Below are positions 1 to 57,685 of a stretch of DNA of 57,685 nucleotides, piece by piece. The translations under genes and the position numbers were made by a program. The notes below the pieces were generated by a model, which worked only from the letters and a program-made list of their open reading frames with translations, searched no databases and had not been told where the DNA came from. The stretch is from Jiangella aurantiaca (GTDB lineage Bacteria; Actinomycetota; Actinomycetes; Jiangellales; Jiangellaceae). The stretch spans positions 1 through 57,685 of the forward strand of contig NZ_SMLB01000038.1 of assembly GCF_004349105.1 (NCBI RefSeq), read 5' to 3'. Each line of letters starts with the position of its first letter. Position 1 is the first letter of the stretch.

Positions 1-172
1 GGCCGATCAGCAGCGGCACCACGTGGTCGCGCAGGTAGGACACCACCGCCAGCTCGCGGCCGTTCAGCGTCGCGTCGCCGAGCCCGGTCAAGCCGTCGTC
101 GGTGGTCAGCTTGAGGGTCACGAAGTTGCGGTCCGGACTCGTGACGACGACCTCAGCCCTGTCGATGATCAA
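1..172 (-). CDS. Mannonate-dehydratase-like enolase-superfamily enzyme, N-terminus only
   Basis: Only the first 57 codons are present; the gene runs off the left edge. The protein begins [20 protein letters not shown] and continues with [20 protein letters not shown] and [12 protein letters not shown]. This is the N-terminal capping domain typical of the D-mannonate dehydratase/RspA branch of the enolase (mandelate racemase) superfamily, which dehydrates sugar acids in a Mg-dependent active site lying further downstream. The TTG start overlaps the stop of the upstream ATPase gene (TTGA), and GAAGGA lies about nine bases before it, so it is probably translationally coupled as the last visible gene of the 9011-1 operon. 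Substrate specificity cannot be judged without the barrel domain; manno- and gluconate-type acids are both known in this branch. Confidence 0.75.
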
Positions 173-2430
173 GGACGTGTTCCTTCCTCGTCGCCGGTGG
201 GGCCGGCGACGCCGCGGAGGGCCAACGTCGTGCTGAAGTGGCAGGCGGCCAAGTGCGCCGGGCCGTCCCCGGCGCCGGCCCGTGCCAGCGCCGGCGATTC
301 GGTGTCGCAGCGCGTCTCCTGGCGGTGCGGGCACCGGGTGTGGAACCGGCAGCCGGGGGGCGGCGCGCTCGGGTCGGGGAGCTCGTCGGCGAGCCTGATC
401 CGGCGGCCGGCGCCGCGCAGGTGCGGGTCCGGCACCGGCACGGCCGACAGCAGCGCCTCGGTGTAGGGATGCCGCGGCCCGCGGAACAGGTCCACGGTCC
501 TGGCCTGCTCGACGATCCGGCCCAGGTACATGACGGCGACGCGGTCGCAGGCGTGCTCCACCACGGACAGGTCGTGCGAGATGAACAGGTACGTCAGCCG
601 GTACTCGTCCTGTAGGTCGCGGAGCAGGTTGAGGATCTGCGCGCGGATCGACACGTCGAGTGCGGAGACGGCCTCGTCGGCGATGACCAGCCGCGGCCGC
701 GTGATGAGGGCCCGGGCGATGTTGATGCGCTGCCGCTGCCCGCCGGAGAAGGCGTGCGGGTAGCGCCGCAGGTACTCCGGCCGCAGGCCGACGCGTCGCA
801 GCATCGCCGCCACCTGGTCCTCGACGGTGCTGTCCAGCTTCGCGGAGTGGATGCGGCGCAGCGGCTCGGAGATCAGCTGCAGCAGCGTCTTGCGCGGGTT
901 CAGCGACCCGAACGGGTCCTGGAAGATCACCCGGACCTGCTCGCGGTACGGCCGGAGCTCCTTGGGCCCGAGCCGGGCCAGGTCGACCGCCGCCCCGGTG
1001 TCCGGATCGCGGTAGAGCACGGTGCCCGCCGTTGGATCCAGCGCCCGCACGATGCAGCGGCCCAGGGTCGTCTTGCCACAGCCGGACTCACCCACCAGGC
1101 CCAGCGTCTCGCCGGGGAAGACGTCGAGGTCGACGTCGTCGACGGCCTGGACATGGCCCACCGTGCGGCCGAAGAACCCCTTCTTGACCGGGAACGTCAT
1201 CCGCAGGCCTCGTACGGACAGCAGGGGCTCCGTCGCCGGCGGCACCGCACCCGCGGCCGCCGGCGGCGCGGCCGCGACCGGCGCGGTGGCCGGTGCCGCC
1301 GGCGGCGCCGTGACCGGAGGCCGTTGGAGGCCGGGGTCGAGCAGGTGGCAGGCCGCCGCGTGCCGGTCGCCGAGCGGCCGTACCGCCGGCGCCGTCACGT
1401 CGCACAGCCCAGGCATGACCGACGGGCACCGCGTGTGGAACGGGCACCCGACGGGCCGGTTCTCCGGCGACGGGACCATGCCGGCGATCGCGGCCAGCCG
1501 CTCCTTCCTGGCCTGCCCGAGTGTGGGCACCGACGCCAGCAGCGCCTGCGTGTAGGGGTGCCGCGGCCGGTCGAAGATGTCCGTGACCGAGCCCTGCTCG
1601 GCCGCGGTGCCCAGGTACATCACGGTCACGTCGTCGGCGATCTCGGCCACCACGCCGAGGTCGTGGGTGATGAACATCACCGACATCCCGGTCTCCTCCT
1701 GGAGCTGGGCGATCAGGTCGAGGATGCGGGCCTGGGTGGTCACGTCGAGCGCGGTGGTGGGCTCGTCGGCGATGAGCAGCGCCGGGTCGCAGGACAGCGC
1801 GATGGCGATCATCACCCGCTGGCACATGCCGCCGGACAGCTGGAACGAGTAGGCGTCGAACCGGCGCTCCGGCTGCGGGATCCCGACGCGGCGCAGCTGC
1901 GCGATCGCCAGCTCCCGGGCCTCGGCCGGGGTCACCGCGCGATGCAGCCGGATGGCCTGGACCAGCTGGTCGCCGATCGTGTACATCGGCGACAGCGACG
2001 CCATCGGCTCCTGGAACACCATGCCGATCTGCCCGCCGCGGACCTGCCGGATCGCGTCGCCCCGTGGGTCGAGCCCGGCGAGGTCGACGGCCGGCGCCTC
2101 GGGGTCCGGGTGCCACCAGAGGTGACCGCCCTCGATCCGCCCGGGCGGATCGATGAGCCCGAGCACCGACCGTGCGGTGATCGACTTCCCGCAGCCGGAC
2201 TCGCCGACGACGCACATGGTGCGGCCGCGCGGCACGTCGAGGCTGACGCCGTCGACGGCCTTCACCACCGACTCGTCGCCGTGGAAGTAGGTGCGCAGCC
2301 CGTCGATCCGCAGGATCGTCCCGGTCGCGGCCAGCTCGCGCCCGACGGCAGTCGGATCGGCCGGCGCGGCGACGTCCTTCTCGGCCACGGCGGCGGCGCG
2401 GCGGTTGCTGTCGTCGCTGTGCGGAGTCAT
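169..2430 (-). CDS. Fused double ATP-binding subunit of an oligopeptide/oligosaccharide-type ABC transporter
   Basis: A 753-residue protein carrying two complete nucleotide-binding domains, equivalent to DppD and DppF joined head to tail. Each half has a Walker A (GESGCGKS near residue 77, GESGCGKT near 445), a signature (LSGGMCQR and FSGGQRQR) and a Walker B ending in IADEP or IADEA. Each half ends in the oligopeptide/dipeptide C-terminal region with its cysteine pattern (CPFHTRCP and CRFHTRCP). An Ala/Pro-rich linker near residues 370-400 joins them. In family 5 systems these subunits power import across the membrane with two permeases. The gene starts 22 bases after the permease gene and overlaps the next gene by four bases. 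The fusion is known in actinobacteria. The cargo is more likely a sugar than a peptide given the neighbours; that is inference. Confidence 0.9.
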
Positions 2431-2452
2431 TGCGGGTCCCGTCCTCGTCTGC

Positions 2453-3625
2453 TCATCGTCGATACGGATCGGCGGCGTCGCGCAGCCCGTCGCCCAGGAA
2501 GTTGAGGGACAGCACGGCGATCACGACCGCCAGGCCTGGCAGCAGCAGCCACGGCGCCGTCGAGATCACCCTGATCTGCTGTGCCTCCTGCAGCAGCACC
2601 CCCCACGACACGACCGGTGGCTGAAGGCCCAGGCCCAGGAAGGACAGCGCCGTCTCGGCCAGGATCATGGCGGGGATCGCCAGCGTCAGCGTCGCGATGA
2701 GATGCGACGTGAACGACGGCAGCATGTGACCGAAGATGATCGCCCGGCGGCCCGCCCCGTCGAGCCTGGCGGCCATGACGAAGTCCTCCTCGCGCAGCGA
2801 CAGGAAGCGGCCGCGCACCTCACGAGCCAGGCTCGTCCACGCGACGAACGAGAGCACGACCGTGATCATGAAGTAGCGCGTCAGCGGACCCCAGTCGGTG
2901 GGTACCGCGGCGGCCAGTCCCAGCCACAGCGGCAGGGTCGGCAGCGACATGAAGAACTCGACCATGCGCTGGATGACGGTGTCGACCCGGCCGCCGAGGT
3001 AGCCCGACACTCCGCCCAGCGTGATGCCGAGCACGAACGCGATCGCGACGCCCACCAGGCCCACCGACATGGAGACCCGGGTGCCGTGGATGATGCGCGA
3101 CAGCTGGTCGCGGCCGAGCCGGTCGGCGCCGAGGAGGTACATCGGCGGGCCGTCCGGGTCGGCCGGGCCGATCAGGTGGATGTTCGTCTCGAACAGCCCG
3201 AACAGCCGGTAGGACGGGCCGCGGGTGAACAGCTCGACCGGCACCTTGGTGCTCTCGTCGACCGCGAACCGGATCTCCAGCGTCTCAGGGTCCTGCTCGG
3301 CGGTGTACCCGTGGACGTAGAGCCCCCAGTCCCATCCCTCGCTGGTGTCCACCACGTGCAGCGACTGCGGCGGCGCGTAGGTGTACTCGGGGTCCAGCCG
3401 CCCGGAGTCGTAGGGCGCCAGGAAGTCGGCGAAGACGGCGACGAAGTAGAGCAGGGCCGTCACCACGAGCCCGCCCAGCGCCAGCTTGTGCTTGCGGAAC
3501 CGCCACCACATGAGCCGCCACTGCGACGCCACCGACACCGTCGCGGGCTCGACGTCCTCGACCGTGGTCCCGGCCACGCCGCCGGTGGCCTGGTCGGCCC
3601 CAGCTGGGGGCAACTGCTGCGTCAT
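2453..3625 (-). CDS. ABC transporter permease, DppC/OppC type
   Basis: A 390-residue integral membrane protein with a cytoplasmic N-terminal stretch, a first helix near residues 50-70, a long extracytoplasmic loop and a bundle of about five helices. The EAA-type loop that docks on the ATPase is visible as [20 protein letters not shown]. The ending [16 protein letters not shown] is characteristic of the OppC/DppC branch. The N-terminal loop (about residues 75-170) is longer than in standard DppC and includes the segment [17 protein letters not shown]. It starts ten bases after the stop of the partner permease, so the two are almost certainly co-translated. Confidence 0.9.
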
Positions 3626-3635
3626 GTCGCTCTCC

Positions 3636-4577
3636 CTACCGGTAGCGCAGCCGGACCCGCGGATCGAGCCAGGCCAGGGCGATGTCGGAGATGAGGGTCC
3701 CGACGACGGTCAGGACGCCGAGGATGAGGATGATCGATCCGGCGAGGTACATGTCCTGGCTGCGCAGCGCGCCCAGGAGCAGCGGACCGACGGTGTTGAG
3801 GTTCATCACCGTGGCCACGATCACCTCGCCGCCGACGAGGCTCGGCAGCAACCAGCCGATCGTCGAGAAGAACGGGTTCATCGCCACCCGCAGCGGATAG
3901 CGCACCAGCAGCCTGCCCTCGGGCAGGCCCTGAGCGCGGGCCGCCACCACGTACGGTTTTCGCAGCTCGTCGAGCAGGTTGGCGCGCAGGATGCGGATCA
4001 GCCCGGCAGTACCGGCGGTGCCGAGCACCAGGATCGCGATGGCGAACGTCACCGGGTTGGCCTCGCCCACCGACAGCCCGAACGTGCTGAAGGCGACCCA
4101 CAGCATCACCAGCGCGAGCAGGAAGTTGGGGGTCGCGAGGCCGAGGAACCCGATCGTCGTGGCGAGGTAGTCGCCGATCGAGTACTGCCGCACGGCGGAG
4201 TACGCGCCGAGCGGTACCGCCACGATCCAGGTCAGCAGCAAGGTCAGCCCCGCGAGTGCCATGGTCAACGGCAGCCGGTCGGCCAGCAGGCTGGACACCG
4301 ACCGGCTCCACTCGAACGACTGCCCGAAGTCGAGGTGGAAGAGGATCCCCGAGATCCACTTCCAGTACTGGACGTAGAACGGATCGTCCAGGCCGTAGCG
4401 CTGGTTCAGAGCGTCCAGCTGGGCCTGGTCCAACGACTCTCCCTGTGCGGCGTACTGCGCCACGAGGGTCGTCAAATAGTCGCCGGGCGGCAACTGGATG
4501 ATGACGAACGCCACCAGCGAGATCAGGAACACCGTCGGCACCATGTACAGCAGCCGGCGCGCCAGGAATGCGGCCAT
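3636..4577 (-). CDS. ABC transporter permease, DppB/OppB type
   Basis: A 313-residue permease beginning MAAFLARRLLYMVPTVFLIS, the standard OppB/DppB first helix. It has the P-G-D motif after helix 1 (LPPGDYLT), a large periplasmic loop, then the helical core with the coupling loop YVVAARAQGLPEGRLLVRYP and the terminal DPRVRLRYR. The ATG at 4577 is chosen because it restores the family N-terminus; extending further upstream adds an untypical low-complexity leader. The 136 bases separating it from the RpiR gene hold no clear promoter or hairpin, so readthrough from the binding-protein promoter is plausible. Confidence 0.88.
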   Translation of the reverse strand: MAAFLARRLLYMVPTVFLISLVAFVIIQLPPGDYLTTLVAQYAAQGESLDQAQLDALNQRYGLDDPFYVQYWKWISGILFHLDFGQSFEWSRSVSSLLADRLPLTMALAGLTLLLTWIVAVPLGAYSAVRQYSIGDYLATTIGFLGLATPNFLLALVMLWVAFSTFGLSVGEANPVTFAIAILVLGTAGTAGLIRILRANLLDELRKPYVVAARAQGLPEGRLLVRYPLRVAMNPFFSTIGWLLPSLVGGEVIVATVMNLNTVGPLLLGALRSQDMYLAGSIILILGVLTVVGTLISDIALAWLDPRVRLRYR

Positions 4578-4713
4578 GGAGAAACGACACCCCCAGGAGG
4601 TCGGGTGATCGGCACACGTCGAAAGACGGGAAAGGGCACCAGGGAGCGCCCGGGCGGCCCGGGGGCCGACCGCGAGGTCACAGGCGGCGGCGAGTCGCAC
4701 AAGGGAAAGAGAA

Positions 4714-5646
4714 TCAGTCGCCGCGCCACTCCGGTGGCAGGTCGTTGAGCCGCTCCTGACTGGCGCCGAGCTCGTCCAGCGCCGCCAGCGACGTGCCGCC
4801 CTTGGCCTCGGCCACGGCCGTCGCGATGGCCTCGAGCAGCGCCAGGCCGGCCACCCGGGCACTGAACTGGGCCGCCCCGCGCGACACGGCGGCGCTGAAG
4901 ATGGTCAGCGAGGTCTCGACGACGTCGCCCAGCGGTGACTGCGGGTTCGCCGTCAACGCGGCGGTCTCGACCCCGTGGCTCCTGGCGTAGTGCAGCGCCT
5001 GGACGGTGTCGCGGGACCGGCCGGAGTAGGAGATGCCGAGCACGAGGTCCCCGGGACGCAACCGCGACACCTGCGCCAGCATCACCATCGGATCCGACGT
5101 CCACGCCACGGCGACGCCGATGCTCGCCAGGCGGTACGACAGCATCTGGCACAGCGGAGCGGCCGTCCCGGTGCCCACGAGCAGCACCGACGGCGCCGTC
5201 GCGAGGCGGTTCACGACGTGCCGCAGGGCCGGCTCGGAGAGGTTGGCCAGCGTGTCCTGCATGCACTCGACCTCCAGCGCCATCACCCGCTGGATGAGGT
5301 CGCTGACGCCGCCGGTGCCGGCCCTGGCCTCCAGCGCGAGGTCGACCGGGTGGGAGTGGGCGAAGCCCAGCGTCTTGCCCAGGTCGAGCGACAGCGCCTG
5401 CGCGAACTCGCGGTAGCCGGAGTAGCCGAGCGCGTGGGTGAGCCGGCTGACGGCGTTCTCCGAGACGCCCGCGGCCTGCGCCAAGACCTGGATCGCGACG
5501 CCACGCGCCTTCCACGGGTCGGCCAGGATCGTGTCGGCCACTTGCGCCCGCGCGCCGCTGAGGTTCGGGCGGGCGCGGCGCAGCCGCTCCAGGCAGGACG
5601 GCGCATCCGCCGCCTCGGGCTTCCCAGGCAAGGGCTCGGAGGTCAT
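4714..5646 (-). CDS. RpiR-family transcriptional regulator (HTH plus SIS domain)
   Basis: A 310-residue regulator with an N-terminal helix-turn-helix of the RpiR/MurR type (about residues 25-95, including VLAQAAGVSENAVSRLTHAL) and a C-terminal SIS sugar-phosphate-binding domain (about 120-260, with LLVGTGTAAPLCQ and LVLGISYSGRSRDTV). SIS domains sense phosphosugars, so the protein probably controls this island in response to an intermediate. The ATG at 5646 has GGAG at a good distance; a TTG twelve bases upstream is an alternative. It lies inside the operon it is likely to control, between the sulfatase and permease genes. Candidate operators are described at 9219-9258 and 15891-15926. Confidence 0.9.
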   Translation of the reverse strand: MTSEPLPGKPEAADAPSCLERLRRARPNLSGARAQVADTILADPWKARGVAIQVLAQAAGVSENAVSRLTHALGYSGYREFAQALSLDLGKTLGFAHSHPVDLALEARAGTGGVSDLIQRVMALEVECMQDTLANLSEPALRHVVNRLATAPSVLLVGTGTAAPLCQMLSYRLASIGVAVAWTSDPMVMLAQVSRLRPGDLVLGISYSGRSRDTVQALHYARSHGVETAALTANPQSPLGDVVETSLTIFSAAVSRGAAQFSARVAGLALLEAIATAVAEAKGGTSLAALDELGASQERLNDLPPEWRGD

Positions 5647-5698
5647 GTCATGCTCCAATTCCGATCACACGGTAGCCGCACAGCGGCCGTCTTGGTCG

Positions 5699-7000
5699 TC
5701 AGCCGCGCAGGCGGACGCGGAGGAAATCGTCGCCGGTGCGGTCGCACCAGCCGGCCAGCCGGGAGCGGTGTTCGTCGAGCACCATCCCGTGCCGGGCGTC
5801 CTGGGCGAGGTTCACCATCTCCCCCGGGTCGGTCTCGAGATCGAACAGCTGCTCCCGATTGCGGCCCCACGCGTAGACCGCGTATTTGTACCGGCGCGTG
5901 CGCAGCATGCGGCCGTAGGCGTGCGGCAGCACCGGCGAGTCCCACCGGGTCTCGACCACCACCTGGTCCGGCCGCGCGCCGCTGCCCCGTCCCTCGCAGA
6001 CGTCACGCAGGCTGGCGCCGGCCAGACCGTCCGGCGCGTCGATGCCGGCGAGGTCGCACAGCGTGGGCAGGACGTCGGCGCCGGCCGACACGAGGTCGCC
6101 CGACACCGCCCCGGGCGTGGTGACGCCCTTCCAGGAGACGATGAACGGGACGCGGACCGACTCCTCGTAGAGCGTCCACTTCTGGTTCCAGCGGTGCGCG
6201 CCCATGCCGTCGCCGTGGTCGCTGGAGAACAGGATCAGCGTGTCCTCCTCCAGCCCGGCCGTGCGGACGGCGTCGAGCAGCCGGCCGATCTCGGCGTCGA
6301 CCTTCTCGCACAGCCGGTAGTAGGTGTGCCGGTAGTGCCGCCAGTGGTCGTCGGACCAGCCGGCGACCGGGTACCACCGCGGGAACTGGGCCTGCGCGAT
6401 GCGGATCAGCTCGGGCTCGTACGGCGCGATCGGGAAGTTCGCCGGCAGGGTCGGGCACTCGTCGGTGGCGGCGTCGGGGACGTCGCCCCACGGCAGCGGC
6501 TCGTTCCTGGCCCACTCGCAGATGTTGTGCGGGTTGTCGAAGGCGGCCACGAGGAAGAACGGGCGGTCGCGCGCCTCCCGGATGAAGGCAACGCAGTCGT
6601 CCGCGAGGTGGTCGTCGCCGAAGCCGAACACCCGCCCGAACCCGTAGTCGCCGACCATGTCGTAGTCCGGCAGGTGCCACTTGCCGCCGTAGGCGCAGTC
6701 GTAGCCGGCGTCGGCGAACAGGTAGCCGAGCTGCCTCTTGCGCAGCGTGTCGTCCATCGCCGCCGCGTTGCCGGTGACGCCGGTCTGGTGCGGCATGAGG
6801 CCGGTCATCATGCTCGCCCGGGACGGGCTGCACAGCGGCTGGGCGCAGTAGGCATTTTGGAACCGCACCCCGGCGGAAGCGAGTGCGTCCATCGCGGGCG
6901 TGCTCAGGTCCGGGTTGCCGGCGCAGCTCATCGCGCCGGCGAACTGCTGGTCGGTCAATATCACCAGCACGTTGGGCCGCGACCTGCGCACCTCGGTCAT
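5699..7000 (-). CDS. Cysteine-type sulfatase
   Basis: A 433-residue arylsulfatase-family hydrolase. The formylglycine motif is CSPSR with Cys57, so the enzyme needs conversion of Cys57 by a formylglycine-generating enzyme, whose gene is not in this window. Metal-binding features are TDQQ near residue 17 (Asp-Gln where many family members have Asp-Asp) and SSDHGDGMGAH in the second half. No signal peptide is present, so it appears cytoplasmic and would act on imported sulfated sugars. The ATG at 7000 follows ten bases after the stop of the binding-protein gene, with GAGGA between. Co-transcription with a transporter suggests that the island handles a sulfated glycan. The exact ester cleaved cannot be told. 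Confidence 0.9.
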   Translation of the reverse strand: MTEVRRSRPNVLVILTDQQFAGAMSCAGNPDLSTPAMDALASAGVRFQNAYCAQPLCSPSRASMMTGLMPHQTGVTGNAAAMDDTLRKRQLGYLFADAGYDCAYGGKWHLPDYDMVGDYGFGRVFGFGDDHLADDCVAFIREARDRPFFLVAAFDNPHNICEWARNEPLPWGDVPDAATDECPTLPANFPIAPYEPELIRIAQAQFPRWYPVAGWSDDHWRHYRHTYYRLCEKVDAEIGRLLDAVRTAGLEEDTLILFSSDHGDGMGAHRWNQKWTLYEESVRVPFIVSWKGVTTPGAVSGDLVSAGADVLPTLCDLAGIDAPDGLAGASLRDVCEGRGSGARPDQVVVETRWDSPVLPHAYGRMLRTRRYKYAVYAWGRNREQLFDLETDPGEMVNLAQDARHGMVLDEHRSRLAGWCDRTGDDFLRVRLRG

Positions 7001-7010
7001 GTCGTCGTCC

Positions 7011-9011
7011 TCAGGAGGCATGGAAGTACTGCTCGGGACGGCTCGGGCCGGGCTCGGGATAGACCGCGGAGACCGGCATCGGCTCGTAGACGTTGCGGAA
7101 GGAGTTCTTGACGATGCCGTAGCCGCCCATGGGCAGCACCGTCCCGATGAGCCAGAACTCCTCCTTCGAGATCGCCAGGATCTGCCGGAAGACCTCCTTG
7201 CGCGCCTCGTCGTCAGGGGTCGCCCGCAGCTGGTCGTACAACGCCATCTGCTCCCGGATGCGGGGCAGCGGCTCCTCGCGCGGGTCGCCGGCGCTGTTGT
7301 ACCAGTTGGCCCAGGGGACGCCCCAGTTGGAACCGGTGTGCGACGGGAAGTAGTAACGCGGGTCGAGCAGTCCGTCCAGGAGACCGCCGTCACCCACCCA
7401 GACGGCGGCGTCGTGCAGGTTCGCCTCGCGACGCTCGATGAACAGCGACCGGTCCATCGGGTTCATGCGCGCGTCGATGCCGACCTCGCGCCAGTACCCG
7501 GCCACGAGTTCGGCGACGTCGGGGTGGAACGGGAAGAGACTGGGGGTGGCGACGTCGAGCGCGAAGGAGATGCGGGCGCCGTCGGGGCGCAGCCGGAAGC
7601 CGTCGCCGTCGCGCTCGACGTAGCCGGCGCGGTCGAGGTGCTCGTTCGCGAGGTCGACGTCGTACTCGGTGTACTGCTTGGCGAACTCCTCGTCGTAGAA
7701 GTCCGACTCCTCGCGCGGCGCGGCCTGCCACGGCTCGCCCTGCTGCTGGAAGACCGCGTCGATCAGCTCCTGGCGGTCGATGGCGTGGGACAGCCCGATG
7801 CGGAAGTCCCGGTTCTGGAAGACCTCGCGCAGCACCGGGTCAGGGTGCACGAGATTGAGCGCCATGACGGCCTGGTTCATCTTGCCGTCGACGATGTCGA
7901 AGAAGTCGTAGTCGCCGTCCTCACGGCTGTTGGCGAGGACCGGCTTGTTGGTGAGCGAGTTGATGTGCCGCATGTGCATGTCGAGCTCACCGTTGGTGGC
8001 CTGCAGCAGCATCAGCTCCTCGTCGCTGACCACGGTGTACACGACGCGGTCGAGGTATGGCAGCTGGGAGCCGTCTGGGTCGGTCTTGAAGTAGTACGGG
8101 TTGCGCTCCAGCACCACCTGCTCACTCGCCCCCAGCGGCGTCGTGACCACCCAGGCGTTGAGACGGGGCAGCTCGGGGTTCTGCCAGAAGCCGGAGTCGA
8201 GCAGGATCGAGAAGCCGACCTTCGAGGTGAACAGCTCGACCCAGTCCGCGGCGCCCTCGGCGGCGGCGACGGCGGCCACGTCCGGGTTGTACGTGGCGTG
8301 GAACTGCTCGAGGTAGTGGCGCGGATAGCTGGTGAGCAGGCCGCCCTCGTCGGGCATGCAGAGGTTGTGCATGAACAGGCCCTGCGGCTCGGCGAAGGTG
8401 AACCGGACGGTGACGTCGTCGATCTTCTCGATGGCCGCGGGCTGGCCGCTCACCGTCGTCAGCCAGCGCGGCACGCCCAGGAGCTGGTCGTTGGCGATGA
8501 CGTCGGTATAGGCGAAGACGATGTCGTCGGCGGTGAACGGGGCGCCGTCGGACCACTTCATACCCTGGCGCAGGGCGATGGTGTAGGCCCGGCCGCCGTC
8601 CTCCTGCTCGACCGACTCGGCGATGTTGAGCACCGGCTCGGCGAAGTCGATGCTCCAGTGCATCAGCAACTCGTATCCGGCCGTGCGGGCGAGCCAGGCC
8701 ACGTCGCCGGGCCCGAGCAGCGCCGTCCTCCAGTCGCCGCCGTACCGCCCGATGGCGTCGACCGGCTCGACGACCAGCGGTGTGGCAGGCAGCCGCTCCG
8801 CGACGGGCGGCAGCTCACCGGCGGCCACGCGCTCGGCCAGCGACGGCGCCTCGAGCCCCTTCTCCGCTCCCCCACCGGCGGGGTCGCCGCCGTCACCGTC
8901 ATCGCCGCCGGAGCAGGCCGAGCCCGTCACGGTGAGCAGGGCGGCGGCGCCGCCCAGCTGGAGCACACGGCGCCTCGTGTACCTGGATCCCAACCACGGT
9001 CCGCGCGTCAT
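7011..9011 (-). CDS. Family 5 extracellular solute-binding lipoprotein
   Basis: A 666-residue binding protein of the SBP_bac_5 (oligopeptide/nickel/oligosaccharide) family. The N-terminus carries a twin-arginine-like run (YTRRRVLQLGG), a hydrophobic stretch and a lipobox ending TGSAC, followed by a Gly/Asp-rich tether, so it should be a membrane-anchored lipoprotein, possibly Tat-exported. The fold is supported by AYTIALRQGMKWSDGAPFTA near residue 150, the usual family signature. It is first in the operon with sulfatase, permeases and ATPase. Large family 5 binding proteins in actinobacteria often serve oligosaccharides, which fits the enzymes here. The start is supported by GGGAAGG just upstream and by a good promoter at 9173-9202. 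Confidence 0.92.
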   Translation of the reverse strand: MTRGPWLGSRYTRRRVLQLGGAAALLTVTGSACSGGDDGDGGDPAGGGAEKGLEAPSLAERVAAGELPPVAERLPATPLVVEPVDAIGRYGGDWRTALLGPGDVAWLARTAGYELLMHWSIDFAEPVLNIAESVEQEDGGRAYTIALRQGMKWSDGAPFTADDIVFAYTDVIANDQLLGVPRWLTTVSGQPAAIEKIDDVTVRFTFAEPQGLFMHNLCMPDEGGLLTSYPRHYLEQFHATYNPDVAAVAAAEGAADWVELFTSKVGFSILLDSGFWQNPELPRLNAWVVTTPLGASEQVVLERNPYYFKTDPDGSQLPYLDRVVYTVVSDEELMLLQATNGELDMHMRHINSLTNKPVLANSREDGDYDFFDIVDGKMNQAVMALNLVHPDPVLREVFQNRDFRIGLSHAIDRQELIDAVFQQQGEPWQAAPREESDFYDEEFAKQYTEYDVDLANEHLDRAGYVERDGDGFRLRPDGARISFALDVATPSLFPFHPDVAELVAGYWREVGIDARMNPMDRSLFIERREANLHDAAVWVGDGGLLDGLLDPRYYFPSHTGSNWGVPWANWYNSAGDPREEPLPRIREQMALYDQLRATPDDEARKEVFRQILAISKEEFWLIGTVLPMGGYGIVKNSFRNVYEPMPVSAVYPEPGPSRPEQYFHAS

Positions 9012-9172
9012 CGCGCCTTCCCTTCTGCAGTCTCATTCAGAAGTCGGGTTGCGCAACGATCGCGAACTCTCTCCAATCGACATTCGCCCTGGACCGAGGA
9101 CTCTGGGGGACCTTCGGCCCCCCGTCGCCCGTCGGTGTTGCACAACCCTCCTTGGCCCTGCACGTTCCGAGC

Positions 9173-9202
9173 ACCGTATTCGCGGGCCCGATCCGTTGTC
9201 AA
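9173..9202 (-). promoter_or_regulatory. Sigma-70-type promoter for the binding-protein operon
   Basis: On the minus strand TTGACA (9202-9197) is followed after 18 bases by TACGGT (9178-9173). The -35 is a perfect match and the -10 fits TANNNT. It lies about 160 bases upstream of the ATG at 9011, leaving a long leader. No other promoter-like pair stands out in the 258-base divergent gap. Confidence 0.6.
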
Positions 9203-9218
9203 TGGAGAAAACTGATAC

Positions 9219-9258
9219 CTAGCAAAAGTTTCCACCACTCGCTAGGGTGCCGCCCATG
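9219..9258. promoter_or_regulatory. Candidate operator in the divergent promoter region
   Basis: CTAGC (9219-9223) and GCTAG (9241-9245) form a spaced inverted repeat enclosing AAAGTTTCC. They are followed by GGGTGCCGCCCATG (9245-9258). Much of this layout recurs at 15891-15926, next to another operon of the same island. It sits just upstream of the -35 of the minus promoter and overlaps TAGGGT (9243-9248), a possible -10 for the plus-strand gene. Control by the local RpiR protein is inference. Confidence 0.4.
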
Positions 9259-9269
9259 GAGGCACAGAG

Positions 9270-10289
9270 ATGACGAGGTTCCGGGTGGCGCTCGCCGGTG
9301 CCGGCCACTGGCACACGGGCATGCACGTCCGCGGGTTCGCGGCGGCATCGGCCCTGGTGACGGCCGTATGCGAGCCGCATGACCGAGCGGCCGCGGAACG
9401 CTGGGCTCGCGAACTCGACTGCCCGGTCTACCCCACTGTCGATGACCTGCTCGAGGCCGGCGGCTTCGACGTCGTGTGGGCGATGCCCCGGCACGCGGAG
9501 GCCGCGGCGCTCGCCGAGCGGCTCGTCGAGGCCGGCATCCCGTTCGCGATCGAGAAGCCCTCGGGGCTCGACAGCGTGCAGATCGAGCCGCTGGTGTCAC
9601 TGGTCGAACGCGCCGGTGCCTTCGGGGCCGTCGCGTTCATCAACCGCTACGGCCCGTTCTGGGAAGAACTGCGAGCGCTGCGCACGGCGGGCCATCTCTC
9701 GACCGTCGTCCACGGCCACTTCCGCGTCATCAACGGCGCACCGGTCCGGTACGTCCACGAGGGCGTGCCGTGGATGTTGCAGGCCGAGGTCTCCGGCGGC
9801 GGCGCGCTGCGGAACCTCGGCAGCCACGGCGCGGACGCCATCTGCGAACTCACCGGCGGCGATCCGGTGGTGCTGGCCGCCGCCACGTCCTCCGGCCTGT
9901 ACCGCGGCGAGGTCGAGGACTATGCCGCTGCGCTGGTCAGAGGGGTCGACGGCGGCATCTTCGGACTCGAAGCCGGATACACCCACGGCCACATCGACGC
10001 CAGCGACCAGGAGTTCCGGGTTGCCGGCCCGGGCGCCTACATCGTCGAACGCCGCTCCGACGTGGTCGTGGCGACGTCGTCCGGCGAGCGGGTCCGCCGC
10101 GGCCTGTCGATCAGCGAGCGCTACGTACGGTTCGTGGTCGACACGCTCGACCGGCTGCGCACCGGCCGGCCGCCCATCGCGTCGATCGCGGACTGCTGGC
10201 GAGCCATGCGCCTCATCGACCACATCTACCTCTCCGCCGAGACGTCCGCAGGGACGTCCGCCGGGCTGTCGCCCGGCGCCGGTCGCTGA
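9270..10289 (+). CDS. Gfo/Idh/MocA-family oxidoreductase
   Basis: A 339-residue NAD(P)-dependent sugar or cyclitol dehydrogenase. The N-terminal Rossmann fold has GAGHWHTGMHVRGF (a variant of GxGxxG), and EKPSG near residue 96 is the hallmark EKP motif whose lysine contributes to catalysis. The C-terminal alpha/beta domain spans about residues 125-330. The ATG has GGAGG eight bases upstream. It is divergent from the binding-protein operon and probably shares its control. The next gene starts 148 bases downstream, and that gap shows no recognisable feature besides a ribosome binding site. The substrate is unknown; a role in remodelling the imported sugar is inferred. Confidence 0.88.
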   Translation: MTRFRVALAGAGHWHTGMHVRGFAAASALVTAVCEPHDRAAAERWARELDCPVYPTVDDLLEAGGFDVVWAMPRHAEAAALAERLVEAGIPFAIEKPSGLDSVQIEPLVSLVERAGAFGAVAFINRYGPFWEELRALRTAGHLSTVVHGHFRVINGAPVRYVHEGVPWMLQAEVSGGGALRNLGSHGADAICELTGGDPVVLAAATSSGLYRGEVEDYAAALVRGVDGGIFGLEAGYTHGHIDASDQEFRVAGPGAYIVERRSDVVVATSSGERVRRGLSISERYVRFVVDTLDRLRTGRPPIASIADCWRAMRLIDHIYLSAETSAGTSAGLSPGAGR

Positions 10290-10437
10290 GCGCCGCCCCG
10301 TCATGTCCGCACCCGTCGCGGCCCGCGCCCGGGGGCCACCGCGCCGCCCGACGTCCGGACCATGCCGTGGACGCCACCGCGCGTCCCGGTGATCTCCCTG
10401 CGCGTGTACCCCGATCACAGCGAATCGAAGGAGAGCC

Positions 10438-12978
10438 ATGTCCGAACGCACCCGCCGGCGCCGCTGCTACCGCGCGGCCGCACCGGCCGCCGCCGTGCTC
10501 CTGTGCGCGGCGGCACTGTCCACCTCCCCATCCACAGCCGCCGCGACCCCGTTCGCCGACGGCGTCACCGCCAGCACCGTCTTCGAGCGCGGCGAGAACG
10601 GCTACCACTCGTTCCGCATCCCCGCGATCATCGAGACGCCCGACGGCGACCTGCTGGCCTTCGCCGAGGCCCGGGTCGGCGACGCCGACGACAACGGCGA
10701 CATCGACATGGTCATGAAGCGATCCGTGGACGGCGGCCTCACCTGGACCGACTTCACGGTCGTCGCCGATGCCGGCCCGAACAAGTGGGGCAACCCGGTG
10801 CCGATGGTCACCGACGAGGGCGACCTCGTCCTCAACATGACCCGCACCGGCGGAAACGTCACCGGCGAGGACGTCCGCTGCGGCAACGCCACCGCGGAGG
10901 AGACCCGCCGCTCATTCATGATCCACAGCACCGACGACGGCGAGACCTGGATCGACCTCACCGAGGTGACCGCCGCCGTCAAGCCGGCCAACTGGGGCCA
11001 TTTCGTCGGCGGTCCCGGCCACGGCGTCACCATGACGGATCCGGACCACCCGAGCCGGCTGGTCATTCCCGGCAACCACTCGATCTTCCCGCCTCCGGGC
11101 TCGGGCATCGACTGCCTGGATCCGAGCCTGCTCGGCGCGCACGCGCTGTACAGCGACGACGACGGCGCGACCTGGCAGCTCGGCGCGGTGGACCAGCCGC
11201 AGACCACCGGCTACCACCCGCACGAGTCGACTGCGGTGGAGCTCGACGACGGAACGCTCTACTTCAACGCCCGCGACCAGCGCGGTGACAGTGCCGGCCT
11301 GCGCGTCGACACCACCAGCAGCGACGGCGGCGAGACGTTCGACGCGACGTTCGGCCCGATGGACGGGGTCGTCACGACCGAGATCGGCGGCTCGGTGATC
11401 AACGTCGCGGACCCGGCCCACGGCAGCCGGCTGGTCTTCTCCGCGCCGGGCCACCCCACCGCGCGGGAGAACCTGACGCTGTCGTCCAGCTTCGACGACG
11501 GCACCACCTGGCAGGAGAGCCTGCGGCTGTACGACGGCCCGTCCGGCTACTCGGATCTGATCGACCTCGGCGGCCAGAGCATCGGCGTGCTGTTCGAGAA
11601 CGGCGAGCGGCTGTACGACGAGGTCGAGCTGTTCTACAGCCACCGCATCAGCTTCGCCGTCGTGCCGCTCGCGCTCCTGGACGGCACGCCGGATCCCGAG
11701 CCGGTGACGCCGGACACCTCAGGCAACGGACACGACGGCCTCGTGAGCGGGGACCCGCAGCTCGTCGGTGCCCGGTTCGGCACCGGCATGGCGATGGCCG
11801 GCGACTACGTCGAGCTCCCGGCCGACGCCGACCTGGAGTTCGGCAGCGGGGAGTTCACGGCGGCCACCTGGTTCCGCAGCACCGACTCGACGTTCTCCCA
11901 GGCCCTGTTCTGGGCCTATTCGCGCATCGAGGGCGAGCCGACGTGGTGGATACGGCTCCAGTCGGGGGACGTCGTGGCGCAGCTCGAGACCGCCGGGGAC
12001 GCCCGGACGATCCGCGTGGACGGCGCCTACGCCGACGGCCAGTGGCACCACGTCGCACTCACCCGCTCCAGCAGCGGCGTGACGCTGTACGTCGACGGCG
12101 TGGCGGCCCCGGCCGTGCCGGCGATCTCCGGCTCGATCTCCGGCGATCCGCGCACGGGCATCCGGGTCGGCGCACGCGTCGACGGCGTCAACAACCCGCT
12201 GCGCGGCGCGGCCGACGAGGTGTGGCTGTTCGACCAGGCCCTCACCGCGGCGCAGGTCAGCACGCTGATGACGTCGAACACCGGGCCGGCGACGGCGACG
12301 GTGGCGCACCTGCCGCTGGACACCGTCGAGTGCGCAAGCGGCCCCCAGGCGACGCCCGACACCTCCGGTCAGGGCAACACCGTCACAGTCGTGGGCTGCG
12401 CGGCGCCGGTCGACGGCCCGTTCGCCGACGCGGCCGAGCTGTCCCACGCCGACCACGTGGAGGTGGCCGACCACTCGAGCATCCGGGTGGCCAGCCAGCC
12501 GTTCACCGCGTCGGCCTGGTTCCGCAGCACGGAGGCCTCCGACCAGGCCATCCTGTGGGCACACGACTACGGCGCCAGCCACCCGCAGTGGTGGGTCCGG
12601 CTGGAGCCCGGCCAGAGCCGCATCCGGGCCAATCTCAACGACGGGACGACGACGGCGTCGCTGGAGGCGCCCGGCGCGTATGCCGACGGCGAATGGCACC
12701 ACGTCGCGTTGACTCGGGACACCGGCGGGACGTCGCTGTACGTCGACGGCGTGCTGGCAGACGCCGCCGGCCCCGTGACCGGGTCGCTGTCCTTCGGCGC
12801 GTCCTACGGCATCCATGTCGGCCAGCGGCCGGACGGGCAGAGCCCGCTCAGCGGCGCCGTCGACGAGGTGTGGCTGCTGAACCAGGCTCTGACGGCGACG
12901 CAGGTCGGCACGTTGATGCAGCAGAACACGGTGCCGTCCGGCTCCGCCCGGCTGCACCTCCCGCTCGACGACCTGTGA
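10438..12978 (+). CDS. Secreted sialidase-like (BNR) protein with two LamG domains
   Basis: An 846-residue protein starting with an Arg-rich N-region, a hydrophobic core and an Ala-rich cleavage zone (signal peptide about residues 1-37). Residues about 45-410 form a six-bladed propeller of the GH33 sialidase type: FRIPAI is the conserved FRIP arginine motif, and Asp-boxes appear as SVDGGLTW, STDDGETW, SDDDGATW, SSDGGETF and SFDDGTTW. Two concanavalin-like LamG/Laminin_G_3 domains follow (about 425-615 and 635-845). Each has the GEFTAATWFRS or QPFTASAWFRS start and GQWHHVALTR or GEWHHVALTR core, so they look like an internal duplication. There is no sortase motif, so it is released. Expected reaction: hydrolysis of terminal sialic acid or a related nonulosonate. 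AAGGAG precedes the ATG. Confidence 0.85.
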   Translation: MSERTRRRRCYRAAAPAAAVLLCAAALSTSPSTAAATPFADGVTASTVFERGENGYHSFRIPAIIETPDGDLLAFAEARVGDADDNGDIDMVMKRSVDGGLTWTDFTVVADAGPNKWGNPVPMVTDEGDLVLNMTRTGGNVTGEDVRCGNATAEETRRSFMIHSTDDGETWIDLTEVTAAVKPANWGHFVGGPGHGVTMTDPDHPSRLVIPGNHSIFPPPGSGIDCLDPSLLGAHALYSDDDGATWQLGAVDQPQTTGYHPHESTAVELDDGTLYFNARDQRGDSAGLRVDTTSSDGGETFDATFGPMDGVVTTEIGGSVINVADPAHGSRLVFSAPGHPTARENLTLSSSFDDGTTWQESLRLYDGPSGYSDLIDLGGQSIGVLFENGERLYDEVELFYSHRISFAVVPLALLDGTPDPEPVTPDTSGNGHDGLVSGDPQLVGARFGTGMAMAGDYVELPADADLEFGSGEFTAATWFRSTDSTFSQALFWAYSRIEGEPTWWIRLQSGDVVAQLETAGDARTIRVDGAYADGQWHHVALTRSSSGVTLYVDGVAAPAVPAISGSISGDPRTGIRVGARVDGVNNPLRGAADEVWLFDQALTAAQVSTLMTSNTGPATATVAHLPLDTVECASGPQATPDTSGQGNTVTVVGCAAPVDGPFADAAELSHADHVEVADHSSIRVASQPFTASAWFRSTEASDQAILWAHDYGASHPQWWVRLEPGQSRIRANLNDGTTTASLEAPGAYADGEWHHVALTRDTGGTSLYVDGVLADAAGPVTGSLSFGASYGIHVGQRPDGQSPLSGAVDEVWLLNQALTATQVGTLMQQNTVPSGSARLHLPLDDL

Positions 12979-12997
12979 CCGTCTGCCGCTGAACGCC

Positions 12998-13035
12998 CGT
13001 GAGGGCGGGTCCGCCGAAGCGGATCCGCCCTCACG
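12998..13035. terminator. Bidirectional hairpin between converging genes
   Basis: A 17-base stem with one mismatch (12998-13014 against 13019-13035) closed by a CGAA tetraloop. It lies 20 bases past the sialidase stop and overlaps the stop of the converging dehydrogenase gene, so it should end transcription from both sides. There is no U-tract, which is usual in GC-rich actinomycetes. Confidence 0.75.
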
Positions 13036-14023
13036 CGTACGTGTCGTACGCGGCTCTGGACATCTCGTGCTCCAACGGCTTCCCGGCCAGGAACCTGAGC
13101 ACCTCGTCGACCGTCACGGCCCCCTGGTCGCGCAGTGTCTCGGCGGTGAGCGCCGCGATGTGCGGCGTCGCCACCACGCCGTCGCAGTGCCGCCACGGGT
13201 CGTCGGGCGGGAGCGGCTCGGTGTCGAAGACGTCGGTCATGACCCGCACGCGCCCGGCCCGCGCCGCGGTCAGCAGGGCATCGCTGTCGACGAGCGCGGA
13301 CCGCGCCGTGTTGACCACGAGCGCGCCCGGGCGAAGCGCGTCGATCTCGGCGGCGCCGATCATGCCTCGCGTCTCCGGCAGCACCGGCGCGTGGAGCGAC
13401 ACGACGTCGGCGGCGCGCAGGAGCGCGGGCAGGTCGATCCGCTGCGCGCCGAGGCCGGCCGCCTCGACGTCGTCGATGAACGGGTCGTACACCAGGCAGT
13501 GGCAGCCGAACGGGCGCAGCCGTCGCAGCGTCGCCCGGCCGGTGCGGCTGGCGCCGACGATGCCGACCACCTGGTCGCGCAGCAGCCGGCCTGGTGGTCG
13601 GGCGGCCAGCGCGGCCCAGGACTCGCCGGCGCGCATGGCCGTGGCGAAGGACACCGCGTCGCGCAGCCCGGCGATGATCGACATCACCGCGAATTCGGCC
13701 ACCGCCTCGGCCAGCACGGCCGCCACCTGGGTGATCCGGACACCGTGGTCCAGTGCGGCCGCCGGCACGAGGTGCCGCACCGATCCCCCGGTGTGTGCCA
13801 CCAGAACGGGCCGGTCGCCGCCGACGAGCCACGAGAACGGCAGCGACGGCGTGTCCCAGCCGGTGATGCAGACGTCGGCGCCGTCGACGGCGCCCGGGTC
13901 GGCCGCGGCGTCGGGCACCGGGCGCACCTCGGCGACGGCCGCCAGCCGGTCCCAGTCGCGGTCGCTGATCAGCCGGTGCCGCAGGTCGTCGCTCATCGCG
14001 ACGGCGACGATCCCCGTCGTCAC
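13031..14023 (-). CDS. D-isomer-specific 2-hydroxyacid dehydrogenase family protein
   Basis: A 330-residue NAD-dependent dehydrogenase. The nucleotide-binding motif is GIVGASRTGRAT near residue 154 (variant of GxGxxG). The catalytic triad is recognisable as the Arg of TARSALVD, the Glu of FDTEPL and the His of TPHIA. Such enzymes interconvert 2-keto and D-2-hydroxy acids, which fits the FAH-family partner just upstream. The GTG start overlaps the stop of that gene (GTGA), implying coupling. The gene is last in its operon and ends inside the shared hairpin. Confidence 0.88.
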   Translation of the reverse strand: MTTGIVAVAMSDDLRHRLISDRDWDRLAAVAEVRPVPDAAADPGAVDGADVCITGWDTPSLPFSWLVGGDRPVLVAHTGGSVRHLVPAAALDHGVRITQVAAVLAEAVAEFAVMSIIAGLRDAVSFATAMRAGESWAALAARPPGRLLRDQVVGIVGASRTGRATLRRLRPFGCHCLVYDPFIDDVEAAGLGAQRIDLPALLRAADVVSLHAPVLPETRGMIGAAEIDALRPGALVVNTARSALVDSDALLTAARAGRVRVMTDVFDTEPLPPDDPWRHCDGVVATPHIAALTAETLRDQGAVTVDEVLRFLAGKPLEHEMSRAAYDTYA

Positions 14024-14976
14024 GCCGCGCCGCCCGCGACGATCGTCGTCACCAGTGTGCCGATGCCTTCCACGTGTGCTTCGACGGTGTCGCCGGGCGC
14101 GAGGTACTCCGGCGGCGTCCGCGCGTCACCGACCCCCTCCGGAGTGCCGGTCAGCAGCACGTCCCCCGGCAGCAAGGTGACGAAGCGGGACAGCTCGACC
14201 AGGAGGCCGGGGATGTCGAAGACCATGTCCGCGGTGGTCGAGTTCTGCTTCGCGACGCCGTTCACCGTCAAGGACAACCCCAGCCGGTGCGGGTCGTCGA
14301 TCTGGTCGCGGGTGACGATCCAGGGACCGAGCGGGCAGAAGCCGTCCAGGCTCTTGCCGAGGAACCACTGGCCCTCCGGACGACCGTGCTGCTGGTCGCG
14401 GGCGGAGAGGTCGTTGGCCACCGTGTACCCGAAGACGGCGGCCTCGGCCGCCGCTCGCGACAGGTACCGGCCACCGTCCCCGAGCACGACGGCGAGCTCG
14501 ACCTCCCAGTCGACCCGCTCCGTCAGCGCCGGGTCGACCGGCACCGGACCGGGGCCGGTGACCGTCGTCGACGCCTTGGTGAAGAAGATCGGCCGCGCGG
14601 GCGCCGCGGCCGAATGCGCCGACTCCTCGACATGCCCGCGGTAGTTCGCACCCACGGCGAAGACGTTCCGGCGCGGCCGGGTGATCGGCCCGAGCAGCTC
14701 GAGCTCGTCGAGGGCGGCGAAAACCTCGTCGGGCCCCTGCCCGGCGGACGCCACCGCGTGCACCTCGGCGAGGACGGCGTCCCGGGAGTGGGCCGGCAGC
14801 TCCAGCAGGGCCGTCACGTCGGGCGGCACCCGCAGGCCGGACCTCGTCGCGTCGCAGACGATCGCGTCGCCCGGCGGGTCGCCGTCGTCCACTGCTCGGC
14901 CGTCCGGTACCACGACGACCCCCCAGCCGACTGTGGTCGCCGAACCGGCCGGGCGGCGGAAACTCACGATGCGCAT
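14020..14976 (-). CDS. Fumarylacetoacetate hydrolase (FAH) family protein
   Basis: A 318-residue protein with the FAH C-terminal fold. Signatures seen are GANYRGHVEE, the metal-binding DWEVELAVVLG, GYTVANDLSARD and LLTGTPEGVG. Related enzymes hydrolyse or hydrate 2-keto acids in aromatic and deoxy-sugar-acid breakdown (for example 2,4-diketo-3-deoxy-fuconate hydrolases). Given the sugar context, the latter role is the better guess. The ATG at 14976 has GAGG six bases upstream; an ATG twelve bases earlier lacks one. The upstream isomerase gene ends 31 bases before. Confidence 0.87.
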   Translation of the reverse strand: MRIVSFRRPAGSATTVGWGVVVVPDGRAVDDGDPPGDAIVCDATRSGLRVPPDVTALLELPAHSRDAVLAEVHAVASAGQGPDEVFAALDELELLGPITRPRRNVFAVGANYRGHVEESAHSAAAPARPIFFTKASTTVTGPGPVPVDPALTERVDWEVELAVVLGDGGRYLSRAAAEAAVFGYTVANDLSARDQQHGRPEGQWFLGKSLDGFCPLGPWIVTRDQIDDPHRLGLSLTVNGVAKQNSTTADMVFDIPGLLVELSRFVTLLPGDVLLTGTPEGVGDARTPPEYLAPGDTVEAHVEGIGTLVTTIVAGGAA

Positions 14977-15007
14977 GCGGGACCTCATCTCACGGGATCG
15001 TTGACAG

Positions 15008-15847
15008 TCAGCTGGACGCTCGGATGCCGCGCAACCAGGCGATGTCGGGGGGCAGGCCGAGCTCAGCGGGCGGCAGCTGGTCCGGGAACCAGCGGCGTTC
15101 GTACTCGAAGGTCACGGCGCCGCAGTGGAAGCCCAGCAGCGGCAGGACCGTCCGCCAGTCGACGACGCCCGCGGCCAGGCCGGCGGGGCGCCGCTCCGGC
15201 ACGCCGGGGAGGAAGTTCTTCAGGTGGACGTGCCGGATGTACGAGGCCTGGAGACGCACCGCCGTCGCGGCGCCCTCGGCGGCCATGATCGCCAGGTTCG
15301 CCTGGTCGTAGAGAATGCCCACGGCCGGCGCCGCGGCGGCCTCGACCAGCTGGCGTGTGGCGCGGGCGCTGGTGGCCAGCGTGTCCATGTGGTTCTCGAC
15401 GTTCAGGCTGACGCCGGCCTCGCCGGCGTGCTCGGACGCCTCCGCGAGCGACCGTGCGGCGCGGCGCACGGCCGCCGGCCGCACATCGCCGTCGTGGTCG
15501 TGGCCAGCGAGAACACGCACGTGTGCGGCACCCACCGCCGTGGCGAGATCGACCGTGCGCCGCAGCTCGTCCACCGCGGCGCGTCGCCGGTGCTCGGAGT
15601 CCGCGTCGATGTCGCGCACGTACGAGCACAGGGCTCCGACGCGCAGGCCGAGGTCGGCCGCCACGACCCCGACGGCGTTCATGACCGCCGAGCCCGCATC
15701 GAGGGGCAACGCCGCCGGGTACTCCTCGTCCACGATGAGTTCCACGCCGTCCAGCCCCAGGCGCTGGGCCACGCGCAGACAGCCCACGGCATCGGTCTCC
15801 GGCGTGGCCATCGAGTGCAACCAGAGCTCCCAGCCGGCACCCGTCAT
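15008..15847 (-). CDS. Sugar phosphate isomerase/epimerase-like TIM-barrel protein
   Basis: A 279-residue member of the AP-endonuclease-2-like (xylose isomerase-like) TIM-barrel superfamily. Visible landmarks are GLDGVELIVDEEYP after the first strand, HVRVLAGHD, VSLNVENHMD with the metal-ligand Glu, ILYDQANLA, YIRHVHLKNF with the ligand His, and TFEYERRW with a late Glu. These enzymes isomerise or epimerise sugars or sugar phosphates with a divalent metal. The ATG at 15847 is preferred to one at 15925, because the extra 26 residues would be encoded by what looks like promoter DNA and add nothing to the fold. First gene of a three-gene operon. Confidence 0.83.
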   Translation of the reverse strand: MTGAGWELWLHSMATPETDAVGCLRVAQRLGLDGVELIVDEEYPAALPLDAGSAVMNAVGVVAADLGLRVGALCSYVRDIDADSEHRRRAAVDELRRTVDLATAVGAAHVRVLAGHDHDGDVRPAAVRRAARSLAEASEHAGEAGVSLNVENHMDTLATSARATRQLVEAAAAPAVGILYDQANLAIMAAEGAATAVRLQASYIRHVHLKNFLPGVPERRPAGLAAGVVDWRTVLPLLGFHCGAVTFEYERRWFPDQLPPAELGLPPDIAWLRGIRASS

Positions 15848-15890
15848 GCCCGCCAGGCTAGAGATATTCTCCACCTTCGGCAAGGATTCA

Positions 15891-15926
15891 TAAGAAACTT
15901 CTACCAATTTGCGGGTGCCGCCCATG
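15891..15926. promoter_or_regulatory. Candidate operator upstream of the isomerase operon
   Basis: This stretch contains AAACTTCTACCA and, six bases later, GGGTGCCGCCCATG. The same two blocks in the same order lie upstream of the divergent pair at 9225-9258 (AAAGTTTCCACCA, then seven bases, then an identical 14-mer). It sits 44-79 bases upstream of the isomerase start, where an operator would be expected. Confidence 0.35.
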
Positions 15927-15946
15927 CCGCGGGCGAGGCCAGGCGG

Positions 15947-16507
15947 CTACTGCCCTACCCGGCCGTCGATGCACTCGCGCAGCAGATCGGCGTGGCCGCA
16001 GTGGCGGGCGTATTCCTCGACCCGGTGCACCCACAGCTCCCGCAGGGCGATGCCGTCGCGACCCACCCGCGTACCCAGGTCCGGGTACTCGGCCATGACC
16101 GCGTCGGTCGCCGCCTGCTCGCGGGCGAGATCGGCGAAGGCGGCGTCGACCACCGCCTGCTCCCCGACGGCGCCATCGAAGTCCGCATCGCGCGACCCGT
16201 ACAGTTTCGGCGCCGGGTCGTCCGGCACGATCCAGTTGCGCCAGTCGCGCTCGACCTCGGCGAGGTGGCGGACCAGCCCCAGCAACGACATGGTCGACGG
16301 CGGTACCGACCGGCGGGCCAGCTGTTCCGGGTCGAGCCCCTCGCACTTCATCCGCAGCGTCAGCCGGTAGGACGCCACGTAGTCCTGCAGCGTCGGCAGC
16401 TCACCGTCCGGGCTGACGCCGTCGGTGTTGCGCGGATCGTCGGCCGGGTCGACCCACATGTCCGGATAGACGCTGGCCTCGGTCCACCGCGCGGGTACGT
16501 CGCTCAT
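15947..16507 (-). CDS. DinB/DUF664-family protein
   Basis: A 186-residue protein of the DinB-like four-helix-bundle superfamily, DUF664 branch. Supporting features are SLLGLVRHLAEVERDWRNWI with a candidate metal-ligand His and a later LWVHRVEEYARHCGHADLLR with two more His, the usual three-His arrangement. Members include mycothiol- and bacillithiol-dependent transferases and many proteins of unknown function. The ATG at 16507 is chosen over one further upstream because family homology begins here. It is not obviously linked to its neighbours. Confidence 0.8.
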   Translation of the reverse strand: MSDVPARWTEASVYPDMWVDPADDPRNTDGVSPDGELPTLQDYVASYRLTLRMKCEGLDPEQLARRSVPPSTMSLLGLVRHLAEVERDWRNWIVPDDPAPKLYGSRDADFDGAVGEQAVVDAAFADLAREQAATDAVMAEYPDLGTRVGRDGIALRELWVHRVEEYARHCGHADLLRECIDGRVGQ

Positions 16508-16602
16508 CCCGCTCACGATGCGCACCGGTGAGCCGGCACGCAAGCGAATATCCCCGCGTCCGGAGGTATGGCGGACTGCGGCGGCCGAACTCACACCGTC
16601 AC

Positions 16603-16663
16603 GTTGATCATGGAGAAACGCCCTTCTCCAGCGCCCGGAAAGGGGCGTTTCTCCATGATCAAC
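16603..16663. terminator. Perfect 21-bp palindrome, terminator or REP-like element
   Basis: Bases 16603-16623 (GTTGATCATGGAGAAACGCC then C) are exactly complementary in reverse to 16643-16663, with a 19-base loop. It begins 20 bases past the stop of the DUF4383 gene and so can act as its terminator. However, the stem is unusually long, AT-richer than its surroundings, and contains the palindrome TGATCA, more like a dispersed intergenic palindrome than a simple terminator. Confidence 0.7.
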
Positions 16664-16682
16664 AAGGGTTTTGGCCCACCTC

Positions 16683-17132
16683 TCATGGGCGCCTGGCCGG
16701 CCGCCGGCCGAGCAGGAGCCCGAGCAGCACCATCCCGGCGGCCAGGACGAAATGCAGCCAGTTGTCGGCGGTGTTGACCGGGACGAAGTTCGCCGAGCTC
16801 TCGCGGTCGATGAACAGTCCGTACAGCCACAGCACCGCGTAGACGATGCCGCCCCAGATGAGGAAGTTCCGCGCGCCGGCCGCCGTCCGTGCCAGCGCCA
16901 GCCCGGCCACGCCGAACAAGAGGTGCACGATGTTGTGCAGGATCGAGACCTGGAAGACGCCCAGGAGCATCGCCTCGGACTCGTGCCCGGCGAACTCGAT
17001 CGTGTCGAAATCCGTGGTGATGCCGGGAATGAAGCCCGCCACCCCGACGGCCAGGAAGATGACCCCCACGACGGTGGCCGCGGTCTGCACCTGCGTCGCC
17101 GTCATGCCCGTCCTGCTGGCGTCCTGTGCCAT
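16683..17132 (-). CDS. DUF4383-family membrane protein
   Basis: A 149-residue protein with four predicted membrane helices (about residues 16-37, 60-84, 90-112 and 124-143). The middle segment LHNIVHLLFGVAGLALAR is the recognisable DUF4383 signature. No enzymatic role is known. The ATG at 17132 has AAGGAG eight bases upstream; a GTG three codons earlier would place the binding site inside the start region. It is a monocistronic gene ending at the long palindrome. Confidence 0.8.
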   Translation of the reverse strand: MAQDASRTGMTATQVQTAATVVGVIFLAVGVAGFIPGITTDFDTIEFAGHESEAMLLGVFQVSILHNIVHLLFGVAGLALARTAAGARNFLIWGGIVYAVLWLYGLFIDRESSANFVPVNTADNWLHFVLAAGMVLLGLLLGRRPARRP

Positions 17133-17221
17133 ATCGATCACTCCTTACCGATGACGCGCTGGACCACGCTGGCCGGGCCGCGGCGGCGTCATAGGCAGTG
17201 CCCCATCAGCCGCCGCGACCC

Positions 17222-17403
17222 GTGCAGAGGAGATACCCGCAGGCGGCCGGTACACGCACCTGCCCGTCGTGCTCACACATTCCGGTCGTGACCGGGATGC
17301 CGGGGCCGGGAAGTCGACCGTGACCAGACTGGTCGCCGAACGGTTACCGCGTTCGGCCAGGCTCGCGGGCGACGAGCTGAACCGGATGATCGTCAGCGGT
17401 TTC
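17222..17403 (+). pseudogene. Remnant of a P-loop kinase/ATPase gene
   Basis: Translation gives IPVVTGMP in one frame up to 17299, then after loss of one base GAGKSTVTRLVAERLPRSAR and LAGDELNRMIVSG in another. Joined, this is a good Walker A (GMPGAGKST) and first helix of a small P-loop kinase. The remainder is missing: the reading frame passes straight into the Zur-box promoter at 17405 and stops at 17433. It appears to be a 5' fragment with a frameshift, truncated when the zinc island was joined here. No product is expected. Confidence 0.5.
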
Positions 17404-17404
17404 A

Positions 17405-17451
17405 TGAAACTCGTTATCAATGGCTATTGTTAATAGTAACGGTTCTCATTA
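17405..17451. promoter_or_regulatory. Two Zur-like boxes upstream of the WxL-type surface protein
   Basis: TGAAACTCGTTATCA (17405-17419, plus strand) and TGAGAACCGTTAC (minus strand, within 17436-17451) match each other and four other sites in this region. The shared form is close to TGANAATCGTTATCA and resembles published actinobacterial Zur boxes (TGAAAATGATTTTCA). The AT-rich TATTGTTAAT between them may be the -10 region. The start codon follows at 17489. Confidence 0.65.
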
Positions 17452-17488
17452 CTCTACGAGCACAGCGTTCCGACTGGAAAGGATCACG

Positions 17489-18964
17489 ATGAGGACCCTG
17501 CTCTCGGGGGGCGCCAGGTCCGTGGCCGTCCCCGTTGTCGCGGGTGCGCTGCTGGCGGCGGGCGTCACCGCCACCGCGGCGGCCGGCGAGTTCGAGCTGG
17601 TGCTCGACTCCGGCCATATCGACGCGTTCACGTTGACCTGGCAGGACGACACCCTGGCCGTCAGGCTGCAGGAGGACGTCACCGGGCACCACGTCCAGCA
17701 TGCGCCCGAGGACGTGCTGCTGCAGGTCAAGCCCGAGGCGGCGCTGGTGCTGCCCGACCCGGTGCCGCCGAGCCTGTCCTTCCTCGGCCAGGCCGGAGAC
17801 ACCGTGTACTACCTGCCCCAGACCCAGGACCCGGAGCTGATCTGGCCAGGCTGGAGCACCGAGCAGATTCCCGCCGGCGTGTTCACCAACCCGCTGCGCA
17901 TCGAGATCACCGACGTCCAGGGACCCGGCGAGGTGTTCCTGTGGCAGAGCGGCTCGTTCGGCGAGTCGATCTCGGTCCTGGGCGGCGGCTACCAGCTCCC
18001 TGGCACGATCTCCCCGAACGCCAACGTGCACGCGCACGCCAACTGGGCCTTCACGGAGGCCGGCCGGTACACGCTGACGGTCCGGGCCAGCGGGACCCTG
18101 GCGAGCGGCGGCACGGTCACCAGCGCGCCGGCCACCTACACGTTCCAGGTCGGCGACGCCGACCCCGTCCCGTCGACCACCCTCAGCATCTCCGGCCTGG
18201 CCGATCGCTACCAGCCTGGTGACGTCGTGACCCTCACCGCGCTCCAGGACCCGCCGACAGGGCTGGACCACTACCACTGGTTCACCCGGGCGCCGGGCAG
18301 CGACGAGTGGGTGGTCGTGCCCGACGCCGGCACTGGCGAGTACAGCTTCACCGCCACGGCCGAGCACGACGGCGTCCAGGTCCTGGTCCGGCTCTACGAC
18401 GCCGACCACGCCGTGGTCGCGGAATCCGCGCCGGTCACCCTGGTCGTCGACGATGACGGCGGCGAGCCCGAGCCGGGCGAGGCGTCGCAGCGGATCGTCG
18501 CCAAACTGCCCGAGGACGAGGGCGCCCTGGTGGTCGGCGTCGACCCCGACGACGACGTCGTGACCATGAGCGACTTCGAGCTCGGCACCGCCGCCGACCG
18601 ATGGATTTCCACCGGCGAGCTGCGGCCGGTCACGGTCACCGACACCCGGGCGTCTGCGCCCGGCTGGGTGGTCTCGGGCCAGGTGAGCGACTTCACCGCC
18701 GGCGACGAGGTGCTGCCCGGCCGACACCTGGGCTGGACCCCGCTGGTCGCCGAGGAGCCCGACGGCGGCGGCGTGACGGCGGGCGACATCGTGGCTCCCG
18801 GCCTGGAGTCCGGCGACGGCCTGTCCGTCAGCCGGCCGCTGGCCAGCGCGCCGACCGGCGACGGCACCGGAACCAGCCGCCTCGGCGCCGAGCTGCTGAT
18901 CGAAGGACCGACGACGCTCGTTCCCGGCACCTACGAGGCGACGATCACCTTCACCGCGATCTGA
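17489..18964 (+). CDS. Secreted choice-of-anchor-M protein with Ig-like and WxL-like domains
   Basis: A 491-residue exported protein (signal peptide about 1-33, AATAAA before the domain). Residues 34-225 form the actinobacterial surface-anchored repeat domain: SGHID at 41-45, LPQTQDPELIWPGWST in the middle, GPGEVFLWQSGSFGE and NVHAHANWAF with His181 and His183. The paired histidines and the early HxD make a plausible metal site (inference). An Ig-like domain follows (about 230-325). The last 150 residues contain PGWVVSGQVSDF and end PGTYEATITFTAI, resembling the WxL cell-wall-binding domain. The next gene encodes a DUF916 protein, the usual WxL partner. AAGGA precedes the ATG, and two Zur-like boxes lie upstream. 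Confidence 0.82.
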   Translation: MRTLLSGGARSVAVPVVAGALLAAGVTATAAAGEFELVLDSGHIDAFTLTWQDDTLAVRLQEDVTGHHVQHAPEDVLLQVKPEAALVLPDPVPPSLSFLGQAGDTVYYLPQTQDPELIWPGWSTEQIPAGVFTNPLRIEITDVQGPGEVFLWQSGSFGESISVLGGGYQLPGTISPNANVHAHANWAFTEAGRYTLTVRASGTLASGGTVTSAPATYTFQVGDADPVPSTTLSISGLADRYQPGDVVTLTALQDPPTGLDHYHWFTRAPGSDEWVVVPDAGTGEYSFTATAEHDGVQVLVRLYDADHAVVAESAPVTLVVDDDGGEPEPGEASQRIVAKLPEDEGALVVGVDPDDDVVTMSDFELGTAADRWISTGELRPVTVTDTRASAPGWVVSGQVSDFTAGDEVLPGRHLGWTPLVAEEPDGGGVTAGDIVAPGLESGDGLSVSRPLASAPTGDGTGTSRLGAELLIEGPTTLVPGTYEATITFTAI

Positions 18965-18985
18965 CCTCCGCTTCCACCACAGACT

Positions 18986-19020
18986 CGGCGCGACCGGCCT
19001 CGCCCAGGCCGGTCGCGCCG
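18986..19020. terminator. Strong intercistronic hairpin
   Basis: A perfect 15-base GC-rich stem (18986-19000 against 19006-19020) with a five-base loop lies between the WxL-like gene and the DUF916 gene on the same strand. It could terminate most transcripts after the first gene, giving more of the surface protein than of its partner, or protect the upstream mRNA end. Confidence 0.7.
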
Positions 19021-19049
19021 ACCCCTGCCTCGACCCTCGGAGCCCGTCC

Positions 19050-20072
19050 GTGCGACCCATCGGCCGACTCGCGGCCCTCGTCCTGATCACCGCCGGCATC
19101 GCCCTGCCGGCGACCGCGGGTGCCGACGACGACGCCGGCGAGCAGGCACCGCTGACCTGGGGCATCGTGCCGTCCGGCCCCGACGGCCCCGGTGACCGCG
19201 CCGCCTTCGCGTACGTCCTCGATCCCGGCGCCGTGATCAGCGACGTGGTCGCCGTCAGCAACTACACCGAGCAGCCGCTCACGCTCGACCTCTACGCCAG
19301 CGACGCCGTCCGCAACACGCAGGGCGGCTTCGACCTGCTGCCCGCCGCCGACGAGCCCATCGACGTCGGCGCGTGGGTCGATCTCGGCGATCCTGTCGTC
19401 ACCATCCCGGCCCGCTCGCGCGTCGATGTCCCCTTCCGGATCACCGTCCCGGCGAACGCGACGCCCGGCGATCACGCCGGTGGCATCGTGGCCGGGCTGA
19501 CCACGCACGCCACCGACAACGCCGGCGGCCAGGTCGCCGTCGACCGCCGGGTGGGCGCCCGCATCTATCTCCGCGTGACCGGCACGCTGCAGCCGCAGCT
19601 CACCGTCGACGACGTCGACGTCGCCTTCGACGGCCTCCCGCTCGGCCAGCCCGGCACGGTCCGGGTGGAGTACACCGTCCGCAACGACGGCAACGTGCGG
19701 CTCGCCGGCCGGCCCACCATGCGCGTCGCCGGGCCGTTCGGGCTCGGCGAGCGCGTCTGGACCGGCGACGTGCTGCCGGAGCTGCTGCCGGGCGACTCCG
19801 TCGCCGGGTCGGCCACCGTCAGCGGCGTGTGGCAGCTTGGACCCCTCGACGTGGACATCGTGATCCGGCCGGAGACCTCGGGGACCCAGGTCCTCGATCC
19901 CGCCCCGCCGCCCGGCACGTTCGCCACCCGGCTGTGGGTGGTGCCGTGGATCGCCCTCGCGGCGCTCGCCACCATGGTCGTCGCCCTCGTCTGGCGACGG
20001 CGTCGGCGAGCCGCCCGGCGGACGATCGTCCAGCGAACGGAGCACGCGGCCGGCCGCACTTCCGTCATCTGA
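19050..20072 (+). CDS. DUF916 (WxL-interacting) membrane-anchored protein
   Basis: A 340-residue protein with a signal peptide (about 1-24), two beta-sandwich regions and one C-terminal membrane helix (about 291-312) followed by an Arg-rich cytoplasmic tail. The first half has AFAYVLDPGAVISDVVAVSNYTEQ in two parts (DPGAVISDVVAVSN is the key match), the N-terminal DUF916 pattern. The second half has GTVRVEYTVRNDGNVRLAG. In Firmicutes DUF916/DUF3324 proteins bind WxL proteins and peptidoglycan. A GTG start with GGAG upstream is used. It probably holds the preceding protein at the cell surface; that partnership is inferred from adjacency. Confidence 0.78.
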   Translation: MRPIGRLAALVLITAGIALPATAGADDDAGEQAPLTWGIVPSGPDGPGDRAAFAYVLDPGAVISDVVAVSNYTEQPLTLDLYASDAVRNTQGGFDLLPAADEPIDVGAWVDLGDPVVTIPARSRVDVPFRITVPANATPGDHAGGIVAGLTTHATDNAGGQVAVDRRVGARIYLRVTGTLQPQLTVDDVDVAFDGLPLGQPGTVRVEYTVRNDGNVRLAGRPTMRVAGPFGLGERVWTGDVLPELLPGDSVAGSATVSGVWQLGPLDVDIVIRPETSGTQVLDPAPPPGTFATRLWVVPWIALAALATMVVALVWRRRRRAARRTIVQRTEHAAGRTSVI

Positions 20073-20108
20073 AGGGTGCCGCCGCCAGCGCGCGACGGTA
20101 AGGTCCAC

Positions 20109-20126
20109 TGAGCACCGTTATCATTA
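20109..20126 (+). promoter_or_regulatory. Zur-like box upstream of the DUF318/DUF1980 pair
   Basis: TGAGCACCGTTATCATTA matches the other boxes of the island (TGANNACCGTTATCA core). It lies 25 bases upstream of the GTG at 20151, close enough to overlap the promoter and block it. GGAGG follows at a proper distance from the start. Confidence 0.6.
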
Positions 20127-20150
20127 CTGGCTCGTGGAGGATTCCGGCTC

Positions 20151-21134
20151 GTGAGCGATCTGCAGGTCACTGACGAGCGCCGCCGCCTCGGCCGGTTCGT
20201 CCCCGAACTGTTCGTGCTCGTGCTGGTAGCGGCGGTCCTGCTGCGGCCGCGCGTGGCGGGCTGGTTCGACAGCGCGACCCTGCAGACGTGGTCGACGGTG
20301 TTCGTGTCGATCACGCTGCAAGCCCTGCCCTTCCTCGTCCTCGGCGTCGTGGTGAGCGGCGCGGTGACGGCGTTCGTGCCGTCCTCGCTCATCGCCCGGC
20401 TGCTGCCGGACCGGCCGGCGGTGGCCGTGCCGTCGGCTAGCCTCGCCGGGGCGGTCTTCCCGGGGTGCGAGTGCGGGTCGGTGCCGATCGCCGGGCGACT
20501 CACGTCGCTGGGCGCTGCGCCGGCTGCCGCGCTGGCGTTCATGCTGGCCGCGCCCGCGATCAACCCCGTCGTCATGGCCGCGACCGCAGTCGCGTTCCCG
20601 GGGCAGCCGGAGATGGTGCTCGCCCGGTTCCTCGCCTCGTTCGCCGTCGCCGTCGTCGTCGGACTGCTGTGGTCGCGGTTCGGCCGCGGCTCGTGGTTGC
20701 GCCTGCCGCGACGCGCGGTGCCCGAGGGCGCGAACCGCTGGGACGTGTTCGCCGGCACGGCCCGGCACGACTTCCTGCACGCCGGCGGCTGGCTCGTCGT
20801 CGGCGCCGCAGCGGCCGCCGCCTTGCAGGTGTTCATACCCCGCTCGCTCGTCACCACGGTCGCCACGAACGAGTGGCTGGCGGTCCTCGTGCTGGCCGGG
20901 CTCGCCGTGCTGCTGGCGCTGTGTTCCGAGGCGGACGCGTTCGTCGCGGCCAGCCTGTCGCAGTTCTCGCTCACGGCCCGGCTGGTCTTCCTCGTGGTCG
21001 GCCCGGCCGTCGACATCAAGCTGATCGCGCTGCAGGCCGGCACGTTCGGCCGCGGCTTCGCGCTGCGGTTCGCACCGCTGACCTTCGTCGTCGCGGTGTC
21101 GAGCGCGCTGGTCGTCGGGTGGTGGGTGTTGTGA
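20151..21134 (+). CDS. DUF318/ArsP-like permease
   Basis: A 327-residue membrane protein with about eight helices, of the UPF0718/DUF318 permease family. Conserved features are FPGCECGSVPIAGRL with Cys106 and Cys108, MLAAPAINPVVM and CSEADAFVAASL with another Cys. ArsP members export organoarsenicals, but the YcgR-like members paired with DUF1980 proteins have no settled substrate. Zinc control here points to a metal- or thiol-related cargo (inference). The GTG start is supported by GGAGG and by similarity beginning immediately. It overlaps the next gene by four bases. Confidence 0.85.
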   Translation: MSDLQVTDERRRLGRFVPELFVLVLVAAVLLRPRVAGWFDSATLQTWSTVFVSITLQALPFLVLGVVVSGAVTAFVPSSLIARLLPDRPAVAVPSASLAGAVFPGCECGSVPIAGRLTSLGAAPAAALAFMLAAPAINPVVMAATAVAFPGQPEMVLARFLASFAVAVVVGLLWSRFGRGSWLRLPRRAVPEGANRWDVFAGTARHDFLHAGGWLVVGAAAAAALQVFIPRSLVTTVATNEWLAVLVLAGLAVLLALCSEADAFVAASLSQFSLTARLVFLVVGPAVDIKLIALQAGTFGRGFALRFAPLTFVVAVSSALVVGWWVL

Positions 21135-21841
21135 GGCTCATGGACCGGCGGACGGAGTCTGTGCTGCTGCTCGCGGTCGGCGCGGTCGGCGTCCGGTTCG
21201 GGTTCTCCGACGCCGCCCTCGCCTACCTCAAGCCGAGCTTCCAGCCGATCCTGCTGATCGCCGGTGTGGTGCTGGTGCTGCTCGGCGGGCACGGGCTGCT
21301 GCGCGACTCGGCCCGGCCCGGTTCGCCTGGCGGTGGGGAGCACGGCGACCACGACGACCACGGCGGGCCCGGGGTCGCCTGGCTGCTGGCCGTCCCGCTG
21401 CTGGTGCTGTTGCTCATCGCGCCGCCGGCGCTCGGCTCGTTCGCCGCCGGCCGGCAGGGACCGGTCGCGTCCGTGTCCGACTCCGGATTCGTCGAGCTGC
21501 CGGCCGCTCGCGAGGGCGCCGTCGACCTCGGCCTGCGCGACTTCGTCACCCGCGCCCTCCAGGACCCGGAGCGCTCCCTCGACGGCGTCCCGGTACGGGT
21601 CGTCGGGTTCGTCATGCCGGACGAGTCGGGCGACGGGTACCTGCTGTCGCGGTTCACGGTCGCCTGCTGCGCCGCCGACGCGACCGCCTACACCACCCGC
21701 GTGGTCGGCGACGGCGAGCGGCCCGCCGACACCTGGGTCGAGGTCACCGGCCGCTGGGAACCCGGCGACGGCGACGTGCCGGTCCTCGAGGCCGACACCG
21801 TCACCGTCGTGCCGGCTCCCGAGGAGCCCTACGAGTACTGA
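21131..21841 (+). CDS. DUF1980/TIGR03943-family partner of the DUF318 permease
   Basis: A 236-residue protein with two N-terminal membrane helices, a His/Asp-rich loop between them (GEHGDHDDHGG), a third helix near residue 85, and an external C-terminal domain with FVMPDESGDGYLLSRFTVAC followed by CAADATAY. The double cysteine and adjacent residues are conserved in this family, which is consistently found beside DUF318 permeases (YcgQ/YcgR in Bacillus). The His-rich loop is a candidate metal site. GTG at 21131 overlaps the stop of the permease (GTGA) and is chosen for that reason; an ATG three codons later is the alternative. Confidence 0.83.
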   Translation: MRLMDRRTESVLLLAVGAVGVRFGFSDAALAYLKPSFQPILLIAGVVLVLLGGHGLLRDSARPGSPGGGEHGDHDDHGGPGVAWLLAVPLLVLLLIAPPALGSFAAGRQGPVASVSDSGFVELPAAREGAVDLGLRDFVTRALQDPERSLDGVPVRVVGFVMPDESGDGYLLSRFTVACCAADATAYTTRVVGDGERPADTWVEVTGRWEPGDGDVPVLEADTVTVVPAPEEPYEY

Positions 21842-21852
21842 CTCGGTGGCTC

Positions 21853-21885
21853 CGGCCCGGGGGGCGACGGCGTGCACGCGGGCCG
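21853..21885. terminator. Weak hairpin between converging operons
   Basis: CGGCCCG (21853-21859) pairs with CGGGCCG (21879-21885) across a 19-base loop, in the 45-base gap between the converging DUF1980 and permease genes. The stem is short, so the assignment rests mainly on position. Confidence 0.3.
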
Positions 21886-21886
21886 T

Positions 21887-22777
21887 CTAGGCGGCCGAGA
21901 CCGGCGCCGGGCTCTCCTCGAGTCCACCGCGCCGCCAGCGCTTGGCGACCAGGCCATGGCGAGGCGCGAAGGTCCAGGCCGTCAGGAACACGCCGGCCAG
22001 CACGAGCACGATGGTGCCGCCGACGGGCAGGTCGTAGCTCCACGACAGGTACAGCCCGACGACGGCGCCGGACCCGCCGATCGCGGGTGCGAGCAGCATC
22101 ATCACGCCCAGGCGGTCGGTGAGCAGCCGGGCCGTCGCGGCGGGGGTGACGAGGAGTGCGAGCACGAGGATGTTGCCGATGGTCCGGACGGAGATGACGA
22201 TCGCGATGGTCACCAGGACGTAGAGCGCGATGTCGAGCCAGAACACCCGCAGGCCGACCGCGCGGGCCAGTTCGCGGTCCAGGCTGACGGTGACGAACTG
22301 CTGGTGCAGCAGCAGCACCGCGGCAAGAAGCAGCAGACCGATGACGGCGGCCGTGTAGAGGTCCTCGTCCGGGACGCCGGTGATGGAGCCGAACAGGAAC
22401 TGCTGCAGCGAGCCCGCGTACCCGGGCGCCTGGGAGATGATCACGACGCCGAGCGCGAATGACGCCACGTAGAAGACGCCGATGACGGAGTCCTCCTTGA
22501 TCCGGCGGTTCTGCGCGAACACCGCCACCAGCACCGCGGTGACGACGCCGGCCACCGCTCCCCCGACGACCAGGCTGCCCTGCAGCACGAACGCCACCGC
22601 CAGTCCCGGGAAGACGGCGTGCGCGACGGCGTCGCCGATGAACGCCATCCCGCGCAGCACGACGTAGCAGCCGACGACGCCGCAGACCACGCTCGACATC
22701 ACCGCGATCAGCAGCGCCTTCGGCAGGAACGCGAGGTCCGGGTTGGTGAGGTCGGCGATGAACTCGGGGATCGACAC
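21887..22777 (-). CDS. Anchored-repeat-type Zn/Mn ABC transporter permease
   Basis: A 296-residue permease of the ABC-3 (ZnuB/MntB) family with about eight helices. Recognisable segments are VLRGMAFIGDAVAHAVFPGL near residue 45, the standard family start, and LVTPAATARLLTDRLGVMML near 190, the coupling region. It belongs to the actinobacterial subgroup linked with anchored repeat proteins, as the gene order shows. It begins three bases after the ATPase stop and ends a five-gene operon. It should carry Zn or Mn across the membrane from the binding protein encoded upstream. Confidence 0.92.
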   Translation of the reverse strand: MSIPEFIADLTNPDLAFLPKALLIAVMSSVVCGVVGCYVVLRGMAFIGDAVAHAVFPGLAVAFVLQGSLVVGGAVAGVVTAVLVAVFAQNRRIKEDSVIGVFYVASFALGVVIISQAPGYAGSLQQFLFGSITGVPDEDLYTAAVIGLLLLAAVLLLHQQFVTVSLDRELARAVGLRVFWLDIALYVLVTIAIVISVRTIGNILVLALLVTPAATARLLTDRLGVMMLLAPAIGGSGAVVGLYLSWSYDLPVGGTIVLVLAGVFLTAWTFAPRHGLVAKRWRRGGLEESPAPVSAA

Positions 22778-22780
22778 GGC

Positions 22781-23524
22781 TCACATCACCTTCAGGATCT
22801 TCAGCAGCGGGCTGTTCTCACCGACGCCGAACGCGCGCATCCAGGGATCGGGATCCAGCAGCTCGCTCGGCGGCGCGTCGGCGACGATCGTCCGGTTCAG
22901 CAGCGCGATGCGCGTGCAGGTGTCCAGCGCGCCGAGCAGGTCGTGGGTCGTCATCAACACCGCCTTGTCTTCGCCGGCCAGTTCCTGGAACAGGCCCGTG
23001 AGCAGCTCCTGGGTGGGCAGATCGAGGCCGGTGAACGGTTCGTCCAGCAGCAGCACCCGCGGTTGCAGCGCCAGCGCCCGGGCCACCAGGACCCGCTGCC
23101 GCTGCCCGCCGGAGAGCTCGCCCACCGGCCGGCGCGCAAGGTCGCTCATGCCCACCCGCTCCAGGGCCGCCGCGACCGCCCGCCAGTCGTCCACCCCGGG
23201 CCGGCGCAGGAGGCCGATGCGGCCGCTGCGGCCGGTCATGACCGCGTTCTCGACCGAGATCGGGAAGTCCCAGGCGAACTCGTGCCGCTGCGGCACATAG
23301 CCCACCGGTGAGCGGCGCGGCCGGACCGGCCGGCCGTCGACGAGCACTCGCCCGGATGCCACCCGCACCAGGCCGAGGATCGAGCGCAGCAGCGTCGTCT
23401 TCCCGGCCCCGTTCGGACCGATCAGGCCGGTCAGCTCACCGAGGCCGAGCGTCAGGTCGATGTCGCGCAGGACCGTGCGACCGCCCAGGCCGACGGTCAC
23501 CCCGCGGACCTCGAGGACGCTCAC
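22781..23524 (-). CDS. Anchored-repeat-type Zn/Mn ABC transporter ATPase
   Basis: A 247-residue ATP-binding subunit of the ZnuC/MntA type. Motifs: Walker A GPNGAGKTT near residue 37, Q-loop GYVPQRHEFAWDFPISV (the WDFPISV form is typical of metal importers), signature LSGGQRQR near 140, Walker B LLLDEPFTGLD, and H-loop TTHD. The GTG start overlaps the stop of the preceding anchored protein gene (GTGA). The C-terminal extension ending LLKILKVM is seen in the anchored-repeat subgroup. Confidence 0.93.
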   Translation of the reverse strand: MSVLEVRGVTVGLGGRTVLRDIDLTLGLGELTGLIGPNGAGKTTLLRSILGLVRVASGRVLVDGRPVRPRRSPVGYVPQRHEFAWDFPISVENAVMTGRSGRIGLLRRPGVDDWRAVAAALERVGMSDLARRPVGELSGGQRQRVLVARALALQPRVLLLDEPFTGLDLPTQELLTGLFQELAGEDKAVLMTTHDLLGALDTCTRIALLNRTIVADAPPSELLDPDPWMRAFGVGENSPLLKILKVM

Positions 23525-24471
23525 GGCCGGGTCTCCGCGGCCGCCGCCCCGGCGGCGGCGCGGCGCTTCGCACCCCGGCCGCGCAGGAGGACGACCACCA
23601 GGGCGACGACGAGGACAGCGGCCGCACCGGCCACTCCCAGGAGGACCGGAGCAGGGCCACCGTCCTCGTCGGGCTCGTCCACCGCCGCGGCGGGCGAGCT
23701 GGTGCCGTCCGCCCCGGCACCCGGACCAGACGCGCCGGCGTACTGCGCGGCGAAGGCGTCGTCGGTGCTGGTGGCGTCGCCGACGGCGAAGCGGAGGACC
23801 TGCGTGTCCGACTCGGCCTCGCCGGAGACCAGGTCGGCCGAGACCTCCACCTCCACCAGGTAGACGCCGGGCTCCGAGAACACCCAGTTGGCATGCGTGT
23901 GCGTGTTCACCTCGACCCAGACGTCCTGCGGGTAGGGCTCGCGGCTGTCCCAGAGCACCTCGGGCTCGCCCAGCGTCCCGCTCTGCAGGAACATCACCAC
24001 GTCGCCCGGCCCGTCGACGCCCCGCAGGGTCAGGGTCGCGCCGCGGTCGATGGTGTCCATGACGGTCGGGTCCTGAGTGTTCCATCCCACCCAGACGACC
24101 CCGGGCTGCTCCGCCTGCGGCACGACGTGCACGTCGGTGCCCGCCTCGGCCGGCAGGAACGCGTAGTCGGGGGTGTCCGGCACCGTCGTCAGGGACGCGT
24201 CGGCGACCTGGAACACGGTGGTCGGCATCGTCCGCCACACCGGCGTGGCCGTGGTGCCGTCGTGGACCAGCAGCGTCCACCGGCCGTCGACGTAGCGCGG
24301 GCCGATGTCGACGTGACCGTCGCTCAGCACCGCCTGTTCGGTGGCGACGGGCTGGTCGGCGTCGATCTCCTGGTCCAGGCTCGGGTCGTCGGCGGCCACG
24401 GCGGCGGCCGACGCGGTCACCGTCAGCAGGCTCGCCCCGAGCAGGGACACCGTCCGGAATCGTCGCGTCAT
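23521..24471 (-). CDS. Choice-of-anchor-M surface protein, membrane-anchored
   Basis: A 316-residue exported protein: signal peptide (about 1-27), one surface-anchored repeat domain (about 45-235) and a C-terminal membrane helix (about 275-297) with a basic cytoplasmic tail. The domain has DGHVDIGPRY with His53, VHVVPQAEQPGVVWVGWNT in the middle, GPGDVVMFLQSGTLGEPEV and NTHTHANWVFSEPGVY at its end. These correspond position for position to the domains in the neighbouring proteins. Both ends overlap neighbours by four bases. A role in catching or passing metal close to the membrane is inferred from the operon. Confidence 0.85.
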   Translation of the reverse strand: MTRRFRTVSLLGASLLTVTASAAAVAADDPSLDQEIDADQPVATEQAVLSDGHVDIGPRYVDGRWTLLVHDGTTATPVWRTMPTTVFQVADASLTTVPDTPDYAFLPAEAGTDVHVVPQAEQPGVVWVGWNTQDPTVMDTIDRGATLTLRGVDGPGDVVMFLQSGTLGEPEVLWDSREPYPQDVWVEVNTHTHANWVFSEPGVYLVEVEVSADLVSGEAESDTQVLRFAVGDATSTDDAFAAQYAGASGPGAGADGTSSPAAAVDEPDEDGGPAPVLLGVAGAAAVLVVALVVVLLRGRGAKRRAAAGAAAAETRP

Positions 24472-26057
24472 TGCTCTCTCTCCGCTGGTTCGGACAGGCA
24501 GGAGCGCAGCGACTCGGCGTTGAATCGCATCATCTCCACGTAGCTGGTGACCTCGTCGTCGAACGTGTCGCCATAGATCGGGCAGACGCGGACGCTGAGG
24601 TCGTCGGCGACCTCGGTGAGCGTCGAAGAGCGGGTCACCAGGTTCGGTTCGAGGAAGACCGCCGGGATGCGCAGGTTGCGGATGGTCTCGGCCAGCTTGC
24701 GGCGGTCGGCCAGGCTGGGTTCCGTGGCCGGGTTGGGGGTGACGAACCCGGAGATCTGCACGTCGTAGGCGGCGCCCAGGTAGCCGAACGCGTCATGCGT
24801 GGTGATCAGGTGGCGGCGCGACTCCGGGATCTCCGCGATCGTGTCGCGCACGTGCTGGTCGAGCTCCTCCAGCTCGCCGATGTACCGGTTGGCATTGTCG
24901 CGGTACTCGCGGGCGCCGTCGGGGTCGACGCCGATCAGCGTGTCGCGCATCAGCTCGACGTAGGAGATCGCGTTGCCGGCGTCGTGCCACAGGTGCGGGT
25001 CGATCTCGCCGTGGACGTGCCGGCCCAGCACCGCCTGCGGCAGCTGGAAGATCGGGTCGCCGGGATGGCCGAGGAACCGGAAGCCCTCGTCGGCGGGGAT
25101 CTCGTGCAGCGCCTTGTTCGGCACCTCGATCACGGTGCTCGCCGGGTCGAGGACCTCGGCGTGCGCATGATCGTCGCCGCCGCCTTGCGGGTCGACCAGG
25201 AGGTACAACTCGCCGGCATCGATGTCGACGGTCACGTCGGCGTGGCCGGAGCCGAGCACGTCCGCGCCCTCCATGCCGGGCACCGCATGCGGGTCCACCC
25301 CGACGGCGAACGTGAACGTCTGCTCCCCCACGTCGACCGGACGCTCGTCCGGCGCGGGCGCCAGCGTGGCGCGCATCGTCAGCCGGTACACCCCGGGCTC
25401 GGTGAACGCCCAGCTCATATGCGTGTGCGCGTCGGGCGGCAGGGTGGCGGTGTCGTCGCGGTACCCGTCGGCGGCGTCGAACCCGTCGGTGGAGTCGACG
25501 TAGAACGCCGGGTTGCCGAACGACTCGGTCAGGTACGCGACCAGGTCGCCCGGCCCGTCGACGGCGGTGCCGCTGAGGTAGACGTCCGAGGCGCGGTTCG
25601 CGCCGTACTGCTCCCCCGTCCCGCGCACCCGCATGCCCAGCCAGATCGTGTCGAGGGCGACGTTCTCGACCAGCGGGATGATCTCCGCCGCGTACTTCAC
25701 CGCTCCCTCGGCGAGCGAGATGTTCGGGACTCCCGCGTCGAGGTTGGCGTCCAGCGCCTTGATGATCGCTTGCTGCTCCAGCAGCAGGTAGTTGCTGAAC
25801 GCCACGTCGGCGTAGACGACATTGCGGACGTCGCGCAGGCTCGGCTCGTACGAGTGCGGGTCGGCCTGGTCGGGCACGAGCGAGCTGACGTTCACCCGGT
25901 CGCCGCCGATGTTGCGGACGAGGTCGGCCAGCAGCCCGGTGGTGGTGATCACCTGCACCCGGTCGTCGCTCGCGCTCAGCGTCTCCGGTGCCGCGCACGC
26001 CGACAGGACGAGCCCGGCGGCGGCCAGCCCGGCCGCTGTCCTAAGCCCGGCCCGCAC
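24468..26057 (-). CDS. Metal-binding lipoprotein (ZnuA-like) with an inserted anchored-repeat domain
   Basis: A 529-residue binding lipoprotein (lipobox LSAC, Cys21). The ZnuA-like fold is split: residues about 30-128 contain the first ligand His68 (DQADPHSYEP), and about 348-529 contain His355 (EIDPHLWHD), His421 (TTHDAFGYL) and Asp497 (YGDTFDDE). Between them lie about 210 residues related to the anchored-repeat domain but in swapped order: the second half (GPGDLVAYLTESFG, DAHTHMSWAFTEPGVY) comes before the first half (SGHADVTVDIDAGELYLLVD, FLGHPGDPIFQLPQ). It also has a HAHAE run. Insertion between ligands 1 and 2 places extra histidines near the mouth of the metal site. GTG start, overlapping the upstream gene by 17 bases. 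Confidence 0.9.
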   Translation of the reverse strand: MRAGLRTAAGLAAAGLVLSACAAPETLSASDDRVQVITTTGLLADLVRNIGGDRVNVSSLVPDQADPHSYEPSLRDVRNVVYADVAFSNYLLLEQQAIIKALDANLDAGVPNISLAEGAVKYAAEIIPLVENVALDTIWLGMRVRGTGEQYGANRASDVYLSGTAVDGPGDLVAYLTESFGNPAFYVDSTDGFDAADGYRDDTATLPPDAHTHMSWAFTEPGVYRLTMRATLAPAPDERPVDVGEQTFTFAVGVDPHAVPGMEGADVLGSGHADVTVDIDAGELYLLVDPQGGGDDHAHAEVLDPASTVIEVPNKALHEIPADEGFRFLGHPGDPIFQLPQAVLGRHVHGEIDPHLWHDAGNAISYVELMRDTLIGVDPDGAREYRDNANRYIGELEELDQHVRDTIAEIPESRRHLITTHDAFGYLGAAYDVQISGFVTPNPATEPSLADRRKLAETIRNLRIPAVFLEPNLVTRSSTLTEVADDLSVRVCPIYGDTFDDEVTSYVEMMRFNAESLRSCLSEPAEREQ

Positions 26058-29000
26058 GGCGATCGCGCCAGTACGCCGCCATCGCGACCGCTCCCGCCAT
26101 GACCAGCAACCCGCCGAGGACCGTCAACCCCGGTGTCGCCGACGTGCCGGTGCTCGCCAGGTCGCAGTCGTCGTCGGCGGCGGGGGTGGTCGTCGTCGGC
26201 GACGGGGTCGGCGTGCTCGTCGGCGTCGGTGTGGGCGAGGGCGTGGCGTCGATCCGCGTCATTGTCGGCTCGGTCCGGTGGACGGCCGGAGCGACGACGC
26301 CGGCGCGTGACGCCGACACGTTGCTCGTCCCGGACAGCTCACCGACCACGAACGAGTACTCCACCGGGCCGGTCGTGACCGCCCCGCCGCCGGCCAGCGT
26401 CCCGCTCACCTCGAACGTCAACGTGTAGCTGCCCTCAGCGGAGAACGCCCAGTTCGCGTGCACGTGCTGACCGACGCTCTGCTGCCGCGCCGGCAGCGAC
26501 TCCTCCGAGCTGAAGATCCGGCTGACGTCGCCGAACCCGGTCGTCTGGAACACCTCCACCGTGCCCGGACCCGCGACGTCGACCAGCCGCATGTCGACGG
26601 TGTCGCCACTCAGCTGACCGGGCGCGAGCTCCTCCGTCGACCAGCCGGCCCACACCAGGTCCGGGTTCTGCGTCTCCGGGATCAGCCACAGCGGCGCGCC
26701 GGCCGAACCGAGGAACGCGTAGGTGTCGCCGTCGGGCACCGTGCTCGCCGCGGCCTGGCCGACGTGGACCAGCACGTCACCCGGATCGTAGAACGTGTGG
26801 TCCGTCGCCGAACCCACCTTCGCCTGCAGCTCGAGGCTGGACCCGTCCAGGCGCGGCGACAGCAGGTCGACGTGCTCGTTCGTCAGCACCACCGGATCGC
26901 CGGACGTGCCGCCCGGTGCCGACGGGTCACCGCTCGGCGTGCTGGGCGTCGAGCTCGGCGTGGGCCGCGGGTCGCACACCTCGTTCGTCGGCTTGGTCGT
27001 CGGCTTCGGGCTCGTCCCGTCGTCGTCTCCCCCGCTCGCGCCGCCGTCAGCGCCTGCGGCGTCTCCGCCGTCGTCGGCGCCGTCCTCGGTCCCGCCGGTC
27101 TCGGTGCCGTCGGCGCCCGACTCCGTGCCGTCGTCCGCGCCGCTCTCGTCCGTACCGCTCTCGTCAGCGCCGCTCTCGTCGGCGCCGCTCTCGTCGCCAC
27201 CGGTGTCTGTGCCGTTCTCCCCCGACTCGGTGCCGTTCTCGTCACCCGGATCAGGGTCGCATTCGATGTCGCCGACGACGAAGGCGTAGTCGACCGGACC
27301 GCTCGACACCTCGGTGCCGTCGGCCAGCGTGCCGCTCACCTCGAACGTCACCGTGTACTCGCCGAGCGCGGTGAACGCCCAGCTCGCGTGCGAGTGCACC
27401 GGGACGTCCTGGACCAACGGCTCCAACGACTCGTCGGAGCTGAAGTTGCGCACCGGTGCCGCGCCCGCGAAATACTGGAAGACCTCCACGTCGCCGGGCC
27501 CTTCGACGTCCACCATCGTGATGTGGACGATGTCGTCGCGGAACGCGCCCAGCGGAAGCTCCTCCGTCGACCAGCCGGCCCATACGACGTCCTCGAGCTG
27601 GTGCTGCGGGATCACCCACACCGTCGAGCCCAGCTCAGCGATGAACGCGAGCTGCTCGTCGTCGGGCAGGACGACCGCCGCCTCAGGGTCGTTGACCTGC
27701 ACGAGCACCTCGTCCGGTGTGTAGAAGACGTGGTCGTTCGCCGAGCCCACCTTCGCCTCGAGCACCAGCTCGTCGCCGGTGAGACGCGGCGAGACCAGGT
27801 CGACGTGCTCGTCATCGAGTACGACCCGCGGGTCGTTCTCACACGTGCCCGGCCCCTCGTCGACGCTCAGCGTGAACGGAGCGGAGTGCGCCACGTGCAC
27901 GCCGTCGTCGGTGTAGAGGGCCGCGCGGTACTGCCGGCCGTCGTCGGCGGCGGACGGCGTGACGGTCAGCGTCTCCGTCGTGGCGCCGTCGACGGGGTCG
28001 AACGTCAGCGCGCCCGGCGCGCGGGTGGACCACTGGTAGGCCGTGAGGCCGGTCGGCGGGTCCTGCGTCACCGTCAGCGTCACCGGCTCGCCCGCGGGGA
28101 CGGCGCCGCCGGGCCCGGCGACCGTCAGCGTCGTCGCCGGCGGCTCGACGTTGCCCTCCTCGACCGTGACGGTGACCGTCGCGCTGGTCGACGGCGCGTA
28201 GAACTGCGGCTCCTGCGACGTGTACGTGGCGGTGACGGCGTGCTCGCCCGGCTCGGCGAACGTCACCGGCAGCGTGGCACGGCCGTCGGTGAGCGGCGCC
28301 CAGCCCAGCGCGGTGTCGCCGTCGTGGAACTGGACGTACCCGCCCGGCGCCGGCGGCGCGCCGGAGCCGGGATCGGTCGTCACGCCGGCCTCGAGCACGA
28401 CCTCCTCGCCCACGACGGCGGTCGGCGGAGCCTGCAGGGTCGTGGCGGACGGCGCGGCCGCCGGCAGCGCGCCGTTCTCGCCGCCGACGACCCAGGTGTA
28501 GTCGACCGGGCCCGACGTGACCGGCGCGCCGCCGACCGTCGCCGCGACCGTGAAGGTCAGCGTGTAGACGCCTGGCTGGGTGAACGCCCAGTTCGCGTGG
28601 ACGTGCGCGTTCACGCCCTGCCGCAGGGTCGTGTAGTCCTCGTCAGAGCTGAAGATCCGGATCGGCTCTCCGAACGAGCCGGTCTGGAACACCTCGACCT
28701 CGCCCGGCCCGCGCACGTCCGTCAGCGTGATGTCCACGGCGTCGCCGTCGACGACCCCGGCGGCGATCTCCTCGGTGCTCCACCCCGCCCAAAGGACGTC
28801 CGGGTTCTGGGTCTGCATGATCACCCAGGCCGTGTCGGCGCCGATGAACTCCGCATACTGCTCGGGCAGTCCTTCGACGCGCCCGAGGTCGGAGAGCTGG
28901 TACACCAGGTCGTCCACATCGACGTGCTCGACCGGCGGGCCGATCTTGGAATCGACTGTCAGCCGCTCGCCGTCGAAGCCGACGTTGATGGCGTCGACGT

Positions 29001-29145
29001 GCTCCGTCGTGAGCACCCTCCGCTCCTCGGCGGGCGGCGGGGCGTCCGACTCCGCGGCCGCCGGCGGCACCGCGGCTGGAACCGCCGCGAGCAACCCGGC
29101 GCTGCCGGCCACACCCACGATCTTCCGGACCAGAGAACGGTGCAT
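26041..29145 (-). CDS. Large sortase-anchored protein with three metal-repeat domains
   Basis: A 1034-residue wall protein. Order: signal peptide (about 1-33); repeat 1 (about 43-225; TEHVD at 48-51, HVHANW at 181-186); two Ig-like domains (about 228-430; TVTQDPPTGL marks the second); repeat 2 (about 445-625; DEHVDLVSPRL, HSHASW); an acidic linker of Glu-Ser-Gly-Ala-Asp repeats (about 628-745); repeat 3 (about 755-935; NEHVDLLSPRL, HVHANW); a Pro/Thr linker; then LASTG near 996-1000, a hydrophobic helix and WRDRR. LAxTG followed by this tail fits class E sortases. It matches the ABC-transporter-associated repeat proteins of actinobacteria. First gene of the five-gene operon, with two Zur-like boxes upstream. 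No sortase gene is in the window. Confidence 0.9.
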   Translation of the reverse strand: MHRSLVRKIVGVAGSAGLLAAVPAAVPPAAAESDAPPPAEERRVLTTEHVDAINVGFDGERLTVDSKIGPPVEHVDVDDLVYQLSDLGRVEGLPEQYAEFIGADTAWVIMQTQNPDVLWAGWSTEEIAAGVVDGDAVDITLTDVRGPGEVEVFQTGSFGEPIRIFSSDEDYTTLRQGVNAHVHANWAFTQPGVYTLTFTVAATVGGAPVTSGPVDYTWVVGGENGALPAAAPSATTLQAPPTAVVGEEVVLEAGVTTDPGSGAPPAPGGYVQFHDGDTALGWAPLTDGRATLPVTFAEPGEHAVTATYTSQEPQFYAPSTSATVTVTVEEGNVEPPATTLTVAGPGGAVPAGEPVTLTVTQDPPTGLTAYQWSTRAPGALTFDPVDGATTETLTVTPSAADDGRQYRAALYTDDGVHVAHSAPFTLSVDEGPGTCENDPRVVLDDEHVDLVSPRLTGDELVLEAKVGSANDHVFYTPDEVLVQVNDPEAAVVLPDDEQLAFIAELGSTVWVIPQHQLEDVVWAGWSTEELPLGAFRDDIVHITMVDVEGPGDVEVFQYFAGAAPVRNFSSDESLEPLVQDVPVHSHASWAFTALGEYTVTFEVSGTLADGTEVSSGPVDYAFVVGDIECDPDPGDENGTESGENGTDTGGDESGADESGADESGTDESGADDGTESGADGTETGGTEDGADDGGDAAGADGGASGGDDDGTSPKPTTKPTNEVCDPRPTPSSTPSTPSGDPSAPGGTSGDPVVLTNEHVDLLSPRLDGSSLELQAKVGSATDHTFYDPGDVLVHVGQAAASTVPDGDTYAFLGSAGAPLWLIPETQNPDLVWAGWSTEELAPGQLSGDTVDMRLVDVAGPGTVEVFQTTGFGDVSRIFSSEESLPARQQSVGQHVHANWAFSAEGSYTLTFEVSGTLAGGGAVTTGPVEYSFVVGELSGTSNVSASRAGVVAPAVHRTEPTMTRIDATPSPTPTPTSTPTPSPTTTTPAADDDCDLASTGTSATPGLTVLGGLLVMAGAVAMAAYWRDRRAGRA
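27137..27196. repeat. Four 15-bp tandem units in the acidic linker
   Basis: The unit GCGCCGCTCTCGTCG occurs four times with few changes, encoding on the minus strand an Asp/Glu-Ser-Gly-Ala/Thr-Asp pentad. It keeps frame and probably varies the length of the stalk between repeat domains 2 and 3. Confidence 0.75.
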
Positions 29146-29191
29146 GACGAGATCGGCTCCTGTCAGGGACTGGCGAGACGTTCAGACTATA

Positions 29192-29205
29192 GATAACGAT
29201 TTTCA
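29192..29205 (-). promoter_or_regulatory. Zur-like box 1 upstream of the anchored-repeat operon
   Basis: On the minus strand TGAAAATCGTTATC, the best match in the window to the actinobacterial Zur consensus. It lies 47 bases upstream of the ATG at 29145. Confidence 0.7.
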
Positions 29206-29246
29206 CTTTCGCCAGCTCTGCACGATCTGTGCTGTAGCGTGCATGA

Positions 29247-29261
29247 TGGTAATCGTTATCG
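29247..29261 (+). promoter_or_regulatory. Zur-like box 2 upstream of the anchored-repeat operon
   Basis: TGGTAATCGTTATCG on the plus strand, sharing AATCGTTATC with box 1 in opposite orientation. The two are about 55 bases apart in the 183-base gap between the methyltransferase stop and the anchored protein start. The rest of that gap shows no other clear signal. Confidence 0.6.
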
Positions 29262-29328
29262 TTCGTAGGGTTACCGGACCGGCGGAAGACCGGGATTGCT
29301 GTCCGGGCTGCTCGCGGCGCCGGGGGTG

Positions 29329-30060
29329 TTACCTGCTGGATGTCCGTATCAGGGCGACGGAACTGTCGATCGGCTCGAGCACGAGCGTGGACGGCAGATC
29401 GGCGGCGACGTCATGGGCGGTGACGATCCGCCAATCACCGGCGAAGCGATGGGACCGGATCAGAGTGCCGCCCTGCCAGACCTCGTAACGACTGGAGTAC
29501 TCCTGCGGGCCGTCGCCCAGCATGTGGTGAGCGCGATATTCGTAGTCGCCGAGCCGACGGGACTCGACGATCTCCCCGCCCGCCTCGCCACCGTCTGCTG
29601 TGTCGGGCGGACGCTGGGTCGTGACGACGGCCACCCCGTCGCCGGACAGGTGGGCCCCGAGCCAGCCGAACAGGTCACGCCGGTCGTCTTGGGCGAGGTG
29701 GCCCAGCATGTGCGCGCAGACGAACCCGTCGACGCGGTCCGGCAGCAGGCCCAGGTCGGCCGGCGCGGCGCCGGCGACGACGGTCACCCGCTCTGCCAAG
29801 TCCGGGTCGTCGGCCACCCGCGCGGTCAGGATCGAGCGCATCACCAGCGCGGGCTCGAGCGCGACGATCCGGGCCCGGCTCTCGGCGGCGACGACGCGGG
29901 TGCCCATGCCGGTCCCGGCCCCGATCTCGACGACGACGGCGTGCTCGTCGAGGTCGGCGAACGCGGCCCGCACGTGCGGGCGCAGCCGTTCCCACGGCTC
30001 GGTCATGAACAGGTCGTGGAACTCGGCGAGTCGCTCGTAGGCCGTCTGCGTGGCGGACAT
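29329..30060 (-). CDS. Class I SAM-dependent methyltransferase
   Basis: A 243-residue methyltransferase. Motif I is VVVEIGAGTGMGTRVVA near residue 42, the acidic end of strand 2 is IVALEPA, and VDGFVCAHMLGHLA corresponds to motif IV. No domain reveals the acceptor. It starts eight bases after the S14 stop and so is very likely in the mrf-rpmB-rpsN operon. A methyltransferase in that setting could act on a ribosomal component or on a small molecule used in zinc shortage; neither is shown by the sequence. Confidence 0.85.
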   Translation of the reverse strand: MSATQTAYERLAEFHDLFMTEPWERLRPHVRAAFADLDEHAVVVEIGAGTGMGTRVVAAESRARIVALEPALVMRSILTARVADDPDLAERVTVVAGAAPADLGLLPDRVDGFVCAHMLGHLAQDDRRDLFGWLGAHLSGDGVAVVTTQRPPDTADGGEAGGEIVESRRLGDYEYRAHHMLGDGPQEYSSRYEVWQGGTLIRSHRFAGDWRIVTAHDVAADLPSTLVLEPIDSSVALIRTSSR

Positions 30061-30068
30061 GCGCGGCG

Positions 30069-30374
30069 CTACCAGCTGGACTTGGTGACGCCGGGCAGCT
30101 CACCGCGGTGCGCCATGTCGCGCAGCCGGATGCGCGACAGGCCGAACTTCCGGTAGACCGCGCGCGGCCGGCCGTCGACCTGGTCGCGGTTGCGTAGCCG
30201 GGTGGCGCTGGCGTCGCGGGGCTGCCGGGCCAGCGCCCGCCGCGCCGTCACGCGCTCGTCCTCGGTGCTGGCGGGGTCGGCGATGACGCGCTTGAGCTCG
30301 GCCCGGCGCTCGGCGTACCGGGCGACGATCTGCTGCCGGCGCGCGTTCTTCACGATCTTGCTCTTCTTCGCCAT
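30069..30374 (-). CDS. rpsN: Ribosomal protein S14, zinc-independent paralogue
   Basis: A 101-residue S14 without any cysteine ([14 protein letters not shown] at the start, [20 protein letters not shown] at the end). The zinc-binding S14 of actinobacteria is about 61 residues with two CxxC pairs. This longer, cysteine-free form replaces it when zinc is scarce, freeing metal. The ATG overlaps the L28 stop by one base (TGATG). Control by the Zur-like box upstream of mrf is expected. Confidence 0.96.
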
Positions 30375-30610
30375 CAGAGCCGCTCCCCGCGCGCCAGGAT
30401 CTCGGCGACGACCGCCTCGATGCCGCGCTTGTCGATGGTCTTGATGCCGCGCGCGCTCACCGTGAGCGTGACGTTGCGGCCCAGCGACGGCACCCAGTAG
30501 CGCTTGCGCTGGATGTTCGGGTCGAACCGGCGTTTGGTGCGCCGGTGTGAGTGTGAGATGGCGTGGCCGAAGCCCGGCTGGGCACCGGTCACCTGGCATC
30601 GTGCGGACAT
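30374..30610 (-). CDS. rpmB: Ribosomal protein L28, zinc-independent paralogue
   Basis: A 78-residue L28 starting [19 protein letters not shown] with the family core [19 protein letters not shown]. It has a single cysteine (Cys5) instead of the four that hold zinc in the C+ form, so it is a C- paralogue. It begins 29 bases after the mrf stop and overlaps rpsN by one base. Partner C- forms of L33, S18, L31 or L36 are absent from this window. Confidence 0.95.
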
Positions 30611-30639
30611 GGTCGGGTCCCCTGCCTTCCGTGGGTTCC

Positions 30640-31716
30640 TCAGAGCGGGCTGTGGATGTCGCCGAGCCAGGCATCGAAGCCGTCGCCGGCGGCCTCCCAG
30701 TACCTGCCGCGGCTCCGGATCTCGTCGTCGGTGAGCAAGCAGTGCTCGAACGCCGCGGCGATGTCGTCGCGGCCGTCGTCCATGCCGGTGACGACGATGC
30801 GGGTGAACGGCCGCCGGTGCCCCCACGGCTCGGCCACGCCGATGCTCAACTGGCCGCCCGCGCCGTCCCAGGCACACGCGACCGTCGCCCGCGTCGGCAG
30901 CCAGAAGCAGCCCCGCGAACGCCGCGGACCGCCACCGACGGCCACGATGTCCCCGTACAGCCGGTCCGGGTGGAACGGCCGGTCCGACCGCAGATCCAGC
31001 CGCCACACGTGCTCGCCGTCGAGCGCAGGTAGCGGCTCCCGGCGCACCTGCGCGGTCCACTCCTCGGCGGCCGCGTGGCCGTGGATCCCGGCCAGCAGCC
31101 GCACCGGCGCCAGCGCCTCGCCGTCGCCGAGCACCGCCACACCCGGCCGGGCGAGCGCGCGGACCAACTCCAGCTCCGCCTCACCGGCGGCACCGACGAC
31201 GGTGACGGCGTCGGCGTACTCCACCTGCGCCGCACCCACCTCGGCCACCCCGCGGCGGTCGTCCGCGGCGGTATGCGTGCCGCGCTCGCACAGCAGCTCG
31301 TCGCCCAGCAGATCGTCCACCAGCCGCTCGCCGTCGACGGCACACAGCACACCGGCGACGCGCACGTGCCGCAGCCGCGCGTCACCGGCGACGACCCGAC
31401 ACACCTGCTGCGCCTCCGCACCCGCCGGCAGCTGCGCCACGATGACACCCCACCGCCCGGCCTGCGCCAGCCGGGCCAGCGTCGGCACCACGTCCTCACG
31501 CACCGCGCAGCTGACGCACGCATGCTCGAGATCGATCTCCTCCGACTCGACCACCCCGGTCACCTCGCTCACGGTTCTGAGCAGCCGGCTCCGTGCGACG
31601 TCGATGCGATGGTGCACCACGACGGCATCGGGCAGGTCCCACTGCAACGTGATGGTGGCCGACGCCATCGCGTCCGGGCTGACACCGGTCACCAGGACCA
31701 CGGGTGTGGTGCGCAT
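30640..31716 (-). CDS. mrf: MRF-type CobW-like protein (ribosome-hibernation-factor recruiter)
   Basis: A 358-residue COG0523/CobW-related protein. It begins [18 protein letters not shown] where a Walker A GxxxxGK should be; the P-loop lysine is missing. The metal motif of COG0523 (CxCC) appears as CVSC (Cys67, Cys70). The C-terminal CobW domain has [19 protein letters not shown]. Position ahead of C- rpmB and rpsN, and the same P-loop loss, match the mycobacterial MRF, which in zinc starvation recruits the hibernation factor MPY to C- ribosomes. The same role is inferred here. ATG at 31716 has AGGAAG eight bases upstream; a TTG two codons earlier is less likely. Confidence 0.85.
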
Positions 31717-31727
31717 CCGCAACTCTT

Positions 31728-31750
31728 CCTAACGAGAATCAAACTCATTA
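31728..31750 (-). promoter_or_regulatory. Zur-like box upstream of mrf-rpmB-rpsN
   Basis: On the minus strand TTGATTCTCGTTAGG lies inside a longer inverted repeat, TAATGAG and CTCGTTA flanking TTTGATT. It ends about a dozen bases before the ATG at 31716, so a bound repressor would block initiation or the first bases of the transcript. The rest of the 92-base gap up to 31808 shows nothing else. Confidence 0.6.
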
Positions 31751-31808
31751 GGACCGACCTTAGCATCAGGCGTCGCCCAAAGGGATGCGGCATCAACCTG
31801 GGGCCGCT

Positions 31809-32765
31809 TCAGGTGTCGTCAGTCGTGGCGGCTCGGACCAGGCGGTCGCCGTCGGACGTGCGGTAGTAGAGGACTGAGCGGCCGGCGCGACGGCGGCGCA
31901 CCAGCTGGGCCTCGAGCAGCACCTTGAGGTGGTCGCCGATGGAGCCGAGGGCGAACCCCGTCACCGCGACGAGCTGGGTCGTGCTCATCGGGTTGTCGAG
32001 CAGGCTCAGCACTGTCGCGCGCGCCGGGCCGATCAGCCGGCTCAGAGCGCCCGGCGCCGCGCGGCGTCCCTCCGCGAGCACTCCTGCGCACGGATAGACG
32101 ATCGAGTAGCGGTCCGGGCGGCGCCAGCCGACCCAGCCGCGGGCGCCGGTGACGGGGATGAACAGCAGCTGCCCGTGATTCAGGTCGTGTGGCGGATAGT
32201 CGTAGGCGTTGATCCGCAGGCGTCCCTCACCGAGCCAGCGCATCCCCGGCCGCATGTCGTCCAGGGCGGACGCCCAGCCGCTGGTGCTCAGCCGCCGGGT
32301 CCGGGCGATGACGTCCGCCTCGAAGGCTCGCGCTCGGCGCTGCCAATCCGGTTCGATCGCCTCGGTCCACACCCATTCGAGCACGGCGGTGATCCGATCG
32401 GGCAGGTCCGGAACGTCGAGCGCGGGGTCATCGCCAGCCAGGTCGGCACGCAGCGCGGCGGCCGGCGTGGTGCGGATGCGGTGCAGCTCGTCGTCGAACG
32501 TCGGCTCATCGTCGAGTGGTGGCGCGCAGAGGAAGTCAGCCAGCCAGGTGGGGAGCAGAGCGCCCTTCAGGAACGCCCGGCCCACCGGATCGCCGGCCAT
32601 CCGATCCCGGAACGCGGCCCGCGCCTGGGCCGGGCGGGCCAGCTGACCGGGGCGGTTGGGCCGCTCGCCCGTCAGGACCCTGATGGCCGCGATGGTCTCG
32701 GCCAGCGCCGACACCCGGAACCGGCTGCCGGCGAGGACGTCGGCGTCGATCAGCCAGATGCCCAC
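31809..32765 (-). CDS. ArsR-type transcriptional regulator with N-terminal DUF5937-like domain
   Basis: A 318-residue protein whose C-terminal third is a winged helix (LIGPARATVLSLLDNPMSTT, then GFALGSIGDHLKVLLEAQLV, RAGRSVLYY for the wing). The N-terminal 220 residues are of the type found in actinobacterial ArsR-like regulators annotated DUF5937. It has no metal-ligand cysteine pattern of ArsR/SmtB sensors. The GTG at 32765 has GGAGG six bases upstream. It is divergent from an MFS gene 59 bases away and likely controls it. Confidence 0.82.
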   Translation of the reverse strand: MGIWLIDADVLAGSRFRVSALAETIAAIRVLTGERPNRPGQLARPAQARAAFRDRMAGDPVGRAFLKGALLPTWLADFLCAPPLDDEPTFDDELHRIRTTPAAALRADLAGDDPALDVPDLPDRITAVLEWVWTEAIEPDWQRRARAFEADVIARTRRLSTSGWASALDDMRPGMRWLGEGRLRINAYDYPPHDLNHGQLLFIPVTGARGWVGWRRPDRYSIVYPCAGVLAEGRRAAPGALSRLIGPARATVLSLLDNPMSTTQLVAVTGFALGSIGDHLKVLLEAQLVRRRRAGRSVLYYRTSDGDRLVRAATTDDT

Positions 32766-32824
32766 GTTTCGCCTCCACCCGAAACTGTACCGGTCGGACG
32801 ACGGCGCTGCCCAGACTGCCTGCC

Positions 32825-34039
32825 ATGCGTACCTACCGGGAACTGTTCCGCACACCGGGATTCACCGCACTGTTCGTGGCGTCGTGCGCGCAGGTCGCCG
32901 CGACGACGCTGACGGGGCTCGCGCTCGCCACGCTGGTGTACGCCCGCACGGAGTCTCCGCTGCTGTCGGCGCTGAGCATGTTCGGCCCGTCCTTCGCCGC
33001 GGTGATCGGCGCCACCACGCTGCTCTCGGTGGCCGACCGCGTGCCGCCGCGGCCGGCGATGACCCTGGTCGCCCTCGCCACTGCCGTGGGCTGCCTCGCA
33101 CTGGCGGCACCGGGGATGCCGCTGCCGGCGATGTTCGCGGTGATCTTCGCGCTCGGCCTGACGGCGTCGATCGGGTCGGGGGTGCAGTACGGACTGCTCG
33201 GCGAGATCCTGCCGCCCGACGGGTACGTCCTGGGCCGCTCGGTGCTCAACATGTCGGTCGGCGCGATGCAGGTGACGGGGTTCGCGCTCGGCGGCGTCCT
33301 GCTCGCGGTGGTGTCGCCACGGACGGCACTGGTCGTCGGCGCGGCCCTGGCCGCCGCATCGCTGCTGGTCGTCCGTCTGGGACTGAGCGCCCGGCCGGCG
33401 CGGGCGTCGGGTCGTCCGTCCCTGGCGATCACCTGGCGGATCAACCGGGAGCTGCTCTCCTCACCGGCACGCCGGGCCGTCTATCTCGCGATGTGGGTGC
33501 CTAACGGCCTGGTGGTGGGCTGCGAAGCGCTGTTCGTCCCCTATGCGCCGCACGCCGCCGCCGTCCTGTTCGTCGCGGCGGCTCTGGGCATGCTGCTCGG
33601 CGACCTGGCCGCCGGGCGGTTCCTGCCGCCGGCGACACGGCAGCGGTACGTCACGCCGCTGCGCTACCTGCTGGCGGCGCCGTACCTGCTGTTCGTGCTC
33701 CCGCTGAACCTGCCAGTCGCCGCCGTCGCGGCCGCCGTGGCGTCCGTGGGCTTCATGTCGACGCTGCTGCTGCAGGAACGGCTGATCGCGCTGACCGGCG
33801 AGGACGTGCGCGGTCAGGCGCTGGGGCTGCACGCGTCGGGCATGAAGGCGATGCAGGCGGCCGGCGCGACCCTGGCCGGCCTGGTCGCACAGGTCCTTCC
33901 GATCGGGGTGGCGATGGCCACGATGGCGGCCCTGTCGCTCGCCGTCACCGCCGCGCTCAGCCCTGGCCTGCGTCGGTCCGATCCCGTACCCGAGAGAGAC
34001 CTCGCCCGGCGCACCGTGTCGGGAGGCAGCCGTGCATGA
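32825..34039 (+). CDS. MFS transporter
   Basis: A 404-residue protein with about twelve hydrophobic segments and no signal sequence, of the major facilitator superfamily. The long cytoplasmic loop near residues 190-215 separates two halves. A helix 1-2 region of the form CAQVAATTLTGLALATLVYA and the loop DRVPPRPAM fit DHA-type efflux proteins. Its divergent ArsR-type regulator suggests inducible export of a small toxic compound. The stop overlaps the start of the next gene. Confidence 0.87.
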   Translation: MRTYRELFRTPGFTALFVASCAQVAATTLTGLALATLVYARTESPLLSALSMFGPSFAAVIGATTLLSVADRVPPRPAMTLVALATAVGCLALAAPGMPLPAMFAVIFALGLTASIGSGVQYGLLGEILPPDGYVLGRSVLNMSVGAMQVTGFALGGVLLAVVSPRTALVVGAALAAASLLVVRLGLSARPARASGRPSLAITWRINRELLSSPARRAVYLAMWVPNGLVVGCEALFVPYAPHAAAVLFVAAALGMLLGDLAAGRFLPPATRQRYVTPLRYLLAAPYLLFVLPLNLPVAAVAAAVASVGFMSTLLLQERLIALTGEDVRGQALGLHASGMKAMQAAGATLAGLVAQVLPIGVAMATMAALSLAVTAALSPGLRRSDPVPERDLARRTVSGGSRA

Positions 34040-34589
34040 TCCCCGACCGCAGACCGCTGCCGGGAAGGTGCACCTCGCGTTCGTGATGTCGCTGGACGGC
34101 TTCGTCGCCGGTCCCGGCCACAGCATGGACTTCATGGAGGGAACCACGGTTCGCGAAGGTCTCCATCAGGAGTACATCGAGAGCACCGGCGCGATCCTGG
34201 CCGGACGCGATGGATATGACAGCGCCATCGGCGACTCGCGGCCCTACGGCGGCGCATGGAGAGGTCCGATCTTCGTCCTCACCCACCACCCCGACGACGC
34301 CCGCGCCGCCGAGGGCATCACGGTCATCAGCTGCTCGGTGGCGGAGGCGGTTCGTATCGGCCTGGACGCGGCACGGGGCAAGAACCTGCAGGTGTTCTCC
34401 CCGACGATCGGCCGGCAGCTGCTGCAACTGGGACTGGTCGACGAGATCGACATCCACGTCGCGCCGGTCCTGCTCGGCGACGGAGTCCGGCTCTACGACG
34501 CGCCCGGAGGCGAGATCATCCGCTTGGCACGTGACGGCGACGAACCCACGCTCGCGGCACACCTTCGCTACCGGCCAGTCCCCACGTGA
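34032..34589 (+). CDS. Dihydrofolate reductase/RibD C-terminal family protein
   Basis: A 185-residue NADPH-type reductase of the RibD C-terminal superfamily ([18 protein letters not shown] near the start, [33 protein letters not shown] and [14 protein letters not shown] at the end). These segments follow the family in order. True folate reduction is unlikely; many such stand-alone proteins have unknown substrates. GTG start inside the last codons of the MFS gene indicates coupling. Confidence 0.85.
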
Positions 34590-34638
34590 TCGGGCCGAGA
34601 CCTCCGGCGGTCACGGGCTGGCGGACCAAGGAGATGTC

Positions 34639-35093
34639 CATGACCACGCCCGCCCCATCTGCCCGCCCGACCTCGCCGCCCGGCCGCATGCACTCACGGT
34701 CGAGCGCACCATGACCGCCCCGCCAGACGTGTTGTTCGATGCCTGGACCCAGCGGTTCGACCGCTGGTTCGCCGAGTCCGGCACGGTCGTGATGCGCGCC
34801 GAGGTCAATGCCCCGTACTTCTTCGCCACCCGGTACGCCGGAGAGTTGCACCCCCACTACGGCCGGTTCCTCCGACTCGAGCCGGGGCGACTGGTCGAGC
34901 TGACCTGGCTCACCGGCGCGGCCGGAACCAAGGGCGTGGAGTCAGTGGTCACGGCCGAGTTTTCACGCCCGGCGGCAGCGGGACGCGGCTACGGCTCACC
35001 CACGCCGGCTTCCTCGACGAGGCCTCGCGGGACCAGCACCGCGACGCGTGGCCGCTGGTGCTCGACCAGCTCGACCAGCGGATGGCGGGCTGA
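34639..35093 (+). pseudogene. Frameshifted SRPBCC/AHSA1-like gene
   Basis: The expected protein begins [10 protein letters not shown], then shifts frame to [20 protein letters not shown] and runs through [20 protein letters not shown] and [20 protein letters not shown]. It shifts again near 34965 to [20 protein letters not shown] and ends [10 protein letters not shown]. The pieces form a normal SRPBCC ligand-binding fold. Each shift is explained by one lost base (around 34665 and 34965). An ATG at 34711 could still make a protein truncated in fold. GGAG precedes 34639. A decayed gene or base-call errors; two independent shifts favour decay. Confidence 0.7.
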
Positions 35094-35120
35094 CGGGCGG
35101 GCAGTCGTCAGTGCTCGTGG

Positions 35121-35351
35121 TCACGACGCTGCTCGGGTGCGCCGGCCGGCGCGCGGCGGCTTGGACTCCCGGGTTGCCGCCCAGGTCGCAAGCAGCGCGA
35201 ACTTGTCGGCGGAGTCGGTGCCGGGCGCGACGCTGTAGGTGACGATCTGCAGTCCGGCCTCACCGTGCAGCTCGAACACGTCGAACCCGACCTCGAGCAT
35301 CACGCAGGACGGGTGGGCGCCGGCGATCCGCGCGATCACCACTCGCCCACC
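35121..35351 (-). pseudogene. C-terminal fragment of an XRE/MmyB-type regulator
   Basis: The minus frame encodes [20 protein letters not shown] then [20 protein letters not shown]. This matches the end of the complete regulator at 37550-38464 (LEMAAEPGLTLTIYTAEPGS, then LLASWAASLEA). The HTH and most of the ligand domain are absent; upstream sequence in the same frame (to about 35495) has no family similarity. It is a truncated relic. The 370-base stretch 35094-35463 holds nothing else recognisable. Confidence 0.65.
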
Positions 35352-35463
35352 GAGCCGCTGACCAACTCCACCGCACCCGGGCGAGGATCGACGAACCGGG
35401 GCCCATCGCGCGCGCCTGAGGTGACGACTGGTCTCTCCCGCGCCGGTGCCACACGATGGTGCG

Positions 35464-36141
35464 GTGACCTCCTGGCCAACGCAGTGGCCGAGCACCGCGG
35501 CGGAGTTGGTCGCCGTTCAGCAGGATCTGGCCGTCGCCCGCCCGGAGCCGTGGCACCCTGGCCGGCATCACGTCATCGGTGGTTGCTACGCGTGCGGCCC
35601 CCACGGGCTCGTCGGCCGGGGCCAGGCGGGCGATCCGGTGTGGGCAGCGGCAGCCGCCTACAGCGGCGAGCAGTGCGTCAGTCGAGCAAGCGTCTCAGGC
35701 GTCGCCCGCGGCCCGTACACGCCGGGACTGCTCGCGCTGCGCGTGGGGCCATCGCTCGCCGCCGCCGTCACCGCCTTGACGGTGGCTGTGGACGTCCTGA
35801 TCGTCGACGCCACCGGGCGTGACCATCCGCGCCGGGCGGGCCTCGCCATGCAGCTCGGCGCATCGGTCGGCGTGCCGACGATCGGCGTCACACATCGTCC
35901 ACTGACCGCAGTGGGTGCGCCGCCGGCCGATCAACGTGGTGCCACGAGCCCGCTGACAGTGAATGGCGCCGTCGTCGGCTACTGGCTGCGCACCCGCACG
36001 GGCACGCGGCCGGTCGCGGTCCATGCCGGCTGGCGGGTCGACGCCGAAACCGCAGTCCAGATCGTCCTCGGCAGCGCCCGCTGGCGGACGCCGACGCCGC
36101 TTCGAGAGGCCCGGCGGCTGGCACGTGTACGACGAAGATGA
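35464..36141 (+). CDS. Endonuclease V homologue with altered active site
   Basis: A 225-residue protein that follows the endonuclease V fold: RGPYTPGLLALRVGPSLAAA near residue 82, VLIVDATGRDHPRRAGLAMQ near 111, VPTIGVTHRPL and a C-terminal VAVHAGWRVDAETAVQIV. Endonuclease V cleaves next to deoxyinosine using three acids. Here the first Asp (in the family GADV segment) aligns with Cys41, and the Glu of the SFRE segment with Val94; only Asp115 remains. So it may bind damaged DNA or RNA without cutting, or do something new. GTG at 35464 is used; GTG at 35446 is possible, and neither has a clear ribosome binding site. Confidence 0.72.
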   Translation: MTSWPTQWPSTAAELVAVQQDLAVARPEPWHPGRHHVIGGCYACGPHGLVGRGQAGDPVWAAAAAYSGEQCVSRASVSGVARGPYTPGLLALRVGPSLAAAVTALTVAVDVLIVDATGRDHPRRAGLAMQLGASVGVPTIGVTHRPLTAVGAPPADQRGATSPLTVNGAVVGYWLRTRTGTRPVAVHAGWRVDAETAVQIVLGSARWRTPTPLREARRLARVRRR

Positions 36142-36343
36142 CGATCACAGCTCAGCGCTCGTCGACCGACACGCTGTCGTACGGGCTCCGCGGTCCGGTG
36201 ATGCTGCAGCCGTACGACAGTGTGGTGGTCTACGACCCGGGCACCGACGAGTGCCCCCGGCGGCTACTCGCCCTACGAGACGGTCGTCTTCGGCGACGTC
36301 GACTCCGGGGTGCTGAACGTCGAGCGGCCCCGGTTCGAGGTCA
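36138..36343 (+). other. Unrecognised short reading frame, probably frameshifted
   Basis: An ATG overlapping the previous stop (ATGA) opens a 72-codon frame whose first 40 residues look like coding sequence (LSYGLRGPVMLQPYDSVVVY) but which then becomes Arg-rich. In another frame a plausible continuation appears from about 36255 (PGGYSPYETVVFGDVDSGVL, then NVERPRFEV). It runs into the 3' end of the converging SDR gene. I do not recognise the family. It may be a small gene with a frameshift, or noise. Confidence 0.25.
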
Positions 36344-37123
36344 GGCGGCCACGTAGGGGTGTTCGGCCCCGTCGCGACGGGTGCGGATGTTGCAGTAGTG
36401 CTGGGCGACGGTGTCGGCCTGTGTGCCCGGGCCGCCGCTGCCGATCCACACGGCGAGCGGGACGTGCGCGGCGTACACGCCCTTGCCGGCCAGCGCCTGA
36501 TGAAGCGTCAGTACCCAGGAACGCAGCGCCGCCGAGGCGATGGCGACGTTGGCGAACTCGGGCGGCGCCGGCCGCGGGTCGACCGACGAGGCGCCGGTGG
36601 TGAACAGCAGCGTGCCGGTCCCCCGGTCGATCATGTCCGGCAGCACCTGCTGGGCGGCGGTGAGCGCGCCGTAGAGGTAGTAGCCGACCTGCGGCTGGAG
36701 GTTATCCACGGTCACGTCCAGCGGTCCGGCCATGGTGATCCCGGGCACCGGCTGGTGTGGTGCCGGCGAGTACTCCAGCACGTCGACGTCGCCGTACCGG
36801 TCCTCGATCCGGGCGAACGCCGCCACGAGGGACCGGCGATCCATGATGTCGGCTCTGAACCCGGCGGCGTCGATGCCGAGCTCGCCCAGCTGGGCCGCGA
36901 GGGCCGTCGAGCCGTTTATCTGGTCGGCGACGGCGCGGGTCTGCATCGGATCGGCCAGGTCGCCGACGACGGCTTCGGCCCCACGACCCAGCAGTTCTCG
37001 CACAGCCGTAACCCGATCGCCGTTGCGGGTGTGGACGACGACGCGATGCCCGGCTTCGAGCAGAGTCTGCGCGGCCGCCCGGCCGAGTCCGTCAGCGGAC
37101 CCGGTGACGAGGACACGTGCCAT
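36341..37123 (-). CDS. Short-chain dehydrogenase, apparently a fusion of two SDR genes
   Basis: A 260-residue protein. Residues 1-70 are the start of one SDR: MARVLVTGSADGLGRAAAQT (cofactor motif) to DLADPMQTRAVADQIN. From about residue 72 (ALAAQLGELGIDAAGFRADI) the sequence instead resembles the stretch an SDR has before its first 60 residues are complete: it repeats the beta2-alpha3 region, then goes on with VDVLEYSPAP, VLPDMIDRGTGTLLFTTGAS and ANVAIASAALRSWVLTLHQA. The Tyr-xxx-Lys pair is not visible near 195-205 (FANVAIASAA). Thus half a Rossmann fold appears duplicated at the junction. ATG with AAGG upstream. Last in the XRE-cupin-SDR operon. Confidence 0.75.
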   Translation of the reverse strand: MARVLVTGSADGLGRAAAQTLLEAGHRVVVHTRNGDRVTAVRELLGRGAEAVVGDLADPMQTRAVADQINGSTALAAQLGELGIDAAGFRADIMDRRSLVAAFARIEDRYGDVDVLEYSPAPHQPVPGITMAGPLDVTVDNLQPQVGYYLYGALTAAQQVLPDMIDRGTGTLLFTTGASSVDPRPAPPEFANVAIASAALRSWVLTLHQALAGKGVYAAHVPLAVWIGSGGPGTQADTVAQHYCNIRTRRDGAEHPYVAA

Positions 37124-37154
37124 GACATCCTTCCGGCGGAGGTCGCCCCACTGG

Positions 37155-37553
37155 TCAGTGCCGGTGATAGTCCTCGTCGCCGACGTGTTCCAGCCACGTC
37201 GCGCCGTCGCCGTCGGAGGTGCCTTCCAGGAGCGCGAGGTGCTCCATGAAGTCGTCGGGCGTGGCGCCGTGCCAGTGCTCCTCACCGGGCGGGGTGTAGA
37301 CCGTCTGGCCGGGATGCACCTCGAGGATCGTGCCATCCCGGGTGCCCATCAGGGCGACGCCGGCGGTGACGTGGAGAGTCTGCCCGTGCGCATGCGAATG
37401 CCAGGCGGTGCGGGCCGCGGGCGCGAACCGGACCCGGACGGCGACCATGCGCGACGGCTCGGGCTTGCGGGAGGCGATGGTGTCGATCCAGACGTCGCCG
37501 GTGAACCAGTCCGCCGGACCCTTCGCGGTGGCCGTCTTGGGCTCGATGTTCAC
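37155..37553 (-). CDS. Cupin-domain protein
   Basis: A 132-residue single-domain cupin. Motif 1 is WHSHAHGQTLHVTAG with two ligand His, and motif 2 is PGEEHWHGATPDD with another. The sequence resembles the carboxymuconolactone-associated and quercetin-dioxygenase-like small cupins. The reaction is unknown. The ATG overlaps the stop of the regulator gene (ATGA), and the SDR follows after 31 bases, so the three form an operon. Confidence 0.85.
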   Translation of the reverse strand: MNIEPKTATAKGPADWFTGDVWIDTIASRKPEPSRMVAVRVRFAPAARTAWHSHAHGQTLHVTAGVALMGTRDGTILEVHPGQTVYTPPGEEHWHGATPDDFMEHLALLEGTSDGDGATWLEHVGDEDYHRH

Positions 37554-38464
37554 GCGTCTGCCTCCGTCTTCCGGGTCGTGTCGGCCAGGGCGTCCGCCTC
37601 GAGTGATGCCGCCCAGGAGGCCAGCAGCTGCAGCCGTTCCGCGGAGGGCGATCCGGGCTCGGCGGTGTAGATCGTGAGGGTGAGGCCGGGCTCGGCCGCC
37701 ATCTCCAGGCCCTCGTAGGCGAGGGTGAGGTCACCGACGACGTGGTGGTGGTACTGCTTCGTACCGGTCCCGTGGAGGCGCACGTTGTGCGCGCCCCACC
37801 GGGTGCGGAAGTCGTCGCTACGAGTGGACAACTCGCCGACCAGGTCGTGCAGGTCCTTGTCCCGCGGGTCGCGGCCGGCCTCGGTGCGCAGCATCGCCAC
37901 GACGATGTCCGCGGCTGCCTCCCACTCCGTGTAGAACCGGCGCGCGGCGGCGTCGAGGAAGGTGAACCGTGCCAGGTTCGCCGGGTGCTGCCCGTTCGCG
38001 GCCGCGCTCGCGTAGACCTCGTCATAGAAGGCGCGCGCCAGCTGATTGGCCGCGAGCAGGTCCATCCGGCCGTTGCGGACGAACGCCGGCCCCGCGGTGA
38101 CGGCGTCCAGAGCCCACTGCAGGCTCGGACGGGTCATCCACTGTCTGCCGACGCGGCGGCGCGGCCGCACTAGCGCGCTCGTGCCATCGGCGGCCTGGGC
38201 CAGGTCGAACAGGTGGGCCCGCTCGGCGTCATCGAGCCGCAGGGTGCGCGCGATCGCGTCCAGCACACTCGTCGAGACGCCGGCCAGCGCGCCCCGCTCC
38301 AGTTTGGCGTAGTACTCCACGCTGACGCCGGCCAGAGCAGCCACCTCGCTGCGGCGCAATCCGGGCACGCGCCGGTTCGTGCCGGCGGGCAGGCCGGCCT
38401 GTTCCGGCGTGATCCTCGCACGCCGCGAGAGCAGGAACTCACGGACCTCGTGACGGTTGTCCAC
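37550..38464 (-). CDS. XRE-family regulator with MmyB-like ligand domain
   Basis: A 304-residue regulator: HTH at about residues 10-85 (LRRSEVAALAGVSVEYYAKL is the recognition region) and an MmyB-like PAS-type domain (about 105-290, with LLAANQLARAFYDEVY and LTIYTAEPGSPSAERLQLLA). Such proteins in actinobacteria commonly control an adjacent short-chain or zinc dehydrogenase, exactly the neighbours here: the operon cupin/SDR behind it and the alcohol dehydrogenase divergent to it. A truncated relative lies at 35121-35351. Confidence 0.9.
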   Translation of the reverse strand: MDNRHEVREFLLSRRARITPEQAGLPAGTNRRVPGLRRSEVAALAGVSVEYYAKLERGALAGVSTSVLDAIARTLRLDDAERAHLFDLAQAADGTSALVRPRRRVGRQWMTRPSLQWALDAVTAGPAFVRNGRMDLLAANQLARAFYDEVYASAAANGQHPANLARFTFLDAAARRFYTEWEAAADIVVAMLRTEAGRDPRDKDLHDLVGELSTRSDDFRTRWGAHNVRLHGTGTKQYHHHVVGDLTLAYEGLEMAAEPGLTLTIYTAEPGSPSAERLQLLASWAASLEADALADTTRKTEADA

Positions 38465-38628
38465 ACCTCGAGGTTAGGCCGCGCCCGCTGGCCGTGGGGT
38501 GCTCTGCCAGTACACGTCACGACAGTGACTCCCACCCACCCCGTACGCGGTGGTCTGCTGGATGTCGTGGACGCGGCAGCCCGGCCGTCGCCACACCAGA
38601 TTCCACCGAAACAAGGAGAGACCCCACC

Positions 38629-39651
38629 ATGCGTGGAGCGGTGATGTACGCCCCTGGCGACGTCCGCGTCGAAGACCGCGACGTGCCGGTGATCGTCGAG
38701 CCGACCGACGCGGTCATCCGCGTCGCCGCGGCCTGCATCTGCGGCTCGGACCTGTGGCCGTACCGCGGGATCGAGCAGCTGAACGGGGCGACGCCCATGG
38801 GGCACGAGTACGTCGGCGTCGTCGAGCAGGTCGGCTCCGAGGTGACGACCATCAAGGCCGGCGACTTCGTCGTCGGGTCGTTCTTCGCCTCGGACAACAC
38901 CTGCGAGATCTGCCGGGCCGGCTACCAGACCCACTGCGTCAACCGCCAGCCCGTGGGCGCCAACGGCGCGCAGTCCGAGCTGCTGCGCGTGCCGCTGGCC
39001 GACGGCACCCTGGTCGCCACGCCCGGGCAGCCGGACGCGAACCTGGTCCCGTCGCTGCTGGCCGCCTCCGACGTGCTCGGCACCGGCTGGTTCGCCGCCG
39101 TGGCCGCCGAGACCGGCCCGGGCAAGACCGTCGCCGTCGTGGGGGACGGCGCCGTCGGCCTGCTCGGCGTGCTGGCCGCGCACCAGCTCGGCGCAGAGCG
39201 GATCATCGCCATGTCCCGGCACGCCGACCGGCAGAAGCTCGCCCTCGAGTTCGGTGCCACCGACATCGTCGAAGAGCGCGGCAACGCCGGCGTGGCGAAG
39301 ATCAAGGAGCTGACGCACGGGCTCGGCGCGCACTCGGTGATCGAGGCCGTCGGCACCCAGGAGTCGATGATGCAGGCGATTCGTTCCACCCGCCCCGGCG
39401 GCCACGTCGGCTACGTCGGCGTCGCCCACGACGTCAGCCTCCCCGGCAAGGAGCTCTTCTTCTCCGGCGTCCACCTGCATGGCGGCCCCGCACCGGTGCG
39501 GCGGTTCCTGCCCGAGCTGATCGACCTCATCTGGCGCCGGGCGATCGACCCCGGCAAGGTCTTCGACCTCACCCTCCCGCTCGAGGACGCCGCCGAGGGC
39601 TACCGCGCCATGGACCAGCGCACCGCCATCAAGGTGCTCCTCCAGCCGTGA
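38629..39651 (+). CDS. Zinc-dependent alcohol dehydrogenase family protein
   Basis: A 340-residue medium-chain dehydrogenase. Catalytic zinc ligands are in CICGSDLW (Cys38) and MGHEYVG (His/Glu near 59-60). The cofactor motif is VAVVGDGAVGLLGVLAA near 165. The structural zinc lobe has only three of the four usual cysteines (DNTCEICRAGYQTHC; an Asp takes the first place). AAGGAG precedes the ATG. It is divergent from the XRE regulator with a 164-base gap that presumably holds the operators, though no clear palindrome was found. Confidence 0.88.
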   Translation: MRGAVMYAPGDVRVEDRDVPVIVEPTDAVIRVAAACICGSDLWPYRGIEQLNGATPMGHEYVGVVEQVGSEVTTIKAGDFVVGSFFASDNTCEICRAGYQTHCVNRQPVGANGAQSELLRVPLADGTLVATPGQPDANLVPSLLAASDVLGTGWFAAVAAETGPGKTVAVVGDGAVGLLGVLAAHQLGAERIIAMSRHADRQKLALEFGATDIVEERGNAGVAKIKELTHGLGAHSVIEAVGTQESMMQAIRSTRPGGHVGYVGVAHDVSLPGKELFFSGVHLHGGPAPVRRFLPELIDLIWRRAIDPGKVFDLTLPLEDAAEGYRAMDQRTAIKVLLQP

Positions 39652-39756
39652 CGCTCAGCCCGACCGATGCGGCCGTAGCACCGTCCGAGGCCGCCGCCCG
39701 GGTGAGCCGCGCCCTTGCCGTCGTAGGCGGGGCCATCACGAGGACTTCCCGAGCGT

Positions 39757-39809
39757 CACCACGATTACAGGCCTGGTGAAGCACGGGATTTCGTGGTGAA
39801 CGTGATCAT
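39757..39809 (+). repeat. Dispersed repeat, copy 1
   Basis: CACGATTACAGGCCTGGTGA then AGCACGGGATTTCGTGGTGA. The minus strand at 49131-49181 carries CACGATTGCAGGCCTGGTGA then TGCTCCAGAAAACGTGGTGA: over 40 bases aligned without gaps, the first 20 bases differ at one position and the final CGTGGTGA is identical. It lies in the 264-base gap after the dehydrogenase gene, which otherwise has only the hairpin at 39857. Confidence 0.6.
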
Positions 39810-39856
39810 CTCCAAGGCCAGCGGTCGGCAGGGGACGGCGTGGCGTGACCTACGGC

Positions 39857-39894
39857 GCCGGGCCGGCCCGCCCCGGCAGGCGAGCCGGCCCGGC
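39857..39894. terminator. Hairpin downstream of the GH-A gene
   Basis: GCCGGGCCGGC (39857-39867) pairs perfectly with GCCGGCCCGGC (39884-39894) across a 16-base loop, 22 bases beyond the stop of the minus-strand gene at 39916. It should end the GH36-transporter-GH-A operon. Confidence 0.65.
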
Positions 39895-39915
39895 ATGCTC
39901 GGGTGGCGGCCGAGC

Positions 39916-42654
39916 TCAGCCGACCCGGATCGGCGCGATCTCGAACCGGTCGAGGTCGGGCGCCCATGGGCTGTCCAGCGCCGGCCGGCACGGCTGCGGG
40001 CACTCGCTCGCCGTCGCGCCCCTGGCGGGGTCGTTGAACAGCGTGATCTCGTTGCGCCCGGCCGCTAAGGTCACCGGAACGCCACGGGCCCACCAGTTCC
40101 CCCACGACCACGTGTTCTTGAACCAGTGCCGCGACGGCTCACCGCCGTTGACGGACACGTCGATCGGGCGGGAGATGATGTCGGCGTTGTACGGGTGGCC
40201 GGTGTCGCGCTCGTCGTTGGCGTAGTGGACGACTAGGAGGTGCTCACCCGCCTGCGCGGCGTCGACGGTCACGGTCACCGAGTTCGCGGGGCCGTTGCCG
40301 ACGCCGCCGACGAACGACCCGCCGGAGGCGGCCCGGTGGGTCCGGACGACAGCGGACCCGGCCAGCTCGGCGTCCTCGGCCTCGACGACGGTCACGGCGT
40401 CCTCCGCCCGGGTCGCGGTCACCGCGTCCAGCCGCACCGGCGTCGGCCCGGCGGGCGTCACGGTCACGCGGTTGACGCCGGCGGACAGGAACAGCCGATG
40501 GGTGTCGGTGTCCCAGAACGCCGCACCGGGCGCGGCGCGCAGCACGCCGCCGTCGACCGGCCGCCGGTCCAGCCCGATGCTCGCCGCCGCCGCTCCCGGG
40601 ACTCCGGGACTGCTGTGCCGGAACTCCACGTCGTAGTACCCGTCGTCCTCGGCGTACACGGTGAACAGCGCCTCGGCGCCGCGGCGCAGCACCAGGTGGC
40701 CGGCGCCGGACTGCTCCGGCTGGTCGTACGCGTATCCGGCGGAGCCGCTGGTCTGCGCCAGCTCGGCCTCGTAAGTGCGCGAGACCGGAGCGGCGTCACC
40801 GCTCAGCTGCTCGAGGTCGATGCGGTCGAGCGTCGCCTCGCCGATCGCCCGCCCCAGCGAGGGATGCGACGCGGCCAGCCTGATCTCGTTGCGCCCCGCC
40901 TGCAGCGAGACGACGACGTCGGCGCGGGTGCGCCAGGTCCAGTTCATCGTCGCCTCATACTCGACGAAACGCGGCGACCCGCCGTTGACGGTGAGGACCT
41001 GCTGCGACGGCTGGCCGGTCTGGTTGCCGTACATGATGCCGAGGCGGTAGTCGCCGGCGGCCGGGACGTCGACGGTGAACGCGACGGCGCTCTCCGGCCG
41101 GTTGAGCGAGCCGACGTCGCGGTTGCCCGACGTCGCGGCCGCGTTCCAGTTCTGCAGCGTGCCTTGCGTGTAGACGGTGCCGGCGGTGATCGCCGCGTTC
41201 TCCGCCTCGTACGTCGCCCGCCACGGCCGCTCGACCGACTCCCGGCTGCCGCTGCCGCCCGGCGACAGGACGATCTCGTAGGCGGCCATCCGGTCGACGT
41301 TCGGGCCGCCGTCGCCGATCCCGCCCAGCCCGCGGATCGGCACGGTCACCGTCCCGTCCGACGGCGTCACGTCGGCGCGATGCAACACCTCCGGCGGCGG
41401 CGCGGCGGAGTTCTGCCCGCTCCACGTCGTGGCCCGGACCTCGACGTGAACGGTGTCGCCGAACAGCTCGTCGTCGACACCGGACACGACGACGTCGACG
41501 GGGTCGGCGGTGCCGCCGGTGACGATGCGGGCCTGCCGGCGCTCGTCGTCGACGACGGCGATGGCGTCCAGGGCGTCGACCGTCGTGGGGTCCGGACGAG
41601 TGACGGCGACGGTGTCACCGCCGTGCAGGTCGGCGTACATCTTGTAGAACCACCAGCCGCCGCCGGGCTGGTTCGTCTGCACGACGTCGCCGGCCAGCCC
41701 GCCGGCCGCCGTCCAGTAGGCCTTGCCGCCGGCGGCGACCTTGGCCTCCTCGAACATCGCCGTCCACTTGATCAGCTGTCCGGGCACGGTGAGGTCGCGG
41801 TTGCCGCCGTACTCGTTGATGTCGATCGGGATGGGGTCGATGCCGCGCTCGCGCTCCAGCGCGCGGTAAGCCGCGTACGTCCGGCGGAAGTAGTTGCCGC
41901 TGTTCGGGTCGAGGCTGTTCGAGGGCAGCTGATGCCAGGTGGTGAGGTCCGGCAGCACGTCGTTGTCGCGGGCGAAGCTGAGGAAGTCGCCGTAGTTGCG
42001 CTGGCGGAACGTGGCGTCGTTCATGCCGGCGACGCGCGCGCCGGGGTGGTGGGCGCGGACGTACTCGACGGCCTGCTTCCAGTGCCGCAGGAAGGCGTCC
42101 ATCCGGGTGCGGTAGTTCGCCGCGTTGCCGGTGCCCAGGTCGTACCAGATGTTGTCGGGCTCGTTGAACAGCACGTAGACGAACCGGTCGGCGTGCGGGC
42201 TGTTCGCCGCCTGGTCGACCACCCAGGCCAGCTTCTCCATGTAGTCGGCGAAGCAGACGTCGTTGCAGGGCACGACGCCGCCAGGGTTCTCGTACTCCCA
42301 CTCGGCGTACATGTCCTGGACGTAGATCTGGATGTACTCGCCGCCGGTGCGGACGAACGGCTCGGCGACGACCAGTGCGTCGCCGTTCGGGTGCTGGGCG
42401 CCGGCCGGCGGCTTCTGCGCGATGCTGTGCAGCCGCAGCGGCTCCAGCGCGTTGTCGCTGGGCACGCCGTCGTCGCTGAGCCCGTACAGCGTGCCGCTGC
42501 CGGTGCCGAGGAACGGCCCGGTGCGCTCGGCGAGGTCGACGTGGAGCTGGCCGACGTCGTCGGCGCGGGCCGGCTCGGCGGGAAGCGCGCTCGTCGCGAC
42601 CGTCGCGGTGAGCACGACGCTCAGCGCGGCGATCGGAGCGATCCACCTTCGCAT
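39916..42654 (-). CDS. Secreted clan GH-A glycoside hydrolase with three CBM6/35-like modules
   Basis: A 912-residue exported enzyme (signal peptide about 1-32). The catalytic barrel spans about 35-360: VLFNEPDNIW gives the acid/base Glu165 of clan GH-A, and PIDINEYGG gives a likely nucleophile Glu281. A beta-sandwich follows (about 370-480), then three carbohydrate-binding modules starting with the family signatures TYEAENAAI, TYEAELAQT and VVEAEDAEL (about 490-620, 630-760, 765-905). I cannot assign the GH family with certainty; GH39-like and GH5-like are both possible. It is last in the operon with a CUT1 transporter and GH36, so it should cut the polymer outside the cell. AAAGAGG precedes the ATG. 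Confidence 0.8.
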   Translation of the reverse strand: MRRWIAPIAALSVVLTATVATSALPAEPARADDVGQLHVDLAERTGPFLGTGSGTLYGLSDDGVPSDNALEPLRLHSIAQKPPAGAQHPNGDALVVAEPFVRTGGEYIQIYVQDMYAEWEYENPGGVVPCNDVCFADYMEKLAWVVDQAANSPHADRFVYVLFNEPDNIWYDLGTGNAANYRTRMDAFLRHWKQAVEYVRAHHPGARVAGMNDATFRQRNYGDFLSFARDNDVLPDLTTWHQLPSNSLDPNSGNYFRRTYAAYRALERERGIDPIPIDINEYGGNRDLTVPGQLIKWTAMFEEAKVAAGGKAYWTAAGGLAGDVVQTNQPGGGWWFYKMYADLHGGDTVAVTRPDPTTVDALDAIAVVDDERRQARIVTGGTADPVDVVVSGVDDELFGDTVHVEVRATTWSGQNSAAPPPEVLHRADVTPSDGTVTVPIRGLGGIGDGGPNVDRMAAYEIVLSPGGSGSRESVERPWRATYEAENAAITAGTVYTQGTLQNWNAAATSGNRDVGSLNRPESAVAFTVDVPAAGDYRLGIMYGNQTGQPSQQVLTVNGGSPRFVEYEATMNWTWRTRADVVVSLQAGRNEIRLAASHPSLGRAIGEATLDRIDLEQLSGDAAPVSRTYEAELAQTSGSAGYAYDQPEQSGAGHLVLRRGAEALFTVYAEDDGYYDVEFRHSSPGVPGAAAASIGLDRRPVDGGVLRAAPGAAFWDTDTHRLFLSAGVNRVTVTPAGPTPVRLDAVTATRAEDAVTVVEAEDAELAGSAVVRTHRAASGGSFVGGVGNGPANSVTVTVDAAQAGEHLLVVHYANDERDTGHPYNADIISRPIDVSVNGGEPSRHWFKNTWSWGNWWARGVPVTLAAGRNEITLFNDPARGATASECPQPCRPALDSPWAPDLDRFEIAPIRVG

Positions 42655-42692
42655 GGTGTACCTCTTTCCGTCGTCATCGGTGGAGTGAGGCG

Positions 42693-43550
42693 TTACTTGA
42701 CCGCGCCGCTGGTGATGCCGGAGATGATCTTCCGTTGGGCCACGACGAACACGATGAGCAGCGGCAGGCTCATCAGGACCACGTACATGAAGATCAGGTG
42801 CCAGTTGTTGAGGTAGAGCCCGGCGCTGGCCACCTGGAACAGGTTGAGCGGCAGTGTGTCCAGCCGCCCGCCGAGCACGAAGAACGCGTAGAACACGTCG
42901 TTCCACACGTAGAGGCAGATGAGGATCGTCGCCGTCGCCAGCACCGGCCGGAGCAGCGGCAGGATGACTCGCACGAACACCGTCACGGGACCGGCGCCGT
43001 CCACCCGTGCCGCCTCCTCCAGCTCCAGCGGGATGGTGCGGACGAAGCCGGTGACGAAGAAGATCACCGTCGAGAGGTAGATGCCGGCGTAGACGCCGAT
43101 CATGCCGGTCGCGGTCCCGGCCAGGCCGAGCTGCCGCAGCAGCAGCACGATCGTCACGACCGCCGGCGGCAGCACGATGCCGCTGATGGCGGCCGCGTAC
43201 AGGACGGCGTACGCGCGGCCGGTGCGCCGGGCCAGCACCCAGGCCGCCATCGACCCGAGGATCAACACGCCGACGACGGCCGGCACCATGACCAGCAGGC
43301 TGCCGGCGAACGCCGACGGGATGCGGCCGCGGTCCCACACCTCGCGCAGGTTCTCCCACAGCTGCCAGTCCGTCGGCGGCGCGAGGTTGGGGCTGAGCGC
43401 GTCGCCCTGCGACTTCCCCGCCGTCATGACGACCAGCCACATCGGTATGCCGACGAACACGGCGACCAGGACGACGGTGACCACCGGCTGCAGCCGTGAC
43501 CAGGCCGAGCGCTCCCGCAGCGGCCGCCGGCGCAGGGTCGCCCCGCTCAC
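42693..43550 (-). CDS. Carbohydrate ABC transporter permease, MalG type
   Basis: A 285-residue CUT1 permease with six helices. The EAA loop is LELEEAARVDGAGPVTVFVR near residue 180, and the C-terminus AQRKIISGITSGAVK is the usual MalG-like ending. The GTG start overlaps the stop of its partner permease (GTGA). No ATPase is encoded here; such CUT1 systems in actinobacteria normally share an MsiK-like ATPase encoded elsewhere. Confidence 0.92.
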   Translation of the reverse strand: MSGATLRRRPLRERSAWSRLQPVVTVVLVAVFVGIPMWLVVMTAGKSQGDALSPNLAPPTDWQLWENLREVWDRGRIPSAFAGSLLVMVPAVVGVLILGSMAAWVLARRTGRAYAVLYAAAISGIVLPPAVVTIVLLLRQLGLAGTATGMIGVYAGIYLSTVIFFVTGFVRTIPLELEEAARVDGAGPVTVFVRVILPLLRPVLATATILICLYVWNDVFYAFFVLGGRLDTLPLNLFQVASAGLYLNNWHLIFMYVVLMSLPLLIVFVVAQRKIISGITSGAVK

Positions 43551-44449
43551 AGGATCTCCTCCCGCCGGCGCAGCATCCTGATGACCGGGAACGCGAGCAG
43601 CGCGACCATCAGGAAAAGCACCAGGCTCATGGTCGTGGCCTGGGCGAACAGGCCCTGGCCGAACGTGCGGTAGATGAAGATGTTGAGGATCTCGGTGGTC
43701 CGCGCCGGGCCGCCCTCCGTCGTCGCCTGGACGATGTCGAAGCCGTTCATCGAGCCGAGCAGCGCCGTCGCGACGCTGAACGTCACCGCCGGCGCCAGCA
43801 GCGGGAAGCGGATGGTCCAGAACGCCTTCCACGCAGGCGCGCCGTCCATGCGGGCGGCCTCGAGGATGTCCTCGGGCATCGTCTTCAGCCCGGCCAGGTA
43901 GATGAGCATCGACAGCCCCATCCACTTCCAGGCGTGGATCAATGCGACGACGACGATCGTCCAGGTGGTGTCGCCCAGCCACGGCGTCGTGACGTCGCGG
44001 CCGGCGAAGAACCCGAGCACGTCGTTGAGCGCGCCGTCCGGCTTCAGCAGCGCCTGGAAGATGTACCCGACCGCAAGCGCCGACATCAGCACCGGGATGA
44101 AGAACGCCGCCCGGGCGAACCGGTTCAGCGCGGTGTCCCGCTCCAGCAGCACCGCCAGCGCCAGTCCGAACACGTTCTGGAAGATCGCCACCAGCACCGC
44201 GTAGACGAGCGTGATCCGCAGCGACGAGAACAGCGTGCCGTTGCCGGCCAGCTGGGTGAAGTTGTCGAAGCCGACCGCGTTGATCTCGCTCTTGAAGCTG
44301 GACCAGTCCGTGAACGCGTAGACGAAGTTGAAGACCGTCGGGACGACGAAGAAGACGGCCAGCACGACCAGCGCGGGGAGCAGGAACCAGCCCGGGTGGG
44401 TGGTCCGCTCCCGCTGCCGGTCAGCCGCGGGAGCGGAGGCGTGCGCCAT
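43547..44449 (-). CDS. Carbohydrate ABC transporter permease, MalF type
   Basis: A 300-residue CUT1 permease with about six helices; PGWFLLPALVVLAVFFVVPT is the first. The coupling loop is MPEDILEAARMDGAPAWKAF near residue 195. It starts six bases after the binding-protein stop and overlaps the MalG-type gene. Together with that gene it forms the membrane channel for the oligosaccharide. Confidence 0.92.
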   Translation of the reverse strand: MAHASAPAADRQRERTTHPGWFLLPALVVLAVFFVVPTVFNFVYAFTDWSSFKSEINAVGFDNFTQLAGNGTLFSSLRITLVYAVLVAIFQNVFGLALAVLLERDTALNRFARAAFFIPVLMSALAVGYIFQALLKPDGALNDVLGFFAGRDVTTPWLGDTTWTIVVVALIHAWKWMGLSMLIYLAGLKTMPEDILEAARMDGAPAWKAFWTIRFPLLAPAVTFSVATALLGSMNGFDIVQATTEGGPARTTEILNIFIYRTFGQGLFAQATTMSLVLFLMVALLAFPVIRMLRRREEIL

Positions 44450-44455
44450 CGACGG

Positions 44456-45796
44456 TCATCCTCCGACCCCGGCCGCCTGGGCCAGCTGCTCGAACTGGTC
44501 TTGGGTCGCCGCGGCCACCTGCTCCGGGGTCATGGTGCCGGCCAGCATGTCCGCGAGGTTGAGGTAGAGGTCCGGGTTGGCGACGGCGAGCGCCTGCATC
44601 GAGCCGACGGCGTCGGCGAGCGACGCGTGCACGTCCAGCAGCGCCTGCGGGACGCCGTCCGGGCTGGGCACGTCCGGCTTCAGCGAGACCGTCTGCCGGT
44701 CGGCCACGAAGTCCGCGTAGCCCGGGCCCATCCAGTACGCCAGCAGCTGGCGGGCCGCGGCCTCGCGCTCGGCGTCGCCGGTGCGGAACGCGACCAGCGC
44801 GTTGCTCTGGTCCGGGATGAACGTGCCGACGTTGCCCGACGGCGAGATCGGGAAGAACCCGATGGTCTCGTCCAGGGTCGCGGTGTCGGCCTTGGCCTGG
44901 AGCTGGCCGAAGAACGAGTTGACCTGCACGACCATCGCGGCCTCGCCCGCCAGCAGCGCGTCGCCCTGGTCCTCGAAGGTCGCCGTCACGATGTCGTCGT
45001 TGAACAGGCCCTCCTCGACCAGGCTCTGATACGTCGTGATGGCGTCGAGGACCACCGGGCTCTCGAACGTCTCCTCGCCGGCGTTGACGCGGTCCCAGAA
45101 CCCGTCGGCGGCGGCGTCTGCCAGCTGCACCTGCACCCACCACTGGGTGGCCCAGCGGTCGGCGCCCATCTCGAAGAACGGGGTGACGCCGGCCGCGTCG
45201 AGCTGCCGCGCGATGTCGATCATGCCGGCGAAGTCCGAGGGCGGTTCGGTGATGCCGTTGGCCTCGAAGACCTGCTTGTTGTAGTAGACGCCCTCGACGG
45301 CCGGGCTGGTGATCAGCGCGGCGTACCGGGTGTCATCGAGGATGCCGGTCATGTCCTGGAGCTCCGGCTCGAGCTCCTCGATCCACGGCGCGTCGTCCAG
45401 CGGCTGCAGGTTGGTGCGCGCGTTGATGGCCGTGAGCATCGACGCCGTCGGCTGCCAGAACGCCAGGTCCGGCATGTCACCGGTCGCGACGCGGGTCTGG
45501 ATGCCCTGCTCGTAGGGGTCGGGGATCGTGACGACCTCGACCGAGGCCCCGGTCTCCTCCTCGAACGCGGCCACCACCTGCTCCGGGACGGTGGTGCTGT
45601 TCTGCGCCGCCCAGATGGTCAGCTCGACGCCGTCGAGATCGGCGGTCGGCTCCGGCCACGCGGCGTCGCCGCCGGCCGTCTCGCCGTCGCCGCCGTTCCC
45701 GCCGTCGCCGGACGGGCCGGAGGCGGGGTCGCTGCAGGCGGTGGCGGTCAGGGTGAGGGCGGCCAGCGCCGCCACGACGGTCAGGGATCTCTTCAT
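44456..45796 (-). CDS. Extracellular sugar-binding lipoprotein (CUT1)
   Basis: A 446-residue family 1 solute-binding protein. The lipobox ends TATAC (Cys21) and is followed by a Gly/Asp-rich tether. The binding fold is shown by VELTIWAAQNSTTVPEQVVA near residue 56 and by MPDLAFWQPTASM. The C-terminal part has VPQALLDVHASLADAVGSMQ. GGAGAGG precedes the ATG. It is expressed between GH36 and the permeases, so it most likely binds a galactose-containing oligosaccharide. Confidence 0.92.
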   Translation of the reverse strand: MKRSLTVVAALAALTLTATACSDPASGPSGDGGNGGDGETAGGDAAWPEPTADLDGVELTIWAAQNSTTVPEQVVAAFEEETGASVEVVTIPDPYEQGIQTRVATGDMPDLAFWQPTASMLTAINARTNLQPLDDAPWIEELEPELQDMTGILDDTRYAALITSPAVEGVYYNKQVFEANGITEPPSDFAGMIDIARQLDAAGVTPFFEMGADRWATQWWVQVQLADAAADGFWDRVNAGEETFESPVVLDAITTYQSLVEEGLFNDDIVTATFEDQGDALLAGEAAMVVQVNSFFGQLQAKADTATLDETIGFFPISPSGNVGTFIPDQSNALVAFRTGDAEREAAARQLLAYWMGPGYADFVADRQTVSLKPDVPSPDGVPQALLDVHASLADAVGSMQALAVANPDLYLNLADMLAGTMTPEQVAAATQDQFEQLAQAAGVGG

Positions 45797-45831
45797 CGAG
45801 CCTCTCCTCGTCCTCGGTCGGTTCTTTTCGG

Positions 45832-47946
45832 TCAGGTGGTGTCGCGCAGCCGGAAGACCCGGGCGGCCGGGGCCGGCCCGCTCTCGAGGCGCAGGACGCC
45901 GGCCTCGGCGTCCCAGGCGTGCGGCCAGGCGGGCAGCCGCCGCGGGTACAGCACGTCGATCTCGGGCGTGCCGCCGCGCAGGTGCGGCAGTGGGAGGTCG
46001 GCGACGGCATCCGCTCCGGCCCGCCGCCACACGGCCAGGACGCTGTCGCCGCCGGCACGCAGGCCGAGAGCGATCCAGCCGTCGGTCCAGCCGGGCAGGC
46101 CGAGCGGCCAGAACGGGACGGCCGCCGCCAGGCCGGTCCGCAGTTCCCGGTATGCGTCGACACCGTCGCGGACCAGCGCGAATTGGTCCGCGGTCATCCG
46201 GTTCAGGTGCCCGGAGAGATACAGCCGGCCGAGCAGCCCGGTCGTGACGGTGAACGCGATCTCCTCGTCGGACATCTCCGGCTGCGGGTACGCCCAGCTG
46301 GCGGACTGCTCGGGCAGCACCGCCATCGGCGCCGCGGCGGCGATCGGCGGATAGCGCAGCGGGTTCTGCTGGTCGCTGGTCGACTGCAGCTGCAGCCGGG
46401 CGAGCAGCGCGTAGTCCATGCGCATGCCGCCGGAGCCGCAGTTCTCCAGCACGAGATCGGGGTGGCGGTCCAGCACGCCCTCGAGCCAGCGCAGGTGGGC
46501 GCGGTTGTGGGCCAGCAGCCCGGCGCCGGGGGCGTCGGCCTTGGCGTCGGTGCCGGCGCCGGGGTTGATGTTGTAGTCGAGCTTGAAGTAGCCGATGCCG
46601 AATTCCTCGACCAGCCGGTCGACGGTGGCGTCGAGGTGGGCGATCGCGGCGGGGTGGCGCAGGTCGAGGTGGTACCGGCCGTTCTCGGCCTGACGGCGGC
46701 CGTCGCGCTGGAAGAACGCGTCGGGCGGCAGGCTGTCCGCCAGCGGGCTGCGCACGCCGACGACCTCGGGCTCCAGCCACAGCCCCGGGCGCATCCCGGC
46801 GGCGCGGATGCGGTCGACCACCTCGCCCAGCCCGTTCGGGAACCGGGTCGTCGACGGCTCCCACGCGCCGACGCTGTCCCACCAGGTGCCGTCCTCGTCG
46901 TACCAGCCGGCGTCGATGCAGAAGTACTCCGCACCGGCCCGGGCCGCGGCGTCGACCAGCGGGAGCAGCCGCTCGGTGGTCGGGTCACCGTCGAGGGTGT
47001 TCATGTAGTCGTTGAAGACCACCGGCAGCGCCTCGCGGTCCGGGTGCGGCCGGACGATCGCCCGCCGGTAGGCCGTCAGCGCCGCCACCGCTGCCTCGAG
47101 CCCGCCGTCGCCGACGGCCAGCGCGGCCGGCACGCTGCCGAACTCCTGGCCCGGCTCCAGCGTGTGCCGCCACTGGTGGTCGGCGTCGCCGGGCCCGTGA
47201 AGGGCGAGGTAGACGCTGTCGAGCCGCTCGCCCACCTCCCACCGCCAGGCGCCGTTGTGCTCGACCTGGAACGCCCACGCCCGCCCGCTCGCGGAGTCGA
47301 CGAGCGCGCCCGCGGGCAGGTACTCGCCCGACGACCACGAACCGTGGCTGGCGAGCACCAGCGCGCCGCGCGGGCTCTTGCCGTGCGTGGCGAGGTCGAC
47401 GTCGGGCAGGCGGCGCTCCCGCAGCGGCCGCCGCTGCCACCGTCCCTCGGCCAGCCAGTCGTTCTCCGCCCAGATGACGTCGATGCCGTCGGCGCCGTCG
47501 CGGCCCGGCCGGAACGCGCCGGTCGCCAGCGAGCTGACGGCGTGCAGCGTCACCGGCTCGGCCCCGGTGACCCGGACGGTCGTCGCGCCCTGGATCGCGG
47601 CCACGCCGGTCGGCGAGCGCAGCACCGCGGTGACCAGCAGCCCGGCCCGCTCGTCGACCTGGTCGACCTCGAGCGTCGTCCAGCCGTCCGCCCGGTGCTC
47701 GCGGTGCCCGGCGTAGCGCAGCCGCGCGCCGACCGTGCTCTCGATCTGCCGCGGCCCGGACCACGTCGCGCCCTCGCCCGCGATCAGCAGCTCGACGAGC
47801 GGCTGGGTGGGCGCCACGCTGCCCGCGGGTTCGGAGTCGCCCGCCGGCTCGATCCGGGTGAGCCGGACCGGCCCACCGGGATCGGCCGCCAGGACCACGG
47901 TCAGGGCGTCGTGTCCCCACACGACGCGGACGGGCTGCGACGTCAT
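45832..47946 (-). CDS. GH36-type alpha-galactosidase
   Basis: A 704-residue enzyme with the GH36 plan: N-terminal beta-supersandwich (about 1-300), barrel (about 305-610) and C-terminal beta domain. In the barrel, FKLDYN contains nucleophile Asp457 and LQSTSDQQNP contains acid/base Asp525. YFCIDAGWYDEDGTWWDSVG is the GH36 strand-loop signature. No signal peptide, so it acts on imported oligosaccharides and removes alpha-galactosyl branches. The ATG at 47946 has GGAAGG nine bases upstream; the ATG two codons earlier is too close to it. First gene of the operon, with two LacI-like operators upstream. Confidence 0.93.
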   Translation of the reverse strand: MTSQPVRVVWGHDALTVVLAADPGGPVRLTRIEPAGDSEPAGSVAPTQPLVELLIAGEGATWSGPRQIESTVGARLRYAGHREHRADGWTTLEVDQVDERAGLLVTAVLRSPTGVAAIQGATTVRVTGAEPVTLHAVSSLATGAFRPGRDGADGIDVIWAENDWLAEGRWQRRPLRERRLPDVDLATHGKSPRGALVLASHGSWSSGEYLPAGALVDSASGRAWAFQVEHNGAWRWEVGERLDSVYLALHGPGDADHQWRHTLEPGQEFGSVPAALAVGDGGLEAAVAALTAYRRAIVRPHPDREALPVVFNDYMNTLDGDPTTERLLPLVDAAARAGAEYFCIDAGWYDEDGTWWDSVGAWEPSTTRFPNGLGEVVDRIRAAGMRPGLWLEPEVVGVRSPLADSLPPDAFFQRDGRRQAENGRYHLDLRHPAAIAHLDATVDRLVEEFGIGYFKLDYNINPGAGTDAKADAPGAGLLAHNRAHLRWLEGVLDRHPDLVLENCGSGGMRMDYALLARLQLQSTSDQQNPLRYPPIAAAAPMAVLPEQSASWAYPQPEMSDEEIAFTVTTGLLGRLYLSGHLNRMTADQFALVRDGVDAYRELRTGLAAAVPFWPLGLPGWTDGWIALGLRAGGDSVLAVWRRAGADAVADLPLPHLRGGTPEIDVLYPRRLPAWPHAWDAEAGVLRLESGPAPAARVFRLRDTT

Positions 47947-47968
47947 CGGCATCGGCCTTCCTCGGTGC

Positions 47969-48015
47969 TGTTAACGCTCACACGGTGAGGCGTTCCGCCG
48001 ATGATAACGTTTTCA
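47969..48015. promoter_or_regulatory. Two LacI-family operator-like palindromes
   Basis: TGTTAACGCTCACA (47969-47982) and TGATAACGTTTTCA (48002-48015) both have the CG-centred dyad of LacI-family sites, sharing TGNTAACG. Their centres are 33 bases apart, near three helical turns. They lie in the 113-base gap between the GH36 operon and the LacI gene, upstream of GH36. Confidence 0.7.
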
Positions 48016-48059
48016 AAATGGGAGTCAAGAGGTCCTGAGCGGATCGGCGGGGCGGTGGA

Positions 48060-49076
48060 TCAGCCGGCGGCGGGTGGCGGGCCGCTGCTCTCGCGGACCA
48101 CGAGCCGGGGCGCCGCCGACGACGTCTTGGCGGCGTGACCAGCGCCGAGCAGCCCTCCGAGCAGGGCGAACGAGCGCCGGCCGAGATCGGCGAAATCCTG
48201 CTCGACGGTGGTGAGCGCCGGCGTCCAGAATCGGCCCATCGGATGGCCGTCGAAGCCGACGACGCTCACGTCGGCAGGCACCCGGCGGCCGGCCTCGTGC
48301 AGGCCACGCATCAGACCCATGGCCAGCTCGTCGTTGCCGCACAGCACGGCGGTGACGTCGTCGCGCCCGGCCAGTTCGCGGCCGATCTCGTAGGCGCGCT
48401 CCGGCTCCCAGCCGGCATCCAGCACCGGCGGCACCTCCACGGCGGCCCGCGTCAGCGCCCGCTTCCAGCCGGTGGCCCGGCCGGCCCGTCGGCCCGACGT
48501 CGGGACCGCGACATAGTGCACCGTCCGATGGCCGAGCCCGAGGAGGTAGTCGGTGGCCGCCATGGCACCGGCGGTGTCGTCGAGGACGGCGTGCGGCACA
48601 CCGTCGCCGCGGCCACCCGAGGCCGCCACCACTGGCAGGCCGTCGGGCAGGCGGTGCAGCGCGGCCGCGCCGGGAGGGTCGAACTTGAGCACGACGACGC
48701 CGGCGACGGGGTGGCTCAGCGCGAGGTCGACGGCGGCCTGGACCGCCGCGGGTTCGTCGGTCTCGATGACGGTGATCATGACGATGAAGCCGGCCAGCCG
48801 GGCGGCCTCCTCGATGCCCTGCAGCGTGCTGGCGTATCCGTACCGGGTGGTGTTGCTGGCCAGCACCGCGATGACCGACTGCCGGCCGGTGACCAGCGCG
48901 CGGGCGGCGCCGTTCGGGCGGTAGCCCAGCTCGCGGACGGCCGCCAGGACGCGGTCGGTGCGCTCGGGGCTCACCGGTACCGACCCGGTGATCACCCGCG
49001 AGACTGTCGGGACGGAGACCCCGGCAAGCTTCGCGACGTCCGCGATGGACGGAGCACGAGTCGACGACCTGGCCAT
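48060..49076 (-). CDS. LacI-family transcriptional regulator
   Basis: A 338-residue repressor: HTH at residues 10-55 (SIADVAKLAGVSVPTVSRVI) with hinge helix (PNGAARALVTGR) and a periplasmic-binding-like sensor domain (about 65-335, with AVLCGNDELAMGLMRGLHEA and VSVVGFDG). It precedes the GH36 operon on the same strand and presumably represses it until a galactoside appears. Its own gene may be autoregulated by readthrough across the operators. Confidence 0.93.
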   Translation of the reverse strand: MARSSTRAPSIADVAKLAGVSVPTVSRVITGSVPVSPERTDRVLAAVRELGYRPNGAARALVTGRQSVIAVLASNTTRYGYASTLQGIEEAARLAGFIVMITVIETDEPAAVQAAVDLALSHPVAGVVVLKFDPPGAAALHRLPDGLPVVAASGGRGDGVPHAVLDDTAGAMAATDYLLGLGHRTVHYVAVPTSGRRAGRATGWKRALTRAAVEVPPVLDAGWEPERAYEIGRELAGRDDVTAVLCGNDELAMGLMRGLHEAGRRVPADVSVVGFDGHPMGRFWTPALTTVEQDFADLGRRSFALLGGLLGAGHAAKTSSAAPRLVVRESSGPPPAAG

Positions 49077-49130
49077 ATGCTCGGAGCCTACCGCTCCGCG
49101 GCCGTGGGTCGGCCATCACCGTGATCCGGG

Positions 49131-49181
49131 GCACGTCACCACGTTTTCTGGAGCATCACCAGGCCTGCAATCGTGTTGAGG
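49131..49181 (-). repeat. Dispersed repeat, copy 2, forming the end of an oxidoreductase gene
   Basis: Minus strand CACGATTGCAGGCCTGGTGA then TGCTCCAGAAAACGTGGTGA, matching copy 1 at 39757-39809. In the oxidoreductase frame it encodes TIAGLVMLQKTW and supplies the stop codon, so the gene's tail seems to be recruited from a mobile or REP-like element. Confidence 0.6.
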
Positions 49182-50059
49182 CTCCAGGACTCCTGGTGAT
49201 GCAGGCGATCGTTGATGACGTCGGCGATGCGGGCGACCTGGTCGAGGTCGGCATGGCAGGGGTACAGGAGCACGTCGGTGACGCCGGCGTCGTCGAGCCG
49301 GGCCAGCTCGTCATGCAGCTCGCGGACGGTGGTGGCGGTGCCGGCACGGGCCGCCGTCCAGTACTCCGCACCGTAGTAGTGGCGCAGATAGTCATCGGCG
49401 ACCTCACCGCCGCCACTGCCCAGGCTGACGTAGCGGCCGGTGACGATGCGCGGCTCACCCGGCCGCGCGGCGCGCTCCCACGCGGCCCGGACATCGCCGG
49501 AGCCGCGTAGCAGCGTGTCGTGGCCGAACAGCGGCGCCACCCAGCCGTCGCCGCGGGTCGCGGCGCGGGTGAAAGCCGCCGGGACCAGCCCGCCGAACAG
49601 CAGCGCCGGACGTCCGGCCGGCAGCCGGCGCATGGGCCCGCCCTGGCCGGCCACCCGGCCGGTCCACACGGCGCGCATGGTCGCCACCGCATCGTCCAGA
49701 CGAGCACCGCCGCCGCGCTGCGGCACGCCGCTGACGTCGTGGTCCTCCGGCCAGCCGCCCAGCCCGAGCCCCGCCGTGAGCCGTCCGCCCGAGAGCAGGT
49801 CGACCGAGGCCAGCTGCTTGCCGAGCAGGACGGGGTTGGCTCGCCACCCGACGTCGAGCACCGTCGTGAGCAGCTCGACCCGTGACGTCGTGGTGGCTGC
49901 CGCGGCCAGCGCGGTGAGCGGTTCGAGGTTGTCGTAGACGAGCCGGTCGATGACGCCGACCGAGGCGAACCCCGCCTGCTCGGCCGCCGCCGCCCACGGG
50001 CCGATGACGCGCGCGTCCACACCCGGCACGGCCGCGGGCAGTCCGATGCCGATTCTCAT
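49136..50059 (-). CDS. LLM-class (F420-type) flavin-dependent oxidoreductase
   Basis: A 307-residue TIM-barrel oxidoreductase of the luciferase-like family. Support: MRIGIGLPAAVPGVDARVIG start, AAEQAGFASVGVIDRLVYDN, LLGKQLASVDLLSGGRLTAG and LGLGGWPEDHDVSGVPQ. These features are those of the F420-dependent actinobacterial branch, though F420 versus FMN use is not proven. The ATG overlaps the stop of the upstream FAD oxidase (ATGA). The last dozen residues come from the dispersed repeat, so the original C-terminus may be altered. Confidence 0.85.
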   Translation of the reverse strand: MRIGIGLPAAVPGVDARVIGPWAAAAEQAGFASVGVIDRLVYDNLEPLTALAAAATTTSRVELLTTVLDVGWRANPVLLGKQLASVDLLSGGRLTAGLGLGGWPEDHDVSGVPQRGGGARLDDAVATMRAVWTGRVAGQGGPMRRLPAGRPALLFGGLVPAAFTRAATRGDGWVAPLFGHDTLLRGSGDVRAAWERAARPGEPRIVTGRYVSLGSGGGEVADDYLRHYYGAEYWTAARAGTATTVRELHDELARLDDAGVTDVLLYPCHADLDQVARIADVINDRLHHQESWSLNTIAGLVMLQKTW

Positions 50060-51393
50060 GTCAGGCCTCCTCCGGTGAGTGGGAAGGTGACCCGGAACGT
50101 GCGGTCCGGGTCGTACTGCTCCTTCAGCTGCCGCAGCCGGGCAAGGTCGTCCGACCGGTAGTGAGGGCGGGCGCCGTCGGGGGTGGCGTCCTCGACCCCG
50201 CTGAAGTTCGGGTAGCTGCCACCGGTCGACCACGGCGCCATGGCCTCCAGCAGCTGGTCTCGCGCCGCGCGGTCCGCCGGCTCGGGGCCGGCGATCGCCA
50301 GCAGCGAGAACGCGGCATCCCGGCTGGCGACGACGTTCGGCACCGATGGCGGCCGCGACAGCGCGCCACCCCAGGCCCGGACCTCGGTCAGGAACGGCGC
50401 GTCCGCGTCCGGCCCGGCGAGCTTGCCCAGGACCGCCGCGGCATCGTCGTCGTACTCGCGCAGCAGGACGTTCCGGTCGAACGCCGCGACCGGCGTGCCG
50501 GTCGGCTCGTGATGGATGGTGCCGACGTCGGCGTACGGCATGCGCCGCACCGTGTCCACCAGGCGCGGCCCGGTGGCGCGCAACCGGTCGGCCAGCTCCC
50601 GTCCGGCCGCGGGATCGGCGCCGCTGTCGGCCAGCCGCAGATGGGTCACGTGCCGGCCGCGCAGCTGCGGCGGCACGGCGGGATCGTCCGGGTACCGCAG
50701 CAACAGCACCGACGACGCCATGGTCTCGGGGACGGTGCGCGCCCACGCCGCGTAGGCGTGCAGCACGTCCTCCCCTGCCTCCGGGCCGAAGCACAGCTCG
50801 CCGCCGTACAGCGTCGCGACGGGGAACAGGTCGAACTCCATCGCGGTGACCACGCCGAAGTTCGCACCGGCGCCACGCAGCGCCCAGAACAGCACCGGGT
50901 CGTGCTCACCGTCGACCCGCCGCACCCGGCCGTCGGCGGTCACCACGTCCAGCCACCGCACGTGATCGGCGGCGAACCCGTACCGCCGCGCCAGCAGCCC
51001 GACGCCGCCGCCGAGCGTGTACCCGACGGCGCCGACGTCCGGGCTGGATCCGTTGAGCGGCGCCAGCCCGTGCCGCGCGGCGGCCGCGATGACGTCGCGC
51101 CACCGCACGCCGGCCTCGACCCGGGCGGTACGCCGGAACGGGTCGACGTCCACCCGGCTCAGCCGGCCGGTCCGGATCAGCACCGCACCGTCCGCCGGCA
51201 CCGACGGGCCGTGCCCGGTGTTCATCACGCCCACCGGGCGGCGCTCCCGCACGGCCGCCGCGACCGCGGCGGCCACGTCGTCGACACTCCGCGCCTCGAC
51301 GATCACCGCCGGCCGGTGCGTCACGGCGAGGTTGAAGCCCGCCCGCAGTTCCTCGTAGCGGCCCTCTCCCGGCCGCACACCCTCGATAGCCAT
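50056..51393 (-). CDS. FAD-binding oxidoreductase with BBE C-terminal domain
   Basis: A 445-residue flavoprotein of the PCMH/berberine-bridge family. The FAD-binding part has MNTGHGPS with His61 at the usual covalent-FAD position, GAVGYTLGGGVGLLARRYGF near 132 and FWALRGAGANFGVVTAMEFD near 180. The C-terminus YPNFSGVED and YRSDDLARLRQLKEQYDPDR is the BBE domain. These enzymes oxidise sugars or alkaloids with oxygen. The ATG is chosen because the conserved fold begins soon after it. The sequence before it, up to 51457, has no gene. Confidence 0.85.
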   Translation of the reverse strand: MAIEGVRPGEGRYEELRAGFNLAVTHRPAVIVEARSVDDVAAAVAAAVRERRPVGVMNTGHGPSVPADGAVLIRTGRLSRVDVDPFRRTARVEAGVRWRDVIAAAARHGLAPLNGSSPDVGAVGYTLGGGVGLLARRYGFAADHVRWLDVVTADGRVRRVDGEHDPVLFWALRGAGANFGVVTAMEFDLFPVATLYGGELCFGPEAGEDVLHAYAAWARTVPETMASSVLLLRYPDDPAVPPQLRGRHVTHLRLADSGADPAAGRELADRLRATGPRLVDTVRRMPYADVGTIHHEPTGTPVAAFDRNVLLREYDDDAAAVLGKLAGPDADAPFLTEVRAWGGALSRPPSVPNVVASRDAAFSLLAIAGPEPADRAARDQLLEAMAPWSTGGSYPNFSGVEDATPDGARPHYRSDDLARLRQLKEQYDPDRTFRVTFPLTGGGLT

Positions 51394-51457
51394 GGCGCCA
51401 TCGTCGGCGTCCGCCGACCCGGGCGTCTTGAAGCTTTCGGACGCGCCGGGCGCCCGT

Positions 51458-53916
51458 TCACGGCGACCCGGCCGGCGCGACCAGGTCGTTGGCCGACCGC
51501 AGAACGGCCGGTGAGCTGAAGTCCGCCGTGCCGGCGTCGAGCGCACCGGTGACGGTGAACCGCGTGGTCTGCCCGGGGAGCAATGTGACCAGCGCGTCAT
51601 CGACGACGGCGTCGGGGTCGATGCGGTCGACGAGCAGGGTGAGGTCTCGGATCAGCGTGCCGGCGGTGACATCGACCGTCCAGCCGGCGCCGGACCGGGC
51701 GGCCGTCACGGTGACGGCAGGGTGCTCCAGCAGCGAGTCGCGGTACTCGGCGAAGAACCAGTGCGCCGCCGCCGTCCCGCACCTCGCGACGACCAACTCA
51801 CCCTCAGGCGACTCCGGTGCGGAGACGGCGTCGTCGAGAACGACGCGGCGGGCGTCGCGAGGCGCGACGGTCATGCGCGCGGTCTGCCGCGCCCGGCCCT
51901 CCCCCGCATAGGTCAGCCGCTCGACGAGCAGGTCGGCGTCCCACGGCTCGGCGGTGTCGTTGACGGCCACGAGCACCAGCCCGCCGTCCTCGGGTTGGAC
52001 GGTGAGCAGCCGCTCGGCATGGGCGTGCCGCAGGGCGAACAGCAGCGGCTTCGCGCGGCCGTTGCCGTCCACCGCCGCCCAGGACGTGACGGGCCAGCAG
52101 TCGTTGAGCTGCCAGACGATGGACCCGGTGCACCGCGGCGTCAGCGAACGGAACCACTCGATGCCGGTCCGCACGGCGACGGCCTGGTTCAGCGACATGG
52201 CCCAGTGCCAGTCGGCCATGTCGTCCGGCAGCGGCAGATGGGCCACCAGCCCGAGGGTGAGCTTCTCGTTACCCCGGGCCGCCTTCTGATGGACGATCAT
52301 GCCGGGCGACTCGGGCGTCAGCGGATCGTCGGAGATCGAACCGGTGAGGGTGCTCCAGGTGGGCGGTCCCTGCCAGCCGAACTCGGCGACGAACCGGGGC
52401 CGGTGCTCGCGGTACCGCGGGTAGTCCTTCTCGTTCACAGGTCCCAGAGGTGGGTCGTCCCCTTCGCCGGGTCGTTCTGCGGGTCGCCGGGGTCCGGTGA
52501 GAACGGGCTGCCGGGAACGTAGGCGATGTGCGGCGCGAGCTCGGCGACGATGGCGGGGAACAGCTCGTAGTAGTAGCCGGCGCCCCAGGTCCGGCCGTCG
52601 AGCCGGGGACCCCAGTTCCAGTCCTGGCGGCCCCACAGGTTCTCGTTGTTGCCGTTGAGGATGACCAGGGACGGATGCGCGCCGAGCCGGGTGACAGCCT
52701 CGCGGGCCTCGGCCTCGATCTCCGACCGCAGCGGCTCCTCCTCCGCGTAGGCCGCGCACGCGAGCAGGAAGTCCTGCCAGACGAGGATCCCGCGCTCGTC
52801 GCACTCCTGGTAGAAGTGGTCGGACTCGTAGATCCCGCCGCCCCACACCCGGACGAGGTTGAGGCCGGCGAACTCGGCCTGCGCCAGCCGGTGCGCGTAC
52901 CGTTCGCGGGTGACGCGGTGCGGGAAGGCGTCGTCGGGGATCCAGTTGGCGCCTCGGACCAGCACCGGGCTGCCGTTGACGCGGAGCTCGAAGCCGACCC
53001 CGTCGGCGTCGGGCTCGGCGCGGACCTCGACGGTCCGGAAGCCGACGCGGTGCGCCCGCGTGTCCAGGAGCTCGCCGTCCGCTGACAGCTCCACTGTCAG
53101 GTCGTGCAGGACGGGCGCGCCGTGCCCGCGCGGCCACCACAGTTCCGCGTCCGGGACCTCGAGCCGCAGCCGGGACGAGGTGGCGCCGGCGGGGATGACA
53201 GCGCTGACCTCCCTCCCGCCGACGCGCACCCAGGCGTTCAGCGGCGCCGGTGTCGTGCGGGCGACGGCCACGTCGACGGTGACAGCCGGGACCCCGCCGT
53301 CGACCGTGGCGACGACCCGGGTCGCGTCGATGCGAGCGCCGGACCAGCTCTCCAGGTACGCGGGCCGCCAGATCCCCGATGTCGACGTGTCGATGCCCCA
53401 GTCCCACCCGAAGCCGCAGGCCATCTTCCGGATCGCGTTGTACGGATGGTGCATCGTGTGCGGGCGGTAGCCCAGCTCCAGGCTGGCAGCGTCGGCCTCC
53501 CGGACCGGTGACGAGAACGCGACGACGAGCTCGTTGTCGCCGTCGCGCAACAGCTCTGTCACGTCGAAGCGGTGCCGTCGGTGCATGTTGCGGGCCACGC
53601 CGACGTGAGCGCCGTTCAGTGAGATCGCGGCCACCGTGTCGAGCCCGTCGAAGACCAGTTCGCGCCGGCCCGAGCCGTCGGGGTGCCAGCTCAGCCGGCG
53701 GCGGTACGTCCAGTCCGTGACGCCGATCCAGGCCTGCAGGTGCTCGTTGTCGTCGAGGTACGGATCGTCGATCAGGCCGGCGGCCAGGAGGTCGGTGTGG
53801 ACGGTGCCGGGAACGGTCGCCGGCACGGGTCCGGCGGCTCGCACGGCGGCGGGCACGCGCGGCCCGCCGCCCTCGACCGTCCAAGCGCCGGCCAGCGGCG
53901 TGCGCGTGGTGCTCAT
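51458..53916 (-). pseudogene. GH2 beta-mannosidase interrupted by a one-base frameshift
   Basis: The frame from 53916 ([18 protein letters not shown]) reads a standard GH2 beta-mannosidase through the acid/base motif NGNNENLWG (Glu425) to THLWDL, then hits a stop at 52435. The next frame continues VNEKDYPRYREHRPRFVAEF with the nucleophile (Glu512 after repair) and runs to 51458. One missing base near 52436 (TGGAAC read as TGAAC) explains it; the repaired protein would be 819 residues, normal for the family. The break lies between the two catalytic acids, so neither half can work alone. The rest is well preserved, so the loss is recent, or a base-call error. The ATG overlaps the GH1 stop. Confidence 0.85.
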
Positions 53917-55298
53917 GCGGGCAGTGCCCGGCTGCGGATGACCGACGAGTACCACCTCGCGCTGTCCTTGGGGGTTCGCCGCAACGTGTCGTAGTCGACG
54001 TGGACGATACCGAACCGCTTGGAGTATCCCCGGGCCCACTCGAAGTTGTCCATCAGGGACCAGAGGAAGTAGCCCCTGACGTCCACGCCGGCGTCGATCG
54101 CGTCCAGGACGGCGCGCAGGTGCCGGTGGACGTAGTCGATGCGGTCGGTGTCGTGGACGGCACCGTCGACCACCTCGTCGGCGAAGGCCGCCCCGTTCTC
54201 GGTCACCATGAGCGGCAGCTCCGGGTACGCCTGGTGGAGGCCTGTCAGCAGGTCGGCCAGGCCGGCCGGCTCGATGTTCCAGCCCATCTCCGTGTACGGG
54301 CCGGGCTGGCGGAGGAACTCGACGTCCTCCGCGCCGGGCCAGGCCGAGCCCGATCCCGGCTGGTGGCCGTCGGCGGCCTCCTTCTCGCCCGTGCCGTCCC
54401 AGAGCCGCACCCGGCTCGTGCTGTAGTAGTTGACGCCGAGCACGTCCAGCGGCTGGCGGATGTGGTCCAGGTCGCCGTCGCGCACGAACGCCCAGTCGGT
54501 GACGCTCGCGGTCGTGACGACCAGGCGGTCGGTGTAGCGCCCGTCCAGCATGGGGCCGAGGAAGGCGTCGTTGGCCAGCGACTCCACCTTTGCCCGCGCC
54601 AGGTCGCCGGTGTCGCCGTCGGGGCGGAAGACGTGCAGGTTGTGCGTCACCGAGAACAGCCCGGCGTTCGTCACCAGCGGCCGCATCGCCTGGATGCCCA
54701 GGCCGTGGGCGAGGTTGAGATGGTGGACGGCGACCAGTGGCTCCTCGCGCCCGCGCAGGCCGGGGGCATGGGCGCCGGAGCCGTAGCCCAGGTACGCCGA
54801 GCACCACGGCTCGTTCAGGGTGGTCCAGGTGTGCACCCGATCTCCCAGGGCATCCGCCACCACGGCGGCGTAGTCGGCGAACGCCTCCGCGGTCGTCCGG
54901 GACAACCACCCACCGGCGTCCTGCAGCGGCTGCGGGAGGTCCCAGTGGTACAGCGTGGCGACGGGCTGGACGCCGCGCGCGAGAAGACCGTCGACCAGGC
55001 GCGAGTAGAAGTCGATGCCCTTCTGGTTCACCGCGCCGATGCCCTGCGGGACGATCCGCGGCCAGGCGATCGAGAACCGGTAGGCGTCGAGCCCGAGCTC
55101 GGCGATGAGGTCCAGGTCCTCCTCCAGCCGGTGGTAGTGGTCGTCGGCCACGTCGCCGGTGTCGCCGTTCAGGACCCGTCCCGGGGTGCGGCTGAACGTG
55201 TCCCAGATGGACGGGCCGCGGCCGTCCTCGCGCGCGGCTCCTTCGATCTGGTAGGCCGCGGTGGCCGAACCGAACAGGAACGTGCTGGGAAACGTCAC
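53913..55298 (-). CDS. GH1 beta-glycosidase
   Basis: A 461-residue enzyme with all GH1 landmarks: [15 protein letters not shown] start, TLNEPW with acid/base Glu163, VTENGA with nucleophile Glu367, and [20 protein letters not shown] near the end. No signal peptide: it acts on imported disaccharides. Beta-glucosidase or beta-mannosidase activity cannot be separated by eye. GTG start with GGAG six bases upstream; it overlaps the GH2 gene by four bases. Confidence 0.94.
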
Positions 55299-55301
55299 AA
55301 G

Positions 55302-56846
55302 TCACTCCACGTCAGGGGTCGGGTCCGTGCCGTCGAAGCCGTCGTAACGGACGCCGACGAGCCGCGGCGTGCCCGCGATCGCGCGGACCCCCACGACGCG
55401 ACCGGTGAAGCCACCGGCGACCTCGGTGGACAGATAGCGGCCGTCGACCCGGGCGAGCTGGTGCTCTCGCCCGCCCACGACCGCGGCGAGCCGGATGTCG
55501 TCGGGTCCGGCCTGCGAGGCGGCGACCGCCTCCACGGCCAGCGTGACGACGGATCGCCGCAGCGGCGCGACGTCACCACAGCGGGCCTCGAGCGGGCCGA
55601 TCCGCATCCACGCCTCGAGCCGGTCGCCGTCCGCGCGGACCTCGCACCAGTGCAGATCGTCCAGCCGCAGCCGGACAGCACCCGCGCCGCCGGCGACGTC
55701 GACGGTGCACTCGAACCGCCACCGCTGATCGCGGACGCGCACCCCCATCATGCTGGTCACGCCACTGGGCGCGACGTCGGGACGCAGGACGACGCCGCCC
55801 GCCGCCGCGGCCTCGGTGAAGTCGGCGAGCGCGCTGCCGGGCGAGATCCACCGTGGATGACGCGCGCCGCCGGCGAAGTCGTCGCTGAAGGTGTGGTCGC
55901 CCACCTCGGCCACGAAGGCCGCGGCGTCGACGACCGGCCAGCCGTCGGTCCACCGCACGCCGGCGAGAAACGTCTCCCGCCCGTTCACGTGGAACATCGG
56001 GGTGATGCCCCGCGGCCGCACGCCGAGGTAGACCATCGCCCACGTGCCGTCGGACAGCTCCACCAGGTCGGCGTGCCCGGTGTTCTGGACCGGGTGGCTG
56101 GTGCTGCGCTGGGAGAAGATCGGATTGCGCGGAGCCGGCACGAACGGACCCTCCGGGCTCTCCCCGCGAGCGACGGAGACGCTGTGGCCACGCTCGGTCC
56201 CGCCCTCGGCGATGACCAGGTACCACCAGCCGTCCCGCTCGTACAGGTGCGGCGCCTCGGGGAAGGCCAGCCCGGTGCCGCTCCACAACGATCGCGACGG
56301 CTCGAGCGTCGCGCCGGTGGCGGGATCGATGCGCGCCTGGGCGATCCCCTCCAGTCCCGGCTGCGTCGAGCAGTAGGTGACGTAGCAGGCACCGTCGTGG
56401 GTCCAGACGATGTCCGGATCGATCCCCTGCAGACCGCTGATGATCGTGGGCGCGCTCCAGGGACCGCTCGGATCGTCGGCGGACACCAGCAAGTGACCGC
56501 CGGCTCCCGACACGTCGGTCGTGATCAGCCAGAACCGGCCGTCGTGGTGCCGAAGCGTCGGGGCATAGACGCCCTTGCTCGACGCCGCGTGGCCGGGCGC
56601 GAACTGGTCCTCCCGGTCCAGGATGTTCCCGATCAGGCGCCAGCGCACCAGATCGGTGCTGTGCCAGATCGGCACTCCAGGGCTGTACTCGAACGACGAG
56701 TTCGCCAGGTAGTAGTCGCCGCCGACGCGGCAGATCGACGGGTCCGGGTGGAAGCCGGGGATCACCGGCTGGACGCTCGCCGGGACCGCGAGGCCCGGCT
56801 TCCCCTCGCTGTCCTCGGCGGTCAGACCGACATCGGCAGTCGTCAC
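55302..56846 (-). CDS. GH43-family glycosidase with C-terminal beta-sandwich
   Basis: A 514-residue GH43 enzyme of the beta-xylosidase/arabinofuranosidase type. PGFHPDPSICRVGGDYYLAN carries the general base Asp, GIDPDIVWTHDG the modulating Asp, and FPEAPHLYERDGW the general acid Glu. Residues about 330-510 form the concanavalin-like GH43 C-terminal domain. No signal peptide is visible. The GTG start overlaps the permease stop (GTGA). Its activity on arabinose or xylose side groups suggests that the locus handles mixed hemicellulose, not pure mannan. Confidence 0.92.
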   Translation of the reverse strand: MTTADVGLTAEDSEGKPGLAVPASVQPVIPGFHPDPSICRVGGDYYLANSSFEYSPGVPIWHSTDLVRWRLIGNILDREDQFAPGHAASSKGVYAPTLRHHDGRFWLITTDVSGAGGHLLVSADDPSGPWSAPTIISGLQGIDPDIVWTHDGACYVTYCSTQPGLEGIAQARIDPATGATLEPSRSLWSGTGLAFPEAPHLYERDGWWYLVIAEGGTERGHSVSVARGESPEGPFVPAPRNPIFSQRSTSHPVQNTGHADLVELSDGTWAMVYLGVRPRGITPMFHVNGRETFLAGVRWTDGWPVVDAAAFVAEVGDHTFSDDFAGGARHPRWISPGSALADFTEAAAAGGVVLRPDVAPSGVTSMMGVRVRDQRWRFECTVDVAGGAGAVRLRLDDLHWCEVRADGDRLEAWMRIGPLEARCGDVAPLRRSVVTLAVEAVAASQAGPDDIRLAAVVGGREHQLARVDGRYLSTEVAGGFTGRVVGVRAIAGTPRLVGVRYDGFDGTDPTPDVE

Positions 56847-57685
56847 TTCACTCCCGTCAACGCGATTCCCTGGATGAAGTAGCGCTGGAGCGCCACGAAC
56901 AGAAGGAGCACCGGGGTGATCACCAGAACCGAGCCGGCGAGCAGCACGCCGTAGTTCGTCGAGTTCTGTCCCACGGAGTACAGCGAGAGCGCGACGGGCA
57001 GCGTGTACATGTCCTCGGTCTGCGCCACGACGAGTGGCCAGAGGAAGTTGTTCCACGAACCCAGGAACGTCAGGATCGCCAACGTCGCCAGGGCCGGCCC
57101 GCACAGCGGCAGGACGATCCGGGTGAAGATCCGGACCTCGCCGGCACCGTCGATCCGCGCCGCCTCGATCAGCGCGTCCGGGATCTCGCCGATGAACTGC
57201 CGCATGAGGAACACCCCCAGCGGCCCGGCCAGGAACGGCAGGATCAGCGCGGGGTACGTGCTCACCATCCCCAGCTTGCTCACCACGACGAACAGCGGGA
57301 TGAACGTCACCACGCCGGGCACCATGAGGGTGAGCAGGACGAGGACGAACAGCACCCGCTTGCCGGGGAAGTCCAACTTGGCCAGGGCGTAGCCGACCAT
57401 CGAGCAGAACAGCAACGTGCCCAGGACGGTGAAGAGCGCGACGACCACGCTGTTGACGAAGAACGTCTGGATCTGCAGGCGCCCGAACCACGCGTCGAAG
57501 TTCCCCCAGGTGAACGTCTCGGGCCACCACGTCGGCGGACGCTGGAGCAGTTCCCGTTCGGTCTTCACCGACCCCAGCAACATCCACACGAACGGGATCA
57601 GCGTGGCGACGACGGCCAGGATGAGCACGACGTACGTGACGGCGCGGGCGCTGGAGCGGCGGCGACGGCGGGAGGGGGGCGGCGG
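56843..57685 (-). CDS. Carbohydrate ABC transporter permease, MalG type, 5' end missing
   Basis: The frame runs to the right edge of the window without a stop, and the visible first residues are an Arg/Ser-rich leader typical of actinobacterial MalG-type permeases, followed by TYVVLILAVVATLIPFVWML. Six helices are present, with the coupling loop IPDALIEAARIDGAGEVRIF near 150 and ending QRYFIQGIALTGVK. A GTG at 57628 could serve as start, but the Arg-rich segment makes an upstream start more likely. First visible gene of the GH43-GH1-GH2 operon; its partner permease and binding protein should lie to the right. Confidence 0.9.
   Translation of the reverse strand, partial: PPPPSRRRRRSSARAVTYVVLILAVVATLIPFVWMLLGSVKTERELLQRPPTWWPETFTWGNFDAWFGRLQIQTFFVNSVVVALFTVLGTLLFCSMVGYALAKLDFPGKRVLFVLVLLTLMVPGVVTFIPLFVVVSKLGMVSTYPALILPFLAGPLGVFLMRQFIGEIPDALIEAARIDGAGEVRIFTRIVLPLCGPALATLAILTFLGSWNNFLWPLVVAQTEDMYTLPVALSLYSVGQNSTNYGVLLAGSVLVITPVLLLFVALQRYFIQGIALTGVK

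Follow-up and report, generated by a model that had tools for sequence, protein, structure and literature searches.

A predicted WxL-like surface protein and its putative WxL-interacting partner beside a predicted zinc-uptake operon in the actinomycete Jiangella aurantiaca

The WxL anchoring domain is associated with Gram-positive gut bacteria, and the papers cited here portray WxL anchoring as an almost wholly Firmicute trait that mostly serves host or surface adhesion. Over 91% of 938 WxL sequences reported in PMC9772566 are from Firmicutes, in line with what the first-pass annotation of the present locus had stated. The family is defined by two Trp-x-Leu motifs, the distal one being YXXX(L/I/V)TWXLXXXP (PMC10599100, PMC5817068). 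The WxL/WxLIP clusters (DUF916-DUF3324) found in Lactobacillales and Bacillales (PMC10599100, PMC9772566; PDB 9i25 and 9i1y) resemble the actinobacterial genes described here in having the C-terminal domain on secreted proteins, in small stand-alone and large versions with homologous profiles, next to a gene for a DUF916 protein that carries a membrane helix at its C-terminus. Two other systems are close. The anchored-repeat ABC locus with choice-of-anchor M (cAM) proteins (TIGR03769 to TIGR03773) has the same named transporter subunits as the locus studied here, and the Corynebacterium diphtheriae operon made up of these families (troA-dip0445, with CmrA/CmrA2) is reported to be zinc and Zur regulated and likewise has surface-anchored proteins that are related to each other (PMC6711530); its orthology to the present locus was judged by family names. 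The term WxL has no occurrence in the main text of PMC6711530. In the Ang-2 loci of Actinomycetota, DUF916 genes also stand beside genes for metal-dependent secreted proteins, the DUF916 and metallophosphatase neighbors having been found as a neighbor count; the passages of PMC12537917 consulted make no mention of such a domain, WxL-like, on the partner proteins.

We analyzed a stretch of 57,685 nucleotides of the soil actinomycete Jiangella aurantiaca (contig NZ_SMLB01000038.1; here, the window), in which the two-protein module stands beside predicted zinc-related genes. The best explanation, with a probability of roughly 0.7, is an actinobacterial WxL/WxLIP pair in which a zinc-starvation surface protein would be held by docking, beside a sister protein of the sortase type. 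The first gene of the pair (17489..18964, plus strand, as are all features of the pair) is an open reading frame already marked in the first-pass annotation and encodes a predicted secreted protein of 491 amino acids; the start at 17489 is favored over the open reading frame start at 17420 because an operator sits between both. The annotated fusion to a metal-repeat domain corresponds to a cAM domain (residues 38 to 221; 17600..18151) containing HAHANWAF, which matches NF038134 at 5.6e-53 (179.7 bits; cut-off, 55) and includes a TIGR03769 match (4.5e-16). His and Trp columns are invariant in an alignment of five cAM copies. The model for the transporter-associated surface protein, TIGR03773, reaches 155 bits (cut-off, 190.3), its best stretch covering residues 56 to 226 only. 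An Ig-like domain follows (18170..18454), as had been annotated, with 45% identity to one in the LASTG protein encoded nearby, and profile comparisons delimit a WxL-like C-terminal domain (18488..18961). The two motif sequences reported earlier, PGWVVSGQVSDF and PGTYEATITFTAI, are both present in the protein. A pattern script found no LPXTG-type pattern in it. Unlike the C. diphtheriae locus, one cAM protein here has a WxL-like tail and its own WxLIP.

Judged from sequence profiles, the C-terminal tail and the WxL anchoring domain are related but have diverged. The window protein alone scores 12.4 bits against PF13731 (WxL), with a cut-off of 25 and an E value of 0.15, and such a single-sequence Pfam scan was dropped as too weak to decide membership. 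At the level of the family, homology was settled by profile-profile comparison: hhalign, run with 55 actinobacterial domains on one side and 14 annotated WxL proteins of Firmicutes on the other, gave a probability of 97.2% (E = 4.3e-11), while two control alignments in the same test gave 0.8% and 4.6%. Further, an HMM of 33 actinobacterial relatives was tried on 15 annotated WxL domains of Firmicutes and detected 13 of them, with E values from 4.8e-12 to 8.9e-5, whereas it matched none of 3,000 shuffled domains at E values up to 10; with the six sequences of loci L063 to L067 removed, it still detected 9 of the 15 at E values below 0.01. The WxL homology claimed in the first-pass annotation therefore stands. 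PF13731 itself was matched by 37 of 59 actinobacterial domains at E values up to 0.1 (the next families, by 3 of 59) and exceeded its cut-off in 8 of 396 genomes of the phylum. These domains are C-terminal, span about 160 to 190 residues, and are clustered with a DUF916 gene.

One correction concerns the dual Trp-x-Leu motif, which the tail lacks. The first-motif Trp is kept in 59/59 actinobacterial domains, with V (36), L (15), or another residue (8) two positions on, so that W-x-V is the usual form; in the window this motif is W-V-V (18665..18673). The second Trp, part of the motif named as defining, is found in 0/59 actinobacterial domains versus 14/15 Firmicute domains, and a Phe (18950..18952) stands in its place in the window protein. 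Around it, the distal-motif Tyr (59/59) and Thr (57/59) are retained. Since the second Trp is absent, we filed the domain as WxL-like and not as a classical WxL.

The adjoining gene (19050..20072) encodes a 340-residue protein identified as a WxL-interacting protein (WxLIP) by PF06030 and by fold and profile matches. Its DUF916 (WxLIP_PGBD) domain (19206..19487) scores 36.5 bits against a PF06030 gathering cut-off of 27.3, bearing out the earlier description of the next gene as DUF916-like, and 39.1 bits in a genome-wide search; at E values up to 1, PF06030 is matched in 9 of 14 control genomes as well, above the cut-off in 2. Across the family, 47 of 48 members match PF06030 at E values up to 0.01. 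Comparison with EfmWxLIP1 gave an E value of 1e-11, and a further family homology value was 97.3% (E = 2e-11). A second beta-sandwich domain (19593..19940) occupies the place of DUF3324 in the structure model, but unlike the WxLIPs of Lactobacillales and Bacillales, the actinobacterial proteins lack a DUF3324 sequence match: PF11797 did not appear in the list of families matched by these 48 members at E values up to 0.01. A C-terminal helix (19947..20060; residues 285 to 322 of the model) has a hydrophobic stretch followed by an RRRRR tail, read by eye as a membrane span. The label DUF916 is already in use for actinobacterial proteins.

This arrangement is no one-off. WxL-like profile matches were found in 35 of the 396 actinobacterial genomes surveyed. 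With five candidates scored per genome, a WxLIP lies within 6 kb of 59 of 64 WxL-like places and immediately downstream in 46 of them. Two of the remaining five, both in genome G268, do have a WxLIP in the wider region (about 2 kb off at L051, adjoining at L058); the other three, without one among the candidates scored, are in G376 (near a contig end), G157, and G189. Both genes occur in 27/27 regions fetched around WxL-like matches, and conversely, a check of 55 WxLIP places left 9 for which no WxL-like domain lies within 6 kb. Within the genus, the cAM-WxL locus is present in 8 of 12 genomes, with an adjoining WxLIP in 8/8. Paralogous pairs evolve together: divergences of the partners were correlated (r = 0.917 over 46 pairs, with 0 of 2,000 within-genome partner swaps as high), as is also expected from a common operon. 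The WxL-like domain might nevertheless bind peptidoglycan unaided, with the WxLIP an accessory, given that peptidoglycan binding is reported for Firmicute WxL domains (PMC10599100, PMC5817068) and that some WxL-like genes lie 0.7 to 5.4 kb from the nearest listed WxLIP or on the opposite strand. We regard this as unlikely, as the second Trp is gone in all 59 domains examined and the close pairing and partner fidelity suggest that the WxLIP matters.

Structure models bear on the two proteins differently. The WxLIP model matches known structures at a Foldseek E value of 6.3e-12, and its top PDB match is the Enterococcus WxLIP 9i25_C, annotated as bound to a long WxL (Z = 16.9), in an alignment of 237 residues that spans both domains (root mean square deviation, 6.1). 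The AlphaFold2 model of the WxL-like region (18446..18961) has a mean pLDDT of 92.6 and finds generic beta-sandwich neighbors; the solved WxL chain 9i25_A is not among its best 50 structure matches listed, which is uninformative either way. Against PDB sequences, the actinobacteria-only WxL-like profile gave chance-like matches only, without 9i25_A at E values up to 10, and a ten-sequence profile including four Firmicute sequences ranked 9i25_A first, yet at an E value of 0.1. After the WxLIP, the best whole-length matches of the WxLIP model by Z are the fimbrial chaperones 4ncd (Z = 12.2, 199 residues) and 6k73_B (Z = 11.8), and the best Z of the WxL-like model (8.1, 117 residues) is to the adhesin chain 6k73_C of that same complex. 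This could mean that the WxLIP is a membrane-tethered chaperone that folds or hands over WxL-like subunits, as in chaperone-usher pairs; we consider it improbable, since Z scores around 8 are common according to the notes of the structure-search tool, the best Foldseek match of the WxL-like model is a different sandwich (9ifr, E = 1.2e-3), Foldseek places the biofilm protein RbmA ahead of chaperones for the WxLIP, and no donor strand was identified. That the tail is an ordinary Ig-like or pilin-like sandwich with a coincidental DUF916 neighbor, as the subthreshold Pfam score and generic fold neighbors might suggest, is scarcely credible in view of the profile-profile match with its negative controls, the pairing rate and partner fidelity, and the fact that Firmicute records show these two genes paired as well.

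The neighborhood carries further cAM proteins. Downstream of the pair lie genes for an ArsP_1 permease (20151..21134, plus strand) and a TIGR03943 subunit (21140..21841, plus strand). On the minus strand, an anchored-repeat ABC transporter (21887..26057; permease TIGR03770, ATPase TIGR03771) includes a substrate-binding protein (TIGR03772) with a cAM-like insert, and its operon also encodes a cAM protein with a C-terminal hydrophobic stretch (23521..24471). The LASTG protein (26041..29145, minus strand; 1,034 residues, three cAM domains) ends in LASTG, a hydrophobic stretch, and a basic tail; anchor models score below their cut-offs for it (LPXTG_anchor, 12.5/15.9; LAVTG, 20.7/27; Gram_pos_anchor, 13.4/20), and the genome has seven sortase matches. 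Substitution of the WxL-like tail for the LASTG tail in sister genomes was not supported, because L110 and L111, both with a second large WxL-like protein, also keep a LASTG protein; at L112 and L113 the LASTG gene falls outside the stretch fetched. A literature search for the names TIGR03769, TIGR03772, and TIGR03773 gave no mention among the matches listed.

The common regulon proposed for the pair and the LASTG operon is supported by Zur-box-like sites before both. A first operator pattern was dropped as circular, having been built from the sites themselves, and we used instead the published actinobacterial 21-bp consensus, allowing at most 3 mismatches. It occurs at 5 distinct places in the window versus 0 in 100 shuffles, and at 10 distinct places in the 6.6-Mb genome, with 3 control matches; in the window, the 15-bp core barely exceeds the chance level (6 versus 1.49 expected, with 2 of 100 shuffles reaching 6). 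Two sites precede the cAM-WxL gene (17402..17422, 3 mismatches; 17431..17451, 2 mismatches), and the core of the second is kept before 8/8 cAM-WxL genes in the genus (a script detected 7, and L115 was added by reading). Other sites precede the ArsP_1 permease (20106..20126), the LASTG/ABC operon (29188..29208), and a COG0523-type gene (31722..30640) with ribosomal-protein-like open reading frames, both named by eye (31730..31750). A degenerate core is found before 4/4 LASTG genes compared and before the ArsP gene of the window, not before that of L111. These sites suggest Zur control of the pair in J. aurantiaca.

Collectively, the computed homology of both proteins, their gene pairing and correlated divergence, and the Zur-box-like sites are consistent with the following scheme. 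Under low zinc, Zur would leave its boxes and the secreted cAM protein would be made. Lacking both a recognized sortase signal and a membrane span at its C-terminus, this protein would dock through its WxL-like domain onto the ectodomain of the neighboring WxLIP. A single C-terminal helix is predicted to hold the WxLIP in the membrane, and the cAM domain would thereby be kept at the cell surface; peptidoglycan contacts of the DUF916 domain possibly help its retention. In parallel, the LASTG protein, the hydrophobic-stretch protein, and the ABC substrate-binding protein contain the same domain, and cAM domains probably bind zinc or hand it to the transporter. We infer, on sound grounds, that the pair offers a second, sortase-free display route for zinc-related proteins beside the zinc-uptake operon, as the first-pass annotation had anticipated. 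The locus is a clean natural experiment, in which one domain of one predicted regulon is set in four contexts of anchoring (WxL-like, LASTG, membrane span, and substrate-binding protein).

In this genus and in the actinobacterial genomes with profile matches, the module carries metal-acquisition and enzyme payloads, and its recognition would assign a function to actinobacterial "DUF916 domain-containing" proteins and neighboring "hypothetical" ones. Unlike those of Lactobacillales and Bacillales, payloads of the actinobacterial WxL-like domains include zinc-regulon cAM, heme-binding HtaA, phosphatases, a peptidase, and glycoside hydrolases. HtaA was counted for genome G204 alone (5e-42); a borderline match at the Jiangella locus L121 (E = 0.01), not listed at the 0.01 limit, was left uncounted. 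More tentatively, and with the odds against it, a general and largely unrecognized display system of Actinomycetota can be envisaged, in which diverged WxL-like tails docked on membrane-tethered WxLIPs acting like fimbrial chaperones would show nutrient-capture domains (zinc-regulon cAM and heme-binding HtaA) and secreted enzymes, with sortase anchoring of the same domain at a single locus being interchangeable with it. Such a reading would cast the WxLIP as a two-domain clamp on a pilin-like subunit. A pattern scan of genome contigs, with patterns that demand close likeness, found two loci only. The genome has, on another contig, a stand-alone small WxL-like protein together with a second WxLIP, which scores 21.8 bits against PF06030, under the cut-off.

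Two adjacent plus-strand genes of the Jiangella aurantiaca window, at 17489-18964 and 19050-20072, encode proteins of 491 and 340 aa. In an NCBIfam scan, residues 38-221 of the first protein matched choice-of-anchor M (cAM; 5.6e-53; 179.7 bits, cut-off 55), and TIGR03769 falls within this stretch. The domain is 35-39% identical to the three cAM copies of the 1034-aa LASTG protein encoded nearby, and it shares invariant His and Trp columns across the five copies compared in the window. An Ig-like stretch with 45% identity to a stretch of the LASTG protein follows, and the protein ends in a WxL-like domain (the tail). Signal peptides and membrane spans were called by eye. The start at 17489 was favored over that at 17420 because the latter would put a conserved operator within the gene, while the former is preceded by a conserved (A/G)AGGATC(A/G)(C/T)G, kept in 6 of 8 genus sequences.

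The first-pass annotation had proposed that the C-terminal region is related to WxL domains, and profile comparison bore this out. The window protein alone scored 12.4 bits with the Pfam WxL model (cut-off 25), so a profile test with more sequences was needed. A tail-only search gave matches in 18 of the 396 genomes of the phylum, and 27 regions covering 29 matches outside the window were fetched. Of 15 Firmicute domains annotated as WxL, the profile of 33 actinobacterial tails recovered 13 (E values from 4.8e-12 to 8.9e-5), and it recovered none of 3000 shuffles at E values up to 10. With the Firmicute profile, the best scorers came from regions L066, L063, and L067; removal of L063-L067 left 27 sequences that reached 9 of the 15 domains at E values below 0.01 and aligned with Firmicute WxL at 95.4% in hhalign (E value 1.7e-8). 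The alignment of 55 actinobacterial tail rows with 14 Firmicute WxL rows gave 97.2% (E value 4.3e-11), compared with 0.8% and 4.6% for control alignments of the tails with cAM and with the WxL-interacting protein (WxLIP), respectively. In single-tail scans, PF13731 was matched by 37 of 59 tails at E values up to 0.1 and the next families by 3 of 59. The actinobacterial core VTVTDTR..APGWVVSG aligns with VQVTDKRGTQEGWSLSV in Firmicutes, and the end GTYEATITFTA aligns with EYRTTLTWNL. The first Trp of the WxL motif pair is present in all 59 actinobacterial tails, while the second is found in none of them but in 14 of 15 Firmicute domains. Because the profiles match and the first Trp is kept while the second is missing, we class the tail, by sequence, as a homologous but diverged WxL-like domain and not a classical WxL domain. 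Speaking against this assignment, the sole solved WxL chain among PDB sequences was not retrieved by the actinobacteria-only profile and was retrieved by a mixed profile only at an E value of 0.1. Across the 396 genomes, matches over the cut-off of the Pfam WxL model occur in 8, and the window's own genome is not among them.

The downstream gene, previously described as DUF916-like, is confirmed as such by its match to PF06030 (36.5 bits; cut-off 27.3), and 47 of 48 partners match this family at E values up to 0.01. PF06030 alone is loose, with matches at E values up to 1 in 9 of 14 control genomes, two of them over the cut-off. The partner-family profile retrieved EfmWxLIP1 among PDB sequences (1e-11) and aligned with Firmicute WxLIPs at 97.3%; DUF3324 was not among the families listed for the 48 partners in sequence searches. 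The window WxLIP also has another beta domain and, toward the C terminus, a helix that is followed by RRRRR. Its AlphaFold2 model (mean pLDDT, 91.0) has 9i1y (Foldseek, 6.3e-12; Z, 15.9; rmsd, 6.3) and 9i25_C (Foldseek, 8.5e-12; Z, 16.9; rmsd, 6.1) as top PDB matches, aligned over 236-237 residues and covering both domains; the PDB describes 9i25_C as a WxLIP bound to a long WxL. No paper associated with 9i25 was found, most subscription papers being outside our coverage. Fimbrial chaperones come next among whole-length matches by Z, and the best match of the WxL-like model on the same score is a pilin-type adhesin domain from one of those chaperone complexes. The modeled likeness to chaperones and pilins is a lead only, since the adhesin Z is in the common range and Foldseek ranks the rows differently.

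The pairing of the two families extends across the phylum. A WxLIP gene is present in all 27 regions around tail matches. The profile survey of 396 genomes found WxLIP in at least 78 (E values up to 1e-10) and the WxL-like domain in at least 35 (E values up to 1e-5), both lower bounds because few candidates were scored per genome. A WxLIP lies within 6 kb of 59 of 64 WxL-like places, 46 being directly downstream on the same strand, and 32 of the 35 genomes with the domain have a listed WxLIP; conversely, for 46 of 55 WxLIP places examined, a WxL-like domain lies no more than 6 kb away. Domain and partner distances correlate (r = 0.917, 46 pairs), with r at most 0.866 in 2000 within-genome partner swaps, a correlated divergence that operon linkage alone could also explain. 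Another contig of the window's genome carries a second pair in the "small WxL" arrangement, a 246-aa stand-alone WxL-like protein with a WxLIP encoded after it; this WxLIP scores under the Pfam cut-off, yet falls inside the family profile. In plasmid records of Cellulosimicrobium and Clavibacter, a WxL-like gene annotated as hypothetical adjoins a "DUF916 domain-containing protein".

Firmicutes hold over 91% of WxL sequences (PMC9772566), WxL is predicted chiefly in Lactobacillales and Bacillales (PMC5817068), the WxLIP definition comes from Firmicutes (PMC10599100), and the WxL passages of PMC4449606 concern lactobacilli. DUF916 has been reported close to metal proteins in Actinomycetota (PMC12537917). 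None of the literature matches listed, which leave out most subscription papers, describes a WxL system in actinobacteria.

The cAM-WxL gene occurs in 8 of 12 Jiangella genomes, with an adjacent WxLIP in all 8; the genus was recognized through two named relatives with 83 and 88% identity. The anchored-repeat ABC transporter adjoining the pair lies within the fetched stretch for 7 of 8 genus loci; the eighth contig is only 12.5 kb. A 21-bp actinobacterial Zur consensus (PMC5472717), with up to 3 mismatches, matches the window at five distinct places, compared with zero matches in 100 shuffles. Two of the five precede the cAM-WxL gene (17402-17422 and 17431-17451), and the others lie one each before an ArsP permease, the LASTG/ABC operon, and a COG0523-type gene. 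The whole 6.6-Mb genome has ten such places (three matches in the reversed control), and the 15-bp core is weaker in the window (6 versus 1.49 expected). The degenerate core TGA(A/G)(A/C)A(C/T)(C/G)(A/G)TTA precedes all four LASTG genes compared and seven of the eight cAM-WxL genes; at the eighth cAM-WxL gene (locus L115) the site lies between the ORF start initially used and the ATG matching the other genes. An extra operator-like site (29247-29262; 3 mismatches to the local motif) was seen upstream of the LASTG operon, and a Zur-box-like palindrome with 2 mismatches elsewhere in the genome (L200; G000 C81:13520-13540). At 30069-31750, the Zur-box-like match 31730-31750 precedes a COG0523-type GTPase gene and L28- and S14-like ribosomal proteins (by eye), an arrangement that resembles a zinc-sparing cluster.

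Zinc and Zur control both a transporter operon with these family names and related surface-anchored proteins in Corynebacterium diphtheriae (PMC6711530), and in Firmicutes WxL proteins and their transmembrane partner are reported to interact in vitro (PMC5817068, PMC10599100). The homologies, the gene pairing, and the operator-like sites come from computation, and we infer the following course from them: zinc starvation would lift Zur, the cAM protein would be secreted and held back through its tail, which would dock on the membrane-anchored WxLIP, and the cAM domain, if it binds zinc, might take up or relay the metal close to the transporter.

On the opposite strand, sister Jiangella loci (L110, 9227-12205; L111, 9950-12937; L112, 4381-9435) encode a second protein, which is very large and of cAM-Big_3_5-WxL-like build; in L110 and L111 its gene and the first one diverge, and the operator lies between them. 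Elsewhere in the phylum, the tail is fused to purple acid phosphatase (3 loci), phosphodiesterase, X-Pro dipeptidyl-peptidase, GDPD, GH18, GH43 with ricin lectin, and fn3; outside the genus, 19 proteins were scanned, and several had no Pfam match at the limits used. The X-Pro dipeptidyl-peptidase fusion (L049, 7859-14010) stands beside another large WxL-like ORF and a WxLIP. Among ten proteins scanned with NCBIfam outside the genus, cAM was fused only in genome G226, and phmmer found no further cAM fusion over regions L041-L075. In genome G204, an HtaA haem-binding domain carries the tail and is accompanied by a WxLIP (L053, C1:1519000-1535000; 6634-9267 and 1899-3527), with an ABC ATPase and haem oxygenase about 3 kb off on the other strand, and this protein is possibly a WxL-displayed haem receptor. 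In the window itself, a secreted protein that, judged by eye alone, resembles a sialidase bearing two LamG-like domains is encoded at 10438-12978, and a perfect 21-bp inverted repeat (16603-16663; arms 16603-16623 and 16643-16663), perhaps a terminator, lies between two minus-strand ORFs.
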